This document shows, piece after piece, positions 1 to 64,000 of a DNA stretch of 64,000 bases; the first letter of the stretch is position 1, and each line of letters starts with the position of its first letter. The translations under genes were made by a program, and so were the position numbers. This DNA comes from Aurantiacibacter zhengii (lineage in GTDB: Bacteria; Pseudomonadota; Alphaproteobacteria; Sphingomonadales; Sphingomonadaceae), in the NCBI RefSeq assembly GCF_003584125.1, contig NZ_QXFL01000002.1, positions 1 through 64,000 of the forward strand, given 5' to 3'. The notes below the pieces were generated by a model that worked only from the letters and a program-made list of their open reading frames with translations, was not told the origin of the DNA and did no database searches.

Positions 1-1094
1 GCGGAGAAGTCGGTCGGCAGCGCCAGCGCCTCGTCCAGCGCATTGGTGTGCAGCGACTGCGTGCCCCCCAGCACCGCGGCCAGCGCTTCCAGCGTGGTGC
101 GGATCACGTTGTTGTAGGGGTCCTGCTCCTGCAATGACACGCCCGAGGTCTGGCAGTGGGTGCGCAGCATCTTCGACTTGGGGTTCTTGGCCCCAAGCTC
201 GTCCATCACGTCGTGCCACAGCACGCGGCCTGCGCGCATCTTGGCGATCTCCATGAAGAAGTTCATGCCGATGCCCCAGAAGAACGACAGCCGCGGCGCA
301 AAGGCATCGATGTCGAGGCCCGTTGCCATCGCCCGCTTCACGTATTCCTTGCCGTCGGCAATGGTGAAGGCCAGCTCCTGCACCGCCGTCGCACCTGCCT
401 CGTGCATGTGATAGCCGCTGATCGAGATCGAGTTGAAGCGCGGCATGTTGGCAGAGGTATAGGCAATGATGTCCGACACGATCCGCATCGAGGGTTCCGG
501 CGGATAGATGTAGGTGTTGCGGACCATGAACTCCTTCAGGATGTCATTCTGGATCGTGCCGGAGAGCTTCTCCTGCGCAACGCCCGAACGCTCGGCCGCA
601 ACGATATAGAACGCCAGCACCGGGATCACCGCGCCGTTCATCGTCATGGAGACGCTCATCTCGTCCAGCGGGATCTGGTCGAACAGGATCTCCATGTCGC
701 GCACGGTATCGATGGCAACGCCGGCCTTGCCCACGTCTCCAACGACGCGCGGATGGTCGCTGTCATAGCCCCGGTGCGTCGCCAGGTCGAAGGCGACAGA
801 CAGCCCCTTCTGCCCAGCCGCCAGGTTGCGGCGATAGAAGGCATTGCTCTCCTCCGCCGTCGAGAACCCCGCATACTGCCGGATCGTCCAGGCACGGCCT
901 GTATACATGCTCGCATAAGGCCCGCGCGTGAACGGCGCGAACCCCGGAAAACCCGGATCCAGCCCCTCTGCATCCCCCGCCGCATACAGCGGCTGCACCG
1001 CAATCCCCTCCGGCGTATGCCACACAAGATCACGCCCCTTCACTTCCCTGTCAGCGCGCGAATGCCAGTCGGCCTTGGTCGGTTTTTCGGTCAT
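1..1094 (-). CDS. scpA: methylmalonyl-CoA mutase large subunit, N-terminal part (runs off the left edge)
   Basis: Translating the minus strand from the ATG at 1094 gives [14 protein letters not shown] and then typical mutase blocks: [59 protein letters not shown], and [14 protein letters not shown] close to the edge. The family isomerises (R)-methylmalonyl-CoA to succinyl-CoA with adenosylcobalamin, the last step of propionyl-CoA assimilation. About 364 residues of the substrate-binding TIM barrel are present; the cobalamin-binding C-terminal domain lies outside the window. No frameshift is seen. Confidence 0.95.
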
Positions 1095-1299
1095 GACCAG
1101 GGTTCATACAGACGCGCCCCGCCGTTTCAACGCACGACACCAGAAAACACGAGGATGTTGGGACGAACGCAGCGAATATCGCCGCCTGCAGGCGGCACCG
1201 GCGCGGTGATCATCGCGCCCCTATCGCACTAGGGCTTTCCTACGCGGCCGCGCCGCATGCACGACCGCCTGCGAATCAAACTGTAACGGAATCAAATAC

Positions 1300-1713
1300 A
1301 TGGCAATTCTCGAATCGCTCATCGGTCCTATCGCCTCGATCATCGACAAGGTGGTCCCCGACAAGGAGGCGCGGGAACGGGCGAAGATAGAGCTGATCAA
1401 GCTCGAAGGTACCCAGGATATGCAGCAGATCGAAGCGCGCCTTTCCGCCATCGTCGCGGAAGCCAGTTCCGCCGACCCCTGGACCAGCCGCGCACGGCCC
1501 AGCTTCCTTTATGTGATGTACATCCTGCTGTTGACCGCCCTGCCGATGGGCGTGCTCTCGGCGTTTTCCCCCGTCACCGCGCGCGAGATCGCGCAGGGGA
1601 TGAACGCCTACCTGGGCGGACTCCCCGAACCGCTCTACGCCCTCTTCGGCACGGGCTATCTCGGCTATACCGCCGCGCGCCAGTGGGGGAAGGTCAAGGG
1701 AGTGGAGAAATAG
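1300..1713 (+). CDS. GTA-type holin (3-TM holin family)
   Basis: The 137-residue protein has an amphipathic N-terminus (MAILESLIGPIASIIDKVVP), a charged stretch with many Glu/Lys, and hydrophobic segments at about 65-85 and 100-120. The segment DPWTSRARPSFLYVMYILLL resembles the three-helix holin family linked to release of Rhodobacter-type gene transfer agents. Holins open the inner membrane so endolysin can reach peptidoglycan. No endolysin or GTA structural gene adjoins it; in Rhodobacter capsulatus the GTA lysis genes also lie apart from the capsid cluster. AACGGA at 1285-1290 is a plausible ribosome site. The family match is from memory of the pattern. Confidence 0.7.
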   Translation: MAILESLIGPIASIIDKVVPDKEARERAKIELIKLEGTQDMQQIEARLSAIVAEASSADPWTSRARPSFLYVMYILLLTALPMGVLSAFSPVTAREIAQGMNAYLGGLPEPLYALFGTGYLGYTAARQWGKVKGVEK

Positions 1714-1738
1714 GGCGAGCCCGACGCAAGTATGCAAT

Positions 1739-1777
1739 CAGCCCTTGGCCCGGGCCCGCTCGAACGTCTAAGGGCTG
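1739..1777 (+). promoter_or_regulatory. inverted repeat over the aroQ ribosome-binding site
   Basis: CAGCCCTT (1739-1746) and AAGGGCTG (1770-1777) are perfect 8-bp complements separated by 23 nt. The right arm contains AGGG, the apparent Shine-Dalgarno sequence, 7 nt before the aroQ ATG at 1782, so pairing would hide the ribosome site. Any regulatory role is inference. Confidence 0.3.
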
Positions 1778-1781
1778 ATGC

Positions 1782-2216
1782 ATGACTGATACCATTTTTG
1801 TACTCAACGGACCCAACCTCAACCTTCTCGGCGTGCGAGAGCCCGAAATCTACGGAGCCGAAACGCTCGACGACATCGCCTCTCGCCTCGAGGATCGGGC
1901 ACGCCCGCTCGATATCGAGATCGACATGCGCCAGTCCAACCACGAGGGCCACCTGTGCGACTGGCTGCACGAAGCCCAGTCCTCCGGCGCCAAGGCCGTC
2001 ATTCTCAATGCCGGCGCGCTGACGCATACCTCGCTCGCGCTTTACGATGCGATCAAGTCGATCAAGACGCCCGTGATCGAAGTTCACGTTTCCAATCCCG
2101 CCGGACGCGAGGCCTATCGCCACAAGAGCTATGTCGGCATGGCTGCGCTGGGCTCCATCGCGGGCTTTGGCGCTTACGGATACGAGCTGGCACTGGATGC
2201 GGCTGCCAAGCTTTAA
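1782..2216 (+). CDS. aroQ: type II 3-dehydroquinate dehydratase
   Basis: A 144-residue protein, the usual size for the dodecameric type II enzyme. It converts 3-dehydroquinate to 3-dehydroshikimate in the cytosolic shikimate pathway. FVLNGPNLNLLG at the N-terminus is the family signature; Arg19 and catalytic Tyr24 (GVREPEIYG) are present, as are the substrate-binding NAGALTHTS (Asn76, His82) and EVHVSNP (His102). It is the first gene of a run with accB and accC, an order common in proteobacteria. Confidence 0.96.
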   Translation: MTDTIFVLNGPNLNLLGVREPEIYGAETLDDIASRLEDRARPLDIEIDMRQSNHEGHLCDWLHEAQSSGAKAVILNAGALTHTSLALYDAIKSIKTPVIEVHVSNPAGREAYRHKSYVGMAALGSIAGFGAYGYELALDAAAKL

Positions 2217-2299
2217 TCTGGGCCGTCAGGCTTGCCTTGCCGCGCGGCAGGCTCTAGCCGGACAGTCTATTTGCAAATTGGTCGCAGAATGGGGAATGC

Positions 2300-2803
2300 A
2301 TGCCTGAGAACAAAGGCACACCGGCCCGCAAGGGTGGTCTGAACGTCGATACAGCGCTGGTCCGCGAGCTTGCCGATATCCTGAACGAGACCGGCCTTAC
2401 CGAGATCGAGGTTGAGGACGACGATCGCAAGATCCGCGTCTCTCGCGGGGCAGTCGCCACGTCGATGGCTGCACCCGCCCCGATGGCGATGGCAGCGCCT
2501 GCCGTTGCAGCCCCCGCGACTGCGGAAGGTCAGGGTGCCACGACTCCCGAATCCGCGCCCGTCGACATGGCGAACGCCGTGAAATCGCCCATGGTCGGCA
2601 CCGCCTATCTCGCTCCCGATCCGGGATCCCCCAACTTCGTCGCCGTTGGCGACAGCGTGAAGAAGGGTGACACCCTGCTGATCGTGGAAGCGATGAAGGT
2701 GATGAACCCGATCACCGCGCCCAAGGATGGCACGGTCAAGGATCTGATGATCGGCAACGGCGAGCCGGTGGAATTCGACCAGCCTCTCGTCATCGTGGCC
2801 TAG
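2300..2803 (+). CDS. accB: acetyl-CoA carboxylase biotin carboxyl carrier protein
   Basis: 167 residues. The N-terminal part (about 15-50) interacts with biotin carboxylase in the family, an Ala/Pro/Met-rich linker covers about 52-85, and the C-terminal biotinyl domain contains VEAMKVMNP with biotinyl-lysine at Lys133. It carries the carboxyl group between biotin carboxylase and carboxyltransferase in the first step of fatty acid synthesis. It ends 11 nt before accC, so the two are almost certainly co-transcribed. Confidence 0.96.
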   Translation: MPENKGTPARKGGLNVDTALVRELADILNETGLTEIEVEDDDRKIRVSRGAVATSMAAPAPMAMAAPAVAAPATAEGQGATTPESAPVDMANAVKSPMVGTAYLAPDPGSPNFVAVGDSVKKGDTLLIVEAMKVMNPITAPKDGTVKDLMIGNGEPVEFDQPLVIVA

Positions 2804-2814
2804 GGGTTCATCGA

Positions 2815-4173
2815 ATGGGCATTTCCCGGATACTGATTGCCAACCGCGGCGAAATCGCGCTGCGCATCCATCGTGCCGCCCATGAAATGGGGATCGAGAC
2901 CGTCGCGGTGCACTCCACTGCCGACGCCGATGCGATGCATGTGCGCCTCGCCGATCACGCCGTGTGTATCGGTCCGCCGGCCGCCAGCGAAAGCTATCTG
3001 AACCACGCCGCGATCATCTCGGCTGCCGAAATCACCGGCGCGGATGCAATCCACCCCGGCTATGGCTTCCTGTCCGAAAACGCGAAGTTCGCCGACATCG
3101 TGGAAGCGCACGACATTGCCTGGATCGGGCCCAAGCCCGAACACATCCGCACCATGGGTGACAAGGTACAGGCGAAAAAGACCGCCGGCGCGCTGGGCCT
3201 GCCGCTGGTGCCGGGCAGCGACGGGGCCGTCTCCGATTTCGACGAGATGAAGCGGGTCGCCAAGGAAATCGGTTATCCGGTCCTGGCCAAGGCGGCTGCG
3301 GGCGGCGGTGGCCGGGGCATGAAGGTTATTCCCAGCGAGGACCAGCTGGAAAGCCTGGTAAAGCAGGCGATGAACGAGGCGAAGTCCGCCTTCGGCGACG
3401 ACACGATGTACCTCGAAAAGTATCTCGGCAATCCGCGCCACATCGAATTCCAGGTATTCGGCGATGGTCGCGGTAACGCGATTCACCTGGGGGAGCGCGA
3501 TTGCTCGCTCCAGCGCCGTCACCAGAAGGTGTTCGAGGAAGCGCCCTCGCCCGTCATCACGCACGAAGACCGCATGCGGATGGGCGGCATCGTCGCCGAT
3601 GCCATGGCCGCAATGGAATATCGCGGCGCGGGCACTATCGAGTTCCTGTGGGAGAACGGGGAGTTCTACTTCATCGAGATGAACACCCGCCTGCAGGTGG
3701 AGCATCCGGTGACCGAGGCCATCACCGGCCTCGATCTGGTGCGCGAACAGATCCGCATCGCCGACGGCAAGGACCTGTCGGTCAAGCAGGAAGACATCGA
3801 ATTCAAGGGCCACGCGATCGAATGCCGCATCAACGCCGAGGACCCGTTCACCTTCGCCCCCAGCCCCGGCAAGATCGACTACTATCACCAGGCGGGCGGC
3901 ATGCACGTGCGCGTCGATAGTGGCCTTTATGCCGGATATACGATCCCGCCCTATTACGATTCGATGATCGCCAAGCTGATCGTTTACGGTCGAACGCGCG
4001 AAGGGTGCCTGATGCGCCTGCGCCGGGCGCTGGAGGAGATGGTGATCTCTGGAGTGAAGACCTCGATTCCGCTCCACCAGGAACTGCTCAAGCAGCCGGA
4101 CGTGATCAGCGGCGACTACACCATCAAGTGGCTCGAGGAATGGCTGGCCGAGCGAGAGGCCGGTACCGAATAG
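2815..4173 (+). CDS. accC: acetyl-CoA carboxylase biotin carboxylase subunit
   Basis: 452 residues, the normal length. It starts with ILIANRGEIALRIHRAAHEM and continues with the ATP-grasp region: the glycine-rich AAAGGGGRGMK loop, the ERDCSLQRRHQK segment, FIEMNTRLQVEHPVTE with the carboxylation-site residues, and EDPFTFAPSPG near the C-terminus. It uses ATP and bicarbonate to carboxylate the biotin on AccB. No key residue appears missing. Confidence 0.97.
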   Translation: MGISRILIANRGEIALRIHRAAHEMGIETVAVHSTADADAMHVRLADHAVCIGPPAASESYLNHAAIISAAEITGADAIHPGYGFLSENAKFADIVEAHDIAWIGPKPEHIRTMGDKVQAKKTAGALGLPLVPGSDGAVSDFDEMKRVAKEIGYPVLAKAAAGGGGRGMKVIPSEDQLESLVKQAMNEAKSAFGDDTMYLEKYLGNPRHIEFQVFGDGRGNAIHLGERDCSLQRRHQKVFEEAPSPVITHEDRMRMGGIVADAMAAMEYRGAGTIEFLWENGEFYFIEMNTRLQVEHPVTEAITGLDLVREQIRIADGKDLSVKQEDIEFKGHAIECRINAEDPFTFAPSPGKIDYYHQAGGMHVRVDSGLYAGYTIPPYYDSMIAKLIVYGRTREGCLMRLRRALEEMVISGVKTSIPLHQELLKQPDVISGDYTIKWLEEWLAEREAGTE

Positions 4174-4206
4174 AACGATCCTTGTTGCCTTAGCGGAGTG
4201 ATCAAT

Positions 4207-6138
4207 ATGCGCTGGATTAGCCTGCCCCTCGCCATCGTGTCGCTCTCCGGCCCCGCGCTTGCGCAGGACGATGCCGAGGCGGTGGTCGACAAGCCAGCGG
4301 CGATCGTCGCGGACGGCATACCGGCCATCCCGGCATCCCTGGCAGAAGAGACGCGCCCCTATTTCGAGTACCGCACCGCCAGCTTTGGTGGCTGGAACGC
4401 GGCGGACCGATCGATGATCGTGCGCACGCGTTTTGCCGACACGGCCCAGGTCCACCGCGTGGCCACGCCCGGCGGCGCGCGAATGCAGATGACTTTCGAG
4501 GCCGAGCCTATCGGCGGGGCAACCTACTCTCCGGATGGCAGCGTGCTGCTGGTTTCCAAGGACATCGGCGGTAACGAGTTCGATCAGATTTTCCGCTACG
4601 AAAATGGCCAGCTGGTCCTGATGACCGATGGCACGAGCCGCAACGGCCTGGGCGCATGGTCGAGCGACGGCTCGCTGGTTGCTTTCAGTTCCACGAAGCG
4701 CAATGGCCGCGATACCGATCTCTACGTGATGGATCCGCGCGATCCTTCGACCACGCGCATGCTGGCGGAGCGGCAGGGCGGCGGCTGGTTCGTCGTCGAC
4801 TTCACGCCGGACGACAGCGCCGCGCTGGTGGCCAACTACATCTCGGTCCAGAATATCGAGCTTTACCGGATCGACCTTGCCACGGGTGAGGAAACCCGCA
4901 TCACCGATCCCGGCAATCCGATTGCCTTCAGCGGGATCGAATATGCCCCCGATGGCCGCCTGTGGATTTCGACAGACCAGGGATCCGATTTCAAGCGGCT
5001 GGGCACGCTCGATCCTTCGACCGGCGCTTTCACGCCGGTGGTAGAGGAAGAGTGGGACATCGCCTCTTTCGACATTTCCGAAGACGGCAGCTTCATCGCC
5101 TACGAAGTCAACGCAGCCGGTCGCTCGCAGTTGAAGATCTACGACACGGAAGGCGGTGCGATACGCGCAGCCGACTTGCCGCCGGGCGTCGTGGGCGGGT
5201 TCGAAATCGCGCCTTGGGGTGATGTCGGCTTTACCTTCAGTTCGAACCAGGCTTCATCCGACGCTTACAGCCTCGATCCCGAAACGCTGGAACTGACGCG
5301 CTGGACCGTCAGCGAGACCGGCGGCCTTGACCCGACAGCCAACGTGCTGCCCGAACTGGTCGAGATCGAGAGTTTCGACGGGGAGCCCATGTCGGGCTTC
5401 CTCTACCGCCCGGACCCGGAGCGCTTCCCCGGCCCGCGTCCGCTGATTGTCGATATCCACGGCGGTCCTGAAGGTCAGTCCTCGGCCAGCTTCCAGGGTC
5501 GCGCGAACTATCTCATCAACGAATGGGGCGTGGCGATTTTCGAGCCGAACGTGCGCGGTTCCACCGGCTACGGCAAGCGCTTCGTCAGCCTCGACAACGG
5601 CCCTTTCCAGCGTGAGGATTCGGTGCGCGACATCGGTGCCTTCCTCGACGTGCTGGAGGCCGATCGCGCCATTGATGCGACCCGCATGATGGTGACCGGC
5701 GGCAGCTACGGCGGGTACATGTGCTATGCCAGCGCCCTGCGTTACGGCGACCGTTTCGATGCCGCTGCCTGCGTCGTTGCAATTTCCAACTTCGTCACTT
5801 TCCTGGAAAATACAGAGGATTACCGCCGGGACCTGCGCCGGGTGGAATACGGCGACGAGCGCGATCCGCAGCAGCGTGCCAAGCTGATCGAGATCAGCCC
5901 GCTGACCCGCATCGACGAACTCGACATCCCGCTGCTGGTGGCGACGGGTGCCAACGATCCTCGCGTTCCCGCCTCGGAAGCGGACCAGGTGATCGAGGCC
6001 GTGCGCGCCAACGGCAGGGAGGCGTGGCATTTCCTCGCCGAGAACGAAGGCCACGGCTTCGCTCGCAAGGAGAACGCCGATTACTACTACTGGACGTTCC
6101 TGACCTTCGTGCGCGAAAACCTGCTGTCCGACAATTGA
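4207..6138 (+). CDS. exported S9-family (prolyl oligopeptidase-like) serine peptidase
   Basis: The frame is open from a GTG at 4198, but GGAG at 4194-4197 is well spaced for the ATG at 4207, which begins a signal peptide (MRWISLPLAIVSLSGPALAQ). The mature protein has an N-terminal beta-propeller with TolB-like repeats and a C-terminal alpha/beta-hydrolase domain. The catalytic triad is visible: Ser500 in GGSYGGYM, Asp584 in GANDPRV and His616 in NEGHGF. It probably trims peptides in the periplasm. It follows accC by 33 nt but is functionally unrelated. Confidence 0.9.
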   Translation: MRWISLPLAIVSLSGPALAQDDAEAVVDKPAAIVADGIPAIPASLAEETRPYFEYRTASFGGWNAADRSMIVRTRFADTAQVHRVATPGGARMQMTFEAEPIGGATYSPDGSVLLVSKDIGGNEFDQIFRYENGQLVLMTDGTSRNGLGAWSSDGSLVAFSSTKRNGRDTDLYVMDPRDPSTTRMLAERQGGGWFVVDFTPDDSAALVANYISVQNIELYRIDLATGEETRITDPGNPIAFSGIEYAPDGRLWISTDQGSDFKRLGTLDPSTGAFTPVVEEEWDIASFDISEDGSFIAYEVNAAGRSQLKIYDTEGGAIRAADLPPGVVGGFEIAPWGDVGFTFSSNQASSDAYSLDPETLELTRWTVSETGGLDPTANVLPELVEIESFDGEPMSGFLYRPDPERFPGPRPLIVDIHGGPEGQSSASFQGRANYLINEWGVAIFEPNVRGSTGYGKRFVSLDNGPFQREDSVRDIGAFLDVLEADRAIDATRMMVTGGSYGGYMCYASALRYGDRFDAAACVVAISNFVTFLENTEDYRRDLRRVEYGDERDPQQRAKLIEISPLTRIDELDIPLLVATGANDPRVPASEADQVIEAVRANGREAWHFLAENEGHGFARKENADYYYWTFLTFVRENLLSDN

Positions 6139-6158
6139 GCGAAAGCCGGAAACCCTAG

Positions 6159-7163
6159 ATGCCTTCCATTACCGATATCGGGATCCTGCTTGCAGGGCTT
6201 GCGCTGCTGATGGTTGGCGGCGACGTGATGGTGCGCGGCGCTGTCGGTATTGCCGAACGGCTGCGCCTGTCGCCCATGCTGATCGGCCTGGTGGTGGTGG
6301 GGCTTGGCACGTCCAGCCCCGAACTCGCCGCCAGCGTGCAGGCCGCGCTGGCCGGATCTCCGGGGCTGGCCATCGGCAACATCGTTGGCTCCAACCTTGC
6401 CAACCTGCTGATGGTTCTTGGCGCTTCGGCGCTGATCGCACCGATGGCGGTGGACCGCACGGCCCTGTGGCGCGACGGCGGCGTCGGCCTGGCAGCCGCG
6501 CTGGCCATGGTTGCCGCCAGCTTTACCCTGGGGCTGGATCGCACCGTTGCGGCCATCTTCCTTGCCGGCCTCGCCGCCTACATCTGGTATGCCTACCAGC
6601 AGGAAAGGCTGGCCCCGGCAGACCAGCCATACGATCATACCGCCGCCTATGATCGCGCGGTGGCGTCGGAAGGCCTAGATCCGGCCCTGCATCCCAACGA
6701 CAGCCCGAAGCAGAGCCTTGGAAAGGCGCTCGGTTTCTTCGTGGTCGGACTGGTCCTGATCGTGGGTGGTGGCACGCTGCTGGTAAACGGTGCCGTGTCC
6801 ATCGCGTCGGCCATGGGGGTCAGCGAGACGGTGATCGGGCTTACCATCGTCGCCATCGGCACCTCCGCTCCGGAACTGGTGACATCGGTCATCGCTGCAA
6901 TTCGCGGGCAGAGCGACATTGCGCTGGGCAACGTGCTCGGTTCCAACATCTATAACATCCTCTTCATCGGCGGGGTGACCGGACTGGTCGCGCCGGGCGC
7001 GATCCCCGAGAAGATCATTGCCTTCGACCTGCCGCTGGCCACGCTGGCCGCCTTCGTGGTGATGGTGTTCGCCTTCACGGGAGGTCGCCTGTCCCGGCGA
7101 GAGGGGGGCGCGCTGCTGCTCGCCTACATCGTCTACACCGCTTTCACGTCGGGATTGGTTTGA
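6159..7163 (+). CDS. calcium/sodium antiporter (CaCA family, YrbG-like)
   Basis: 334 residues of mostly hydrophobic sequence with the duplicated alpha-repeat of the CaCA superfamily: GLGTSSPELAASVQAAL followed by GNIVGSNLANLLMV in the first half, and AIGTSAPELVTSVIAAI followed by GNVLGSNIYNILF in the second. The acidic residues in the two alpha-repeats bind the cation. A hydrophilic loop (about 145-185) separates the halves. It is an inner-membrane exchanger, probably exporting Ca2+ against Na+ or H+. It begins 20 nt after the peptidase gene. Confidence 0.92.
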   Translation: MPSITDIGILLAGLALLMVGGDVMVRGAVGIAERLRLSPMLIGLVVVGLGTSSPELAASVQAALAGSPGLAIGNIVGSNLANLLMVLGASALIAPMAVDRTALWRDGGVGLAAALAMVAASFTLGLDRTVAAIFLAGLAAYIWYAYQQERLAPADQPYDHTAAYDRAVASEGLDPALHPNDSPKQSLGKALGFFVVGLVLIVGGGTLLVNGAVSIASAMGVSETVIGLTIVAIGTSAPELVTSVIAAIRGQSDIALGNVLGSNIYNILFIGGVTGLVAPGAIPEKIIAFDLPLATLAAFVVMVFAFTGGRLSRREGGALLLAYIVYTAFTSGLV

Positions 7164-7204
7164 AGGTCAGGTGCCGGTCGGCCAGTTGCTGACCTGTCCT
7201 GCGA

Positions 7205-7636
7205 TCAGTCGAAAGTGAATCCGGCGGCCCTGGCCTCGGCAATCACCTCCGCGCCGGTCTGGCGGGGATGGTCGCTGTCCAGCTTGCACCACACAGGTGC
7301 CTCGTCGCAGAAAATTTCCTTTTCCACCGGGTAGTTGTCGGCATCGCTGAACAGCCCGGCGAGGAAGCTGCGTTTCCCCGTTGGCAGGAACCTGTACCAC
7401 AGGCCCGACCCGCATTTGGCGCAGAAGGCCCGTTCCGCCCACTCGCTCGACTGGTAGGTGCCGATTGCATCCTCGCCCGTGATTGCGAAACTTTCGCCCG
7501 TTACTGCCGGATAGAACGCTCCGCTCCACCGGCGACACATGTCGCACTGGCAGACTTCGATGTGACCTGATGGCGAACTGAGGGCAATCTGGACCGCGCC
7601 GCAGAGGCAATGGCCTTCGATGGTGTCCTGCCCCAC
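7205..7636 (-). CDS. GFA-family (glutathione-dependent formaldehyde-activating enzyme-like) zinc protein
   Basis: The GTG at 7636 gives a 143-residue protein starting just after the lrp stop codon; the frame is open much further upstream, but that part overlaps lrp. Zinc-binding motifs of the GFA family are present: CLCGAVQ, CQCDMCRRWSG and FCAKCGSGLW. The fold is shared with the S-hydroxymethylglutathione synthase Gfa, though most family members have no proven activity. Its position suggests co-transcription with the Lrp regulator. The start codon is uncertain. Confidence 0.85.
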   Translation of the reverse strand: MGQDTIEGHCLCGAVQIALSSPSGHIEVCQCDMCRRWSGAFYPAVTGESFAITGEDAIGTYQSSEWAERAFCAKCGSGLWYRFLPTGKRSFLAGLFSDADNYPVEKEIFCDEAPVWCKLDSDHPRQTGAEVIAEARAAGFTFD

Positions 7637-7641
7637 CCCGG

Positions 7642-8106
7642 CTATTCCAGCGGAACGCCCGGCATGTGCTTGGACGTGCGGATCGTCAGCGATGTCTTCA
7701 CACTTCCCACGTTGGGCGCAGGTGTCAGCTTGCTGGTAAGGAATTCCTGGAAGCTTTGCAGGTCGCGGCTGACGATCTTCAGGATAAAATCGATCTCGCC
7801 ATTGAGCATGTGGCACTCGCGTACCTCGTCGAGCGTGGCGATGTGATCCTCGAACGCCTTCAGCGCCTCCTCGGCCTGGCTTCGCAGGCTGACCATGGCG
7901 AACACCGTGATGGCGAAGCCCAGCTTGGAAGCGTCGAGGTCCGCATGATAGCCGCGGATGACCCCTTCCTCCTCCAGCGCCCTTACACGGCGAAGGCAAG
8001 GCGGTGCTGTCAGGCCGACACGTCGGGCGAGATCGACATTCGTCACGCGCCCTTCCGCCTGCAATTCGGCAAGCAAACGACGGTCGATCTTGTCGAGTGT
8101 GGACAT
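7642..8106 (-). CDS. Lrp/AsnC family transcriptional regulator
   Basis: From the ATG at 8106 (MSTLDKIDRRLLAELQAEGR) the protein has 154 residues: an N-terminal winged helix with recognition helix VGLTAPPCLRRVRALEEEGV, then a RAM/ligand-binding domain (VRECHMLNGEIDFILKI). Lrp-family proteins form octamer-like assemblies and sense amino acids. A 46-codon in-frame extension upstream has no family resemblance and is excluded. It is divergent from the kinase-like gene at 8316, and the intervening about 210 bp probably holds both promoters. Confidence 0.93.
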   Translation of the reverse strand: MSTLDKIDRRLLAELQAEGRVTNVDLARRVGLTAPPCLRRVRALEEEGVIRGYHADLDASKLGFAITVFAMVSLRSQAEEALKAFEDHIATLDEVRECHMLNGEIDFILKIVSRDLQSFQEFLTSKLTPAPNVGSVKTSLTIRTSKHMPGVPLE

Positions 8107-8315
8107 GACTGATCCCCCTGGGGCCTCTTCCGCAATCTCCAGTGCGGATTGCGCAACTTCTACCACGCCGAAACGTGTTTCTGCATAACAAAGTTCCTTA
8201 TGAATGTAATTGTCCCCTTTTGCAACGCATCGGTCCTTAACCATGCTTGCTCCGGGCGACGCGGCTAATGGGAAAGTTGGTAATTTCTTAACCTTCTGCC
8301 GACTGGAGCCGCCCT

Positions 8316-10085
8316 TTGTTCGATGACCGCCTAGCGACCGTGCTGCGCATGCGCGCCGGCAGCGAGGCGAGCATGCGGACCCAGTTCCGGCAGTTGCTGG
8401 ACCTGCTCGGCATGCGTCCCACGAACATGCCCGGAAAAGAGCTGGCCCGCCTTGCCCGCGCCATCAACGATCCATCCGGGCAACGGCAGACACAAGCCTA
8501 TCTGCGCCCGGCTCCCGAAAACGAAGAGTTTCACCTCGTGACACTCGACGGCTTCGTACGGCTCCACCAATTGCAGGGCGCCATTCCGCAGGAGGAGCAG
8601 TCGGCGATCCTGCGGATGTCCGGCCTGCGGCTCCGCAATCCCGAGCTCGTTGCCTTCCTTGCCGAGGGGGAGGCCAAGCCCGCCGCGGCCGTCGTGGCCA
8701 CCGCGCGGCTGAGCGAGGACGACTGGCTCGACCTGATCCCGCGCCTGCCGGTGACGGCGCGTGGCTTCATGCGCCATCGACGCGACCTGCCTGCAAGGGT
8801 CAAGCGCCTGCTGCAGGACCTGGGCGTGCAAGATCTCGTGCTGCCATCGGACACCGCCGTCGCCGCAGAGGAAACTCCCGTATCACCTTCCGCCCCCGCC
8901 AAAGTCGGCGCAGAGGCCCCAGCGCCGGCCAAGGCCGAAACGGCGGAGGATGGCATTGGCGCCTTGCGGCGGCGCATCGAAGCATTTCGGGAAGGACGCC
9001 AGCTTGGCCGTACCGCGCCGCGCCTGCCACTTGGCGACGTGGCGCCAAGTACCGAACCCTTCACCAGGGACATACTCGACCTGTTCACCGATGCGACCGG
9101 AATCGTCACAAGGGTCGAAGGATTCGCCGCACCCATGCTTGCAGGGCTAGCCCTCACCGCGCCGAAGCCCGGCGACCTGGTCGACTTTGCCGACGACGTA
9201 GCGGTGCAACTGCGCCGCCGCTTGCCCCTGCGCGGCGCCTCGCTTGCCATCGATGCTGCTCCTGAAATCAGCGGCGAATGGCGCATGGACGCAGCGCCCC
9301 TGTTCACTCACGAAACCGGAGACTTCACCGGCTACGCAGTTCGCCTCTACCGGCCGAATCGGCCCGCCAGACCGGAGGAAGAGAGCGCCGCCGATGCCAT
9401 GCGGCAGGTGCTGCATGAACTCAGGACACCGGTGAACGCCATCCAGGGCTTTGCCGAGATAATCCAGCAACAGATCTTCGGCGCTGTGCCGCACGAATAC
9501 CGCGCCCATGCCGCCAGTATCGCGGGCGATGCCGCAATGCTGCTTGCCGGGTTCGACGAGGTGGACCGGCTGGTAAAGCTGGAAAGCGCGGCCATGCAAC
9601 TGGAAGAGGGCACCTGCGACCTGCGCGAGGCGCTGGTGACCACGGTGGACCGGCTGGACAAGGTGCTTCGCGCACGCAACGCCGGCTTCAGGCTGGAAGT
9701 GTCCGGCTCCCCCTTCCATGTGGCAATGGATCGCCCCGATGCGATGGCGCTGTGCTGGCGGTTGCTGGCAACCGCCGCTGGCGCGCTTACGCCGGGCGAG
9801 GAGGCCTGTCTCGAACTCTCCAGCGATGGCGAGACGATAACCCTGCTCCTCGACGTGCCCGAAAGCCTGCGCAATGCTGCGCCCGATACCTCGCGCGAGG
9901 GGCAGCGCCGCCGTGCGATCAGCGCGGGGATGTTCGGCCCGCGCTTCACCTTCCGCCTCGCCGAGGCAGAAGCTCGCGCTATCGGGGGAACGCTGGTGTG
10001 CGAGCAAGACCGGGTATCGCTGCAATTGCCCGCCTTGACCTCTCCGGTTGTGGCCCATAGCAGCGAGAACGGAACGGGAGGCTGA
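8316..10085 (+). CDS. histidine-kinase-like protein with a degenerate ATP-binding domain
   Basis: Translation appears to start at TTG 8316, seven bases after GGAG (8305-8308). Of 589 residues, the first 180 show no recognised sensor domain, 180-215 is an Ala/Pro linker, and a HisKA dimerisation helix follows with His367 in HELRTPVNAIQGFAEI. The C-terminal region has an HATPase-like length and a GPRFTFRLAEAEARAIGGT end resembling a G2 box, but I see no N-box asparagines and no DxGxG. It may therefore be a pseudokinase or phosphotransfer protein. No response regulator adjoins it. Confidence 0.75.
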   Translation: MFDDRLATVLRMRAGSEASMRTQFRQLLDLLGMRPTNMPGKELARLARAINDPSGQRQTQAYLRPAPENEEFHLVTLDGFVRLHQLQGAIPQEEQSAILRMSGLRLRNPELVAFLAEGEAKPAAAVVATARLSEDDWLDLIPRLPVTARGFMRHRRDLPARVKRLLQDLGVQDLVLPSDTAVAAEETPVSPSAPAKVGAEAPAPAKAETAEDGIGALRRRIEAFREGRQLGRTAPRLPLGDVAPSTEPFTRDILDLFTDATGIVTRVEGFAAPMLAGLALTAPKPGDLVDFADDVAVQLRRRLPLRGASLAIDAAPEISGEWRMDAAPLFTHETGDFTGYAVRLYRPNRPARPEEESAADAMRQVLHELRTPVNAIQGFAEIIQQQIFGAVPHEYRAHAASIAGDAAMLLAGFDEVDRLVKLESAAMQLEEGTCDLREALVTTVDRLDKVLRARNAGFRLEVSGSPFHVAMDRPDAMALCWRLLATAAGALTPGEEACLELSSDGETITLLLDVPESLRNAAPDTSREGQRRRAISAGMFGPRFTFRLAEAEARAIGGTLVCEQDRVSLQLPALTSPVVAHSSENGTGG

Positions 10086-10113
10086 CGAGGGCCGCAAGTC
10101 GGGGAGAATGATA

Positions 10114-11112
10114 ATGGCGATGGGCAACCTGCTCGACCCGCCATCCGCAAGCGCAAGGGCGCGCTTCGCGGACGATCTCCCGCGCTTCATCCTGACGGTC
10201 GACACGGAAGAGGATTTCGACTGGGACTTGCCGCTGTCGCGCGAAAGCCACGATACGCGTCACGTCCCGCGGCTGGCGAAATTCCAGCAATTCTGCGAAA
10301 ACGAAGGGGTCGTGCCGATCTACCTGGTCGACTGGCCCATCGCCAATTCGCGCACTGCGCAGGAAGTGCTGCAAGAGCCGGTCCTGGCAGGACGCGCCGA
10401 AATCGGCGTGCAGTTGCACCCGTGGGTGAACCCGCCCTTCCAGGAAGAGGTAAACCAGCACAACTCCTTTGCCGGCAACCTGCCGAGAGAACTCGAGGAG
10501 CAGAAGCTGGCGACCCTGCGCGATGCGATCGAGACGAATTTCGGCGTCGCGCCGCTGATCTATCGCGCGGGGCGCTATGGCTTGGGGCCCAATACCGCAG
10601 ACCTGCTGGCAGACCAGGGAATCGCCATCGACAGTTCGGTGCGCCCGCTGTTCGACTATTCCAGCGCCGGGGGCCCTGATTACCGCGGGCATCCGCTGCA
10701 CCCCTACTGGGTGGATGCGGACAGGACCCTTCTTGAACTGCCACTCACCAGCTCGTTCTGGGGGATGCTGCGACGGCAGGGCGACATGATCTATCCCCGC
10801 CTGTGGCGCATGCCCTCCATGCGCGGCGCGCTCGCGCGGCTTGGGCTGCTGGAGCGCGTTCCGCTGACACCCGAGGGCGTGAGCGTGGAGGAAGCCATTC
10901 GGGGCATCGATATGGCGCTGGATGACGCGGTGCCCATGCTGGTCCTCTCCTTCCACAGCCCTTCGCTGCGGCCGGGTTCCACCCCCTACGTGCGCGACGA
11001 TGACGACCTGGACGCGCTTTACGACTGGTGGCGACGCATATTCGCCTACCTCGCGCAGCGCGGGGTGAAGCCCAGCTGCGTGCGTGACGTGATGGCAAGC
11101 GTTCAGAGATAG
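10114..11112 (+). CDS. polysaccharide deacetylase family protein
   Basis: GGGGAG at 10101-10106 is best spaced for the ATG at 10114 (MAMGNLL), giving 332 residues. The NodB-type fold is suggested by TVDTEEDFDWD (catalytic/metal-binding aspartates), GVQLHPWVNPPF (metal histidine) and LIYRAGRYGLG. Family members remove N- or O-acetyl groups from glycans with a divalent metal. It starts 28 nt after the kinase-like gene, so the two are likely an operon. No signal peptide is visible, suggesting a cytoplasmic substrate. Confidence 0.85.
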   Translation: MAMGNLLDPPSASARARFADDLPRFILTVDTEEDFDWDLPLSRESHDTRHVPRLAKFQQFCENEGVVPIYLVDWPIANSRTAQEVLQEPVLAGRAEIGVQLHPWVNPPFQEEVNQHNSFAGNLPRELEEQKLATLRDAIETNFGVAPLIYRAGRYGLGPNTADLLADQGIAIDSSVRPLFDYSSAGGPDYRGHPLHPYWVDADRTLLELPLTSSFWGMLRRQGDMIYPRLWRMPSMRGALARLGLLERVPLTPEGVSVEEAIRGIDMALDDAVPMLVLSFHSPSLRPGSTPYVRDDDDLDALYDWWRRIFAYLAQRGVKPSCVRDVMASVQR

Positions 11113-11175
11113 CAGGAAGCAAAACGGCCGATGACAGCGGGGACTGCCCCGGCATTTCGTCGATTGCTTTGCAAG

Positions 11176-11222
<47 letters not shown>

Positions 11223-11274
11223 TTAGTCGGAATGACGGATTTCTGCGGGTTTCCGTGCCGCAAACCTTCCAACT

Positions 11275-12567
11275 TTAGCCGATTTGTTCGGATTTGTTGG
11301 AAGGGTCTTTCTTTGCAATGCGAGGCTCCAGGCTGGCGACCACGGCGTTGGCGGTGATAGTCGGATCAACCGGACCATAGACGCGCAGCATTTCCTCGAT
11401 CGACCGGAGCGAGTGGCCGGTGAGCGAGGCAATCATTTCCTTGGGCATACCGCGACGGCGCAGGCGGACAACGCGCGTGCGGCGCAAGTCGTGCCAGACC
11501 AGCTCGCGCATGTGCGGCCGCCCGGTTGCCTTCGCGGCGTGGGCGAGGATCCTGCCCCACACGTCGATGAAGTGGCGTTGCTTCCACGGAAGGCCAGTCT
11601 TGTCGTTGACTATGACATGGGTGAGCAGACGCGGCGGATCGGCCGCGCGATCGCGCGCGCGATTGGTGCGGATGGCGCGCTCGATCCGGCCGAGAAGATC
11701 CGGCTCGATCGGGATTTCCAGGTTGACGCTCTTGTACTCGTTGCTGGTCTTGGCCTGCGACAGGCACCAGCCCATGACATTGCCGTTCTCGTCTTCCAGG
11801 CGTTCGCGCAGTACCGGCTCCAGAATATCCAGCGGTTGCAGCTGCGGTTCGGTAAAGGCGATAAGGTCGCCTTCGCGCTGCGCCGAGTAAAGTGCCAGTT
11901 CGCGGGCCAGCGCCATCGAGGGCCAGCCCAGCTCCCGCGCGGCCGCATCGAAAGCGGCGTCGTCTTCCACGGTCCATACCATGTTGCGCGGTGGCGGCTT
12001 CGCCAGGCCAAATTCGGTTGCCGGGTTGGTGCCCTTCGGGATCAGGTCCACGCTTTCGGCAAACTTGAACAGCTGGCGCAGGACCGACAGCAGGTTGAAC
12101 GCGGCCGAGTGCCCCAGTCCGCCTTCCTCGATCGGCTTGGCGGTCTTGTCGCGCAGCACGCCGACGCGCGCCGGGGTGACGTAAGGCAGCGGCTTGTCGC
12201 CCGCCCACATTTCGATGCGCTTGAGGCCGGTTTCATAGACCTCGCGCGTCTTCGGCTTGAGCCGGGGAATGCGCGTGCCCGGCTTCGTGCCGTTGACATA
12301 TTCCTTGCGGTAGCGCGCCACCAAGGCGGCGACGGTGCCCGCTGCGCGGCGTTTCTCCACCTTGGCGCGGATATCGCCGCCTGCCTTCCATCGGGCCACG
12401 TCCTCGTTGAGCTGGCGCGCGGCCATGATCGCCTTGCCCTCGTCCTTGCCCAGGGCAGTTGGTTCAAAACCGGCATCGCGCAGGGTCTTCGACGGTTGCC
12501 AGTACCAGCTGGTGCCGCTGGTCTTGCTGTGCTTGGGCACCAGGCGAGGGATGGATAGTTTAGCCAT
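11275..12567 (-). CDS. int: tyrosine recombinase (phage integrase)
   Basis: 430 residues. The N-terminal part (about 1-95) is an arm-binding-type domain, a SAM-like core-binding domain follows (about 100-190), and the catalytic domain carries the full set: Arg231 (YSAQREGD), Lys273, His359 and Arg362 (WHDLRRTR), His385 (LTGHS) and nucleophile Tyr397 (RVYG). It integrates and, with a partner, excises the prophage at tRNA-Pro. The gene ends 52 bp from attL and its start overlaps the preceding small gene by one base (TGATG), so it is expressed as the end of the leftward early operon. Confidence 0.95.
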   Translation of the reverse strand: MAKLSIPRLVPKHSKTSGTSWYWQPSKTLRDAGFEPTALGKDEGKAIMAARQLNEDVARWKAGGDIRAKVEKRRAAGTVAALVARYRKEYVNGTKPGTRIPRLKPKTREVYETGLKRIEMWAGDKPLPYVTPARVGVLRDKTAKPIEEGGLGHSAAFNLLSVLRQLFKFAESVDLIPKGTNPATEFGLAKPPPRNMVWTVEDDAAFDAAARELGWPSMALARELALYSAQREGDLIAFTEPQLQPLDILEPVLRERLEDENGNVMGWCLSQAKTSNEYKSVNLEIPIEPDLLGRIERAIRTNRARDRAADPPRLLTHVIVNDKTGLPWKQRHFIDVWGRILAHAAKATGRPHMRELVWHDLRRTRVVRLRRRGMPKEMIASLTGHSLRSIEEMLRVYGPVDPTITANAVVASLEPRIAKKDPSNKSEQIG

Positions 12568-12926
12568 CAGTCGTGTCCTACCGCTCCGCTACTTGAGGAC
12601 GTGCCTCCCCGCTTGCGGCCGCGCGCGTGGGCGCTCTTGCCGGCTTCCTGCTGGCGCTGGGTTTCGGTCATGTTGCCGGTGAAGGCGGGAGACAGGCGGC
12701 GCTCCAGCTCGCGGCAGATCCTCGCGTGCTGTTCCAGGGCCTTGGCGGTGTCGGCCAGGATCGAGGCGCTAACGGGCTTGTCGCCAGCGTAGAGGAAGCG
12801 GCCGTGACGATCGGAGAAGCTCAGCAAACGGGCGTGCTTGGCGATCCCGCCCAGCGCCTGGACGGCCATGCGGTACAGGTCGAGCTGGTCTTTGGGTTCG
12901 GCAGGTAATGGTGATGTGTCGGGCAT
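12567..12926 (-). CDS. phage hypothetical protein upstream of integrase
   Basis: 119 residues, not recognised. It has a helical, charged middle part (DTAKALEQHARICRELERRL) and a basic Ser/Gly-rich tail (ARGRKRGGTSSSSG). The TGATG overlap with int suggests translational coupling; an excisionase or integrase accessory role is possible by position only. The gene is preceded by the first copy of a repeated leader hairpin and AAAGGA. Confidence 0.7.
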   Translation of the reverse strand: MPDTSPLPAEPKDQLDLYRMAVQALGGIAKHARLLSFSDRHGRFLYAGDKPVSASILADTAKALEQHARICRELERRLSPAFTGNMTETQRQQEAGKSAHARGRKRGGTSSSSGAVGHD

Positions 12927-12969
12927 CGTTGGGTCCTTTCGACCAATCGCCGGGCCTCATGCCCTGGCG
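12927..12969 (-). promoter_or_regulatory. leader element A: hairpin plus AAAGGACC
   Basis: On the minus strand the leader reads CGCC(A)GGGC-ATGAG-GCCCGGCG, a stem of 8 bp with one bulged base, then about 10 nt, then AAAGGACC and the start codon at 12926. The same layout recurs before the genes starting at 24579 and 25700. The outermost stem pair differs from copy B but keeps pairing, which supports an RNA structure. Confidence 0.6.
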
Positions 12970-12993
12970 TGAAACGTGTTAGCGCGGTGGTGG

Positions 12994-13032
12994 CTGTTGG
13001 GCAAGGTGGTTCAAGACTGTTGGGCAAGGTGG
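12994..13032. repeat. two direct copies of a 16-bp sequence
   Basis: CTGTTGGGCAAGGTGG occurs at 12994-13009 and 13017-13032, a period of 23 bp. The right copy encodes the end of the gene at 13011-13478 and the left copy lies just past its stop codon, so the coding tail HLAQQ is echoed downstream. It may be a recent local duplication or a pair of protein-binding sites. Confidence 0.6.
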
Positions 13033-13478
13033 GCGGTGCCATTATCAGCCTCTATTCCCTCGGCGCGAACCCATTCGTCGGCGTGGCGCTTGCATAGCGC
13101 GTCATTGTCTAAAACCGTGACGGCAGGGCCCGAACACTGAAAGCATTTGCCCGCCAAAACCTTACGAACCACGCCAAGCCATAAGGAGGCTTCGTTGTGT
13201 TCCGCGTTGTGAATCGACAGCATGGCACCAGAAGCACCACGATGCATTGCCAAGGTGTGGTTGCGACGGGCGGACAAATGCCGCTCCAAGGCAACTAGAC
13301 TATCCCGCAGCAACGCATCGGCGCTATCTGTGCTGCCTAGTGCTGCGCGGGCCGCTTCCCGATATTCTTGCTGTTCAAGATCGCCGATGTGGTTCCACTT
13401 GTAGCCGGGCGTTCCCTTCCAATCCCGCTCGCAAATTGCCTTCGCCGCCGCCTCAACGCGCGCTTCGTTTGGGATCAT
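13011..13478 (-). CDS. phage hypothetical protein
   Basis: The ATG at 13478 (MIPNEARVEAAAKAICERDW) overlaps the previous stop as ATGA and gives 155 residues. The opening resembles a motif common in phage-encoded small proteins (ARVEAAAKAICERD...W). A cysteine group, CFQCSGPAV...CKRHADEW, near residues 120-145 could bind zinc. No function is recognised. Confidence 0.75.
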   Translation of the reverse strand: MIPNEARVEAAAKAICERDWKGTPGYKWNHIGDLEQQEYREAARAALGSTDSADALLRDSLVALERHLSARRNHTLAMHRGASGAMLSIHNAEHNEASLWLGVVRKVLAGKCFQCSGPAVTVLDNDALCKRHADEWVRAEGIEADNGTAHLAQQS

Positions 13479-14083
13479 ATCGCCAGCTCCTGTTGGCCGC
13501 CCACGGCGGCGGGGTGGATCCTTTCCACCTTCATTTCGTCGCGCACGGTGCGTTCCCATTCGTCCAGCTGCTGGTCGAGCGCGCGGGCGAGCTGGAATTG
13601 CAGCCATTCGTGGCGGGCCTCGGCCTCGGCCGGGGTGCGATCGTTCGTCAGCCAGATCCTCGGCCGGGCGCCGGTGGCGGATATCCAGTCGAAACCATCC
13701 TCGTAGATCGCCAGCAAGGCACGCAGCGCGGTGTTCTGGCTTTCGGCGTCGTCGGCCGCCAGGCGGCCTTCGGCAATCAACCGCGGATAGACCTTGCCGC
13801 GCCATTCCAGTTCGCGCAGCAAGCCCACGCGGCGGGCCTTCCACGGCAGGGTGTGCGTCGGCTCCACCCGCTTGCCGGGCGTGCGGTGGATGGCCTCCAC
13901 CCGGTCGATATCCTCCAGCCAGGCGCGGGCGATCGCCAGCTGGCGGTCGGCCTCGTCCTGGTGCAGCCGCCCTTCGCTGACGCGGCCGGGATAGACGCGC
14001 TCGCGCTGGGCCAGCTCGCGCGCGACCTCGCGGCGGACCTGGGCCAGCGTGACGGCGGGGAAGAAGCGGTGCGCGGGGGTCAC
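13475..14083 (-). CDS. phage hypothetical protein, helical
   Basis: 202 residues, rich in Arg, Glu and Ala, predicted mostly helical. It contains VTLAQVRREVARELAQRERVY and a related segment RLLRELEWRGKVYPRLIAEG, suggesting an internal repeat of a helical unit with the pattern VYPxx(I/V)xEGRL (twice, at about 30-45 and 95-110). It sits between two genes with ATGA overlaps on both sides. No family is recognised. Confidence 0.75.
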   Translation of the reverse strand: MTPAHRFFPAVTLAQVRREVARELAQRERVYPGRVSEGRLHQDEADRQLAIARAWLEDIDRVEAIHRTPGKRVEPTHTLPWKARRVGLLRELEWRGKVYPRLIAEGRLAADDAESQNTALRALLAIYEDGFDWISATGARPRIWLTNDRTPAEAEARHEWLQFQLARALDQQLDEWERTVRDEMKVERIHPAAVGGQQELAI

Positions 14084-14646
14084 GTCAACCGCCCCTTGCG
14101 GTGCTGTGTCTGCGCGTGCCGATAGGCTTGACGAGAGGGGTAATCCTCGCGCTTGATTGGCGACGGTTCGGCCAACTTTCGCAGGATCGCTTCCTTCTGT
14201 GCGTCGATTTCAGCCAATTCGCGCTGTAACTCCGCCAGTCTCTGCGACTTTACGGTTTCAAAAGCAGAGGAAAGCCCATCTTCCGGGGACTGCCACCCGG
14301 CCTTGGCATCGCCGCCGCCAATCTGGCGAAGCATCAGGCCGCCTTTCTTCACGTGTTCGGCGGACCATTCGGAAAGGCCGTCCAACGTGTCGGGCCGATA
14401 CCATTCGTGCGTCGGCTCCATCCAGCCAGCTACGCGGTAGAACTTGGACTTAGCCATTGCGTCGCAGTTACCGCAACCTACCATGAAGGGTGTAACGCCC
14501 GGCTCACGATCCACGGTGACGATGAAGGAAGCGCAGTCGTCACATTGATAGGCGTTTTTGCGCTTCGCGTTTTCGAAGCCATCGGCTCCGTTGTAATGTT
14601 CGCGCGCTCGCTGCCTGACTGCCTCGATATCGTAGCTCGTTCCCAT
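14080..14646 (-). CDS. phage hypothetical zinc-ribbon protein
   Basis: The ATG at 14646 (MGTSYDIEAVRQRAREHYNG) gives 188 residues. Two CxxC knuckles, CDDC (about 35-38) and CGNC (about 58-61), look like a zinc ribbon. The segment FYRVAGWMEPTHEWYRPDTL and a coiled-coil stretch (AELQRELAEIDAQKEAILRK) follow, and the C-terminus is basic. It overlaps both neighbours in the operon. No biochemical role can be assigned. Confidence 0.75.
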   Translation of the reverse strand: MGTSYDIEAVRQRAREHYNGADGFENAKRKNAYQCDDCASFIVTVDREPGVTPFMVGCGNCDAMAKSKFYRVAGWMEPTHEWYRPDTLDGLSEWSAEHVKKGGLMLRQIGGGDAKAGWQSPEDGLSSAFETVKSQRLAELQRELAEIDAQKEAILRKLAEPSPIKREDYPSRQAYRHAQTQHRKGRLT

Positions 14647-14966
14647 CAGTCGTTCACTCCGTATTCTTCCAGCTCGCCGGGGCAGCTGCATTCGGCGTCG
14701 GTGTTGCCGCAGGTGCTGCATTCATCGGCCGGCCGTTGGTTGGGATCGGGGCAATGGCCAGCGGCGCGCAGGGCGGCGAGCATGGCAATGGATCCTTCCC
14801 GCACCAGGCTGTCGCGCTTGATATCGGGCATCGGGCTGTCGTTCAGATAACCCTGGATCCGGCGCACGCTGGCGGGCTTGATACCCAGCTCGCGGGCGAT
14901 CGAAGTGTAGTGCCTGCCCTGTGAAGTCAGGTCGCAGATGCGTTGTTCGTTGGATCCCAGGCCCAT
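14646..14966 (-). CDS. small HTH protein with a C-terminal cysteine cluster
   Basis: The ATG at 14966 overlaps the upstream stop as TGATG; a GTG one codon earlier is less likely. The 106-residue protein has a helix-turn-helix near 12-42 (HYTSIARELGIKPASVRRIQ), similar to resolvase-type or Trp-repressor-like HTHs, and a Cys cluster near the end (CSTCGNTDAECSC). It may be an early regulator or an excisionase-like DNA-binding protein. Confidence 0.75.
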   Translation of the reverse strand: MGLGSNEQRICDLTSQGRHYTSIARELGIKPASVRRIQGYLNDSPMPDIKRDSLVREGSIAMLAALRAAGHCPDPNQRPADECSTCGNTDAECSCPGELEEYGVND

Positions 14967-15130
14967 CACGCCTTCCCCCAGCTGAATGCGGCGAAGCGCT
15001 GGCGCACTTCCTCGAATGCGAGGCGCAGGCCATGGGCCTTGCGTGCCAGCTTGATCGTCTGTCCGATGCTGGTGCCGTTGCGCCAGTAGTCGAACAGCAC
15101 GGTGTCGGTGTCGGTGCCGGGCGCGTGCAT
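14966..15130 (-). CDS. 54-residue phage hypothetical protein
   Basis: A short frame fits exactly between two genes with TGATG overlaps at both ends (start ATG at 15130, stop ending at 14966). The protein starts [19 protein letters not shown] and has a likely helix-turn-helix-like middle (SIGQTIKLARKAHGL) and an amphipathic end (EEVRQRFAAF). The perfect coupling at both ends is the main support. Function unknown. Confidence 0.65.
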   Translation of the reverse strand: MHAPGTDTDTVLFDYWRNGTSIGQTIKLARKAHGLRLAFEEVRQRFAAFSWGKA

Positions 15131-15606
15131 CAGCCCATCCCCAGCGCGGCTTTGTAGGTGTCCAGGATCATTTCCTGTTCGGCGCGATCGTTGGCGTCCA
15201 TCTTTCGCAGGCGGACGATCTGGCGCATGATCTTGGTGTCGTAGCCCACGGCCTTGGCCTCGGAATAAACGTCGCGGATATCGTCCGCGATCCCCTTCTT
15301 TTCTTCCTCCAGGCGCTCGATCCGCTCCAGCAGCAGGCGCAGGCGATCATCGGCGGCGGTGTCGCGCGCGGGCTTGCGACCGGAATTGTCGCCAATGCCG
15401 GGGCGGCGGTTGCCTTCTGCGTCCAGCAGGATCTGGCGGGCACCGGGTTGCGGGCCGACAACCTCGGCCTGCTCCAGCTCCTGCATCAGATCCATGGCCG
15501 TCTGCTTGCGAATGCCCAGCTCGCGCGCGAGCATGGAAGCGCTGGCTTCCTGCCGTTCCAAGACAAGCGCGCGGGCGCGGTCGAACAGGTCTTGCGGGTC
15601 GGTCAT
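15130..15606 (-). CDS. FtsK-gamma winged helix fused to a GapR (DUF2312) domain
   Basis: 158 residues. Residues about 5-60 match the FtsK/SpoIIIE gamma domain: [20 protein letters not shown], then [19 protein letters not shown], the last part being the characteristic VVGP turn. In FtsK this winged helix reads KOPS/SRS DNA motifs. After a linker with GIGDNSG, residues about 85-157 match GapR/DUF2312: [40 protein letters not shown] and the final [10 protein letters not shown]. GapR binds overtwisted AT-rich DNA in Caulobacter. A GapR-type clamp guided by a sequence-reading winged helix is an inference. It is the eighth gene from the leftward promoter in a chain of ATGA/TGATG overlaps. Confidence 0.85.
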
Positions 15607-15953
15607 GCCCGGCTCCCCATCCCGGCTGCCACCATGGCTTTCTGTGCCTCTGCGCGGCCGTTGGCGATCCCGGCTTCCATCGCGGCCATTACGGTATGGC
15701 GGATCTGTTCCAGGTCCGCGTCTTCATCGAGCGCGCCCAGGGTGAGCATGTGGCCGACGGTGTAGCCGGAGAACATCGCGCCTGCGGTAATCAGGTAGCT
15801 TTGGTGCATGGCGAAGGCATCCGCGCTTTGCTGCCCGGCGCGTTCCAGCGCTGGCCCGACCACCATCCGTATCAGCGTGATGTAGTCGAGGATCTGTTTC
15901 ATAGCGGCCGGATCTTCGACGGCGTTGAGAACGGGCGTTGGATCCTTTTTCAT
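15603..15953 (-). CDS. phage hypothetical protein
   Basis: From ATG 15953, 116 residues, starting [21 protein letters not shown] hydrophobic central part ([15 protein letters not shown] and [19 protein letters not shown]) could be membrane-associated or a buried helix; the C-terminus ([20 protein letters not shown]) is helical. It overlaps neighbours by 4 nt on both sides. Not recognised. Confidence 0.7.
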
Positions 15954-16417
15954 TCCCCGGCCTCTGCGATGGTGCTGGGGAATGTTTCGGCGTCGTCGTG
16001 CGTCAGCAGCTCGTAGCCTTTCACCCCGGCGACGAAGATGGCGGCTAGGACAATCAGGATCATGCAGCCGCACAGCGCATCGCTCATGCGGTCGCGGCCC
16101 TTGCCGACCAGGTATTCGTCGGCCTCGCGCTGGAGCCATTCGGGGTAGTCTCGATCTTCCATAAGCCAGTCTCGCATCATGTGGGGCGCATCCCATCGGG
16201 ACGGATCGGGCTGCGCGGTGGTGTTGGTGGCCAGCCAGTCGCGCGCATCGCGGCAGGCGCGGCGATGTTCGGGACGGTTCTGGATCTTCCAGGCGGACAG
16301 AATGCGGTTGCGCAGCTTCCACGGCAGCGTGCGGAAGCAAGAGGGGCACAAGCGCTGCCAGCGTTCGCGCTGGTGGGTGCAGCCGGGCACGTCGCAAATG
16401 TGCTGCCGCTTGCCCAT
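15950..16417 (-). CDS. phage protein with N-terminal zinc finger and C-terminal membrane helix
   Basis: The ATG at 16417 gives 155 residues. Cys8, Cys13, Cys24 and Cys27 (CDVPGC and CPSC) form a plausible zinc site next to basic residues (WKLRNRILSAWK). The segment RDYPEWLQREADEYL follows, and a single hydrophobic helix (CGCMILIVLAAIFVAGV) lies near residues 122-140. The combination suggests a membrane-anchored nucleic-acid or protein-binding factor. No good Shine-Dalgarno sequence precedes it; upstream is a structured 243-nt spacer. Confidence 0.65.
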   Translation of the reverse strand: MGKRQHICDVPGCTHQRERWQRLCPSCFRTLPWKLRNRILSAWKIQNRPEHRRACRDARDWLATNTTAQPDPSRWDAPHMMRDWLMEDRDYPEWLQREADEYLVGKGRDRMSDALCGCMILIVLAAIFVAGVKGYELLTHDDAETFPSTIAEAGE

Positions 16418-16660
16418 GTCACGGCCTGCAACGGGGAAGTGGGCACCGGGACAGTGGCCACCGGAAAGACAAAGTGCGCCGCCCGGCCCAACTGGAGGTA
16501 AAGCCGGGCGGCGCGAGGTCGGCCCGAATGGCCGACTTGCCGTGCGCGGCCGGGTCGTAATCGCCGCGTCGGTCAAGTATGGCTCCCCGCCCGCCAGCAC
16601 CGGGGATCGGTGCTTTCGCTATCTTTGAGCATCGGGGTTGAAACGGGCGGGGAAACTGGG
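16418..16660 (-). other. gene-free spacer with several perfect hairpins
   Basis: I see no convincing coding frame in these 243 nt. It holds three inverted repeats: GCGCCGCCCGGC (16476-16487) with its complement at 16503-16514; TCCCCGCCCG (16584-16593) with 16644-16653; and, inside the latter, GCACCG (16597-16602) with 16608-16613. They lie within the leftward early operon, so the transcript could fold here as an attenuator, processing site or small RNA. The role is inferred. Confidence 0.45.
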
Positions 16661-16999
16661 TCACGGCCGCTGCGCTGCCTTGCGCAAGGCCTCTGCGGCA
16701 TCGCCGCCAGCCTGCTGGACGGCATCCAGCACTTCGGTCAGGCGCTTGCCCTGAAATTCAAGGAAGCTAGCAAGCGCAGCCCAGGCCGTTTGCCGCACGG
16801 CCATGCGCAGATCAGGGCGGGCGGTAATGATCTTGTCTTCCAGCGTCTCGAAAGCCTGCTCCGCCGCGAACAGCGCGCAGTCCACCGTCTCGATCGCGAG
16901 GGGTTCCGCCATGCCCTGCTGCACCAGCACCTTGACCAGTGCCGGGCGCACGGCCGCGCCGTTGAACGTGAGGGGATAGCGGGGGTTGTGCGCGTTCAT
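16661..16999 (-). CDS. phage hypothetical protein
   Basis: 112 residues starting MNAHNPRYPLTFNGAAVRPA. The second half is strongly helical (AFETLEDKI, ALASFLEFQGKRLTEVLDAV, AEALRKAAQ). It starts inside the end of the preceding gene (ATGA). Not recognised. Confidence 0.65.
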   Translation of the reverse strand: MNAHNPRYPLTFNGAAVRPALVKVLVQQGMAEPLAIETVDCALFAAEQAFETLEDKIITARPDLRMAVRQTAWAALASFLEFQGKRLTEVLDAVQQAGGDAAEALRKAAQRP

Positions 17000-17400
17000 C
17001 CCTCGCGCCCTCCGACCAGGTGCAGGTGGCAGGCGGCCTCGTCCATGTCGTTGGCGGCCTCGCGCATCGCGCTGGCTTCGACCTGGGCAGCGTTGGCGGG
17101 CGGCAGGAAGTCTTCAAACCAGGCATCGACCGCGTGGGCAGGCCACTGGCTTTTCGGGTGCGGTTCGCAGCACAGCCGGGCGCGCGGCAGCGGGGTGCTG
17201 CGATCCTTGCGCCGGGGCTGCACGTGGCGCGGAAGCGGGGGTGGAAAGCCCTGATCGTCAATCAGCAGCTGGAGATAGGCGCAGAAGCGATCATCGGAAT
17301 AGTCGGCCCGGCCGAAGCGCACGCGCAGCTTATGAAAGCCGATGGTGGGCGGTGCCTCGTCGGCATCGGTGATGGGCCAGGTGTCGGGATGCGATGGCAA
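16996..17400 (-). CDS. first gene of the leftward early operon, hypothetical
   Basis: 134 residues starting MPSHPDTWPITDADEAPPTI. The middle is Pro/Arg-rich (PPPLPRHVQPRRKDRST) and the C-terminus is acidic and helical. It lies directly downstream of the putative leftward promoter and its operator, so it should be among the first genes made on induction. No family is recognised. Confidence 0.65.
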   Translation of the reverse strand: MPSHPDTWPITDADEAPPTIGFHKLRVRFGRADYSDDRFCAYLQLLIDDQGFPPPLPRHVQPRRKDRSTPLPRARLCCEPHPKSQWPAHAVDAWFEDFLPPANAAQVEASAMREAANDMDEAACHLHLVGGREG

Positions 17401-17430
17401 GACGGCCTCCGTTCGTTGTGACGGAGCCGA

Positions 17431-17458
17431 GTTGTAAGCATAACGCTTACAGTGTCAA
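17431..17458 (-). promoter_or_regulatory. putative early leftward promoter (PL-like)
   Basis: On the minus strand TTGACA (17458-17453) is followed after 16 nt by TACAAC (17436-17431). Operator 17434-17450 covers the spacer and part of the -10 box, so a bound repressor would block it. The transcript would begin just before the gene starting at 17400. Confidence 0.6.
17434..17450. promoter_or_regulatory. operator 1, 17-bp palindrome GTAAGC-N5-GCTTAC
   Basis: GTAAGC and GCTTAC are perfect complements around ATAAC. Two more copies with the form GTwAGC-N5-GCTwAC lie at 17467 and 18076, flanking the repressor gene. It is the expected size for a dimeric XRE-family repressor. Confidence 0.75.
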
Positions 17459-17466
17459 TCAAAAAT

Positions 17467-17483
17467 GTAAGCTATATGCTAAC
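17467..17483. promoter_or_regulatory. operator 2, GTAAGC-N5-GCTAAC
   Basis: Same 17-bp form as operator 1 with one altered base in the right arm. It lies 33 bp (about three helical turns) from operator 1, upstream of the leftward promoter, and overlaps the stop codon of the 61-residue gene. The spacing would allow cooperative binding on one face of DNA. Confidence 0.65.
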
Positions 17484-17657
17484 AGCTACTCCCAGCGCGA
17501 TCGGCAGGGCGATCAATACCGCCAGGGCATGGCACGCGAGATCCCGCGCGCGGGTGGTGGGCACGGTGCGCAGGCGCAGCAGCAGGTAGGCGACGGGCCA
17601 GAGGCCGAAGGTGACAGCGAGGCAGACGAACAGCTGGGCGCCGGACAGGTGCGGCAT
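17472..17657 (-). CDS. small two-helix membrane protein coupled to the repressor
   Basis: 61 residues with two hydrophobic segments, LFVCLAVTFGLWPVAYLLL (about 9-28) and ALAVLIALPIALGVAVS (about 44-60), joined by a basic loop. The start codon overlaps the repressor stop (TGATG), so it should be made in the lysogen together with the repressor. Small membrane proteins expressed this way are often superinfection-exclusion factors; that role is inferred. Confidence 0.65.
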   Translation of the reverse strand: MPHLSGAQLFVCLAVTFGLWPVAYLLLRLRTVPTTRARDLACHALAVLIALPIALGVAVSI

Positions 17658-18037
17658 CAGGCGGCCGCTTCGTCGCGCTCGTCTTCCGGGCCTTTCCAGG
17701 GAACGATAACGTCGGCCACCTTGCGCACCTGATCGCGCTGGTCGTCCGAGGCGGCGCGCAACTGGTCTATCAGCGCGCGTTCCTGCGCGGTGAGTGCATA
17801 GGGATTGTCCTGCCGCGAAAGCAGATCGGCCGACTGGACGCCCAGCGCCTGGGCAATGCGGCGCATGTAATCGGTATCGAGCCGCATCTTGCCGCGTTCC
17901 AGGTCCGATATCGTCACCTTGGAAACGCCAATGGCATCGGCAACGGCCTGTTGGGAAAGGCCAGCTTCGTTCCGCAACTCGCGGATCCTGTTGGGTGCTT
18001 TGTCCACACAGGAGAAGTGTAAGATTTCCGCTGACAC
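17657..18037 (-). CDS. CI-like XRE-family prophage repressor
   Basis: 126 residues. The HTH_3 domain spans about 15-72: RIRELRNEAGLSQQAVADAI, then VSKVTISDLERGKMRL. The C-terminal part is short and helical with no LexA-type Ser/Lys protease signature, so induction is probably not by RecA-driven self-cleavage. The start is GTG at 18037 with no clear Shine-Dalgarno sequence; a TTGACA at 18072-18067 would place the RNA 5' end close to the start codon, hinting at a leaderless message. It maintains lysogeny by binding the 17-bp operators. Confidence 0.85.
   Translation of the reverse strand: MSAEILHFSCVDKAPNRIRELRNEAGLSQQAVADAIGVSKVTISDLERGKMRLDTDYMRRIAQALGVQSADLLSRQDNPYALTAQERALIDQLRAASDDQRDQVRKVADVIVPWKGPEDERDEAAA
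18019..18035. promoter_or_regulatory. weak operator-like site in the repressor start region
   Basis: GTAAGA-TTTCC-GCTGAC fits the operator consensus with one mismatch per arm and covers the first codons of the repressor gene. It could serve autoregulation, but the match may be chance. Confidence 0.3.
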
Positions 18038-18065
18038 GGCTAGACGCCTAATCGCTTACGTGCGC

Positions 18066-18095
18066 TTGTCAAGTTGTTAGCGTATCGCTTACACC
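18066..18095 (+). promoter_or_regulatory. putative early rightward promoter (PR-like)
   Basis: TTGTCA (18066-18071), an 18-nt spacer and TACACC (18090-18095) precede the Cro-like gene. The match is weaker than the leftward promoter, but operator 18076-18092 lies over the spacer and -10 box in the same way. Confidence 0.4.
18076..18092. promoter_or_regulatory. operator 3, GTTAGC-N5-GCTTAC
   Basis: A third 17-bp palindrome of the GTwAGC-N5-GCTwAC form, between the divergent repressor and Cro-like genes and over the probable rightward promoter. Confidence 0.7.
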
Positions 18096-18120
18096 GGCTG
18101 TCCAACCACCGGAGCGCGCG

Positions 18121-18417
18121 ATGCACCCCCTTAAAGAATGGCGACTGGCGAACAACCTGACACTGGCCCAGGCGGCGCAGCGCGTCGGCACGTCGCGCCA
18201 GGTGTGGTTCGACTGGGAAGGACGCCGCCGCATTCCCAGCGCCACGTTCATGCCGCGTATCAAGCACGTGACGGGCGGCGAAGTGACCGCCGACGATTTT
18301 TACTGTGGAAAAAACGACGACGATTGCCGTCATTCCGTACCCTCCCCAATTACCCCGAACAACCGTTTGAAATCAAAGGATGAAGGATACGTTAAGGCTG
18401 CGGGAGCGGCGCGGTGA
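18121..18417 (+). CDS. Cro-like XRE DNA-binding protein
   Basis: 98 residues starting MHPLKEWRLANNLTLAQAAQ, with a compact HTH ending near residue 55 (SRQVWFDWEGRRRIPSATFM). It is divergent from the repressor with operator 3 between them, the position of cro in lambdoid phages. It likely competes for the operators to commit the phage to lysis. Residues 60-98 are hydrophilic and without known similarity. GGAG at 18111-18114 is the ribosome site. Confidence 0.8.
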   Translation: MHPLKEWRLANNLTLAQAAQRVGTSRQVWFDWEGRRRIPSATFMPRIKHVTGGEVTADDFYCGKNDDDCRHSVPSPITPNNRLKSKDEGYVKAAGAAR

Positions 18418-18653
18418 TTGGCGGGATTGCCATTGTCGGATCGCGGCCGCCCGCTGGCCAGCATGGATCCAGCGAAAGCGATTGGCGCGTGCTGGTGTTG
18501 GTCAGCGCGCCGCCCGGCAAGCTGGAACAATTCGAGTTCTCACCTGCCGAAGCGCGCAGCCTTGCGGCCGAGCTGGAAGAGTACGCCGGAGTTTGTGAAC
18601 GCCAGCACGCTGCGCTTGAACGCCATGCGGCCGAGCAGGAGGCGAGCCGGTGA
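18414..18653 (+). CDS. phage hypothetical protein
   Basis: 79 residues from a GTG that overlaps the cro-like stop (GTGA). The C-terminal half is an acidic helix (EFSPAEARSLAAELEEYAGV). The end overlaps the primase start as TGATG. Unrecognised; possibly a replication accessory protein by position. Confidence 0.65.
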   Translation: MIGGIAIVGSRPPAGQHGSSESDWRVLVLVSAPPGKLEQFEFSPAEARSLAAELEEYAGVCERQHAALERHAAEQEASR

Positions 18654-19759
18654 TGGAAGTCTCCGAGATTGCCGACCGTTACAACCAGCTGGCCGAGACA
18701 GAAGCGCCGCGCCTGCTGCCCAACGGGCACCGTTCGGGCAATTACTGGATGGCCAGCGGCATTGCCGACACCGGCCGCAGCGCCAGCCTGGCCGTCTATC
18801 TGAAAGGCCCGGCCGTGGGGCACTGGCAGGACCATGGCAACGCGGCGAGCCGGGACGAGGAAAAGGGCGACCTGCTGGACCTGTTGCGGCTGACGCAGCA
18901 CGGTGGCGACATGCGTGCGGCGCTGGCCGAGGCCAAGAGCGTGCTGGGGATCGAGGACGATTTCCGGCCGGGCCAGCGCACCGAGCTATCGCCGGAGGAA
19001 CGCGAGCGCCGGGCGCGCGAGGCGCAGGAGCGCGCGCGGGCGCAGGAAGAAAGGCTGGCGGCCGAACGCGCGAAGAAGGCGGGCAATGCCAAGCGGCTGT
19101 ACCTGCATGGCGTGCCCATTGTCGGCACCGGGGCGGAGCAATACCTGCTGGGCCGCCAGATCCCCGCGCTGCCCGGTGCCAAGCCCTGGCCCGGTTCGCT
19201 GCGCTTTGTCGAGGCGATCACGTACAAGCCGCTGGGTATCAAGACACCGGCCATGCTGGGCGCGGTATTCACCGCCGAGGGCGAGCAGATCGGGACGCAC
19301 CGCACGTTCCTGGCGCAGCGGGACGGCGCGTGGCGGAAGATCGACCACGAACCGGCCAAGATGATGCTGGGCAACAAGGCGGGCGGGTTCATCCCCATCC
19401 ACCAGGGCAGCAGCGGCAAGTCGATGCGCGACATGCCCGAAGGCGAGCCTGTCTATATCACGGAAGGGATCGAGGACGCGCTGTGCGTGCGCGGGCTGCG
19501 GCCGGACAAGCGGATCGTGGCGGCGATCGACCTGGGCAACATCGGCGCGCTGATCTTGCCGGAGCGCGTGCGCGAACTGGTGATCGTGGCCGACCGCGAC
19601 CAGGGCGAGAAAGCCCAGGCTGCGCTGGAGCGCGCCATCGCCGCGCAGCAGGCGCGCGGGCTGCGGGTGCAGCTGGTGATGCCACCGGCCACCGTGGGCG
19701 GGCAGGCCATCAAGGATATCAACGACTGGGTGCGCGCGGCGCGCGGGGAGGCAGCATAG
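18653..19759 (+). CDS. phage primase-like protein with TOPRIM domain
   Basis: The ATG at 18653 gives 368 residues. The N-terminal region (GNYWMASGIADTGRSASLAV, VGHWQDHGNAASRDEEKGDL) resembles the DNA-interacting part of phage/plasmid primases. A charged coiled coil covers about 110-150. The TOPRIM core follows, with the catalytic glutamate in PVYITEGIEDAL and the DxD motif in ELVIVADRDQG. It would make primers at the phage origin. No zinc finger is seen, unlike T7 gp4. The helicase partner is two genes downstream. Confidence 0.85.
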   Translation: MEVSEIADRYNQLAETEAPRLLPNGHRSGNYWMASGIADTGRSASLAVYLKGPAVGHWQDHGNAASRDEEKGDLLDLLRLTQHGGDMRAALAEAKSVLGIEDDFRPGQRTELSPEERERRAREAQERARAQEERLAAERAKKAGNAKRLYLHGVPIVGTGAEQYLLGRQIPALPGAKPWPGSLRFVEAITYKPLGIKTPAMLGAVFTAEGEQIGTHRTFLAQRDGAWRKIDHEPAKMMLGNKAGGFIPIHQGSSGKSMRDMPEGEPVYITEGIEDALCVRGLRPDKRIVAAIDLGNIGALILPERVRELVIVADRDQGEKAQAALERAIAAQQARGLRVQLVMPPATVGGQAIKDINDWVRAARGEAA

Positions 19760-20385
19760 TGGGCAAGGAGTACGCCTGGAGCTGGGCCGATTACGAGCGC
19801 GAGGAACGCAAGCGCAAGGCCAGGCTGGAAAAGAAGGCCAAGCGCGCGCGCGCGATCGAGCAGCTGCAACCGGATCCCGCGCCCGAACCTGTCGAGGCAG
19901 AGCCGGAACGGCGCGAAGCGCCGCAAGCGCAGCCGCGCGCCGGAGCCAATGCGACGAGCCAAGCGGGCGGACGCCCGCGCCCGGCGCATGAGGGACCAAG
20001 AAAGAACAACCCAATACTTCCACCGGAGAATTCAACAGCCGACAGCGCGGGCGGCTGCGAAGGGCAGGCTCCAGCAGGACCAAAGGGGCCGGTGGAAGTC
20101 TCAGGGCGTGTACCCCGGAAAGCCTGCCAACCGCGCAACCATACCAGGCCCATGCCGAACGGACGGCGCATAGATCTATCGGGCGCAAAGAGCCTGATGG
20201 AGGAAAGCGTGCGCCTGTCCGTCAAGGACACCCCCAGCTCGGCCCCGGCCCCGCGCCGGTTCGACGGCGCAACCGCGCTGTGCCGGTGTGGTGGCAAGGG
20301 CGCGAACAGTACCGGGCCGGTGCCCGCCTGGTTCGGAAAAGACTGCATCGAAGGCGATTGCCCGCTGAAAAAGGAGCTGCATTGA
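19759..20385 (+). CDS. basic, proline-rich phage protein with a C-terminal Cys cluster
   Basis: A GTG at 19759 overlapping the primase stop (TAGTG) begins 208 residues: MGKEYAWSWADYEREERKRK, a long Pro/Ala/Arg-rich low-complexity middle, and a C-terminal CRCGGKG...CIEGDCPLKK that could hold zinc. It lies between the primase-like and helicase-like genes with overlaps at both ends. Function unknown; a single-strand-DNA or primase accessory role is possible. Confidence 0.6.
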   Translation: MGKEYAWSWADYEREERKRKARLEKKAKRARAIEQLQPDPAPEPVEAEPERREAPQAQPRAGANATSQAGGRPRPAHEGPRKNNPILPPENSTADSAGGCEGQAPAGPKGPVEVSGRVPRKACQPRNHTRPMPNGRRIDLSGAKSLMEESVRLSVKDTPSSAPAPRRFDGATALCRCGGKGANSTGPVPAWFGKDCIEGDCPLKKELH

Positions 20386-20909
20386 TGTTGCTTGCGAGGG
20401 ACGCCGACCGCCACGCGCTGCTGCAAGAGATTGCCACCCTGATGCAGCGCTATCCGGCGCTGACCTATACCCGGATCGGGGTCGAGGCGGCGAACGATAC
20501 CCGCCTGGTGTTCGACCTGAAGAACGGCCGCACGCCGAACGCGCGGGTGACGCGCAATCTTTGTGACTGGATCAGGGGGATGAAAACAATGCGGGTCACG
20601 GTGAAGCCGCCCTACTCGGCCGCGCAGCTGCGCGCGCTGTTGCTGCTGGACCTGGCCCTACCGGTGCTGGACGATTACCTGGTGACGCGCTTGCAGGTGA
20701 GCCGCGACACGCTGCGCGGCCTGCTGGACATGGGCCTGGCAGAAAGCGAGACGATCAATCCCGCCGTGCCGTCGCCGCTGCGCGTCGTGCGCCTGACCGA
20801 CCAGGGCCACCGCGCCAAGCAAGCCTATTTGCGCTGGCTGCGCGCCGATCCGGCCCGCATCGAGCGGCTGCCCTGCCTCGTACGCGCCGTCGTCAAGAGG
20901 AACCCATGA
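20385..20909 (+). CDS. phage hypothetical protein with winged-helix-like region
   Basis: The ATG at 20385 (TGATG overlap) gives 174 residues. Residues about 80-160 look like a winged helix (DYLVTRLQVSRDTLRGLLDM then VVRLTDQGHRAKQAYLRWL), as in MarR-like or replication-initiator domains. The N-terminal half has no recognisable motif. It ends overlapping the helicase start by ATGA and may load or regulate it. Confidence 0.65.
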   Translation: MLLARDADRHALLQEIATLMQRYPALTYTRIGVEAANDTRLVFDLKNGRTPNARVTRNLCDWIRGMKTMRVTVKPPYSAAQLRALLLLDLALPVLDDYLVTRLQVSRDTLRGLLDMGLAESETINPAVPSPLRVVRLTDQGHRAKQAYLRWLRADPARIERLPCLVRAVVKRNP

Positions 20910-22903
20910 GCAGCGCTGGCGAAGGCGGCATTGCCGCAATCGGCGCGGCGCTGGACAATCCGCAGGACGCGCCGACCATGGCCGAGGCGGGCGACCATAC
21001 GGCCGACCTGGAGCAGCGCGAGCGGCCGCCCTTCCCGCCCGGCTGCCCGGTGACGCCGCTGGGCATTGCCAGCGGCCTGGACGGCAGCCAGGTGTGTTTC
21101 TACCTCGACGTGAACGGCCAGCTGGTGGGACTGGAAGCCGGGCATCGCCACGGCAAGAACAGCCTGATTGCCCTGTTCGGCCGCGCCAGCGACTGGCTGG
21201 AGGCGAACTTTCCGCAGTATTCCAAGCCGGTGTACGAAGGCACCGGCAAAGCGCGCAGGATGGTGCGGCCGTCGCAGATCGTGGGCTTCGACCAGGCCGA
21301 GGCCTCGCGCGCGTTGATCGAGGAATGTTCCAACCGCGGAATTTTCGACCCCGCTGGCAAGATGCGCGGCCCCGGTGCCCATCGCCAGCGCGGCGGCGGC
21401 ATGGTGCTGCATTGCGGCGACAAGCTGATGGCGAGCGAGCATGACGTGACCACCGGCAAGTTCAAGCGCTGGACCTGGCGCGATCCCGGCCGCCATGAAG
21501 ACAACGTGTACACCGCCAAGTCTCCCATTCCCCGGCCGTGGCACGAGCCGGTGGAACCGGAAGCGGCGCGCAAATTCCTGGTGAGCCTGCTGGGAACGTG
21601 GAACTGGAAGCGCAAGACGCTGGACCCGCGCTTGGTGCTGGGTGCCATCGGTGCCAGCCTGATAGGGGGCTGGCTGCCCTGGCGCCCCAACATCATCGTT
21701 ACCGGCAGCCGGGGCACCGGCAAGTCGACACTGAACGGTGAAAACGGCGTGCTGGACCAGCTGCTGGGTGCCGGGCAATTCCGCACCGACAACACCAGCG
21801 CGGCCGCGATCCGTTCCAGCCTGCTCAATTCCACCGTGCCGGTGATGCTGGACGAGCTGGAAGCCGAGGTGGACAGTCGGCGCGTGATCGAGGTTATCGA
21901 GACGGCGCGCGTTTCATCGAGCGGCGGCAAGATCACGCGATCGAGCGCGGAGCAGAAGACGAAGGAATTTACCCTTCGCAGCGTGTTCTGGATGAGCATG
22001 ATTAACCCGCCCCCGCTGAAACCGCAGGACCGCAGCCGCCTGGCTATCTGCGAGCTGAAAAAGCTGCCCAAGGATGCCAAGCCGCTGGTGCTGGCGGACT
22101 GGAACCTGCCGCAGCTGGGCCGCAAGTTGCAGCGCCGGATGCTGGACCAGCTCTTTCGTCTGGAAGCGACCAAGGCGAAGTTTCACGCTGGATTGCAGGC
22201 GGCCGGGCACGACGCGCGCGCGTGCGACCAGTTTGGCTGGCTGCTGGCGTGCGCCGACGCGCTGATCTTTGACCGCAACGGCGCGGCCGACGACGAGGAA
22301 GTGCAGCACTGGGCCGACCATTGCAGGCCGGAGCGCATGGCCGAAATCAGCAACGAGGACAGCGACGACATGCTGTGCCTTAGCCACCTTATGACGCAGG
22401 AAGTGCAGGCGCGCGGCGGCGACGAAAGGGTGACGCTGGGCACGTGGATAGGCGGCGGCGTGCGCTATGCCATGGCCCCGTTGCTTCCCAGCGATGAACG
22501 GCCCGGCGACGAGAACGCCGACCGGCGATTGCAGGAGCTGGGGCTAAAGATCGTGAACGCCAAGTGGAACCCGGCCGCGAACAAGGGGCAAGGTGGCTGG
22601 GGCACGGCGGCATACAACCATGAAGAACCCGGCTTTCTGGCGGTGAGCGCCAGCCACAACGCGGTAAAGCGCCTGTTCGCCCCTACGACCTGGCAGGAAG
22701 GCAACCACATGCGCGCGCTGGGCCGCTGCGAGAACGCCATCGAAAGCGTTGCCGCCGTGAAGTTCCGGTACAGTACGCAGCGCGCGGTGCTGGTGCCGCT
22801 GTACCTGGTGCTGGACGAAGACGAGCTGCCGAACGCGAGCCAGAAAAAGGCCCACGCTGCATGGTTCGCAGCATGGGCCGAGGAATACGGACAGGAGGGT
22901 TGA
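20906..22903 (+). CDS. D5-like phage helicase/ATPase
   Basis: 665 residues. A P-loop, GSRGTGKST (about 267-275), and a Walker-B-like VPVMLDELEAE identify an SF3/AAA+-type ATPase; WMSMINPPPL and RSRLAICEL follow as sensor-like parts. The N-terminal 220 residues could be a primase-associated or collar domain. It most likely unwinds DNA at the phage origin with the TOPRIM primase-like protein. No phage DNA polymerase is present, so replication presumably borrows the host replisome. Confidence 0.8.
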   Translation: MSSAGEGGIAAIGAALDNPQDAPTMAEAGDHTADLEQRERPPFPPGCPVTPLGIASGLDGSQVCFYLDVNGQLVGLEAGHRHGKNSLIALFGRASDWLEANFPQYSKPVYEGTGKARRMVRPSQIVGFDQAEASRALIEECSNRGIFDPAGKMRGPGAHRQRGGGMVLHCGDKLMASEHDVTTGKFKRWTWRDPGRHEDNVYTAKSPIPRPWHEPVEPEAARKFLVSLLGTWNWKRKTLDPRLVLGAIGASLIGGWLPWRPNIIVTGSRGTGKSTLNGENGVLDQLLGAGQFRTDNTSAAAIRSSLLNSTVPVMLDELEAEVDSRRVIEVIETARVSSSGGKITRSSAEQKTKEFTLRSVFWMSMINPPPLKPQDRSRLAICELKKLPKDAKPLVLADWNLPQLGRKLQRRMLDQLFRLEATKAKFHAGLQAAGHDARACDQFGWLLACADALIFDRNGAADDEEVQHWADHCRPERMAEISNEDSDDMLCLSHLMTQEVQARGGDERVTLGTWIGGGVRYAMAPLLPSDERPGDENADRRLQELGLKIVNAKWNPAANKGQGGWGTAAYNHEEPGFLAVSASHNAVKRLFAPTTWQEGNHMRALGRCENAIESVAAVKFRYSTQRAVLVPLYLVLDEDELPNASQKKAHAAWFAAWAEEYGQEG

Positions 22904-22907
22904 TAGA

Positions 22908-23825
22908 GTGCAGGAGCAAACGGAAATGAGTGAGTACGCGCCCGATATCGTGATTTATCATGACAAGTGCATGGACGGCTTTACCGCTGCCTGGGCAATC
23001 TGGAAGCGGTGGGGCAATGCGCCTGACTACGTAGCCCGAAACTATGGCATGGCCCCCGATATCGACGCCGACGGCAAGCATGTGCTGATTGTCGACTTCT
23101 CATTCCCGGAAGAACAGTTGCGCGCGCTGGCGACGGACGGCGCTGCCTCGATCATCGTCCTTGACCACCACAAGACAGCTGCTGCGGATCTAGAGCCGTT
23201 CCGATGCTTCAAAGAAAAGCCGGAGCGTTTCAAGGCGCGGGTTGTGGCCGCGATGTGTGCGGATCTAAAAAAGAACGGCTATCCTGCTATTCTCGCGCTG
23301 TTCGATATGGAGCGCAGCGGCGCAGGCCTCGCTTGGGATTTTGCCTTTCCCTACGATGAAAAGCCGCCTCTGGTGGCGCTGGTGCAAGACCGCGACCTGT
23401 GGCGCTTCGCTTTGGGTGACGGCGGCAAGTTCCTGCACCTGGCGCTTACGAGCGGCCCTGCCGCGTTCGACCGCTGGGATGAAGTCGACCGCGATATTGA
23501 TGCCTTTATCGAGATCGGCCGCGCTATCGCTGCGTACCGCGATCAGCTGGTGGACGAGATCTGCGAGCGCGCTGTCTGCGTCGTGATTGACGGCAAATAT
23601 GGCATGGGCGTTGACTGCCCGTATGGACTGGCCAGCGATGTGGGCCATCGCTTATTGAGCGATTGGCCTGATACGGAGTTTGCAGCGGCGATCGTGCGCG
23701 GCGAGCATTCCGTTAGCTATTCGCTGCGCTCCCGCGACGATCGCGCAGACGTGTCCGCCATCGCCAAAAAGTTTGGCGGCGGCGGACACCGGAACGCGGC
23801 GGGCTTCAAGGTGCCTCGCACTTAG
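22908..23825 (+). CDS. DHH/DHHA1 family phosphoesterase
   Basis: 305 residues from GTG 22908 (GGAGGG 8 nt upstream); ATG 22926 with its own AGGAG is an alternative. Motifs: YHDKCMDGFTAAW, LIVDFSFP, VLDHHKT (the DHH signature) and GGGGHRNAAGF (DHHA1 glycine-rich motif). The family includes RecJ, NrnA-type oligoribonucleases and cyclic-dinucleotide phosphodiesterases and needs Mn2+. The short two-domain form is closest to NrnA. In the phage it may recycle nucleotides or destroy a signalling nucleotide. Its stop overlaps the stop of the convergent gene. Confidence 0.85.
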   Translation: MQEQTEMSEYAPDIVIYHDKCMDGFTAAWAIWKRWGNAPDYVARNYGMAPDIDADGKHVLIVDFSFPEEQLRALATDGAASIIVLDHHKTAAADLEPFRCFKEKPERFKARVVAAMCADLKKNGYPAILALFDMERSGAGLAWDFAFPYDEKPPLVALVQDRDLWRFALGDGGKFLHLALTSGPAAFDRWDEVDRDIDAFIEIGRAIAAYRDQLVDEICERAVCVVIDGKYGMGVDCPYGLASDVGHRLLSDWPDTEFAAAIVRGEHSVSYSLRSRDDRADVSAIAKKFGGGGHRNAAGFKVPRT

Positions 23826-24301
23826 CTCCATTCCAGGTTGAGCTTGAGCTGTTCGACAATGGACGCGGTGCGTTCCATCGCGGCAAGCTGGGCTTTCAGC
23901 GCGGGGCCGTCCTCCGGGTGGCAATCGACGCCCCAGGGGTAGCCTTCCGGCATTTCACGCTCAAAGCCGCCTGTGCGGATTATCAACCGGGCAATCACTT
24001 CGCCCGCGAAGGTGGTGTGGAACCCTAGCCCGTCGCTGCACTGGTAATTGGCGCAACAGGCCTGCACGTGGAGAAAGTCCGGCTCGATGTTGCCGCGCCA
24101 TGGCCGGTAGCGGTAGCGCCGCGCCTGGGCCTCTCCATCGGCGGCCGCGCCGTGGCGGTCCTCATAGGTGGAACGTACCGCGCGGGCGTTCTCCACCAGG
24201 ATGGCATGGCCCACGGCTTGCGGGTCTGCATCGGGGTTTTGCTGCACGTAGGCTGTCGCCAGCAGGTCCGCGTGCGCGTTAGTTATCATCCAGCAGGACA
24301 T
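23822..24301 (-). CDS. phage hypothetical protein of the ArdC operon
   Basis: 159 residues from ATG 24301, overlapping the previous stop (TAATG); an internal ATG (MITNAHADLLATAY) is possible. It contains paired cysteines (VQACCANYQCSD) and ends LAAMERTASIVEQLKLNLEW. Not assigned to a family. It is last in the operon led by the ArdC-like gene, suggesting a shared early or anti-host role. Confidence 0.7.
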   Translation of the reverse strand: MSCWMITNAHADLLATAYVQQNPDADPQAVGHAILVENARAVRSTYEDRHGAAADGEAQARRYRYRPWRGNIEPDFLHVQACCANYQCSDGLGFHTTFAGEVIARLIIRTGGFEREMPEGYPWGVDCHPEDGPALKAQLAAMERTASIVEQLKLNLEWS

Positions 24302-24579
24302 TAGCGCGCCTCCACTGCGTGAACGGGGAAAGCGTCGGCGCGGTGGCCTTGGCTTTCGTTGTACCAAGCGGCAAAGCTGGCGCTGTCTGTGACGGTTCCG
24401 GCCGGTGCTGGGCTGCAAAGGATCCTGCGGCCGTGGTGGAGGGTACCTAGAGCGCAGAATTCAACTGTCATGGCATATTGCGCCGCTCGCAGGTACGTAT
24501 CGAATTCGCGGCCGGTTTCGATGTATGCGCCGCAATCGTGCAGGCCGCGCGCGCTGTGTTTGATTACCTCGTAAGCCAT
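24301..24579 (-). CDS. small phage hypothetical protein of the ArdC operon
   Basis: 92 residues starting MAYEVIKHSARGLHDCGAYI. No motif is recognised. It is preceded by leader element B, with AAAGGA 9 nt before the ATG, and is coupled to the next gene by TAATG. Confidence 0.65.
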   Translation of the reverse strand: MAYEVIKHSARGLHDCGAYIETGREFDTYLRAAQYAMTVEFCALGTLHHGRRILCSPAPAGTVTDSASFAAWYNESQGHRADAFPVHAVEAR

Positions 24580-24624
24580 TGTCGGTCCTTTCTTTGACCA
24601 TTGGCCGGGCCTCGTGCCCTGGCC
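24580..24624 (-). promoter_or_regulatory. leader element B: hairpin plus AAAGGACC
   Basis: On the minus strand GGCC(A)GGGC-ACGAG-GCCCGGCC forms the same stem as element A, with the outer pair changed from C-G to G-C, followed by AATGGTC, AAAGGACC and the start codon at 24579. Confidence 0.6.
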
Positions 24625-24695
24625 TTGTGTTGCGGGTGCCTGGTGGCGCCTGCGATGGCGGCCGAACTGGTGAAACCCGGCCGCGTTCGCAACCG

Positions 24696-25700
24696 TCACA
24701 GGGCGAGCTGGAATTGCTCCTGTGCTGCCGGTGCCGGTGCAGGCTTGGCCGGTGCAGGCTTGGCCGGTGCCGGTGCCGGTGCGGCGTCCTCGCGGCCTTC
24801 CAGGCTGGCGGGCTTCGCGTTGCTGGCAATGTCTCCCGCGTTTTCCAGCACCAGGTCGGCGGCGCGCTGCGCGGCGGCGGCTGCCTTGAAGATATGGCGC
24901 TTGTCGTTCTTCAACGCCTTGAGCCAGCTGCCGAGATAGGCGGCGTGGTTTTCGATGTGATCGCCAGCGATGCCGAGGCGCGCGCCGATGAATGCCGCGC
25001 CCAGCTCTGCAACCAATTCCTCCTGCGCGTAGCCGGGGGAGCCGAACGGGCCTTGCGCCGTCAGGTTGCGGTCCAGGCGGCTCTTGTGCCCGGTCCAGTG
25101 GCAAAGCTCATGGGCGAGTGTTGCCAGGTACTGGCCGCCATCGGCAAAGCGTTCAAAGTCCGGCATGGTGATGCAGTCCGCAACCGGCTGATAGAACGCG
25201 CGGGTGCCGCCCTCGGTAATGCGCGCGCCGCAGCTGCGCAGCGCGTCCTCTCGTTCCTGGTCACGCTCCAGGCCCGGTGTCGGTGCGATCGGCGCGGTGG
25301 CGATGCCTTCCGGCAGGTCGTCCACCTGGTCGGCATTGAAGACGGTGTACGTGCGCAGCATCGGAATGCGGGCCTGTTCGGTTTCGCCCGCGTCGTTTTC
25401 GCGCTCTACGTCGAGCTGCTTGAAGAAGACAATGCGCGTGCCTTTCTCGCCCTTGCGGACCTTCGCGCCGCAGGCCTTCGCCTGCTTGAAGGTAACCCAG
25501 TGCTGGCCGTTCCAGCCATTTTCGGCGGCGGCCATCCACAGCAGCAGCACGTTGATGCCGCGATAGGGCAGGCCGTTGGCGCGGCGCGGCTCTTGCAAGC
25601 TGCCTGCGCCGTCCCATCCGGCTTCCCATGGCTTGGTGCCAGCTTCGAGCGCGGCAATCACGCGGTCGGTCACTTCCTGGTAGGTGTCAAACTTTGCCAT
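24696..25700 (-). CDS. ArdC-type antirestriction protein (ssDNA-binding, zincin-like)
   Basis: 334 residues. The N-terminal ssDNA-binding domain has GTKPWEAGW, LPYRGINVLLLWMAA and HWVTFKQAKACGAKVRKGEK. The C-terminal metallopeptidase-like domain carries HELCHWTGH (His197, Glu198, His201) and a downstream acidic helix (AQEELVAELGAAF). ArdC proteins protect incoming DNA from host restriction in plasmids and phages. The last 40 residues are Ala/Pro/Lys low complexity encoded by short tandem repeats. A strong promoter and leader element C precede it. Confidence 0.9.
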   Translation of the reverse strand: MAKFDTYQEVTDRVIAALEAGTKPWEAGWDGAGSLQEPRRANGLPYRGINVLLLWMAAAENGWNGQHWVTFKQAKACGAKVRKGEKGTRIVFFKQLDVERENDAGETEQARIPMLRTYTVFNADQVDDLPEGIATAPIAPTPGLERDQEREDALRSCGARITEGGTRAFYQPVADCITMPDFERFADGGQYLATLAHELCHWTGHKSRLDRNLTAQGPFGSPGYAQEELVAELGAAFIGARLGIAGDHIENHAAYLGSWLKALKNDKRHIFKAAAAAQRAADLVLENAGDIASNAKPASLEGREDAAPAPAPAKPAPAKPAPAPAAQEQFQLAL

Positions 25701-25747
25701 TGTGTGCGGTCCTTTCTAACCCTTCGCCGGGCCTGATGCCCTTGCGG
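25701..25747 (-). promoter_or_regulatory. leader element C: hairpin plus AAAGGACC
   Basis: Third copy of the leader: on the minus strand a GGGC-ATCAG-GCCC stem-loop, a weaker outer stem, GAAGGGTTAG, AAAGGACC and the ardC start at 25700. It lies directly downstream of the putative promoter at 25757-25785, so it would be at the very 5' end of that mRNA. Confidence 0.6.
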
Positions 25748-25756
25748 TAATTGATC

Positions 25757-25785
25757 CTATAAACGTGTTCTAATAAGTCTGTCAA
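25757..25785 (-). promoter_or_regulatory. sigma70-type promoter of the ArdC operon
   Basis: On the minus strand a perfect TTGACA (25785-25780), a 17-nt spacer and TTATAG (25762-25757). Transcription would start near 25750 and run through leader element C into ardC. Confidence 0.65.
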
Positions 25786-25806
25786 CCCCGGCCTGGTGAT
25801 TTTCCT

Positions 25807-25830
25807 GCAATGGCGGATTTCCGCCATTGC
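25807..25830. repeat. 24-bp palindrome with 11-bp arms
   Basis: GCAATGGCGGA (25807-25817) and its exact complement TCCGCCATTGC (25820-25830) are separated by only 2 bp. The tight centre fits a dimeric protein site better than an RNA hairpin. It lies about 20 bp upstream of the ardC -35 box. Confidence 0.6.
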
Positions 25831-25992
25831 CTAACAAAGATTGCGGCCGCAGCGATCGCGTAGCGATTGCGGTGCGCGGGCGCTCATTCTGACTGCCTGG
25901 CGCGCGTGTCTCTCGATTGTGCTTGACCCCGGCCCGTTGGCGGTGCCAGTAATTGGTCGCTCCAGATTGACGGCTGCGCATCGGGTTCGGAT

Positions 25993-26239
25993 GGTTGCAA
26001 CCCGCAACCTTGCTGCAACCATCTGGCAACCTCTATCCTCTTGTTATCGCTGGACAATCGCGCTTGGTTGTGCGGTTGCGGCTGTTCGTCGGTGGCCATA
26101 CGCGCGCGCCTGTGTGGGTGTAGGCGCGCGCGTATGGGGTGTGTCGAATGCTGCAACCCTGCAACCTTCCAACCTTTCTGTTGTCTGTCAGATGGTTAGT
26201 GGTTGTGGAGCGGTTGCAAAGTGGTTGCACGTTGCAACC
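25993..26239. repeat. TTGCAACC repeat cluster (iteron-like)
   Basis: Copies of TGCAACC or its complement GGTTGCA occur at 25993-26002 (10-bp palindrome GGTTGCAACC), 26014-26020, 26152-26158, 26160-26166, 26212-26219, 26223-26229 and 26231-26239, with GCAACC at 26004-26009 and 26026-26031 and GGTTGC at 26074-26079. Copies lie in both orientations around the 26096-26137 hairpin. Confidence 0.65.
26096..26137. repeat. 15-bp perfect inverted repeat
   Basis: CCATACGCGCGCGCC (26096-26110) and its complement (26123-26137) flank a 12-nt loop, TGTGTGGGTGTA. There is no T-run after either arm, so it is not an ordinary terminator. Copies of TTGCAACC lie on both sides. Confidence 0.7.
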
Positions 26240-26439
26240 GTGCTGCGCTTCGCCTGGTGCAGCTCGTCCAGGCGCATTGTTTGGCCGGTAGCTGGGCCTC
26301 GATCGTGGCGAGCTGGTCGACGGTGGCCGCTTTCGGGGTCCGATGATGGGGCGACCGGCGAAAGTTTCCGGGTTTTTGCCTGGGCGCGCGCGCCTGCTGG
26401 GGTGCTGGTCGAGCGGGCGTTTACGGATAGAGCTGGTGC

Positions 26440-26467
26440 GATGTTGGAAGGGTGATGTTGGAAGGGT
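26440..26467. repeat. tandem 14-bp repeat containing TGTTGGAA
   Basis: GATGTTGGAAGGGT occurs twice head to tail (26440-26453, 26454-26467). Its core TGTTGGAAGGGT also occurs at 11295-11306 near attL, and TGTTGGAA recurs near attR. Confidence 0.65.
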
Positions 26468-26847
26468 GCCGATAGTGCCTGTGATTTCAGGCGCTTAGGC
26501 CACTGCCGCATAAGGTTTCCGGCCTCGCGCGCGGCGTCGATGGGCGCGCGCGGCCAGGCGGACCCCCTGTGCCCCCATCGGCCGCTGCGCGTCCTCTAGG
26601 ATGCTCGCGCGCTACCGTGTCGGCATTTGGATCCCGTTTCCGAACGGGCGCGGATCGCCCCTGCGAAGCATTTCGGGATGAAGCGCAGCGGAAAATGGCG
26701 CGACAAGGTTGGAGTGCCAGCATCGGGTCGGGGTTGGGTGGACCGGATCGAGCCAATCCAGCCCGCGCGCGGCGGGTCGGGGAGGCGGCCTGAGATCGTT
26801 GGAGATCGGCTGCGTCGGGATGGGCTACGCTAGAGCGCGGAGGCCCG

Positions 26848-27438
26848 ATGTCAACTGACGCGCCAGAACCCGGTGGAAAAGCAGCCCTCGCCGCTCTCGC
26901 GGCCGAGACGAAGGCGCTTGTGGACGACGCTGCGACCGAGGAACAAGAGGAGCAGCTGCACCTGCTGGAGCCGCTGACGGCCGAGGAAGCGGCCGAAGCC
27001 CAGGAAGATCTGGGGCCATGCGCCGGACCCATGAGCGTGCTTCGCCATGCCCGCGAGAAGCGCAAGGGCCGCAAACCCGGCAGCAAGAACCGGCGCACCG
27101 ACGACACGGTAAACTACCTGTCGCAATTCGGGCCGGATCCCGGCGTGGCGCTGATGCGGATAATCGGGGAAAGCGAAGATGCGATGATCGCGCGATCGCG
27201 GCAGCTGGATCCACCGAAAAAAAGAATGAGCTACGCCGAGGCGCGGGCGATGCGCATTCGCGCGGCGGAAACCATGATGCCGTATTTCCACGGGAAGAAA
27301 CCCGTTTCGGTCGACGCGACCGTGCGCGGGATCATGCTGGTGGAGGAAGTGGGCGGCCACCGTGACCAGGCTGGCGTGACGATCGACGGGATCGTGGGCG
27401 TGGCGATGGACGACGACAGCGAGGATCGCGGCGAATGA
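26848..27438 (+). CDS. terminase small subunit (putative)
   Basis: 196 residues, acidic N-terminus, then KGRKPGSKNRRTDDTVNYLS and AAETMMPYFHGKKPVSVD, a pattern I associate with small terminase subunits of podoviruses. It starts after CGGAGG (26838-26843) and overlaps the large subunit by ATGA. It would recognise phage DNA for packaging. It opens the late operon. No typical N-terminal HTH is visible, so the call rests mainly on pattern and position. Confidence 0.75.
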   Translation: MSTDAPEPGGKAALAALAAETKALVDDAATEEQEEQLHLLEPLTAEEAAEAQEDLGPCAGPMSVLRHAREKRKGRKPGSKNRRTDDTVNYLSQFGPDPGVALMRIIGESEDAMIARSRQLDPPKKRMSYAEARAMRIRAAETMMPYFHGKKPVSVDATVRGIMLVEEVGGHRDQAGVTIDGIVGVAMDDDSEDRGE

Positions 27439-28970
27439 CCACCCGCGACTTGCAGATCAAGCGGCTTAATTCGCCGGGGCCGATATCGGACGCGTTCCTG
27501 CAAAGCCGGGCGTTCCTGAAAATCATTATCGGCCCGGTCGGCTCCGCCAAGACCATAACCGCGCTGCGGGCGCTGCGCAAGGTGGGGCAAAAGCAGGGCG
27601 GCGAGAAAGACGCGCAGGGCGTCTATCGGCGCAAGGCGCGCGTGGGCGTGATCCGTGAAACCTACCCGAACATCGAGAAGAACACGCTGCCCAGCTGGTT
27701 CGATATCCACCCGGAAGCGCACGGCAAGTTTACCTGGAAGGCGCCCTACACGCACAAGCTGGTGCTGATCCTGGGCGTGGATCCGCAAACCGGCAAGCCG
27801 AACGACGTGTGCGACTTCGAGATAGAGTTTCGCGCGATTGGCGACCGGAGCGTGGAGGAAGCCTGCCGTGGCTGGCAGGTGTGCGCGGTGATGGTGGACG
27901 AGGCCGACTTGCAGCCGCCCGACCTGCTGGCCTTCCTTTCCGGCCGTGTCGGTCGCGGCGGCACCGATACCAGCAAGATGGTGGATCCGCAGATTATCCT
28001 GTCGCTCAACATGCCGTACACCGACAACTGGGTGTACGAGCTGGCGATGGAAGGCGATATCAAGGAGCTGGAGACGCCGGAGCTGCTGGAGCTGCTGGGC
28101 GACCGGCCGCTGATGGAAGTGTTCGTGCAGCCGGGCGGCCGCCAGCCCGACGCGGAAAACCTGCACAACCTGCCCAAGGGCTATTACCAGGTGCAGGCCG
28201 CGCTCAACAAGAGCCGTCCCGATTACGTGGCGCGGATGATCGACAACAAGCCGGTGCCGATGCGGCACGGCCAGCCTGTCAATCCGCAGTTCGACTACCA
28301 GGATCACGTGCGCCCGCTGGAGTGGGACAAGCAATCCATGCTGATAATCGGCATGGACCAGGGGCTGAACGCGGCCGCGACGTTCTGCCAGCGCACGCCC
28401 GAAGGCGGGCTGCGCACGCTGCGTGAGGCAGTGCTGTTCAGCGAGAACGGCACGCTGGCCAAGGTGGGCGGCAAGGCGTTCGGACAATTCGTGCGCTACG
28501 TGCTGAACGAAAATTTCCCCGACGTGCATCCCGAATACGTGCGCGTGGTCTGCGATCCGGCCGCGTGGAAGGCCCAGGACAACGCAGACGAGAACATGGA
28601 CTGGGTGCGCCAGGTTCGCAAGGCACTGGGCCTGTGGCTGAACAAGGCCAAGAGCAACAGCCCTTCCCTGCGCAACGGCGCGATCTGGCAGGCGCTGGAC
28701 GAGCGCGGCGGCTATGCGGTGGACCCCAAGTGCAAGCACCTGATCAAGGGACACCTAGGCGGCTATCGCTACATGAAAGGCGACATGAAGGACGGCGAGA
28801 CGCGCGGGCACCTGCGCATTGCCGATACCGCCTACACCCACATCTGCGATGCCGAGCAATATGCGGCGCTGGAAGGCGATCACATCATTACGGACCTGCG
28901 CGGCCTGCCGCAGTTCGACCCTTCCAAGTTCGTGGTGGAAAGCGATTTCGACATTTTTACAGGAGCATGA
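27435..28970 (+). CDS. terL: terminase large subunit
   Basis: 511 residues. The ATPase has a Walker A of the form GPVGSAKT (about 32-39) and a Walker-B-like CAVMVDEADL (about 154-163). The RNase-H-like nuclease region probably begins around 300 (LIIGMDQGLNAAATF, first acidic residue) and continues to RIADTAYTHICDAEQYAAL. It cuts concatemeric DNA and pumps it into the prohead through the portal. Length and order agree with BPP-1/T7-type podoviruses. Confidence 0.92.
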   Translation: MTTRDLQIKRLNSPGPISDAFLQSRAFLKIIIGPVGSAKTITALRALRKVGQKQGGEKDAQGVYRRKARVGVIRETYPNIEKNTLPSWFDIHPEAHGKFTWKAPYTHKLVLILGVDPQTGKPNDVCDFEIEFRAIGDRSVEEACRGWQVCAVMVDEADLQPPDLLAFLSGRVGRGGTDTSKMVDPQIILSLNMPYTDNWVYELAMEGDIKELETPELLELLGDRPLMEVFVQPGGRQPDAENLHNLPKGYYQVQAALNKSRPDYVARMIDNKPVPMRHGQPVNPQFDYQDHVRPLEWDKQSMLIIGMDQGLNAAATFCQRTPEGGLRTLREAVLFSENGTLAKVGGKAFGQFVRYVLNENFPDVHPEYVRVVCDPAAWKAQDNADENMDWVRQVRKALGLWLNKAKSNSPSLRNGAIWQALDERGGYAVDPKCKHLIKGHLGGYRYMKGDMKDGETRGHLRIADTAYTHICDAEQYAALEGDHIITDLRGLPQFDPSKFVVESDFDIFTGA

Positions 28971-28972
28971 CG

Positions 28973-29221
28973 ATGGGTTTTCTTGGTGGATTGTTGCCCG
29001 GCATTGGCGGGCTGCTGTTCGGCGGCGCGGCGAAGCTGCTGGGCCTTGGCAAGTCTAAGCAGAAGCGCCTGCCGCGCCCGGTGCAGCGCGACAGCGCGCG
29101 CGAGGAAGCCGAGGCGCAGGACGATTTCCGCCGCCGTCGCGGTGCGGCCGCCGACATGGTGACAGGCGCGGGCGGCGCGGAAGTGGGTTCCGGCGTCGGC
29201 CGGGTGGTGAGTGGCAGTTAA
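28973..29221 (+). CDS. small phage protein between terminase and portal
   Basis: AGGAG (28961-28965) suits the ATG at 28973 (MGFLGGLLPGIGGLLFGGAA) rather than the one at 28967. The 82-residue protein has a glycine-rich hydrophobic N-terminus, a basic middle (GKSKQKRLPRPVQRD) and a Gly-rich end. Small proteins of this look are common at this place in podoviruses; their role is unknown. Confidence 0.7.
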   Translation: MGFLGGLLPGIGGLLFGGAAKLLGLGKSKQKRLPRPVQRDSAREEAEAQDDFRRRRGAAADMVTGAGGAEVGSGVGRVVSGS

Positions 29222-29233
29222 GGAGATACGATT

Positions 29234-29908
29234 ATGAACACGAAAACAGGAACAAATAGCGATAACGGCAAGACCGGGGCGAAGACGCAGGAAGCGGACA
29301 GCTCCGAGGTTTTGCAGCAGGTGGTGGCCATGGTGGCGGTGCTTGCGCCTGACATGGAAGTGGCGGCGCTGAATGCGGAAGAAAGCGCCACGGACCATGC
29401 CAATCGCCTGTTGATCGAGCTGCGACCGAAAGCCGAGGGCATCGTTGACGAGCTGGAGGCGACCAAGCGCAGCCTCGCCGCGCAGAAGGGCCAGACGACG
29501 CGCGCGCGCAACGACCTGGAAGCGGTGGAAGCGCAGCTGCCCCCGCGCCCGCGCAAGGTCGGTCCGTTCGACAAGGCCGAGCGGCCGGAAACCACCGCAA
29601 TGCTGGCAGCGCTGGACGCGGCCGACGAAATCCAGCTGGTGTTCCTGGACGAAGACGGCACGGAAATTGCGGGCCTCGCGCCGCGCAACCTTTCGGCCAA
29701 GGCCTTCGCCCGCGATCGTTTCGGCCGCCTGGCCATGAAGGTGGACAGCATGACGGTGATCGGACCGCAGGCCGGTGCCCCCTATCGCCTTGCCGGGTAT
29801 GCGTTGGAGACGGACGGCAGGCTGCTGGTGCATGGTGCGCGCGGTGATGGCGTCCTGCTGATCGGGCCGGGCGTTACCTACGAGCTGAAAGGCGACGTGG
29901 TTCTGTGA
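29234..29908 (+). CDS. phage hypothetical protein with coiled coil
   Basis: 224 residues. A hydrophilic N-terminus, a long helical coiled-coil region (about 25-105; ELEATKRSLAAQKGQTTRAR) and a beta-rich C-terminal half (IQLVFLDEDGTEIAGLAPRN, PYRLAGYALETDGRLLVHGA). It lies between terminase and portal genes, so it is probably a head protein or assembly factor. AAGGAG precedes the ATG. Confidence 0.7.
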   Translation: MNTKTGTNSDNGKTGAKTQEADSSEVLQQVVAMVAVLAPDMEVAALNAEESATDHANRLLIELRPKAEGIVDELEATKRSLAAQKGQTTRARNDLEAVEAQLPPRPRKVGPFDKAERPETTAMLAALDAADEIQLVFLDEDGTEIAGLAPRNLSAKAFARDRFGRLAMKVDSMTVIGPQAGAPYRLAGYALETDGRLLVHGARGDGVLLIGPGVTYELKGDVVL

Positions 29909-29970
29909 CAGGCGGGCGGGCCGGTGGATGATACACCGGCCCGCCGTTGCCACCGGGAAAGGCGACAGGC

Positions 29971-31635
29971 GTGATCGAGCAAATACAGGACGAAGACCTC
30001 GCCAAGGCGGACCTGCGCAAGCATGAGCAGCTGGTGAGCCTTCGTCGCAACTGGGAAGATACCTACCAGCAGATTGACGAGCGTTTCCCCACCGGCGCGG
30101 GTGGCTTCCTGGCGCAGACGCCGGGCCAGATCCGTGGCCAGCGCAACACCGACAGCACGCATGTTACCGCCAATGCCCGCTTCGCCGCCGCGCTGCGCGC
30201 GATCACGACGCCGGAGCAAACAGAATATATCCTGCCCAGGTTCCTGGACCCGGAGCTGAACAAGCTACGCAGCGTGAAGCTGTGGCGCGAGAACGCTGGC
30301 AAGCGCTTGCAGGCGATCCGGCACGCGCCGCACACCGGCTTTGGCATTTCGGCACACGAGGATTTCGACCAGCTGGGCCGCTACGGCACCAGCGCGGTGT
30401 GGCAGGAACCCTACCCCGACGGCAGCGGGATTTTCTACCGCACGCTGCACCTGTCCAGCGTGTGGATCGACGTGAATTTCGCGGGGCTTGTCGACACGGT
30501 GCATCGCAAGTGGATGGCCAGCGCGAGCGACCTGGAAGAGCAATTCGGGCGCGAGGCGCTGTCGCCCAAGATGATCGAGGCGCTGGACCATCACGATAGC
30601 GACAAGGCCGATGCCAAGGACTTCGAGATCCTGCACGTGGTCTGCCCGAATACGGACTGGGACCGCGAGAGGCTGGACCATCGCCGCTTCCCCATAGCGA
30701 GCCGCTTCCTGGTGACGGGCGAAAAGATCTACCTGCGGCGCAGGGGCTACAACACCATGCCCATTTCGGTGTCACGCCACATGACCAGCGCGATGGAGGT
30801 TTACGGCCGCAGCCCGGCGATCAACCAGCTGCCCAACATCAACGGCCTGAACGCGATGCGGACGACGACATTCCGCGCCGCGCACAAGGCGGTGGATCCG
30901 GCGCTGCTGTTCAACCGCGACATGGGTGTGACCAAGCTGGTGACGAAGCCGGGCGGCCTCAATCCCGGCCTGATGGGCGAGGACGGCCGCCCGATGGTGG
31001 CGCGAATGCCGGGCGGGGAGAACGGCCTGCCGATCGCGCTGGAAATGATCCAGGACGAACGCAGCACGATCCGGGTGGAGTTCCTGGAAGAGTTCTATTC
31101 GATCCTGACCAACCCCAATTCGCGCATGACGACGGTCGAAGTGTACGAGCGGATGGCCAAGGAAGGCGTGCTGGTGCGCCCCTATGCCGACCGCTACGCC
31201 ACCGAGAAACAGCACGTAATGACGCAGCGCGACCTGGATATGGCACTGCGAGCCATGCCGCGCCAGATCCCCGACTTCCCGCCCGAAGTGAAGGAAGCCG
31301 GTGCCTGGCCGGTGATCGACTACGAAAACCCGCTGGCCGCGATGGCGCGCGCGGAAAGCAGTGGCAAGACGCTGCGCTACGTGCAGGCGCTGCCGGTGCT
31401 GGCGGACCTCGATCCCAACGTGCGCTTCCGCGTCGATGCCGAGGCGATTGCCGTGGGCCTGGCCGAGGAAACCGGCGTGCCCACCAAGTATATCCGCAGC
31501 GACGAAGACGTGGCCCGCCTGAAAGGCGAGGAACAGGCCGCGCAGAGCGCCGCGCTGGACGGCGAGCTGCTGAAAAACATCGGCAGCGCGACCAAGGATT
31601 TCGCGCAGGCAGGCGCATTGCAGGAGGGCATGTAG
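29971..31635 (+). CDS. podovirus portal (head-tail connector) protein
   Basis: The frame opens at a TTG (29947), but AAAGG at 29958-29962 is well placed for GTG 29971, giving 554 residues. The sequence follows the T7 gp8-like head-tail connector family: LRKHEQLVSLRRNWEDTYQQ at the start, RTLHLSSVWIDVNFAG, YGRSPAINQLPNINGLNAMR, and a charged C-terminus. Twelve copies form the ring through which DNA enters and leaves. The family places this phage among short-tailed phages. Confidence 0.88.
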   Translation: MIEQIQDEDLAKADLRKHEQLVSLRRNWEDTYQQIDERFPTGAGGFLAQTPGQIRGQRNTDSTHVTANARFAAALRAITTPEQTEYILPRFLDPELNKLRSVKLWRENAGKRLQAIRHAPHTGFGISAHEDFDQLGRYGTSAVWQEPYPDGSGIFYRTLHLSSVWIDVNFAGLVDTVHRKWMASASDLEEQFGREALSPKMIEALDHHDSDKADAKDFEILHVVCPNTDWDRERLDHRRFPIASRFLVTGEKIYLRRRGYNTMPISVSRHMTSAMEVYGRSPAINQLPNINGLNAMRTTTFRAAHKAVDPALLFNRDMGVTKLVTKPGGLNPGLMGEDGRPMVARMPGGENGLPIALEMIQDERSTIRVEFLEEFYSILTNPNSRMTTVEVYERMAKEGVLVRPYADRYATEKQHVMTQRDLDMALRAMPRQIPDFPPEVKEAGAWPVIDYENPLAAMARAESSGKTLRYVQALPVLADLDPNVRFRVDAEAIAVGLAEETGVPTKYIRSDEDVARLKGEEQAAQSAALDGELLKNIGSATKDFAQAGALQEGM

Positions 31636-31889
31636 TGGTTTCAAGATTATCGTTCGCCGTGGCGTCGGCCTTGATGGCTTGCGGCATGTCGGCTCCGAGA
31701 GCATTCGGAGCGCAGACCGAAATCACACCCATGGTGGTCGCGCAGCAGAGAAAGCGGATTTTCTCGGCACAGGCTCCGGCGCGCTACCGCAACAAGCGGC
31801 GCGGCAATAAGCCGTCGAAGCACCGCAACTTGCAGCATACCAGCAAGCGGTTGCGCCGCAGGCATCGCAAGGCGAAAAGGGCTGCTTGA
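31635..31889 (+). CDS. short secreted-looking, strongly basic protein
   Basis: A GTG overlapping the portal stop (TAGTG) begins 84 residues. The N-terminus (MVSRLSFAVASALMACGMSA) resembles a signal peptide; the rest is extremely basic (RYRNKRRGNKPSKHRNLQH, KRLRRRHRKAKRAA). It overlaps the next gene by TGATG. Function unknown; DNA binding in the head is one option. Confidence 0.6.
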   Translation: MVSRLSFAVASALMACGMSAPRAFGAQTEITPMVVAQQRKRIFSAQAPARYRNKRRGNKPSKHRNLQHTSKRLRRRHRKAKRAA

Positions 31890-32248
31890 TGGCCATCACC
31901 GAAGCCAACCGGATCCGCTATCGCGCCATCCTGATCGCCCGCGAGGTGAAGCACCTGTTCGGCGGCATTCCCGATCGCTTTGCCAAGGCGGTGTTGCGGC
32001 GCTGGCTGTTCGGGGCGGTGCTGCGCTGGCTGTTCCTGGACAGCAAGGGCGAGCTGCACCGTTCCGGCGAAATCGTGCTGGCAGAGCTGCGCGACCGCTA
32101 CATGGGCGGCACGGCCTTTTCCACCGATCCGCTGGTGATGGCGCGGCGCGTGGGCCAGCGCGAAGTGCTGGAAGACATTTTCAACTATCTCCACCTGGAC
32201 GAGAATACCGTCCAAACACTTATGAGGCTCGACGATGGACTTGAATGA
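31889..32248 (+). CDS. Bbp19-like phage protein
   Basis: The ATG at 31889 (TGATG overlap) gives 119 residues. The C-terminal block RYMGGTAFSTDPLVMARRVG followed by REVLEDIFNYLHLD resembles the small Bbp19-type protein found between portal and scaffold genes in BPP-1-like podoviruses. Its role is not known. Confidence 0.65.
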   Translation: MAITEANRIRYRAILIAREVKHLFGGIPDRFAKAVLRRWLFGAVLRWLFLDSKGELHRSGEIVLAELRDRYMGGTAFSTDPLVMARRVGQREVLEDIFNYLHLDENTVQTLMRLDDGLE

Positions 32249-33326
32249 TGGACAGGGTGCCGGTGGCACCGAACAGGATGCTGGCGCTGGTGCAGCGGGC
32301 GGCGAAGGCGGCTCCGGTAGCGGCGACAGCGGCAGCCAGGGCGGCGGCAACCAGGGCGGCGGCGGGGAAGCCAGCGGCTTTTTCGGCGGTGCTGGCTCTG
32401 GCGCAGGCGAGGGAACGGGCGGCGAAGGCTCCGGTGGCGGCGATAACGGCGCTGCCAGTGGCGACAACAACGGCACAGGTGCTGGCGATGGTGGCGCGAG
32501 CGCCGAGTTCCTGGCGCAATTCTCCACCGACCGTGACGGCGACAAGCCCAGCTTGCAGGACTGGGTGAAATCGCGCGGGTTCAAGTCGATCGAGGATATC
32601 GCCAAGAGCGCGCGCGACAACCAGGCCGCGTTGCGCGACAGCGGCCGCATCAAGGTGCCCGGCGAGGATGCCAGCGACGCGGAGCGCGCCGCCTATGCCA
32701 AGGCGATCGGCGTGCCCGAAAAGGCCGAAGACTACGCCCTGCCGGAGCTGAAAGGCGAGGACGGCAAGCCGCTGCTGGGCAACGACGGCGAACCTGTGCC
32801 GATCAACGAAGCGCGGCTGCGCGCGATCCACGCGATTGCGCACCGCCACGGCGTTCCCAAGGGGGCGCTGGATGCCACCTTGCAGGAGCTGGCCGAGGCC
32901 GACCTTGCCGACATGCAGGGCCAGCAAGCCGAGCTGGACAGCAAGATGGGCGAGCTGCTGGGCAAGATGGGTGACAAGAAGGCGCAGACCATGGCGCACA
33001 TGAATGCGGCCGCGCGCGACCTGGGCCTGACCACTGACGAGCAGAAGGCGCTGCGCGCCGCGCTGGGGCCGGAACGCACGATCGAGATCATGGGCAAGCA
33101 CGGTTCGCGCCTGGGCGAAGACGCTTTCGTGCAGGGCGACAGCGGCAGGGGCTTCCGCATGTCGGCGGCCGAGGCGCAGAAGACCCTGGACGAGCGGCGC
33201 GGTAACATGGACTGGCTGAAAAAGGCGGACGTTCCGGGCACGTCGGAGAATGCCGAGTACGAGCGCCTGCTGGCGCAGATTGGCCAGGCGGCCGACCGCG
33301 ACCAGGCCCGCGCGCTGGCGAGCTGA
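32235..33326 (+). CDS. phage scaffolding protein (putative)
   Basis: 363 residues. The first about 90 are a Gly/Ala/Asp/Ser low-complexity tract. Then follow SLQDWVKSRGFKSIEDIAKS, IKVPGEDASDAERAAYAKAI and VPEKAEDYALPELKGEDGKP, a pattern seen in scaffold-like proteins encoded directly before capsid genes, and a long helical part (about 200-260). It would guide capsid assembly and then leave the head. It overlaps the previous gene by 14 nt. Confidence 0.75.
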   Translation: MDLNDGQGAGGTEQDAGAGAAGGEGGSGSGDSGSQGGGNQGGGGEASGFFGGAGSGAGEGTGGEGSGGGDNGAASGDNNGTGAGDGGASAEFLAQFSTDRDGDKPSLQDWVKSRGFKSIEDIAKSARDNQAALRDSGRIKVPGEDASDAERAAYAKAIGVPEKAEDYALPELKGEDGKPLLGNDGEPVPINEARLRAIHAIAHRHGVPKGALDATLQELAEADLADMQGQQAELDSKMGELLGKMGDKKAQTMAHMNAAARDLGLTTDEQKALRAALGPERTIEIMGKHGSRLGEDAFVQGDSGRGFRMSAAEAQKTLDERRGNMDWLKKADVPGTSENAEYERLLAQIGQAADRDQARALAS

Positions 33327-33349
33327 TACAACGCAGTAAAATCGTTGGA

Positions 33350-33387
33350 GACGGGGGCCACCATCCTGGGCGATGGTGGCCCCCGTC
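33350..33387 (+). terminator. 16-bp perfect hairpin between scaffold and capsid genes
   Basis: GACGGGGGCCACCATC (33350-33365) pairs perfectly with 33372-33387 over a 6-nt loop. No T-run follows, so it may be a pause or RNA-processing site rather than a full terminator. It starts 24 nt after the scaffold stop codon. Confidence 0.5.
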
Positions 33388-33538
33388 AAGTCTTGGCCTC
33401 GCCGGGTGTCCGGCCTCAAGCCCCCGCCGTGGACACGGCCGCCGACCGCAGGCGTAAAACGATAGAGAGGCCGGGCAATGGTGCCCCTTCGCCCTTCGCA
33501 ATCAAGCCAATGGCACAGCTTTTTTGATGGAGGATGCG

Positions 33539-34468
33539 ATGAGCAGCACCATTCCCAACAGTTTCCAGGTCAAGTTCAAGAATAATGTCGAAACCCGCCT
33601 CCAGCTGAAAAAGGATCCGCTGGAAGGCACCATGATGGAACAGTTCGACACCGGCGCCGAGAAGGTGAAGGTGAAAGATCTTGTCGGCGCAGCCGAGGCG
33701 AAGGAAGCCGAGGGCCGCAACGGCAAGACCGAATGGACCGAAACCGACTTCGACGGCGTATGGATCCCCAAGCCCAACGAGCTGTACGACGCCGATATCA
33801 TCGACAACGCCGACCAGCTCGCCACGGCGATCAGCCTGAAAGGCGCGGGCACCAAGCGCGGCGCGGAGACGATCACCCGCGCTCGCGTGCGCCGTCGCCT
33901 GGAAGGCTTCTACGGCCCCATCATCAGCGGCAAGAGCGGCACCGTCACCACGGCGTTCCCGTCGGGCCAGATCATCCCGGTTACGACCGGTGGTGCGTCG
34001 GGTGCGCAGAAGATGAACGTAAAGAAGCTGCGCGAGGCCAACAAGCTGCTGGGCGCGGATCACGTGGACATGGAAATGGATCGCTACATGATCCTGACCG
34101 TGGACGACAACGACGCGCTGTTGTCCGAAGTGCCGGCCACCAGCTCGGACTTCAAGACCTCGTTCGCGGCACGCCTGGACGACAAGGGCCGCCTGCTTTC
34201 GATGCTGGGCTGGACCTTCATCCACCTGGAGCTGGACAACGCCAAGCTGACCACGATCCCGGACCTGGCCACCGATGCCAGCGGTTACCGCAAGACCCCG
34301 TTCTGGACCGAAGGCGGCATGTGCGTGAACTGGTGGCAGAAGCTGCGCCCGCACGTCGGCCTGATCCCTGAGCGGCTGTTCAACGAAGGCTGGTTCGTCG
34401 GCACGACGCTGGGCGCAACGCGCACCCAGGCGGAAATGTCGGGCATCATCCTCAACCAGAAGGGCTAA
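33539..34468 (+). CDS. major capsid protein
   Basis: GGAGG (33529-33533) supports the ATG at 33539 (MSSTIPNSFQVKFKNNVETR), giving 309 residues. Features of podovirus capsid proteins in this position: RLQLKKDPLEGTMMEQFDTG, EWTETDFDGVWIPKPNELYD and a C-terminal GLIPERLFNEGWFVGTTLGA. It forms the icosahedral shell. It follows the scaffold gene and is bracketed by two hairpins, consistent with very high expression. Confidence 0.87.
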   Translation: MSSTIPNSFQVKFKNNVETRLQLKKDPLEGTMMEQFDTGAEKVKVKDLVGAAEAKEAEGRNGKTEWTETDFDGVWIPKPNELYDADIIDNADQLATAISLKGAGTKRGAETITRARVRRRLEGFYGPIISGKSGTVTTAFPSGQIIPVTTGGASGAQKMNVKKLREANKLLGADHVDMEMDRYMILTVDDNDALLSEVPATSSDFKTSFAARLDDKGRLLSMLGWTFIHLELDNAKLTTIPDLATDASGYRKTPFWTEGGMCVNWWQKLRPHVGLIPERLFNEGWFVGTTLGATRTQAEMSGIILNQKG

Positions 34469-34477
34469 CCGCCCGCG

Positions 34478-34505
34478 CCCGTCGCGCCCCGGTGCGGCGG
34501 GTTTT
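34478..34505 (+). terminator. terminator after the major capsid gene
   Basis: CCCGTCGC (34478-34485) and GCGGCGGG (34494-34501) form an 8-bp stem (one G-T pair) with an 8-nt loop, followed by TTTT. It begins 10 nt after the capsid stop and is probably partial, since structural genes continue downstream. Confidence 0.6.
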
Positions 34506-34558
34506 CGCCCATGACCCGGCCGATGGAATGACCGGCGAGGCAGCAAAGGAGAAAGACA

Positions 34559-35029
34559 GTGGCGACGAAGTACGCAATCCAGCAGCAGGGCGTGATGGAC
34601 GGCAGCGCCGTTCCCGCCGACAAGGCCGACGGCCGCGAAGTCTGCGGTGCAAAAACCAGCCTCCTCGCTTCCAAGGAAGCGGGCGTGGCCTGGGACAGCG
34701 GCGACGTGGTGTACCTGGGCAAGCAGCCCGCTGGCACCAAGATCACCGATATCAAGGTCAATACCGGCACCAGTTTCGGTTCGGCTACCATTGCCATCGG
34801 CACGGGCGGGGATCCGCGCAACGGCGGCACGGTCACGTCGGCGGCTGCCCTGGTGGCGGCCACCACGCACACGGTTGTCGACAAGCCGACCTCGCTGGGG
34901 CCGAAGGCTTCCGTGGCGGACGACGCGCCGAGCGAAGAGCCGGTACACCTGTGGGCGACCATCGCGGCGGCGAACATCGCGGCAGCCACGGTGGCGACCA
35001 TCGAAATCGAGTTTTCCGGCCTTTCGTAA
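34559..35029 (+). CDS. phage structural hypothetical protein
   Basis: 156 residues from GTG 34559 (AAGGAG upstream). The composition is rich in Thr, Ala and Gly and beta-prone (GDVVYLGKQPAGTKITDIKV, TSFGSATIAIGTGG). The position directly after the capsid gene, matching Bbp16 in BPP-1, suggests a head decoration or stabilising protein. Function inferred from place. Confidence 0.65.
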   Translation: MATKYAIQQQGVMDGSAVPADKADGREVCGAKTSLLASKEAGVAWDSGDVVYLGKQPAGTKITDIKVNTGTSFGSATIAIGTGGDPRNGGTVTSAAALVAATTHTVVDKPTSLGPKASVADDAPSEEPVHLWATIAAANIAAATVATIEIEFSGLS

Positions 35030-35136
35030 GGCGGGAAAGCCCGCGCCCGGCGCGTACCGGGCAGCGGATGGGGCGGCGCGGCTGTGTCGGGCACCCGTCG
35101 CCCCATTTCTCCCAACCCGGCAGGGGAGCCTGACCC

Positions 35137-35337
35137 ATGTTCCAGTTCAAGACTACCGGCAGCTTTGGCGGCAACGATATCGAGGATATCGCGATCGAGG
35201 CCGGTGACGAAGAAGCGCAGTCGGACACTATCTCGATCAACATGGACATTACCAACATGGGCAAGGCGGAAGCCCTGCACCTGCTGGGCAAGATGGTCGA
35301 TCGCATCCACGCCGCGCCCTGGCCGCCCCTGGCCTGA
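35137..35337 (+). CDS. small phage hypothetical protein
   Basis: 66 residues starting MFQFKTTGSFGGNDIEDIAI, acidic middle, helical end (KAEALHLLGKMVDRIHA). GGGGAG lies 9 nt upstream of the ATG. Not recognised. Confidence 0.6.
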   Translation: MFQFKTTGSFGGNDIEDIAIEAGDEEAQSDTISINMDITNMGKAEALHLLGKMVDRIHAAPWPPLA

Positions 35338-35358
35338 TCCTGACGGGAGAGCGGCGCA

Positions 35359-35961
35359 ATGTCGTCCAAGGTGCAAGTGATGAACATGGCCGGTGCCGCG
35401 ATCGGATCGACCACGCGCATTACCGACCCGAACGACAACCGCACGCTGGCCCGCAACATCAACGCGGTGTGGGACCTGTCGCGCCGCGCGGCCATCCGTG
35501 AAGGGGCATGGAACTTCGCGGTGCGCCGGGCCAGTCCCGGCGCGCTGGCCGCCCCGCCCAAGCACGGTTACGAGTACAAGTACGAACTGCCTGCCGAGTG
35601 CCTGCGGCTGCTGGAGATCCACGACCTGGTGGCGTACCGCGATTACCAGGTGGAAGGCCGCGAAATCCTCTGCAACGTCTCCGGCCCGCTGAATATCCGC
35701 TTCCTTGCCGATATCGCGGAACCGGCCGAGTGGGACGAAGCCTTTGCCCACGCCTTCGCGCTGCGCATCGCCTGGAACATCGGCACGCGCATCGCCGGAT
35801 CGAGCTTCGACAAGCAGAAGGTGTGGCAGGATTACCGGGACGCGCTGGGCGCAGCGCAGACGGTGGACGCGCTGGAAAGCCCGCACCAGATCCAGGAGCG
35901 CGAAGAAAGCAGCTGGCTTGAAGCGCGCCACGCGTCGTCTTCCTGGTGGCCGCAAGCCTGA
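35359..35961 (+). CDS. tail tubular protein A-like (gp11-like) protein
   Basis: 200 residues. NMAGAAIGSTTRITDPNDNR, ALGAAQTVDALESPHQIQER and the helical middle (EWDEAFAHAFALRIAWNIGT) agree with the gatekeeper/adaptor proteins that attach the short tail to the portal in T7-like phages. It is directly followed, with a TGATG overlap, by the large nozzle-type protein, the same order as T7 genes 11 and 12. Confidence 0.78.
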   Translation: MSSKVQVMNMAGAAIGSTTRITDPNDNRTLARNINAVWDLSRRAAIREGAWNFAVRRASPGALAAPPKHGYEYKYELPAECLRLLEIHDLVAYRDYQVEGREILCNVSGPLNIRFLADIAEPAEWDEAFAHAFALRIAWNIGTRIAGSSFDKQKVWQDYRDALGAAQTVDALESPHQIQEREESSWLEARHASSSWWPQA

Positions 35962-38231
35962 TGGCTGTCGCGCGCCAGATCCTGACCGGGTGGCTTGCGG
36001 GGGAACTGTCCCCGTTCCTTTCCGGTCGCATCGAAACCGAGCAGTACCGCTACGGCCTCGACACCTGCGAGAACTTCATTCCGACGATCGAAGGCCCGCT
36101 GGTGAAGCGTTCGGGCTTTGCCATGATCCGCGAGGCCGACCCGACAAGCACCTGGCTGACCGCGTTTCGCCGCCTGGTGACACAGGAATACGTGGTGGAA
36201 TGGGGCGAGGAAAAGGCGCGGTTCTACACCAACGGCGGCCGCATCGAGACTGAACCCGGTGTCGCCTACGAAATCACGACGCCTTATGCGGCGGCAGACG
36301 CGCCGACGCTTTCCTTGCAGCAGAGTTTCGACCGGCAATACATCGCGCACGGCGATTACGCGCCGGGCGCGCTGCGGCGGGACGGTGCCGCCCTTTTCAC
36401 GATCGAGACGCTGGAGCTGAAAAACGGACCGTTTGCCGATCCGAACGGCGACGAAAGCGTGACGGTCTATGCCAGCAGCGCCAGCGGCACGGCGACACTG
36501 ACGGCGAACAGCGCGCTATTTGACGCTGGCATGGTGGGTTCGCCGGTCATGCTGGAGGCAATCGACTTTGGCGATATCGTGTCCTGGGCTTCCGGGATGA
36601 AAGATATCGCCATTGGCGACAAGTGCTACAACGAGGACAAGGTGTACCAGGCCGCCACGGCAGGCAACACCGGCGATACGCAGCCGACGCACAGCGAAGG
36701 CAGTTATTACGACGGTGCGAACAGCAATGATGTTCTGAACGACACCGGCCCCTACGGCGTGAAATGGACGTACCTGCACGATCGTTTCGGGGTGGGCACG
36801 ATCACGGCGGTTGCCAGCGGGACAAGCGCCACCGTCAGCGTGACGCGGCGAATGCCCGATGGCGTGGTGGGTTCCGGCAATGCGACGTGGCGCTGGCGAC
36901 TGGGGGCGTTCAATGCCTTCCATGGCTGGCCGCACCTCAACGTGCTGCACGCGGGCCGCCTGATCTACCTGAAAGGGTACGATATCGTGGGCAGCGTGGT
37001 GGGCGACTATGGCGGCGGGCGGGTGAACTTCGCCACGTTCAGCAACCTTGGCCGCCTGGCACCGGACCTGGCATTTCGCAGGCAAATCGCGACCGAGGAC
37101 GCGCCGATATGGGTGGCGAAGGATCGCCAGCTGATCGTGGGCACGCCGACGCGCGAGCTGGCCATCGGGCCGGTCAACGCAGCGGCGGCGCTATCGGGCG
37201 AGAATATCGAGGCGCAGGACCAGAGCAGCTACGGCAGCGAAGCGGTAGCACCGGTGCAGCTGGGCACCGAAACCATTTTCGTGCAGCGCGGTGGAAAGCG
37301 GCTGCGCGCGGCGGATTTCGATTTCGCGCGCGACCGTTACGACGCGGCGGACCTGACGGCGGCCGCCAAGCATATCGGCGGCAGCGCGGGTTTTATCCAG
37401 CTGGCTTTCCAGCGCGAGCCGGAAGCGATGATTTACGCGGTATCGGGTGACGGCCACATTGCCGCGCACCCCAAGAGCCGCCTGGAGATAAAGGGCTTCG
37501 GCCGTTTCGTGCTGGGCGGCGGCGCACGCGTGCTGTCGGCCGTGTCGATCGCCGCCGACGACGGCCGCACGGAAGAATTGTGGGTGCTGGTGCAGCGCGA
37601 GGACGGCAGCGGCGCGACGGTGAAGGAAGTGTGGAAACAGGAGCCGCTGCGCCAGCTGGGCACCGCGCAGGAAGAACAGTTTTTCGTGGACGGCGGCGTG
37701 CGGATCGCGGCGAGCGCCGGACAGACCGAGTTTACCGGCCTCGATCACCTGGCGAACCAGGACGTGGCCGTGCTGGCAGCGGGCGGCGTGGTGCCCGGCC
37801 AGAGCGTGGACGGCAACGGCGTGCTGACCCTGCCCGCCACCAGCGTTCCCGGTGACCGGGCCTTTACCGTCATCGTAGGCCTGCCCTTCACCGCGACAGC
37901 CGTGGGCCTTCGCCCGAATATCCAGCTGCGCGGCGGACAGTCGAGCCAAGGCGTAAAACAGCGCCTGGTCTATCTGACGCTGCGCCTGCTGGAAACCATG
38001 GGCATCAAGGTGGGCACGCCCGACCCGGACGATCCGCTGGAGCCGATCATCGACCGCGAGGCGGACGATTTCATGGACGAACCCATTCCGCTCAAGACCG
38101 GCGATTATGGCGGCGAGGTTGATGCAGATTTCGACCGCGACGGCCGCCCGCGCTGGGTGTCCGACGATCCGGTGGCGGCGGTGGTGACGGCCTCCATCCT
38201 GAAAATGGAAGTGGACGAGAAAGATGTCTAG
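35961..38231 (+). CDS. tail tubular protein B / nozzle-like protein
   Basis: The ATG at 35961 gives 756 residues. The opening (ILTGWLAGELSPFLSGRIET, ENFIPTIEGPLVKRSGFAMI) is typical of podovirus nozzle proteins, often found as xxGELSPxLxGR. The rest is beta-rich, with NVLHAGRLIYLKGYDIVG and WVAKDRQLIVGTPTRELAIG. It forms the tip of the short tail through which DNA leaves. It overlaps the next gene by 8 nt. Confidence 0.83.
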   Translation: MAVARQILTGWLAGELSPFLSGRIETEQYRYGLDTCENFIPTIEGPLVKRSGFAMIREADPTSTWLTAFRRLVTQEYVVEWGEEKARFYTNGGRIETEPGVAYEITTPYAAADAPTLSLQQSFDRQYIAHGDYAPGALRRDGAALFTIETLELKNGPFADPNGDESVTVYASSASGTATLTANSALFDAGMVGSPVMLEAIDFGDIVSWASGMKDIAIGDKCYNEDKVYQAATAGNTGDTQPTHSEGSYYDGANSNDVLNDTGPYGVKWTYLHDRFGVGTITAVASGTSATVSVTRRMPDGVVGSGNATWRWRLGAFNAFHGWPHLNVLHAGRLIYLKGYDIVGSVVGDYGGGRVNFATFSNLGRLAPDLAFRRQIATEDAPIWVAKDRQLIVGTPTRELAIGPVNAAAALSGENIEAQDQSSYGSEAVAPVQLGTETIFVQRGGKRLRAADFDFARDRYDAADLTAAAKHIGGSAGFIQLAFQREPEAMIYAVSGDGHIAAHPKSRLEIKGFGRFVLGGGARVLSAVSIAADDGRTEELWVLVQREDGSGATVKEVWKQEPLRQLGTAQEEQFFVDGGVRIAASAGQTEFTGLDHLANQDVAVLAAGGVVPGQSVDGNGVLTLPATSVPGDRAFTVIVGLPFTATAVGLRPNIQLRGGQSSQGVKQRLVYLTLRLLETMGIKVGTPDPDDPLEPIIDREADDFMDEPIPLKTGDYGGEVDADFDRDGRPRWVSDDPVAAVVTASILKMEVDEKDV

Positions 38232-38769
38232 CAATCCCTTCGACCAGATCCGCTTCGACAAGCTGCAACCCGAACATCTGTTCGCGCTGGATCCGCAGGA
38301 CAGCCAGGTGCTGCAATACGGTATTCCGGTGAGCGAGCTGGCATGGTCCGAAGCGCAGGGCGTGGCGGACAACGAATTGACCTTTGCCGCCATGCAGGGC
38401 GACAAGGTGCTGGCCTGCATGGGGATCGTGGAGACGTTCGCCGGTTGCCAGGGCACCGCGTTCGGCCTGTTCGCGCCTGCCCTGGGCCGCGCGTGGCTGC
38501 CGATCACCGATTTCGCCCGCGATCATATTATCATGGAAAGCCCGCTCAAGCGCCTGGAAGCGATCGTGCGATGCCAGGATATCCCGGACTGGGTGACGGA
38601 CGAACCGTGCCCGAAGATCCGCAGCGCCATCATGGTGGAGTGGGCCGCGCGCGAGGCCTCGCCGCAAGTGCGCTGGGCCATGAAGGTGGGGCTGGAGCCA
38701 AGCGCGGTGCTGCGTTCCTACGGCGCCGCGCATGAAGATCACATGCTGCTGGAAAGGATCCTGCCATGA
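38224..38769 (+). CDS. internal virion protein A-like (gp13-like, GNAT-type) protein
   Basis: 181 residues. LALDPQDSQVL-like N-terminus, then ELTFAAMQGDKVLACMGIVE, FGLFAPALGRAWLPITDFAR and a C-terminal MKVGLEPSAVLRSYGAAHED. The pattern resembles the acetyltransferase-like T7 gp13 family, needed for correct ejection-protein assembly rather than proven acetylation. Its place after the nozzle gene agrees. Confidence 0.7.
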   Translation: MSSNPFDQIRFDKLQPEHLFALDPQDSQVLQYGIPVSELAWSEAQGVADNELTFAAMQGDKVLACMGIVETFAGCQGTAFGLFAPALGRAWLPITDFARDHIIMESPLKRLEAIVRCQDIPDWVTDEPCPKIRSAIMVEWAAREASPQVRWAMKVGLEPSAVLRSYGAAHEDHMLLERILP

Positions 38770-39218
38770 GCGGCGGCGCTGGGATAGGCGGGGCAATCCA
38801 GGCCATCGGCAGCCTGATCGGCGGCGTCGGCGGCTTCGTATCGGGACAGCGCAACAAGGACGGGTATTACGCCCAGGCGCGCGAGGAACGCCGCGTATCG
38901 AACGAACGCCAGCGCCTGGTGCGACAGGACGCGCGCCGCGCGATCGGCGCGCAGTTCGCCGCGCAGGCCAGCAACGGCATGGTTGCCAACAGCGGCACGG
39001 CGATCGACGCCATCCGCGAAAGCCTGCTGGACCAGGTGCTGGACGTGCGCGAGCTGCGCCGACAGGGCGAAGGCCGGGCCAAGGCGTTGCGCCGGAGCGG
39101 CAAGGACGCCGAAATCAAGGGCTATTTCGACCTGGCGACGGGCCTGTTTGGTGCGGGCGCGTCTGCCTACGACGCTTCCAAGGACTGGGCGCAAGCGAGG
39201 AACGACAGCTATGGCTGA
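38766..39218 (+). CDS. internal virion protein B-like (gp14-like) protein
   Basis: 150 residues with a glycine-rich hydrophobic start (GIGGAIQAIGSLIGGVGGFV), a long helix rich in Arg/Gln/Ala (NERQRLVRQDARRAIGAQFA), the block NSGTAIDAIRESLLDQVLDV, and a Gly/Ala-rich end. This is the usual layout of T7 gp14-type ejection proteins, which form a pore in the outer membrane. It overlaps genes on both sides. Confidence 0.72.
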   Translation: MSGGAGIGGAIQAIGSLIGGVGGFVSGQRNKDGYYAQAREERRVSNERQRLVRQDARRAIGAQFAAQASNGMVANSGTAIDAIRESLLDQVLDVRELRRQGEGRAKALRRSGKDAEIKGYFDLATGLFGAGASAYDASKDWAQARNDSYG

Positions 39219-41184
39219 AGAAACCGGATATGGTCGCCAGGTCGCGCCGCAGCCTGCCGAGCCGATGCCGCTATCCAGTCCCGCGTCTTTCGGGTCGCAG
39301 CTGGGCGCGCAGATTGCCGATATCGGCGCACAGATCCACAGCCGCGATATCGCCGCCTATCGCCGCGAGCGACAGCGCAGCGCAGACGAAGAATGGAGCG
39401 GCTTCCAGCGGGGCTTTGCCGAGGCGCGCGTTACCATCGGGGAAACCGCGCGCGAGCGGCGGCAGACGGCAGGCGCTGGCCATGCCGAGGCGCTGGGCGA
39501 GGACTGGGCCAAGCTGGGCGAAACGCTGCTGGGCAGCCTGACCGACGAAGGGGTGAAGCGCCGCGCGCAGGACAGCCTGGCCAATTATTCGGCCAGCCTG
39601 CTGGAGCGCGAAGGCCAGTTCGAGGAATTGCGCCGCGTAGAGAACGCGCTGCTGGACGTTGCCGATTACGAGCAGCTGGCGAGCAACCGCGTGCGCCGCC
39701 TGGACGATCACGACGCCTACCTTGAAGAACTGGAAATCGGCACCGAATTCCTGCGCACCACGATCGAGGACGAGACGCAGTACCGGCAGGCGCTGAAAGG
39801 GTTGGACCGCACGCTGGCGGTATCGTTCCTTCGCGGCCGGATAGACGAGGATCCGCAGCTGGCCCGCGCGATGATCGCGGAAGGGCTTTTCGACCAGGCG
39901 CTGGAGCCGGAAGATATCACCGTGTTGCTCAATTCCAGCGACGTGGGGATCCGCGCGCTGGAAGTGGCCGCGCGCCGCGAGGCGGCCGAACAGCGCGCCG
40001 CGATTGTCGAGAACGCGCGGACGCAGATTGCCCGGCAGCAAGGCGGCAACCCGCTGGCGGACGAGGAATGGCAGCTGGTCGAAGCCGAGGTGGCCCAGTC
40101 GGGCGACACCTCGCTGCTGGAAGACGTGAGGCAGGCGCGCGCCGATGCTGGGTTCGTGCGGATCTACCAGGGGCCGGAGCCGATGCCGCCCAGCGTGCTG
40201 GAAAGGCGCATTGGCGAGCTGTCCGGCATGGCCAATCGCAGCGAGGCGCAGAACCGCGAGCTGCAATGGCTGCGCCGGAATATCGACGGGGTGCGCGGCG
40301 ACTTCGACCGCGACCCGGCCGGGTTCCTGATCCAGTCGGGCGGAGCGCCGGAGATTGACTGGGAAAATCCCGATAGCCTTTCCGCGCGCGCTGTATGGGC
40401 GCAGCGACAGTCGGCAGCGAACGGCCGCCACGTGCCGCCCATTTCGGATATCGAGGCCGCGCCGCTGCGCGACCTGTACGAAAAGCGCCAGCTGGAAGAC
40501 GTGCTGGGCGTGCTGGATGGCTTCGCGGATCCTTTCGCGCGGATCGACGCGGCGCAAGTCGTCGCGCCGGACGATGCTTTCCTGCACCGCATGGCGGTGA
40601 TGCGGCCGCAGTACCGTGCCCGGATGCTGCGCGGCCGGACTGCGTTGCAGGAAAATCCGCGGTTGCTGAAACCGGAAAACGAGCTGGGCGAAGCGAGCGA
40701 GGCCATGGCGCTATGGGAGGCGCGGCTGCGCCAGGCGCTGGTGGAAATCGACCAGGCCGATACCGAAGCGGTGGTGGATGCCATGCGCTACCACATCGCC
40801 GGATCGGTGGTTACGTCGGGCTATGCGGTCGATGAACAGGCGGCGGGCGTCTTTGCCATCGGGGCGAACGCGGCGTTGGGCTACCAACGCCGCAACGGGG
40901 TGCCGCACGGCGGCCTTGGCCTGTGGCCTGGCGACAAGCCCTATATCCTGCCCGACGGCATGACGCGCACCGACTTCGCGCGGGCGGTGGGCACCGACTT
41001 CGCCCGCCAGCAACGCGCGGGCACAGCGCCGGTCAATCCTGACGGCAGCGCCCTGGCGGTGGGCGACCTCAACCGCGCCTATCCGGTGTGGCTGGGCGGC
41101 AATTTCTACCGCTGGGAAACCTCGCGCGGGAACAGTCTGCGCAATGCCGAAGGCGGCCTGTACATTTCGGAGATTGACCGGTGA
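39211..41184 (+). CDS. internal virion (ejection) protein, gp15-like
   Basis: The ATG at 39211 lies 8 nt inside the previous gene and gives 657 residues. The protein is almost entirely helical and charged (YRRERQRSADEEWSGFQRGF, RREAAEQRAAIVENARTQIA), as for T7 gp15 which lines the periplasmic DNA channel. The last 150 residues are more globular (LNRAYPVWLGGNFYRWETSR). The match is by size, composition and order. Confidence 0.65.
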   Translation: MAEETGYGRQVAPQPAEPMPLSSPASFGSQLGAQIADIGAQIHSRDIAAYRRERQRSADEEWSGFQRGFAEARVTIGETARERRQTAGAGHAEALGEDWAKLGETLLGSLTDEGVKRRAQDSLANYSASLLEREGQFEELRRVENALLDVADYEQLASNRVRRLDDHDAYLEELEIGTEFLRTTIEDETQYRQALKGLDRTLAVSFLRGRIDEDPQLARAMIAEGLFDQALEPEDITVLLNSSDVGIRALEVAARREAAEQRAAIVENARTQIARQQGGNPLADEEWQLVEAEVAQSGDTSLLEDVRQARADAGFVRIYQGPEPMPPSVLERRIGELSGMANRSEAQNRELQWLRRNIDGVRGDFDRDPAGFLIQSGGAPEIDWENPDSLSARAVWAQRQSAANGRHVPPISDIEAAPLRDLYEKRQLEDVLGVLDGFADPFARIDAAQVVAPDDAFLHRMAVMRPQYRARMLRGRTALQENPRLLKPENELGEASEAMALWEARLRQALVEIDQADTEAVVDAMRYHIAGSVVTSGYAVDEQAAGVFAIGANAALGYQRRNGVPHGGLGLWPGDKPYILPDGMTRTDFARAVGTDFARQQRAGTAPVNPDGSALAVGDLNRAYPVWLGGNFYRWETSRGNSLRNAEGGLYISEIDR

Positions 41185-44100
41185 CACAGGAAAGCGGTGT
41201 CCTGGGCACGCTGCGCCCGGCCAGGGACCAGGCGGTAAACGCGACGGCCGGAGCGCCGGGGGACGCACGGCCGGAGCCGGGTTTCCTGGAGACGGCAGGC
41301 GCGGCGCTGCGCCTGGAGGAAGACGTTACCCCCGACGCGCGGCGCGGCCGCCTGCGCGAGGGATACCGCGAGCTGGCCGAGACGCTGGAAGACATGGGCG
41401 TGGATCCTGCCAGCTTCACCCGCGAAACCGACTGGTACGAAGCGCCTGCATGGCTGGGCGGTGCGCCGCTGGACCATGAAGCGATCTGGCGCGAGGCGCA
41501 GCGGGCGGGCCTGAAAGACTTGCCGCAGACGCGCGAGGCCTTCGAGCAGGATATCGTCAACCGCGAAGGCGCGGCGGCCGAGGACTTCGACACGCTGGCG
41601 CGATCCGACAGCGTGGTGGCGCCCTTTGTCGGCGGTTCGCTGGTGGGCATGGCCGAAAGCAACCTTGGCCCGCTGCAATTCCAGTTCGGGCTTGGCGGGC
41701 GCACGGTGCTGGGCATTGCCATGCGCGAAGGCGCGATCGGCGCGGCGGACGAAGGGCTGGAAGTGTTCGACCGCCAGCGCGGTTACGAGGCGGCGGGGCG
41801 CGAATACACGGCGCAGGACGCGCTGGTGGACGTGGCAGGCGGCTTTGTCGGCGGGGCGGTGATCGGCGGCGGTCTGGCTTCCGCGCCTGCCGTGACGCGC
41901 GCCGGACGCGCCGGGATCGTGGAAGTGCGCGAACGGTTCGCCCGCTTTTTTGCCGAACGCCAGGCGGTGGCCGATAGCCCGTTCGCGGGAACGATCGACG
42001 GCGACGATCTGCACGTGCGCCGCGTGAACGAGACAGTGAACGCGATTGCAAACGGCCGGCCGCTGGATCCTCCGGCTGCCGTGCCCGATTATGACGCGGT
42101 GAAGCGCGCGATTGCCGTGCCCGAAAGCGGCGGCCGCGACGGCGCGACGAACGGCATGGGATCGAGCGCCAGCGGCCGCTACCAGTTTATCCGGTCGACC
42201 TTCACCGAGCTGTACCAGCGCGAGTTCGGCGTGAACGCGGCGGCCGCGAACGAAGCCTGGCGCACCAATCGCTTCGACGTAAACGTGCAGGAACGGCTGA
42301 TGGACCGCCTGCTGTACGAAAACGCGGCGGGCTTGCAACGCGCGGGCTTCACGGCCGACACCGGCAACCTCTACCTCGCGCACTTTGCCGGACGTTCGAC
42401 GGCCGTGCGGATGCTGGAGGCGGACCCATCGACGCCGGTTTCGCGCTTTTTCAGCCGCGAGGCGATCGCGCAGAACCCGGCATACCTGGGCGGCGGCAAG
42501 TCGGTTGGCCAGGCCATTGCCGAGATCCGTTCGCGCGTGGGCGATGCACCGCAGGGTGCCCCCGCACCGCCCGCAGCGCGCGAGCCGCAAGACGAGCTGG
42601 CGGGGATCGAGGCCGAGGAAAGCGCGATCGACGCCGCCAGGCTGAACGAAGACGTGATCGTGCGCGACCTTCCCGCAGCGATCCGCCCGCTGGTGGACGC
42701 GCGCGCGGTGCCATTGAACCGTCCTGGTGACTGGGCGGCGGAGTTGGGCGTGTCCGAACGCGAGCTGCGCAAGGCACTGACCAACATGGCCGACCGTGGC
42801 GAGCTGGACCTGGTTATCGGGAGCAAGGAACGCGGGCGGGTGAAAATCAGCCCTCGCCGCTGGCGCGACCGCACCAACGCGGAAATCATTGCCGAGAATG
42901 ACGGCGTGTGGCCCGGCAGTTTTCGCCGGGCGCGGCAGAGCGGGCCGGACGACGCGCTGGCCTATATCGTTGGCAAGGGCGGCATTGCCTACGATGGCCT
43001 GAATGCCCAGGGTCGCAAGGCAGGATCCGCTGGCCACGATCTGCGCAATTCGGGCAGCCTCGACCATTTCGTGCCCGGCCGTGGCCCGCTGCTGCGCCCG
43101 GAAGGCCGCAGCCTGGAGGAAGTTGGGGAACTGATATGGGAGGCAGGCTACCTTGGCCCGCCCGAAGCAACCCCGCGCCCCACCGAAACCGAAGTGATCG
43201 ACTGGCTGGACGGCGTGATCCGGCGCGGCGAGAAGGTCTATCAGCCCAGCGAAGCGCCGGAGCCGCGCGCGCCCAAGACGCGCGAGGGGCGTTTCCAGTC
43301 CGACGAACACGAGTATTTCGAGCGCACCCGCTGGAACGACGCGGCAGAGCGCGTGCTGGGCCGCGAGCTGACCGACGACGAGCTGGACGCGGCCATGGCG
43401 ATAGGCGACCTGCCGGACGACTGGCGCGTGCTGGATCCTCTCGACCAGGACGAAGCTCTCGACAACGCGCTGGTGCAGGTGGTAAACCGCCAGCTGGACG
43501 ATGCGCTGGCCGATGCCTTCGCTGAAACCGAGGACGATTTTTATGAGGCCATTGCCGAGCAATTTGCAGATGCCGTTGGCCGAGAAGGTGAAGCGCGCGC
43601 AGCAGGGCGCGCAGGATCCCCGGTTGAGCAAGGCAACGCGGGAGAAGCTGGCCAAGTCGGCGGCGATGGCGCAGGAAATGCTCGACCGCCAGAACTGACC
43701 GAACGCCAGCTGGACGAGCTGGCCGACGATCGCACGCTTCCCCCACCCGATCCCGAACGGCTTGCCGAGTTTGCCGACCCGGCAGGCGAAGGCGTGCAGC
43801 GCGCGGCCGAAAGCGACTGGCACGATATCGAGGCGGAAAAGCCGGAGTTTGTAAGGCTTTTTCGGGGAGAAGCGGCCGAGGGCGATCCTTCCGCTGTCTC
43901 GCTGCCGAGCCGCCCCGATGAACCGCGTGGGCACTGGTTCACCCATGATCTCGAGACGGCGCGCGCGTATGCGGGCGACTTGGGCAAGATTTATTATGTC
44001 GACGTGCCCGGTGATCGCTTGGAGGCGGCGTCAACCAAATACCGCGCCAACAGCAACGGCGAGGAACGGCTGCTTACATCGGAATGGGCGACCCAGCGGC

Positions 44101-44366
44101 AAGAGCTTGATCCGCAGGCCGATTTCGCGCGCCCAACGCAGGACCAGGCGCGGACCGGGCTGGAGAATAGGACCGAAGGCCGGATCAAGGGCAAGGTTCC
44201 GCAGAAGGAACCTGGCAGCGATGGCGGCCTGTTCGACACCCAGGACACCACCGGCGACCTGTTCGATTTGCAGGACGGCCGGGGGCCGCGCAGCGTGGAC
44301 GATATCCGGGCCGAGATCGTTGGAGACAGGACAGCGATCGAAGCCTTACGACAGTGCATCAAATAG
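41181..44366 (+). CDS. large virion protein: lytic transglycosylase and possible ADP-ribosyltransferase-like domain
   Basis: 1061 residues. A lysozyme-like transglycosylase domain at about 300-430 has AIAVPESGGRDG (likely catalytic Glu315), SSASGRYQFIRSTF and LYLAHFAG; it would cut peptidoglycan during DNA entry, as T7 gp16 does. A winged-helix-like segment lies at about 510-560. Around 865-885 is a Gly/Ala/Glu linker. The C-terminal part (about 885-975) has FVRLFRGE (Arg895), GHWFTHDLETARAYAGD (Thr921) and KIYYVDVPGD, an arrangement reminiscent of ADP-ribosyltransferase-like toxin domains. The transglycosylase is well supported; the second call is tentative. Confidence 0.75.
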   Translation: MTQESGVLGTLRPARDQAVNATAGAPGDARPEPGFLETAGAALRLEEDVTPDARRGRLREGYRELAETLEDMGVDPASFTRETDWYEAPAWLGGAPLDHEAIWREAQRAGLKDLPQTREAFEQDIVNREGAAAEDFDTLARSDSVVAPFVGGSLVGMAESNLGPLQFQFGLGGRTVLGIAMREGAIGAADEGLEVFDRQRGYEAAGREYTAQDALVDVAGGFVGGAVIGGGLASAPAVTRAGRAGIVEVRERFARFFAERQAVADSPFAGTIDGDDLHVRRVNETVNAIANGRPLDPPAAVPDYDAVKRAIAVPESGGRDGATNGMGSSASGRYQFIRSTFTELYQREFGVNAAAANEAWRTNRFDVNVQERLMDRLLYENAAGLQRAGFTADTGNLYLAHFAGRSTAVRMLEADPSTPVSRFFSREAIAQNPAYLGGGKSVGQAIAEIRSRVGDAPQGAPAPPAAREPQDELAGIEAEESAIDAARLNEDVIVRDLPAAIRPLVDARAVPLNRPGDWAAELGVSERELRKALTNMADRGELDLVIGSKERGRVKISPRRWRDRTNAEIIAENDGVWPGSFRRARQSGPDDALAYIVGKGGIAYDGLNAQGRKAGSAGHDLRNSGSLDHFVPGRGPLLRPEGRSLEEVGELIWEAGYLGPPEATPRPTETEVIDWLDGVIRRGEKVYQPSEAPEPRAPKTREGRFQSDEHEYFERTRWNDAAERVLGRELTDDELDAAMAIGDLPDDWRVLDPLDQDEALDNALVQVVNRQLDDALADAFAETEDDFYEAIAEQFADAVGREGEARAAGRAGSPVEQGNAGEAGQVGGDGAGNARPPELTERQLDELADDRTLPPPDPERLAEFADPAGEGVQRAAESDWHDIEAEKPEFVRLFRGEAAEGDPSAVSLPSRPDEPRGHWFTHDLETARAYAGDLGKIYYVDVPGDRLEAASTKYRANSNGEERLLTSEWATQRQELDPQADFARPTQDQARTGLENRTEGRIKGKVPQKEPGSDGGLFDTQDTTGDLFDLQDGRGPRSVDDIRAEIVGDRTAIEALRQCIK

Positions 44367-44384
44367 CGCCGGAAGGAGCCGCCC

Positions 44385-44636
44385 ATGGGCACGACGCTTG
44401 CAGACGTTTCGCTGGACCAGGACTGGACCGAACTCACCACCATCGCCTCTGCCGCTGCCCGCGTGCAGAACGTAGGCGAAGGCGCGGTGGCCGTTGTCGA
44501 AGGCGGTGCTGGTACCCCCACCGGCAAGAGCGGCACCGTGCTGGGGCCGCGCGATCGTATCGACGTGAACAACGCCAACGTGTGGGCGCGTGCCATTGAC
44601 GATAGCGGCAAGGTTTCGCTGACCACGACCGCGTAA
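44385..44636 (+). CDS. small phage hypothetical protein
   Basis: 83 residues starting MGTTLADVSLDQDWTELTTI, beta-prone and rich in Val, Gly and Thr (NVGEGAVAVVEGGAGTPTGK). AAGGAG precedes the ATG and the stop overlaps the next start (TAATG). Composition recalls the post-capsid protein at 34559; it may be a virion surface or tail protein. Confidence 0.65.
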   Translation: MGTTLADVSLDQDWTELTTIASAAARVQNVGEGAVAVVEGGAGTPTGKSGTVLGPRDRIDVNNANVWARAIDDSGKVSLTTTA

Positions 44637-47083
44637 TGAGCGCCGGGGCGTGCCTTGCCGACCTGGAAGCCCAGGGCGTGCTGGACGCCGCGCGCGCCGC
44701 CGATGCCCGCGCCCTCTACGACGAGCTGCTGGCCGAGTACCGGCAGAGCGGATCGCGCGAGGCGGCCGAGGCTCTGGCGACGCGCGACCTGATCGACGCC
44801 ATGGAAACGATGGTGACGCGCAAGGAGTTTCTTGCCGGGCGCACCATCAAGGTGCGCAACCGGATTGCCGGGGATCTTCTGCGCTACGATGGCCAGCGCG
44901 GTATGGGCGGACGCGGCGGTGGTGGCGGGCCGATCGACCCGCGCGCCGGGCCTGCCTTTTTCAACCGGGATCCGCGCGCGCCCTATTCCAACGTGGAAGC
45001 GCGGCGCAAGTCGGTGGTGTCGGCCGCGCACCGGCTGCTGGACGACATGATGGAGCGGTTCTCCACCAACATCGCGGGCAGCGTGCGCAACAAGGCCCAG
45101 CTGCGCAACGTGACGCGCGAGCTGTTCGGGGAAAGCACCGGGGACGCGGCGGCCGCTGGCATGGCGACGGCCTGGCGCAAGTCAGCCGAAATGCTGCGCC
45201 AGCGCTTCAACGCGGCGGGCGGCAACATCGGCTTCCGTTCGGACTGGGGGATGCCGCAAAGCCACGACTGGAAAGCCGTGCGCAAGGCGGGGTTCGATGA
45301 ATGGGCCGCTTTCATCCGCGACAGGCTGGACGTGGGCAAGATGGTCGACCTCGACACCGGCAAGCCCATGACGCGGGCCAAGCTGGAGCAGCTGCTGCCC
45401 GATATCTTCCGGCAGATCCGCAGCGAGGGGTGGGACAAGCGCGCGCCGGGCGGCCAGCCCAAGGTCGCCAGCCTGGCCAATCGCCGCGCCGACGCGCGGT
45501 TTTTCGTGTTCAGGGATGCCGACGCCTGGATGGAATATGCCGAGGCGTACGGCCAGGGCACCGCCTACGACGCGATGATGGGCCATATCGAGGGGATGGC
45601 GCGCGATATCGCGGCGCTGGAGATCCTTGGCCCCAATCCCAATGCCACGATCAACTGGCTCAAAGAAACGATCCTGGCCAGTGCCCAGCGTGACATGGAT
45701 CCCGGCAGCAAGGGCGTGAAGCGCGCGGAGAACGCGGGCGAGAAGATAGACGAACTGTGGCAGGAGTATTCGGGGGCCAACTGGGGCGCGCGCAACGAGG
45801 CGCTGGCGCTGGGCTTTTCCACCTATCGCGCCTTTGCCACCAGCACCAAGCTGGGCAGCGCGTTCCTTTCGGCCATGAGCGACTTTGCCTTTTCGCGCAG
45901 CAGCCGCGCGTTCAACGGCCTGTCGCAGGCCACGATGCTGCCGCAGTACCTCAAGCTGTTCGTGCCCGGTTCGATCGAGGACCAGAAGCTGGCGGTGCGC
46001 CTGGGCCTGATCGCGGAAGAATGGAGCAGCCGCACGGCCGCGCAGAGCCGCTACCTGACGGAAGAATTGACCGGGGGTTTCTCGCGCCGCCTGGCGGAAG
46101 GCGTGCTGCGCCTGTCGCTGCTATCCCGCCACACGCAGACCATGCGCTGGGTGAACGGCATGGAATGGCTGTCGCAGTTCACCGTGGCGGCCGAGCGCAC
46201 TTTCGACAACCTGCCCGACCATCTGCGCGAGGCGCTGGGGCGGCGTGGGATCGACGCTGCCGAATGGGACACGCTGCGCAAGGCCAAGATGAAGACGCAG
46301 CGCGGTGTCGAGTGGATGGACCCGACGCAGGCGGGCGACGACGCGCTGGCAAGCCGGTTCATGGAAGTGATCCTGGAGGACACCGACATTGCCGTGCCGG
46401 TGTCGGACCTGGCCACGCGCGCAGCGATCAACACCGGCCTGCCGCGCGGCACCCTGAAAGGCGAGCTGGGCCGCAGCGCGTTCCAGTTCAAGGGCTTCGG
46501 CATTTCGGTGATCCTGGCCCAGTGGCAGCGCATCATGGCCATGACGCCTGCCAGGGCCGCGCCCTACACCATCGGGCTGGTGGTGGGCACCACGCTGACC
46601 GGAGCGATCGGCTTGCAGCTGAAAGCGCTGGCAGCGGGCAAGGATCCGCGCCCGATGGACGACGGCACATTCTGGAACGCGGCCGTTATGCAGGGCGGCG
46701 GCTTCGGGATCTTCGGGGACTTCCTGTTTGCCGATCAGAACCGCTACGGCGGCAGCTTCGCGCAGACCATGATGGGGCCGCTGGCCGACGACGCGCAAGG
46801 TGCCTACAACCTGGCAACGGCCGAGGATCCGCGCACCCAGCTGGTGCGCGAGGCCAAGGGCTGGGTGCCCGGCAACAACCTCTGGTACGTGCGCCTGGCG
46901 CTGGACCGGATGGTGGCCGACCAGATCGACATGGTGATCAATCCCCGCTTCGGCCAGCGCGAGCGCGGCCAGCAACGCTTTGCGGCCGAGGAAGGCACCA
47001 GCTTCTGGTGGCGGCCCGGCTCGCCTGCCCCATACCGATCGCCCGACTATGCCAATGCCATTGAAGGGGAGACACCCGAATGA
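44636..47083 (+). CDS. large phage virion protein, probably internal
   Basis: 815 residues, mostly helical. Blocks include FLAGRTIKVRNRIAGDLLRY, SDWGMPQSHDWKAVRKAGFD, FRDADAWMEYAEAYGQGTAY, hydrophobic stretches near 605-630 (YTIGLVVGTTLTGAIGLQL), and SFAQTMMGPLADDAQGAYNL. I associate this pattern with the large protein encoded just before the tail fibre in BPP-1-like podoviruses, presumably an ejected or membrane-interacting virion protein. The next gene overlaps by ATGA. Confidence 0.68.
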   Translation: MSAGACLADLEAQGVLDAARAADARALYDELLAEYRQSGSREAAEALATRDLIDAMETMVTRKEFLAGRTIKVRNRIAGDLLRYDGQRGMGGRGGGGGPIDPRAGPAFFNRDPRAPYSNVEARRKSVVSAAHRLLDDMMERFSTNIAGSVRNKAQLRNVTRELFGESTGDAAAAGMATAWRKSAEMLRQRFNAAGGNIGFRSDWGMPQSHDWKAVRKAGFDEWAAFIRDRLDVGKMVDLDTGKPMTRAKLEQLLPDIFRQIRSEGWDKRAPGGQPKVASLANRRADARFFVFRDADAWMEYAEAYGQGTAYDAMMGHIEGMARDIAALEILGPNPNATINWLKETILASAQRDMDPGSKGVKRAENAGEKIDELWQEYSGANWGARNEALALGFSTYRAFATSTKLGSAFLSAMSDFAFSRSSRAFNGLSQATMLPQYLKLFVPGSIEDQKLAVRLGLIAEEWSSRTAAQSRYLTEELTGGFSRRLAEGVLRLSLLSRHTQTMRWVNGMEWLSQFTVAAERTFDNLPDHLREALGRRGIDAAEWDTLRKAKMKTQRGVEWMDPTQAGDDALASRFMEVILEDTDIAVPVSDLATRAAINTGLPRGTLKGELGRSAFQFKGFGISVILAQWQRIMAMTPARAAPYTIGLVVGTTLTGAIGLQLKALAAGKDPRPMDDGTFWNAAVMQGGGFGIFGDFLFADQNRYGGSFAQTMMGPLADDAQGAYNLATAEDPRTQLVREAKGWVPGNNLWYVRLALDRMVADQIDMVINPRFGQRERGQQRFAAEEGTSFWWRPGSPAPYRSPDYANAIEGETPE

Positions 47084-50055
47084 CCGTAGCTGCGCTGCCA
47101 CGTTTCAGGGACTATGCCGAGAACGGCACCACGACAGAGTGGGCGCTGCCCTGGCGTTTCACGCCTGCCGATATCCGCGCGCAGCGCAGGGCGCCCGATG
47201 GCACGATAACGGCCCTGTTAAACGGGACCGACTTCACGGTGACGGGCGGCGACACCGATGCCGGCGGTATACTGACCACCACGGCGGCGGCTGCCAGCGG
47301 GGTCGAGCTGAATGTGTGGTCTGAAACCGCTCGCGCACAGACGGCCGATTACACCACCAGCGACAGGTTCCCGGCCGAGACGCATGAGTTGCGCCTGGAT
47401 ATCCTCGCCATGGTTGCGCAAGAGCAGGACCGCGAGATTGCGCGTGCGCCACAGGTGGCGCGCGGTGCGACCGCGCCCAGCATCGGCGCGCTAACCATTG
47501 GTCATGCTCTCTACGTTGACGCGAACGGCGATATTGGCAGCACTGAGAACAGCACGGCAGCGGTGGCGGCTGATGTGGATGCGGCAGAGGCGGCGGCGAC
47601 CAGCGCGGCGGCGAGTGAACAAAATGTTGCCGCTCTGGAAGCATCCACGAAAGGCTATGCAGCAACGGCTTCCACTGCTGCAACATCGGCTTCTTCAGCC
47701 GCAGCCGCAGCCTTAGCGGCGGGCAAGATTTACAACACTACGGCAGCGGGTGTTGCTGCCAATCCCAGCGATGATGATGGCTGGTGGCTGATTAATGGCG
47801 ATGCGCTGGACTACTACACCACGCAGTCGAGCGCAGCGCAGGATGAAGGTTTTTCCTTGGCTGGGGCCGCCGTGGTGGCTGCGGTGGATCAATCCGGCAC
47901 ATCATGGGCGCGGCCAACGATTGCAGCGGGTCGGACGGCAATCTTTCGCGATGACAACCTGCGCGATAATCTCGTCTGGACGCCGGAAGGTTGGCAGGAC
48001 AGCGCGAAAGTGATCCGGGCTACCCCCGACTTCATCACGGCTGCCATCGGCGCTGCGCCTGTGTTTGGCTATTCCATGATCCGCAAGTTTTCGAGCGCCT
48101 ATTCCGGCGAATTGTTCCGGGTGCGCCGCACCAGTGACAGCGCCACGCTGGATTGTTCTTCCGCAGCGGAAGCGGAGGCATTTGCTGCCCCCTCCATCCT
48201 TAAGGTGGTGGGCATCTACAACCAGATCAGCGGGGCGCTCAAGACGTTCTCGACCGAACTGGATTACGTGAACGTAGGAGGTCTGCCCGCCGCACAGAAC
48301 AACACTTCTGGCGCGATCAACATGCTAAGTTCGTCCGCCCTGCGTTCGTCTTTCCAGAACGTGCCGGGTATTGCCGGTTTTTACACGGCGATCTTCCCGG
48401 AATTTGGCGCACCGGCAGCCAATCGTGATCTGTTTTTTGTTTCAACCTCGTCCTCATCCTTGCGCCGCGTTGCCCTGCAATGGTCCGTAAGTGGGGCAAT
48501 CTCCTGCCAGTCGCGCCGGTTGGACGGCGACAGCGCAGTGTCCTACACGCCGGGAACGATCACAGGCGGGATTGAAAGCATTGGCTGGAATGTGAATGCC
48601 AGTGCCAACCGTGCGCGCAACACTCGCAACGGGCGCACGATCCGCGACGTTGCGCTAGGCGGTGCTGGCAATTTCAGCAACACCACGCCCAACGCGAACA
48701 TCAACAGCGACATTCCCGAAGGCGTAACCTTCTTCGAGGTAGCGGCATGGAACACTGCATGGAACGACACCTTGCACGATGCCTTGCTGGCAGACCAACT
48801 CGCGATGGTGGAAGGCAACCAATCGGACATTATCGAGGACGGCGCAGCAACGTGGTGGGCAGACATCGCAACGCGCCTTCCCGACAGCGGCAATATCGCA
48901 GTGGGTTACGGCACCTATTCCGGCCAGTGGGCCGCCGCCGAGTTCAACGGTGAAACTGGCGCGCGCGTTAGCAATCAGGTGCTGACCGAGGCTTTGCATG
49001 ACCGCGACGAACACCTGATGGTCGCTCCGCATGTGCTGGACGATGGCACGCTGATCGCAGCCTTGTTACCGCACAATTTCAGCATTTCCCCCGGCAGCGA
49101 CGATCAAATCCGGTTTTTCACTTCGGAAGATGGCACGGTTGCCAGCCTCGCGTTGGACACCACGTTTTCCTCTCCCGGTGCGGGGTGGAATTATGGCCAG
49201 TGGTTTGAGAGCGAAAGTAACCTCTTCCTACTTACCAATGACGATGTGGCGCGCACATGGAACGCCGTGCATTTCCCTGACAAGGTGATTGGCGACGTGG
49301 AAAAGGGCCGCGCGCTGGCTTACCAGGCATCGGCACCAGGTGGCGGGCAGAACCAGCTTTATTGCCGTGGCGACCAGGACGGTGACACGGTGTATCTTGT
49401 TTTCACCGCGCACCCGACCAACGTGCAAAACCCCTTGCGCTTGATGGCGCTAGATATGGAAGCGGGAACAAGCTGGAAGGACACCGCGCAGACCGACCTT
49501 GGCGACCCGTTCACTACTGGCTCGAACCTTGCCACGATTACCGGCCTGCCCGCGATCTATACCCCGCCGTCGGGCAAGAGTTTCCGCCTGATGGATATGG
49601 CACGTGGCGGTGATGCGATCATCGGATGCGAGTTTGACAATCCCGGCGACGGGTCGAGTGGCGCCCATGTAATGCTGCTCTACAACGGCGGCGACCGCTT
49701 CGCATCTTCTGGCTGGGACAAGATCAGCCTGCCGGAAGATACGGGGCAGCGCGCCGACAGCATCAACTATTTCCCCGGCGCCTGTTTCAGTCGGGAAGAC
49801 ACAGGGCGCGGCATTCGCGTGTTCCGAACTCGCAATGAAAGCAGCGGCGCGGTGCAATACCTGGAGCAGCTCGACACGCGCAACAAAGGCGCAAGCTGGC
49901 GCACCAACACGCTACTGACTTCGGACAAGGTGCTGCGGATGCCGTTCCCGGTAAAAGACGCGGTTCGGAGTGGGTATGCAGTGGCAGTGACGGAAGGTGA
50001 CTACACCGATTATCAGGACTTCCGCCTGCTGATGAAATTGTTTCGGTCGGCATGA
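47080..50055 (+). CDS. tail fibre / tailspike protein
   Basis: 991 residues. Residues 1-125 match the T7-type tail-fibre N-terminal attachment region (FRDYAENGTTTEWALPWRFT, TSDRFPAETHELRLDILAMV). An Ala-rich helical stalk covers about 150-215. A lectin-like or arabinofuranosidase-like fold may follow at about 320-560 (SSAYSGELFRVRRTSDSAT), and a beta-propeller-like, sialidase-type region at about 640-985. Base composition after the first 400 codons is less GC-rich than its neighbours. It decides host range by binding surface glycans. Confidence 0.8.
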   Translation: MTVAALPRFRDYAENGTTTEWALPWRFTPADIRAQRRAPDGTITALLNGTDFTVTGGDTDAGGILTTTAAAASGVELNVWSETARAQTADYTTSDRFPAETHELRLDILAMVAQEQDREIARAPQVARGATAPSIGALTIGHALYVDANGDIGSTENSTAAVAADVDAAEAAATSAAASEQNVAALEASTKGYAATASTAATSASSAAAAALAAGKIYNTTAAGVAANPSDDDGWWLINGDALDYYTTQSSAAQDEGFSLAGAAVVAAVDQSGTSWARPTIAAGRTAIFRDDNLRDNLVWTPEGWQDSAKVIRATPDFITAAIGAAPVFGYSMIRKFSSAYSGELFRVRRTSDSATLDCSSAAEAEAFAAPSILKVVGIYNQISGALKTFSTELDYVNVGGLPAAQNNTSGAINMLSSSALRSSFQNVPGIAGFYTAIFPEFGAPAANRDLFFVSTSSSSLRRVALQWSVSGAISCQSRRLDGDSAVSYTPGTITGGIESIGWNVNASANRARNTRNGRTIRDVALGGAGNFSNTTPNANINSDIPEGVTFFEVAAWNTAWNDTLHDALLADQLAMVEGNQSDIIEDGAATWWADIATRLPDSGNIAVGYGTYSGQWAAAEFNGETGARVSNQVLTEALHDRDEHLMVAPHVLDDGTLIAALLPHNFSISPGSDDQIRFFTSEDGTVASLALDTTFSSPGAGWNYGQWFESESNLFLLTNDDVARTWNAVHFPDKVIGDVEKGRALAYQASAPGGGQNQLYCRGDQDGDTVYLVFTAHPTNVQNPLRLMALDMEAGTSWKDTAQTDLGDPFTTGSNLATITGLPAIYTPPSGKSFRLMDMARGGDAIIGCEFDNPGDGSSGAHVMLLYNGGDRFASSGWDKISLPEDTGQRADSINYFPGACFSREDTGRGIRVFRTRNESSGAVQYLEQLDTRNKGASWRTNTLLTSDKVLRMPFPVKDAVRSGYAVAVTEGDYTDYQDFRLLMKLFRSA

Positions 50056-50155
50056 TGCCCGCTGGCGACCTACTGACGCACCTCGTCAGCCCGGTATTGC
50101 GGTTCGACTCCGATGGTTATTTGCGAGGTGTGGGCGGTATGAAAGGGGCGAAAGC

Positions 50156-50569
50156 ATGATGCCGCACCATCCCCCGCCCGTCGATCCCGAGCCGTTCCAG
50201 GCAACCATGGCCTTGCTGGCTGCGGTGCTGGGCGCGTTCGGCTTTGCCGCGCCGCTTTCCGTGGTGGCGGCCGGTTTTGTCTTTGCCACGGTTGGCGGCG
50301 TGGTGGGCCTCGCCTTCCTGCCGGTGGCCGAGCAGGACGAACGGATGCTGTGGGGTATCTGCCGCACGCTGCTGGCGGCCTGGTTCATCGGCGGCATTGC
50401 CGGAATGTTGCAGCCGCACATCGGCGGCGTCTGGATGGTGCCCGAATGGGTATCGAACGAAGAACTGCTGCCCGCTGTGATGGGCCTTGCCGGGCTGGTG
50501 TCGCGCTTTGTCGCTCGCAAGCTGTCCAACGGGGATTTCTCTCTGCCGTGGAACAAAGGTGGCCAATGA
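50156..50569 (+). CDS. holin-like membrane protein
   Basis: 137 residues with about three hydrophobic segments (ATMALLAAVLGAFGFAAPLS, VAAGFVFATVGGVVGLAFL, and a third at about 72-88) and a charged C-terminus (LSNGDFSLPWNKGG). AAGGGG is 7 nt from the ATG at 50156. It heads the lysis cassette and is the likely holin; no specific family was recognised. Confidence 0.65.
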   Translation: MMPHHPPPVDPEPFQATMALLAAVLGAFGFAAPLSVVAAGFVFATVGGVVGLAFLPVAEQDERMLWGICRTLLAAWFIGGIAGMLQPHIGGVWMVPEWVSNEELLPAVMGLAGLVSRFVARKLSNGDFSLPWNKGGQ

Positions 50570-50988
50570 AAAGCGCAGTAAACAGGATCCTCGATCTACT
50601 GGAAACGACATGGCAGCGCGGGCGCGCCTGGCGCGTGGGGCTGGCCATTGCCGGTGCCGTGCTGGGCTGGCTGATGCTGGAGCTGGCCGCGCTGGTGTGG
50701 CTGGGTTACGCGGTGCTGGCCTGCATGACGCTGCCCCGCCTGGCCGACGCGCGCAAGAGCTGGCGCCACCGTGCGGTGTGGGTGCTGGCTGCGGTGGCGG
50801 TAATCGGTTTCGGCAGCGGGCGGTTGATGTGGTTCCTGTGGCCAAGCCAGCTGCCGCTTTACATCTATTTCCTCGACTTCGCGCACTACGCGATGATCGC
50901 CCACGTGGCGGTGATGCTGTCCCTCGACAACGCGCACCGTGAACAATCTCCCCTCGATCCTTCGGAGGATACCAATGGACCTGCATGA
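50566..50988 (+). CDS. second membrane protein of the lysis cassette
   Basis: 140 residues, starting inside the previous gene (ATGA). It has three or four hydrophobic helices (VGLAIAGAVLGWLMLELAAL, WVLAAVAVIGFGSGRLMWFL, AHYAMIAHVAVML) joined by a basic loop (LADARKSWRHRAVW). It may be an antiholin, pinholin or holin partner. The Glu/Asp-rich tail overlaps the endolysin start by 14 nt. Confidence 0.65.
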   Translation: MKSAVNRILDLLETTWQRGRAWRVGLAIAGAVLGWLMLELAALVWLGYAVLACMTLPRLADARKSWRHRAVWVLAAVAVIGFGSGRLMWFLWPSQLPLYIYFLDFAHYAMIAHVAVMLSLDNAHREQSPLDPSEDTNGPA

Positions 50989-51436
50989 ACGGCTGTCGCC
51001 GCACTTCACCCTGGCTGAAATGGTTCGGTCGCAAACGGCCGCGCGGCGCGGCATCGCCAATTCGCCGGGCCAGCTGGAAGTCGCCGCGCTCAAGCTGCTG
51101 TGCGAAAAGGTGCTGGAGCCGGTGCGCGCGCACTTCGGCAAGCCGGTGGTGGTATCGAGCGGCTATCGTTCGCCCAGGCTCAACACCGCGATCGGCGGCA
51201 GTACCAGCTCCCAGCATTGCCAGGGCGAGGCGGCCGACTTCACGGTTCCCGGCGAAAGCAACCTGGCCGTGTGCCAGTGGATGGAAGTCAACCTGAATTA
51301 CGACCAGCTGATTTACGAGTTCGGGGAGACGGGCTGGATCCATGCCAGCTTCGACAAGCACCGGATGCGGAACATGGAGCTGCGCGCCGTGCGCGTCGGC
51401 GGCCGGGTGCGTTACCTGCCGGGGCTGGTGGCATGA
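50975..51436 (+). CDS. M15-family peptidoglycan peptidase (endolysin)
   Basis: GGAGG (50964-50968) marks the ATG at 50975 (MDLHERLSPHFTLAEMVRSQ); 153 residues. The M15A zinc peptidase motifs are complete: SSGYRSPRLN, SSQHCQGEAADF with His81 and Asp88, and GETGWIHASF with catalytic Glu118 and His123. It cleaves peptide cross-links in peptidoglycan. There is no signal peptide, so it needs the holin to reach the wall. Confidence 0.9.
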   Translation: MDLHERLSPHFTLAEMVRSQTAARRGIANSPGQLEVAALKLLCEKVLEPVRAHFGKPVVVSSGYRSPRLNTAIGGSTSSQHCQGEAADFTVPGESNLAVCQWMEVNLNYDQLIYEFGETGWIHASFDKHRMRNMELRAVRVGGRVRYLPGLVA

Positions 51437-51807
51437 ACCGCGTCGGGGCTTTCCTGGCCAGCGCACTGGGCCGCGTGGTGATGGTGGCGCTGGTGGTGGG
51501 CCTGGTGCTTGTCACCCTTAACCAGTGCCAGAATGCCCGCAGGGCTGGCCAGCAGGCCAACCTGAACGAAAAGCAGGCCGAGGCGGTGTCTGACAGCGCG
51601 GCCGACGCGATCGGCACCGTGGGCGCTGTGAGCGGCCGCCAGCAGGACAGCGATGATCTAACCAGGAGTAATGCCGATGCGATCGACCAGGCCGAAGGCG
51701 CTAGTGATGCCGTTAATCCCTCTGTGCATGGCGCTGGCCTTGATGGGCTGTGCAGGCGGGCCGCCTATCGAAGCGACCCCAGGTGCGTGCAGCAGCCTGA
51801 TCCCTGA
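51433..51807 (+). CDS. Rz-like inner-membrane spanin
   Basis: 124 residues, overlapping the endolysin by ATGA. An N-terminal membrane helix (VVMVALVVGLVLVTLNQ) is followed by a periplasmic helical stretch rich in Gln/Ala (NARRAGQQANLNEKQAEAV). Together with the overlapping lipoprotein it fits the i-spanin/o-spanin pair that fuses inner and outer membranes in the last step of lysis. Confidence 0.75.
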   Translation: MNRVGAFLASALGRVVMVALVVGLVLVTLNQCQNARRAGQQANLNEKQAEAVSDSAADAIGTVGAVSGRQQDSDDLTRSNADAIDQAEGASDAVNPSVHGAGLDGLCRRAAYRSDPRCVQQPDP

Positions 51808-52012
51808 CGACTGGCGCGAAGGTGTCGAGGGTGCGCCGTTGCCGGTGGAAATGACCGTGGGCGCGTGGATCTCTTTCGGGGATGCGCAGACCGGCCAGCT
51901 GGACAAGGCCAACGATCGTACCGTGTCGACCATCGGCATTATAGAGCGATGCGAAGCGCGCGATCGCGCCGTGATCGAGGCCGCGCGTCGGCCGTGGTGG
52001 AAGATCCTCTAG
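51677..52012 (+). CDS. Rz1-like outer-membrane lipoprotein spanin, overlapping Rz
   Basis: AGGAG (51664-51668) is 8 nt from the ATG at 51677, giving 111 residues. The N-terminus has a basic start (MRSTRPKALV), a hydrophobic core and a lipobox (ALMGCAGG). The first 131 nt lie within the Rz gene in another frame, the classical overlapping spanin arrangement. It is longer than lambda Rz1 and not especially Pro-rich. Confidence 0.75.
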   Translation: MRSTRPKALVMPLIPLCMALALMGCAGGPPIEATPGACSSLIPDDWREGVEGAPLPVEMTVGAWISFGDAQTGQLDKANDRTVSTIGIIERCEARDRAVIEAARRPWWKIL

Positions 52013-52029
52013 GCCCGCCGAGTCGGCCT

Positions 52030-52061
52030 ATGTTGGAATTCCAACATGGACGATGTTGGAA
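52030..52061. promoter_or_regulatory. TGTTGGAA sites near attR (candidate integrase arm sites)
   Basis: ATGTTGGAA and TTCCAACAT form an 18-bp perfect palindrome (52030-52047), and a third ATGTTGGAA lies at 52053-52061. TGTTGGAA also occurs at 11295-11302 next to attL, with TTCCAAC at 11268. Tyrosine recombinases of this size have arm-binding domains, so these may be arm-type sites. Confidence 0.45.
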
Positions 52062-52094
52062 TTACGAGGGCGGCACCGTCCTAAGTGCCTGAAA

Positions 52095-52174
<80 letters not shown>

Positions 52175-52371
52175 GACCGCGACCGCCCTTAGGTTTTACG
52201 CGGAAACGGTGCAAGCACCAATCCATGTCGGCGCGCTGAAAATCGATCCTCCACCGACTTGGCGGGCAATTCCCGGCGAAGGGCGACTACGTATTTCCAC
52301 CTGACGTTACGGGTCCGCAACGGATGCAGAACGGGGAGAATCCCGCCGCTTGGCCAGCCTAGGCAGGCGCC

Positions 52372-52758
52372 ATGCTTGCACTCACAACTGCCATCGCCAT
52401 GACCCTTTCCTGCTCTGTCACCGACGGGGATACCATTCGCTGCGGCGACGAAAGAATCCGGATTACCGGCATCGACGCTCCCGAAACGCGCGCCTGCCGC
52501 CAGGGGAGAACGTGCGTGCCGGGCGACGGACACGCATCCACCCGCGCCATGGAGGCCGCCGTTGAAGGCAAGCGCCTGACAATCGTGCGGCTGGGGCGTG
52601 ATCGCTATGGCCGGACCCTGGGCGTAGTTTATGCCGACGGAGAGAATGTCGCCTGCACGCAGCTTGCCGCCGGACAGGCGTTTTATATCGAGCGGTGGGA
52701 TGATGACGGATTGGTCGCCGCAGATTGCCCGCAAGTCGCGGCGCAGCGCAGGGTCTAG
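52372..52758 (+). CDS. thermonuclease-like (SNase-family) protein
   Basis: 128 residues. CSVTDGDTIRCGDERIRITG and IDAPETRA are the conserved core of staphylococcal-nuclease-like proteins, followed by RDRYGRTLGVVYADGENV. The N-terminus (MLALTTAIAMTLSC) may be a short signal or lipoprotein-like leader. The expected Asp/Arg/Glu catalytic residues seem to be partly present. It is host DNA just outside attR, between the two tRNA genes. Confidence 0.8.
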   Translation: MLALTTAIAMTLSCSVTDGDTIRCGDERIRITGIDAPETRACRQGRTCVPGDGHASTRAMEAAVEGKRLTIVRLGRDRYGRTLGVVYADGENVACTQLAAGQAFYIERWDDDGLVAADCPQVAAQRRV

Positions 52759-52776
52759 ATCGCGAAACACGCAAGG

Positions 52777-52852
52777 TGGTGGGCCCGGCAGGATTCGAAC
52801 CCGCGACCTAGCCGTTATGAGCGGCCAGCTCTAACCGCTGAGCTACAGGCCC
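52777..52852 (-). tRNA. tRNA-Ile2(CAU, lysidine-type)
   Basis: 76 nt on the minus strand. Acceptor GGGCCTG pairs with CGGGCCC, the anticodon loop is CTCATAA (CAT), and CCA is encoded. The D arm and variable region (GGTTAGAGC..., GGTCGC) look like the minor isoleucine tRNA whose C34 is modified to lysidine by TilS, not elongator Met. Confidence 0.85.
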
Positions 52853-52917
52853 ACGTTACCTTGCGTGCAGATGCGCCACTAACCGCCCGCCCGTTTTCGG
52901 GCAAGCGGATAGAAGCT

Positions 52918-54300
52918 TCATTCTCCAGTCTGGATATCATCGGCCTCGTTGGCAAGAATGCCGACCACCTGCGTCCATACTGCCACGTTCTGGCGCAGCT
53001 GTTCGGGGTCCACCATAGCCAGCGTATCGTCGGGCGTGTGGTGCAGTTCGAAATAGCGGGTGCCATCCTGCTGCAGGTCGATGATCGCCCCGCCCTGGTC
53101 GCGCGAGATGTTGATGTCCGCACCGCCGGTGGCGACACTGGTGGAATTGGCTACGCCGAAGCGTACCACCGACTGGGCCAGCCGGGCATGCAGGTTCGGA
53201 TTGCTCTCGCGGAAATTGCTTTCGAAGCGCCAGATCCGGTCGGCCCCGAAATCGCTTTCCAGGCCCACGGCAATCGGCTCGTCGATATGCGCAGCGCTGT
53301 AGGCTTCGCTGCCCCACAGGCCCGTTTCCTCCGCCCCTGCCATCAGTACGCGGATCGTGCGCAGCGGCTGGCCGGCCTCGGCCACGTTGAGCGCGGCGGC
53401 AGCAACGATGCCGCATCCAGCCGCATCGTCGATGGCGCCGGTACCCAGGTCCCAGCTATCGAGATGACAGGCGACCAGCACGGGAGGGAGCGACGGGTCA
53501 CGACCCGCGATCTCGCCCACCACGTTGCCGCTGGTCGTCTCTCCCAGCCATTGCGGGGTGAGCGTGAGGTGCATCATGATCGGCTGGCCATCGGCGCGCG
53601 CGAACATGCGTTCCAGGTTGTCCGCATCGGGGTTCGACAGCGCGCCCGCCGGGGTTGGCTCCACGCCTTCTGCGAAGGTCGTGCCGCCCGTGTGCGGGGT
53701 GCGGTGACGCTCCGTGCCGATGGACCGGATTACGGTTGCTACGGCACCCTTACTGGCGGCAACGCTCGGCCCGGTCCAACGCGCGGGACCGGCAAAGCCG
53801 TAACCGGAACCGTCCTGCGTCGGGCGCATGTCATGGCTGATGAAGGCGATCTTTCCGGCAAGGCTTCCGCCCGGCGCGGCCACCAGGTCGGCATAGGTCG
53901 GGAAATAGACCACCTCTGCGGTGATACCCTCGGCCCCGGTGGAGGCGGTGTTACCCAGTGCGGTGATGTACATGGGCTGGGCGAAGGGTGCGGTAATGCG
54001 CGCCTCTTCCTCGCCGCGCACCCAGGTGCGCATGGTGAACGGCTCATCCGCCACATTGTCGAAGCCGTGAGCGTTCAGCCAGTCCACCGCCCATTGCCGG
54101 CCGCGCGCCTCGTCCGGCGTTCCGGCCTGTCTCGGCCCTACTTCCGTGGTGATTCCCTCAAGGAAATCCCACGCCGCAGTATCGTGATCCAGCGCGTGAT
54201 CGGCCTGGCCGGCGACGGAATTTTCGTGATGGTTGGCCTGTGCGGCTGCGGGCAGGACAAGCGAGGCAGCGGCGACGGCCGCAAGTAGATGTTTTTGCAT
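52918..54300 (-). CDS. exported M28-family metallopeptidase
   Basis: 460 residues with a signal peptide (MQKHLLAAVAAASLVLPAAA). A PA-like insert (about 130-230) precedes the M28 catalytic part: ACHLDSWDLGTGAIDDAAGC supplies zinc-binding His and Asp, and MAGAEETGLWGSEAY the catalytic and zinc-binding glutamates. Such enzymes act as periplasmic amino- or carboxypeptidases with two zinc ions. It may pair functionally with the S9 peptidase at 4207 in peptide use. Confidence 0.9.
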   Translation of the reverse strand: MQKHLLAAVAAASLVLPAAAQANHHENSVAGQADHALDHDTAAWDFLEGITTEVGPRQAGTPDEARGRQWAVDWLNAHGFDNVADEPFTMRTWVRGEEEARITAPFAQPMYITALGNTASTGAEGITAEVVYFPTYADLVAAPGGSLAGKIAFISHDMRPTQDGSGYGFAGPARWTGPSVAASKGAVATVIRSIGTERHRTPHTGGTTFAEGVEPTPAGALSNPDADNLERMFARADGQPIMMHLTLTPQWLGETTSGNVVGEIAGRDPSLPPVLVACHLDSWDLGTGAIDDAAGCGIVAAAALNVAEAGQPLRTIRVLMAGAEETGLWGSEAYSAAHIDEPIAVGLESDFGADRIWRFESNFRESNPNLHARLAQSVVRFGVANSTSVATGGADINISRDQGGAIIDLQQDGTRYFELHHTPDDTLAMVDPEQLRQNVAVWTQVVGILANEADDIQTGE

Positions 54301-54339
54301 GGCCGTTCAGCTAACGCCAAGAAGCGTCCTTGCCAAGTT

Positions 54340-54837
54340 TTACCAGAAACGACTTCCCGGCACGCCCTTGAACGGCCCCGCAACCTTGCTGGTGATCCAG
54401 CCGCCGTAAAATTCGCCGGGCTGCGGTTTCACGTCCTCGCCATCGACGCGGCAACGGTCGAAAGGCGCGGCATAGAAGGCGACGAAGTTCGTCAGTATGG
54501 CGAAGGACGCGGTGGGACTGGGATAGGACCAGCCGACCCTCTCCAGCACGTCGTCGTCCACCACAACGTCCCAGTACTTGGCAGCACCTTTCCATTCGCA
54601 GAAGGACGTTCCGCCAGCCCGGCGCAGCACGCCATCGGCAATGTCGGCAGGCGGGATGTAATAGTTGGGCGGATGGCTGGTCTCCAGCACCCGCACCGCA
54701 TTGCGCGTATCGACGATCACGCGGCCCCCGTGCTCGATCACGATGTGCGCGTCGGTCGGCTCGGCTATGGCCGGGCGGGGAAAGTCCCACACGCTTTCCT
54801 GGCCGGGTTCGACGGGGTCTGGCTCGGGATGTCTCAT
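54340..54837 (-). CDS. DUF427 family protein
   Basis: 165 residues. The family signature is visible: VIEHGGRVIVDTRNAVRVLE, TSHPPNYYIPPADI, CEWKGAAKYWDV, and AFYAAPFDRCRVDGEDVKPQ then FYGGWITSKVAGPFKG. DUF427 proteins are small beta-barrels of unproven role. The start overlaps the previous stop by 4 nt (ATGA). Confidence 0.88.
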   Translation of the reverse strand: MRHPEPDPVEPGQESVWDFPRPAIAEPTDAHIVIEHGGRVIVDTRNAVRVLETSHPPNYYIPPADIADGVLRRAGGTSFCEWKGAAKYWDVVVDDDVLERVGWSYPSPTASFAILTNFVAFYAAPFDRCRVDGEDVKPQPGEFYGGWITSKVAGPFKGVPGSRFW

Positions 54838-55199
54838 ACGGCGTCCTTTCGGGCGAAATGGCGTTGCAGGCGCGGACGGACGCGCAAAAACTGGCGATAG
54901 AGCCGCTCAATCAGCCAGAGGACCGGCGGCAGCCGCGCAGCCTCTCCGAAAGGTCTCAGCAGCGGAATTGCACGCCACATTGCCGCGAAAGCCGCCGCCC
55001 CGCTCAAGAGGCGGCCTTTCTCGCGGGCGTGAAAGCGCGCCAGCAACTCGCCTTGCGACAGCGGACAGCTATCCGGCTCGCCATAGTTCACATCGATGAA
55101 TTCGATGGCCCCGCGCCGGTCCAGTCTGCGCAGGCCGCGAATTTCACGCTTACACAGCGGACAGGCGCCATCGTACCACACCGTAACATCAGGCGCCAT
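54834..55199 (-). CDS. DCC-family (DUF393) thiol-disulfide oxidoreductase-like protein
   Basis: 121 residues. VWYDGACPLCKREIRGLRRL carries the CPLC redox motif after the YDG signature, and the second half (SGAAAFAAMWRAIPLLRPFG) is typical of the family. It is thioredoxin-like by prediction. It lies in a tightly overlapped minus-strand operon with the FAD oxidoreductase (11-nt overlap) and DUF427. Confidence 0.88.
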   Translation of the reverse strand: MAPDVTVWYDGACPLCKREIRGLRRLDRRGAIEFIDVNYGEPDSCPLSQGELLARFHAREKGRLLSGAAAFAAMWRAIPLLRPFGEAARLPPVLWLIERLYRQFLRVRPRLQRHFARKDAV

Positions 55200-56124
55200 C
55201 GATCACCCTTTGGGCCAGTTCCCAGCCCGACAGGTAGGCATTCTCCACGCGCGGGCCCAGCAGCCAGTCGCCGCACGCCCCGATGTGCCTGCTCGCATCC
55301 CACAGCGCGCCCTCGCCCGCATTGCCGCACATGGCATAGCGCCAGCGGTGGGCATCGACGTGGCGCACGCGGGGCAGAGAGCCGCCCGCTTCCTTGCGCA
55401 ATTGATCAAGCAGCAGGGTGATGACCGGAGCGGCGTGCTCTTCCAAATGCTGGCGGGACCATTCGCTCGATGCCTGTACCACCCAGCATTCCCCGTCGCC
55501 GCGCCCGGGTTTGGAACTGTTGCGCGCCGCCCAGCCGATTGCTCCTGCGCTGCGAAGGGTATCGGGCAGGTCGGGCCGGTCGCGGAATGTCACCATCAGG
55601 GTCCAGCAGGGATCCGAAACGGTCTGCCCGGCCAGCGCGGCCATGTCCGGCGCACTGCCGGCGAGCAATGGGGTCACCTGCTCAGCCGGCACGGCAGAGA
55701 TGACCGCGTCGAAGATCGTGCGCGGCACGTCGGGGCCGACCAGCTTCCATCCCGTGCCCACGGCGCGCACCGTTTCGACACGGGTACCGAATGAAACGTT
55801 AGCCGCCGCCGCCATCGCCCGGATCGGCGCGTTCATCGCGGGCGTGCCGACCCAGGCGCCGTCCTTCGCGGCAGGCCATGGCGCAACCATGCCATCGGCG
55901 TGCCACGCCTCCACCTGTCTGCGAAACCGATCATCGTGCGCGGTGAAAAACTGCGCTCCATGATCGAACCGCAGGGTGTGACCATTCGCCTCGGCCCGGC
56001 GGGAAGACATGCGCCCGCCCGGCCCGCGTCCCTTGTCGAACACCTCGACGGTATGGCCGGAGTCCGTCAAGCGGCGCGCGCACGTAAGGCCAGCCATACC
56101 GGCGCCAATGATCGCAATGTCCAT
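55189..56124 (-). CDS. FAD-dependent NAD(P)-binding amine-oxidase-like oxidoreductase
   Basis: 311 residues. The N-terminal dinucleotide fold MDIAIIGAGMAGLTCARRLT is followed by VEVFDKGRGPGGRMSSRRAE, as in the small renalase-like FAD proteins of bacteria. HGAQFFTAHD and a C-terminal GDWLLGPRVENAYLSGWELA close the FAD site. The substrate is unknown. It is the first gene of the three-gene operon. Confidence 0.88.
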   Translation of the reverse strand: MDIAIIGAGMAGLTCARRLTDSGHTVEVFDKGRGPGGRMSSRRAEANGHTLRFDHGAQFFTAHDDRFRRQVEAWHADGMVAPWPAAKDGAWVGTPAMNAPIRAMAAAANVSFGTRVETVRAVGTGWKLVGPDVPRTIFDAVISAVPAEQVTPLLAGSAPDMAALAGQTVSDPCWTLMVTFRDRPDLPDTLRSAGAIGWAARNSSKPGRGDGECWVVQASSEWSRQHLEEHAAPVITLLLDQLRKEAGGSLPRVRHVDAHRWRYAMCGNAGEGALWDASRHIGACGDWLLGPRVENAYLSGWELAQRVIDGA

Positions 56125-56174
56125 GAAAGGTCATTTGGGCGCGCGGCGCCAAGCGACCAATACCGGATTTCGGC

Positions 56175-57398
56175 CTAGGCCGCTGCAATGCGGGGCATGG
56201 TTTGCACTGTGCTGTCGCCCTCACCATCGCCGTTGGGCCGATCCGCCTGCCCGGCCTCGCCCTCGCTGGCGACGCGGTTGCGGCCGCCGTTCTTGGCACG
56301 GTAGAGTTCAGCGTCGGCGCGGGCGAACATCGTGTGGTAACTTTCCCGCCCCTGCCGCTGCACCACGCCAAAGCTGGCGGTAAGGCAAATTCCTTCGCCC
56401 AGTGCCGGATGCACCAGATGCGAGAACGTCAGGCGCACACGTTCTGCCAGGCGCGCCGCAGCATCGCCCCTGCAATCCCATACAAGCACGCAGAACTCCT
56501 CCCCGCCCACGCGCCCGGCGAGATCTTCTTCGCGGATCATGCTGCCAAGCAGCTCCCCGAAAGCAGCAATGGCGCTGTCGCCTGCCTGGTGCCCCCACAG
56601 GTCGTTGACCTGCTTGAAGTGGTCGATATCGGCCACCACCATGCACACCGGCACCCCGTCGTGCGCTGCCGTGGCCAGTCGTCTGTCGGCTTCCTTCTCG
56701 AACGCGTGCCGGATCCGGAGGCCGGTCATGGAATCGAAACTGCCGCGCTCGCGCACGTTGCGCACCAGGTCGTGGAAACTCGCGCCAAGCAGGACCATGG
56801 CCATGCCCAGCGCCTTCACCGTCAGCACAAGGTTGATGACGGAATAGTAGATCGACTGGCGATATTCCGCCACGGGGATCGCCCCTTCGGCAAGCAGCGT
56901 CAGGCTGGGCCGCAGGAGGAAGTCTGCCGCGTTGATAGCCAGCGCCGCGATGATGAGCCGGTCGATCCATTCACGGCGGGTGGAGCCGAGCAGGGTCACC
57001 GTACCGATCACGAACATCACGCCATATCCGGTGTTCACGATAACCAGCCGCGGTCCGGCATCCTGCGACAGCACCACCGCGGCCACCAGCGCCAGCGCCG
57101 CGGCGCCATAGGTCATGCCGAGCGCCGGCAGGCTTACCGCCACGCCGATACGGTCGCACACGCCCCAGATCAGGCAGCCCGAAGCCAGCGCGTAAAACAG
57201 CTGCGTCGCGTGGAAGAGAAACGGGGAATCGGTAGGGAAAAGATGCGTGATGCCGAAGCCGAGGCCGAAGAAAAAATAGCCGAACGCAAAGGCCAGGACA
57301 TGGCGGCCGACACCCCCGCGCTGCCACAGCAGCAGCAGCGTCGTCATGAAGACGATCGCCGTCAGCGGCGTGGTCAGCCCGAGAATCTGTTCGCGCAT
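56175..57398 (-). CDS. membrane diguanylate cyclase (GGDEF protein)
   Basis: 407 residues. Six or seven hydrophobic segments occupy about 1-215, then the cyclase domain: FDSMTGLRIRHAFEKEADRR, VADIDHFKQVNDLWGHQAGD and the active-site GGEEF at 298-302. The product-inhibition site RxxD (REED, 289-292) sits exactly five residues before it. It makes cyclic-di-GMP, probably controlling motility or surface attachment. No EAL domain is present. Confidence 0.93.
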   Translation of the reverse strand: MREQILGLTTPLTAIVFMTTLLLLWQRGGVGRHVLAFAFGYFFFGLGFGITHLFPTDSPFLFHATQLFYALASGCLIWGVCDRIGVAVSLPALGMTYGAAALALVAAVVLSQDAGPRLVIVNTGYGVMFVIGTVTLLGSTRREWIDRLIIAALAINAADFLLRPSLTLLAEGAIPVAEYRQSIYYSVINLVLTVKALGMAMVLLGASFHDLVRNVRERGSFDSMTGLRIRHAFEKEADRRLATAAHDGVPVCMVVADIDHFKQVNDLWGHQAGDSAIAAFGELLGSMIREEDLAGRVGGEEFCVLVWDCRGDAAARLAERVRLTFSHLVHPALGEGICLTASFGVVQRQGRESYHTMFARADAELYRAKNGGRNRVASEGEAGQADRPNGDGEGDSTVQTMPRIAAA

Positions 57399-57643
57399 GT
57401 GGTACCTTTTCTCCCCGTGCCCGCACTAGGAATAAAAGGTAAATGCACCGCTAAAACATTGCCCGTTTGGCCTAATCTTTCAGGCTGAAGGACAAACGGG
57501 CCTTTCTTCGGCGTCCCGTGCAATGCGGCCATAGAGGCCGCTGGCAACGCCGCCATTCCTCTGGACGCTTGCCCAGAGCAGGCCAAACCCCTATCTGCGC
57601 GACAAATCCAATCCATATCCAGATTCCGCGACAAGGACCGAAA

Positions 57644-59317
<1,674 letters not shown>

Positions 59318-59323
59318 GATTCT

Positions 59324-59347
59324 GGCGGGGAGGCTGCCCTCCCCGCC
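59324..59347. terminator. hairpin between convergent ettA and amidohydrolase genes
   Basis: GGCGGGGAGG (59324-59333) and CCTCCCCGCC (59338-59347) form a perfect 10-bp stem with a 4-nt loop, between the two stop codons. There is no T-run in either direction, so it is a probable but imperfect bidirectional terminator. Confidence 0.5.
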
Positions 59348-59349
59348 CC

Positions 59350-60228
59350 CTAGTCTTCGAGGCGCAGAAACCGCGCTGCATTATCGTGCAGGATCGCTCG
59401 CTTCTGATCGTCCGTCAGCCACGCGATCTGGTCCATCCGGGCGATGATCTCGTCGGAAAAGTAGTTGTCGGTGCCGAACATCACCCGGTCTCCGAATCCG
59501 GCATCGAACAGGCGACGAAGTTCGTCTGAATAGACTTCCAGCGGGTGCGTGGCGTTCGTCACCGACAGGTCGACGTAGACATTTGGGTAATCGGCCAGCA
59601 GGGCCATCGTTTCCTGGGTGTAGGGTTCGATACCTTCCATCCCCACACCTGCGCCGACGTGCTGGAGCCATACGCGTAATCCGGGATACTTCTCCAGGAC
59701 AGGCCGAAGCGTGGCAGGATTGCCCGCCGCCGGATCGTAGTTCAGGTGCATTCCCGGCTCGTGCGCGAAGACCGGAGGTCCTTTGCCTATATGTATCCCA
59801 ACCGGGATATCGTATCGGTGTGCCAGCGCCAGATACGGATCGTAGCGCGGATTACCGATCTGCCATCCGCTGTAGAATGGCGGCATTTCATGCAGAGCCT
59901 GCACGCGACCTGAAGCGATCTGCTCTTCCAGCCATCCGATGTCCGGCCAGCCCTCATCCTCCGGGAAGCATTCGTAGATGGGCTCTGCCGCATTTCGACC
60001 GCAGCCAACCGGAACACCGATTATGAAGCGCTCGTCCTCCAGCCAGCGATCGATCTGGTCGTAGTCCTTCACTTCGATCACCGCGCGACTGACTGGGCGC
60101 CGATCCAGGTTTTCCATCACCCGATCGAAAGAATCGTCGGCATTCATCCCCGGATAGATGGCATGGTGGTGCACATCGATGATCGGCACGGCAACTGCGG
60201 CCGTGGCAAGCGCAAGCAGGACTGACAT
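59350..60228 (-). CDS. exported amidohydrolase family protein
   Basis: 292 residues with a short hydrophobic leader (MSVLLALATAAVAVP). Metal-binding motifs of the amidohydrolase-2 type are present: IIDVHHHAIYPG (HxH-like), VGIHIGKG, WLQHVGAGVG and MFGTDNYFSDE. These TIM-barrel enzymes hydrolyse or decarboxylate cyclic substrates; the substrate here cannot be told. A periplasmic location is inferred from the leader. Confidence 0.83.
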   Translation of the reverse strand: MSVLLALATAAVAVPIIDVHHHAIYPGMNADDSFDRVMENLDRRPVSRAVIEVKDYDQIDRWLEDERFIIGVPVGCGRNAAEPIYECFPEDEGWPDIGWLEEQIASGRVQALHEMPPFYSGWQIGNPRYDPYLALAHRYDIPVGIHIGKGPPVFAHEPGMHLNYDPAAGNPATLRPVLEKYPGLRVWLQHVGAGVGMEGIEPYTQETMALLADYPNVYVDLSVTNATHPLEVYSDELRRLFDAGFGDRVMFGTDNYFSDEIIARMDQIAWLTDDQKRAILHDNAARFLRLED

Positions 60229-60266
60229 GGCTTGTGATTATGTCCTGATCGCTGCAACTTGCAACC

Positions 60267-60542
60267 ATGTCAGATCAGTCAGCTTCCCACCTCATCATCC
60301 ACGGCCGCGTGCAGGGCGTGTTCTACCGGGACTGGACCGTTTCGACGGCGCAGGAACTGGGCGTGAGCGGCTGGGTGCGCAACCTGCCCGATGGCACGGT
60401 GGAAGCGCACCTCGAGGGGGAGCGTGACGCCATCGAGGCGATGATCGGCAGGATGCAGGACGGACCGCCCGCCGCGAAGGTCGAGCGGATCGAGCGGGCC
60501 GAGGCCGAGGCACAGGGATGCGAGCATTTCCGGCGACGGTGA
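60267..60542 (+). CDS. acyP: acylphosphatase
   Basis: 91 residues, standard size. HGRVQGVFYRDWT holds the phosphate-binding loop with the catalytic Arg, and GWVRNLPDGTVEA the catalytic Asn. It hydrolyses acyl phosphates such as 1,3-bisphosphoglycerate and carbamoyl phosphate. It is divergent from the amidohydrolase, 38 bp away. Confidence 0.94.
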   Translation: MSDQSASHLIIHGRVQGVFYRDWTVSTAQELGVSGWVRNLPDGTVEAHLEGERDAIEAMIGRMQDGPPAAKVERIERAEAEAQGCEHFRRR

Positions 60543-60605
60543 CCACCGGCCACCTTGAGAAATGTTGAAAACGGAAACACCGCGCCTGCCGGCCGTTGCA
60601 TTTTC

Positions 60606-61115
60606 ATGTCCGGACAGAAGAAACACAGTAATCACATCTGGGCTGCGGGCACGTTCGTCGTGCTCTGCCTTATCGGATTCGGCGCGCGGCAGGCCATCGG
60701 CACGATCTATTCGTCCGCCGAAGCCACACTGCTGATAGAGGCGCTCAGCCGCGCCGGTCTCTACCTGGGTTCGGCCATCGTTACCGCGTCGGCCACCACC
60801 CTGGCCCTGATGCTGACCATGATCGGCATGATGCGGCGGATGGATAGCGATTTCGGCGATACGACCTACCGCGGGGTGGAACTGATCGCGCGGCTATCCA
60901 CAGTGTCGCTGATGCTTGGGCTGGTCGTACTCCTCGCCTTCACCCTGCCGGTGGGGGAGTTTCAGGAACTGCCTGCCGCATGGTTCGACAACCTCTACAA
61001 CGTGCTGTTTGCGGCCTGCGTCATCATGGTCGGCCTGATCGCGGCCACCGTTACCGTGCTATACCGCACGTTGCGGCAGATCATCGCCACGATCACGCCG
61101 GGTGACGACGTTTAG
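60606..61115 (+). CDS. small integral membrane protein
   Basis: The ATG at 60606 (MSGQKKHSNHIWAAGTFVVL) gives 169 residues; an earlier in-frame ATG adds an unlikely polar leader. Four hydrophobic segments are predicted (about 11-30, 55-80, 95-117, 133-155). The segment FGDTTYRGVELIARLSTVSL lies in a loop and helix region. It is not recognised; similar four-helix proteins are common in Sphingomonadales. Confidence 0.7.
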   Translation: MSGQKKHSNHIWAAGTFVVLCLIGFGARQAIGTIYSSAEATLLIEALSRAGLYLGSAIVTASATTLALMLTMIGMMRRMDSDFGDTTYRGVELIARLSTVSLMLGLVVLLAFTLPVGEFQELPAAWFDNLYNVLFAACVIMVGLIAATVTVLYRTLRQIIATITPGDDV

Positions 61116-61151
61116 GACAGACTTCCCTGCTGCCTCGAGGCGGTTGCCGGA

Positions 61152-61733
61152 TTACGGCGAGACCCAGCGGCCCTCGCCGCTCGTCAGCTGGATGATCGCG
61201 CGACGGTGGCCGGTGTGGGCCAGGCTGAACCAGTCGGCCTCCACCAGCTCTACCAAAAGCAGAGCGAAGTTCTTGCGTGCACCGGTCAGTTGCTCGTCTT
61301 CCGGCTCTATCCCCTCCGCCCATGCAGGCAGGCCCGATGTCGGCGAGTCGGACACGGCGCCCGGTCCTTCGCCAAGGTAACACCGGCGCGCGAAGTTGGT
61401 GCTTTCCTGCCATGCGGCATCCACCAGCAGCGTGTCGGTCTCGATCCACCCGCGCCCCCGGCAGCGGACCTGCAACTTCGCCTCCCGATCATAGAAGAGC
61501 ACGCCGACGGGAGCCCCATCTCCTATCGTCTCGCACTTGGGGGACCGCGCATCGGTGTGAAACCGCAGCCGCCATCCGGCCCGCTCGAAACCGCGCAAAA
61601 CCATCACCCGCGCATCGGCATCGGCGGTTGCCACCACCGGTGTATGCATCGCGCTGCGGCGGTTGGTTGCGCCCTCGTTCAGGCGAGATGCGATATCATC
61701 GCGAATGTTCTCAAGGGTTTCGATGGCTTGCAT
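61152..61733 (-). CDS. pyridoxamine 5'-phosphate oxidase family protein
   Basis: 193 residues. PVVATADADARVMVLRGFER, LRFHTDARSPKCETIGDG and VGVLFYDREAKLQVRCRG follow the FMN-binding split-barrel of the PNPOx-like family. The C-terminal GARKNFALLLVELVEADWFS and HRRAIIQL are typical of this subgroup. It probably binds FMN; true pyridoxal phosphate synthesis is not assured, since this branch differs from PdxH. Confidence 0.87.
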   Translation of the reverse strand: MQAIETLENIRDDIASRLNEGATNRRSAMHTPVVATADADARVMVLRGFERAGWRLRFHTDARSPKCETIGDGAPVGVLFYDREAKLQVRCRGRGWIETDTLLVDAAWQESTNFARRCYLGEGPGAVSDSPTSGLPAWAEGIEPEDEQLTGARKNFALLLVELVEADWFSLAHTGHRRAIIQLTSGEGRWVSP

Positions 61734-61906
61734 CCTTTCCGAACGTCGTTCATAAAAGCTGCTTCGAACATGAACGTTAAGCTAACTAAGTGGTTCAGTT
61801 AACGCTCATGCCGAATCGTTACAACTTGTGACATCGAATGAAACGTAACGACACTCATGGCCGCAGCACTCGAGCGGTAATGGTCAAATCTAGGGGAGAT
61901 GTTGCC

Positions 61907-62911
61907 ATGCAACTCGCAGACCTTTTCAAATCCGTTGGCCTTGCTGCCCTTGCCGTCGCCATGACGGTGCCGATGTTGCCCGAAGCAGCGCAAGCAGCAG
62001 GCAATACTAGTGCCGAAGCCAGTGCCGACCAGCAACGCGACCGCGATGCGCGTCAGGATCGTCGTGGCAACCGTGGCCAGGCCCGCCAGGAACGTCGCGG
62101 CAACCGCGGCGAAGCGCGTGCCGAACGCCGCCAGAGCCGCGAAGCGCGTATCGACCGTAACGCCGGCAACCGCCGTGCGCCCAGCGAAAGCGTCGAAGCG
62201 CGCCGCGCTGGTCGCAGCGACAACCAGCAATACCGCAATTCCGATATGGCGCGTGCCCGTGCGGCCCGTGAAGCGGCCGCCCGCCAGGTCGACCGTCGCA
62301 GCGAACGCCGTGCCGACCGCATCGAGGATCGTGGTGACCGTCGGGCCGAGAACATCCGCAATGGCAACCGCAACGTGGTAACCCGCGACCGCGGCGATCG
62401 TGACCGGAACATCGTGACCCGCAATCGCAGCTACCGCGACAACGATCGCAACCGCACCTACCGCGACCGTGACCAGCGACGTGATTATCGTGACCAGCGC
62501 CGCGATTACCGTGACCAGCGCGACTACCGCGAACGTCGCGATTATCGTGAACGCCGCGACTATCGGCAGGATCGCCGGGAGACACGCCGGGACTACCGCC
62601 GGTGGAACCGCAACGCCTGGCGCAGCGACCGCCGGTATAACTGGAGCCACTATCGCACCAACAACCGCAGCCTTTACCGCCTGGGCCGCTACTATTCGCC
62701 CTATCGGAACTACAGCTATCGTCGCCTGAGCATCGGCTTCAGCCTCGACAGCCTGTTCTTCGGCAGCCGCTACTGGATTTCTGACCCCTGGCAGTATCGT
62801 CTGCCCGAGGTCTACGGCCCCTACCGCTGGGTTCGCTATTACGACGATGTCGTGCTGGTGGACATCTACACCGGCGAAGTGGTGGACGTGATCTACGACT
62901 TCTTCTGGTAA
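61907..62911 (+). CDS. RcnB-like secreted protein with a long Arg/Asp/Tyr-rich repeat region
   Basis: GGGGAG (61893-61898) supports the ATG at 61907 (MQLADLFKSVGLAALAVAMT), which begins a signal peptide ending near QAA; 334 residues. The middle (about 35-225) is highly charged, with repeats such as DRRGNRGQARQ and RRDYRDQRRDYRDQ. The C-terminal about 60 residues (YGPYRWVRYYDDVVLVDIYT, GEVVDVIYDFFW) match the RcnB nickel/cobalt-homeostasis domain. A periplasmic, possibly metal- or RNA-like polyanion-binding role is inferred. Confidence 0.82.
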   Translation: MQLADLFKSVGLAALAVAMTVPMLPEAAQAAGNTSAEASADQQRDRDARQDRRGNRGQARQERRGNRGEARAERRQSREARIDRNAGNRRAPSESVEARRAGRSDNQQYRNSDMARARAAREAAARQVDRRSERRADRIEDRGDRRAENIRNGNRNVVTRDRGDRDRNIVTRNRSYRDNDRNRTYRDRDQRRDYRDQRRDYRDQRDYRERRDYRERRDYRQDRRETRRDYRRWNRNAWRSDRRYNWSHYRTNNRSLYRLGRYYSPYRNYSYRRLSIGFSLDSLFFGSRYWISDPWQYRLPEVYGPYRWVRYYDDVVLVDIYTGEVVDVIYDFFW

Positions 62912-62952
62912 GGACGAACACCCCTGTTGCCGGAGCGAGTGGCCGGCGATGG

Positions 62953-62985
62953 AACCCCCCGCCCCTAACCGGGTGGGGGGTTTTT
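62953..62985 (+). terminator. rho-independent terminator after the RcnB-like gene
   Basis: AACCCCCCGCCC pairs with GGGTGGGGGGTT over a short loop, followed by TTTTT (62981-62985). It lies about 40 nt after the stop codon at 62911 and before the convergent cytochrome b561 gene. Confidence 0.85.
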
Positions 62986-62993
62986 CGATCGGC

Positions 62994-63548
62994 CTAGCGC
63001 GCCTTTCCGACCCTGCCGAAAGGCAGCATGCGGAAGATGCCGCCGTCCTTGTCGATGAAGGTATGCTTGAGCGCGCCCAGGATATGCAGAGCCACCAGGT
63101 AGATGATGATCTGCCCGCCGAGCTTGTGCGCATCGTAGATGGTTTCTCCCAGGCCTTCGTTCTCGCCCACGGGCAAGGCAGGGATCGTGAACAGGCCAAA
63201 GTATTCGATCTCGCGCCCGTTGAACGAGTTGGCGAGCCAGCCGCCTAGCGGCAGGCCGATCAGCAGGACATAGAAGACGACGTGGGTGACGCGCGCCAAT
63301 ACGCGTTCCCATCCCGCGTAGTTTGACGGCAGCGGCGGCCATTTGTGCGTCAAGCGCCAGACAAGGCGACCGAGGGTCAGGACAAGGATAGTGATGCCGA
63401 TGGCCTTGTGATCGGCGAAGATCGCTGTCGCCTCTGCACGGCTCGCATGCTCGGCATTCTCCGCTAAACGCCAGTTCCAGATTACCAGGACGGCAATCGC
63501 CCAGTGAAAGATCATCGCGACTGCGGAATACCGGCGAGCCTCGGTCAT
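62994..63548 (-). CDS. cytochrome b561 family protein
   Basis: GGGAG (63556-63560) is best spaced for the ATG at 63548 (MTEARRYSAVAMIFHWAIAV), giving 184 residues. Four membrane helices hold the haem-ligand histidines: MIFHWAIAV, DHKAIGITIL, THVVFYVLLIGLPLGGW and ALHILGALKHTF. Such proteins move electrons, often from quinol to a periplasmic acceptor such as superoxide. The gene is convergent with the RcnB-like one. Confidence 0.92.
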   Translation of the reverse strand: MTEARRYSAVAMIFHWAIAVLVIWNWRLAENAEHASRAEATAIFADHKAIGITILVLTLGRLVWRLTHKWPPLPSNYAGWERVLARVTHVVFYVLLIGLPLGGWLANSFNGREIEYFGLFTIPALPVGENEGLGETIYDAHKLGGQIIIYLVALHILGALKHTFIDKDGGIFRMLPFGRVGKAR

Positions 63549-63622
63549 AAGCATTCTCCCTTGCTGGTTGCGCGAGACTGCTCTTGTCTGCATCCTCAAG
63601 CAATGGAAAAGCATTCTGCGTG

Positions 63623-64000
63623 ATGACAACCAATACCAAGAGCAAGATTCCCCCCAACGCAGACCAGGCGCGCCTGAGGACGCTTGGCAGGCAGGTGCGC
63701 GAGCGTCTCGCGGCGAACCCTTCGGTCTACAAGGTGCCCAGCGAGGACGTGGAACTGTTCGCCGTCGGCGAATTCATGTCCCCCGCCGAATGCGGGAAGA
63801 TGATGGAACTGATCGATGCAACGGCAAAGCCAAGCAAGGTCTTCGATCTGTCATACGAATCGGGCTATCGCACCAGCTATTCGGGCGATGTCGATCCAAA
63901 CGATCCTTTCGTGAAGAAGATCGGTCGCCGGATCGACGACCTGCTGGGCATAGAGCCCGCGTGGGGCGAAACGATCCAGGGCCAGCGATACATGCCGGGG
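63623..64000 (+). CDS. 2OG-Fe(II) oxygenase (prolyl 4-hydroxylase-like), 3' end off the window
   Basis: The ATG at 63623 (MTTNTKSKIPPNADQARLRT) opens a frame that reaches the edge; 126 codons are visible. FMSPAECGKMMELIDA, YRTSYSGDVDPNDPFVKKIG and GQRYMPG are the N-terminal elements of the prolyl 4-hydroxylase alpha-like family. The HxD...H iron-binding residues would lie just beyond the edge. The gene is divergent from cytochrome b561. Confidence 0.85.
   Translation, partial: MTTNTKSKIPPNADQARLRTLGRQVRERLAANPSVYKVPSEDVELFAVGEFMSPAECGKMMELIDATAKPSKVFDLSYESGYRTSYSGDVDPNDPFVKKIGRRIDDLLGIEPAWGETIQGQRYMPG

Follow-up and report, generated by a model that had tools for sequence, protein, structure and literature searches.

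The fusion gene and its prophage

The stretch of DNA analysed here (the window) comprises positions 1 to 64,000 of the Aurantiacibacter zhengii contig NZ_QXFL01000002.1. Two exact copies of a 47-bp repeat bound a prophage of about 41 kb within it. The same element is present in IMG/VR as a contig of 40,533 bp; the 14,320 bases compared were identical, and the first end of that contig lies at window position 11275. The features of the locus are as follows.

11176..11222: 47-bp exact repeat, one copy (attachment site; repeat search)
11275..12567, minus strand: integrase (phrog_1, E 2.1e-22; Pfam Phage_integrase below cut-off)
14966..15130, minus strand: downstream ORF of 54 aa, overlapping the stop of the fusion gene by one base (TGATG)
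15130..15606, minus strand: fusion gene of 158 aa, FtsK-gamma winged helix, linker and GapR (ORF and Pfam profiles)
15139..15354, minus strand: GapR DNA-binding domain, whole profile (Pfam; identities to host and relatives)
15433..15594, minus strand: FtsK_gamma domain (profile positions 4-59 of 63; fold match to 2ve9/2ve8)
15469..15507, minus strand: recognition helix, residues 34-46 (helix from the predicted model; altered compared with FtsK and most other fusions)
15603..16397, minus strand: upstream ORF of 264 aa without Pfam or PHROG match, ATGA overlap at the fusion start
17657..18037, minus strand: CI-like repressor (HTH_3; Pfam, PHROG)
18650..19759, plus strand: primase-type gene, divergent early operon (phrog_510)
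52096..52142: 47-bp exact repeat, other copy, overlapping tRNA-Pro(TGG) (52098-52174)

The fusion gene lies on the minus strand between the integrase and the repressor, and its position suggests that it belongs to an early operon. Apart from these two genes, the operon neighbours scanned yielded two weak PHROG matches and no Pfam match. Elsewhere the prophage carries primase-type genes, a DHH phosphoesterase, a head-tail adaptor, tail proteins and a match to a transglycosylase. The first-pass annotation had called the fusion a phage protein, and its location inside a prophage with an integrase, a repressor and an attachment repeat supports this origin. The coordinates given there were also correct, with the minus strand missing. 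A perfect inverted repeat (16 nt with a 10-nt loop) was seen at window positions 26096-26137 and an exact direct repeat (16 nt, 23 nt apart) at 12994-13032.

The start at 15606 is backed by the ATGA overlap with the upstream ORF and by two full-length relatives, P0004 and P0006, which are 66% and 62% identical to the fusion protein in an alignment. The database form of the protein (P0005) has 88 aa and begins in the linker, so the gamma domain is hidden. We find it scarcely credible that this form is correct and that the gamma half is untranslated. The database length itself and a search with residues 1-80 alone, which yielded no relative, speak for it, but the FtsK_gamma profile match, the fold match, P0004, P0006 and the ATGA overlap all speak against it. 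In the predicted monomer model the linker was disordered and pTM was 0.41; therefore, the mutual arrangement of the two domains is not predicted. A GxGDNSG/GHNSG motif precedes GapR (residues 69-76, about 15379-15402) and is found in further phage GapR proteins as well, some of which have another N-terminal domain or none.

The two domains

Both domains had been proposed from the letters alone, FtsK gamma for residues 5-60 and GapR (DUF2312) for residues 85-157, and the motifs quoted for them are present in the translation. A Pfam search placed FtsK_gamma (PF09397) at residues 5-58 (E 1.3e-10, 41.3 bits against a curated cut-off of 30.6) and GapR_DNA-bd (PF10073) at residues 85-156 (profile positions 1-72 of 72, E 5.6e-35, 119.2 bits against a curated cut-off of 22.6). 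The FtsK/SpoIIIE RecA-type motor (PF01580) had no Pfam match within the 158 aa. The proposed phage fusion stands in that both domains are real and lie in one frame in a prophage; the KOPS or FtsK role suggested with it is unsupported for this copy (see below). The host genome contained one other match at E <= 0.001 to each domain, both on contig C28: an 802-aa frame for FtsK_gamma and a 97-aa frame for GapR.

Structure comparison of the predicted model matched the winged-helix fold of the gamma half to the FtsK gamma structures 2ve9 and 2ve8; winged-helix matches filled the list in this comparison, which barely tested the GapR half. Residues 5-58 also resemble the general winged-helix families HTH_13, MarR_2 and HTH_20, all below their cut-offs. 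A chance match to FtsK_gamma was ruled out by the profile, the fold and the full-length relatives. When residues 1-80 alone were used for a word search, none of the 68 candidates reached E <= 0.001, indicating a divergent gamma half in this copy.

The GapR half carries K or R at seven of seven Caulobacter GapR DNA-contact positions (mapped by hand via an alignment; two are K to R), and all three dimer salt bridges are retained. Over 72 residues it shares 94.4% identity with host GapR; identity is 97.2% with the GapR of Aurantiacibacter spongiae (P0014), 79.2% with the GapR part of P0004 and 73.6% with that of P0006. At the DNA level, the 228 nt compared with host gapR are 87.3% identical. On a GapR tree it was placed among sequences of the same genus, without strong support. 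Given these identities to host and P0014 and this position, the GapR half looks host-derived. The protein scored 116.5 bits for the NCBI subfamily PRK13694 (cut-off 94) and 85.1 bits for the equivalog NucAsocGapRCau (below the cut-off of 140).

The tree was built from 92 of 250 distinct rows and 75 columns, and 62 of its 89 inner branches were drawn open. Its rows were the window, P0004, P0006, all 30 gamma-first and 14 of 26 GapR-first fusions, 14 of 45 sequences labelled chromosomal (by label only), 25 of 72 viral sequences and six others; loci >20 kb, duplicates and annotated-phage loci (including RcKvothe and Vibrio K242) were left out. A single GapR clade for all sampled fusions was rejected (p-AU 7.7e-5), in keeping with recurrent fusion, exchange or loss. 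The identities suggested a GapR capture separate from that of P0004 and P0006 (a mosaic). We do not claim one, because holding the trio together gave a p-AU of 0.58 and a tree that scored 4.7 log units above the unconstrained one.

Recurrence and the gamma surface

The fusion is not unique, and recurs in phages in either domain order. From 6051 homologues 120 were listed, and 42 of these had both Pfam domains; so did 54 of the 138 proteins gathered (31 gamma-first, 23 GapR-first). In the bacterial genomes searched it is rare. A gamma-GapR profile matched 310 of 396 genomes of the order at E <= 1e-30, mostly through GapR alone; with eight candidates scored per genome, only the window and one other genome (G156) span both halves without a stop among the matches listed. 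The GapR-gamma profile matched two of the 396 at E <= 1e-48, both with a single read-through frame. Across the class, the gamma-GapR profile matched one of 385 genomes at E <= 1e-50, the window itself. Among annotated phages, 219 records matched part of the gamma-GapR query; 11, all Rhodobacter phages by listing, had 80% or more of the query at a single locus. Rhodobacter phage RcKvothe gp58 (L148:4001-5326), annotated as hypothetical, contains two FtsK_gamma stretches and one GapR. ANH49054.1 of Ruegeria phage 45A6 has both domains and matches phrog_4212, a PHROG of unknown function, from one end to the other. One viral contig (L212) encodes a separate 137-aa gamma-like ORF (2850-3260) about 4.6 kb away from a gene for GapR alone.

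We also scanned IMG/VR for an FtsK-type signature. A total of 251 stretches were found, 231 of which encode a relative, and the best 80 of these 231 were kept; as an alphaproteobacterial gamma served for the ranking, the choice leans towards GapR. In these best 80, Pfam detected FtsK_gamma in all 80, GapR in 30, RdgC in 28, the FtsK motor in two, and a few further families in single matches. A home-made RdgC profile matched 26 of the 80; none of these 26 also had GapR, and gamma was C-terminal in all of them, while 24 of the 80 had neither partner. RdgC with FtsK_gamma is thus a second recurrent phage combination. Vibrio phage K242 gp44 (L150:2918-4183) has this composition, and K242 also carries ParA- and ParB-like genes. 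In phage phi297, gp12 carries gamma, and the adjoining genes encode RecT, a nuclease and an SbcC-like protein.

The recognition surface was compared residue by residue, using E. coli numbering. At 1288, 1289, 1294, 1295, 1296 and 1303 the fusion protein reads A, R, R, K, Q and Q; five of the six positions are changed (Q1288A, G1294R, Y1295K, N1296Q, E1303Q) and R1289 is unchanged. Of these, we take Y1295 and E1303 to matter for KOPS. The E. coli FtsK residues described as contacting XerD are Q1288, R1289, R1292, I1293, G1294 and N1296, a subset of those contacting KOPS DNA, with R1289 the most critical (PMC5052618). The fusion protein retains I1293, has G at 1292 like host FtsK, and differs from both E. 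coli and host FtsK at Q1288, G1294 and N1296. The KOPS/XerD contact surface 1288-1296, with XerD contacts as given in PMC5052618, is not retained in this copy.

By comparison, among 51 fusions that do not belong to the window's clade the residue is retained in 50 (Q1288), 51 (R1289), 46 (G1294), 48 (Y1295), 49 (N1296) and 47 (E1303), and position 1292 is R in 25 and G in 19. P0004 and P0006 share A1288, R1289, E1290 and K1295 with the fusion protein, so the clade has a shared yet different gamma surface. Searching IMG/VR for the gamma of this clade gave one of 88 stretches, this prophage itself. In the 80 viral gamma proteins, the search pattern itself dictated positions 1288-1296, which hence give no evidence on the surface; E1303, outside the pattern, is retained in 30 of 30 GapR-fused and 46 of 50 other proteins.

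Target sites were sought with GGGNAGGG, the E. coli KOPS motif, which may not be that of alphaproteobacterial hosts. Its plus/minus strand counts (order-3 expectations in brackets) were 0/5 (2.5/1.6) in the prophage, 0/1 (1.2/2.2) in the window flanks, 7/4 (6.1/3.6) in RcKvothe, 2/1 (0.8/0.3) in K242, 8/1 (4.0/2.1) in phi297, and 0/0 (2.4/2.9) in 50.0 of the 53.2 kb of Ruegeria 45A6. KOPS enrichment in gamma-bearing phages was rejected, as the counts of this E. coli motif showed no consistent enrichment. The prophage sites, all on the minus strand and too few to judge, are at 18340-18347, 21029-21036, 28661-28668, 30409-30416 and 37828-37835, by manual conversion of the coordinates. None of 3018 octamers tested stood out as a target (lowest p 0.024 before correction). 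Repeats in 11176-27000 were ordinary, with no repeated operator, and no sigma-70-type promoter was found in 17300-18500.

Interpretation and comparison with known systems

GapR senses DNA shape, not sequence; FtsK gamma senses sequence and direction. The best reading, to which we give a probability of roughly 40%, is an early prophage DNA-architecture protein in which a re-specified gamma-fold reader places a host-type GapR clamp. Direct evidence underlies it, namely the domain identities, the gamma fold, the GapR contact residues, the altered gamma surface, the prophage setting and the recurrence of the fusion. From this we infer clamping, mixed tetramers, placement, target and benefit. The intact C-terminal GapR clamp is expected to form oligomers around DNA, possibly together with the nearly identical GapR of the host. 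The N-terminal winged helix would place this clamp at selected DNA. Most relatives would do so through FtsK's own KOPS/XerD surface, with host KOPS or XerD as the simplest target; in this copy, the altered surface would lead to another DNA site or another partner. The likely use would be to bring GapR and, through it, gyrase or topoisomerase IV to chosen DNA while the phage replicates or takes over the host. The protein's gamma half might also lack any DNA role.

We ranked the alternatives in the order local regulation, interference with host GapR, KOPS reading and XerD activation. It is unlikely that the winged helix binds a prophage operator, with the GapR half serving mainly for oligomerisation. 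The sub-cut-off likeness to HTH_13, MarR_2 and HTH_20 and the location within the repressor-integrase interval would suit such a regulator, but the GapR DNA-contact residues are retained beyond what oligomerisation needs, and neither a repeated operator nor, in a scan of 17300-18500 for sigma-70-type sites only, a promoter-like site was found. Rather less probable again are mixed tetramers that alter or disable the host clamp, the gamma half being mere bulk or a tether. Here, the close identity to host GapR (94.4% over 72 residues) and the retained dimer salt bridges have to be set against a gamma-type surface that is seemingly under selection, as it is common to three relatives about 60% identical, and against the GapR halves of many relatives, which are less like that of a given host.

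We consider it improbable that the gamma half binds host KOPS, so that the fusion sits where FtsK loads, hindering or steering it. This copy reads A, R, R, K, Q and Q at the six surface positions; five of five prophage GGGNAGGG sites on one strand would agree with KOPS reading, as would the true FtsK-gamma fold and the surface retained in other fusions (46-51 of 51 per position), but five sites against 1.6 expected and none against 2.5 are too few to judge, and the motif is that of E. coli. The first-pass suggestion of reading KOPS-like motifs or steering host FtsK is unsupported in this copy because its XerD/KOPS surface is changed; it might still apply to other fusions, as most retain that surface. 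Least probable of these four is that a GapR-borne gamma switches on XerCD recombination in the host independently of FtsK. R1289, described as the most critical E. coli XerD contact (PMC5052618), and I1293 are retained. Against this stand the changes at Q1288, G1294 and N1296 relative to both E. coli and host FtsK, in a phage with its own integrase and a tRNA attachment repeat.

RdgC also encircles DNA. A possible, if doubtful, generalisation is that FtsK gamma is a portable loader which phages repeatedly attach to the DNA-encircling proteins GapR and RdgC, giving sequence-guided, motorless rings; most would keep the KOPS/XerD surface, and the window's clade would have been re-specified, with its own host-lineage GapR. 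If the union of GapR and gamma works in this way, it would amount to a topology clamp set at selected sites and offer a virus an easy means of controlling supercoiling or occupying host segregation signals, and the window's clade would be a natural example of a re-specified reader. The role of phage FtsK_gamma-like genes has been called unclear (PMC8190038), and the recurrent union with GapR and RdgC offers them a testable common purpose.

The first-pass annotation knew of no described fusion of this kind, in agreement with our targeted literature search, which covered mostly open papers and no preprints: it found none pairing GapR with 'FtsK gamma', none naming any two of DUF2312, UPF0335 and FtsK, and none for pairs of FtsK gamma, GapR, RdgC and DUF2312. 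With Caulobacter GapR (PF10073, formerly DUF2312/UPF0335; 6jyk, 6ozz, 6cfy), the window protein shares the whole profile and the DNA-contact and dimer residues, but its GapR is preceded by a gamma domain, is phage-borne and scores below the NCBI Caulobacter equivalog cut-off. GapR is described as a ring with a central DNA channel (PMC6853979, PMC8510090), and stimulation of gyrase and topoisomerase IV as a property of the Caulobacter protein (PMC8510090). With FtsK gamma (PF09397; 2ve8, 2ve9, 5dcf), it shares family score and fold, whereas it lacks the motor and its recognition surface is changed; phage FtsK proteins with divergent gamma domains have been described (PMC3706429).

Among phage proteins, phrog_4212 (Ruegeria 45A6) has FtsK_gamma followed by GapR, the same order as in the window protein. 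Its member ANH49054.1 differs in having 351 aa and an extra N-terminal region, and the window protein matches the PHROG not end to end but through residues 79-157, the GapR part (profile positions 273-351 of 353). Erythrobacter phage R34L1 likewise has a phage GapR, reported as a first, although the available text mentions no fusion (PMC12185513). In the small terminase of Bacillus phages Sam46 and Sam112, an N-terminal FtsK_gamma has likewise moved onto another phage protein, but the partner is a packaging protein and the DNA-binding site of its gamma is described as conserved (PMC8190038). The RdgC-FtsK_gamma phage proteins, such as K242 gp44, also combine gamma with a protein that binds chromosomes, and lie in an early region; they differ in that the partner is RdgC and gamma lies at the C-terminus.
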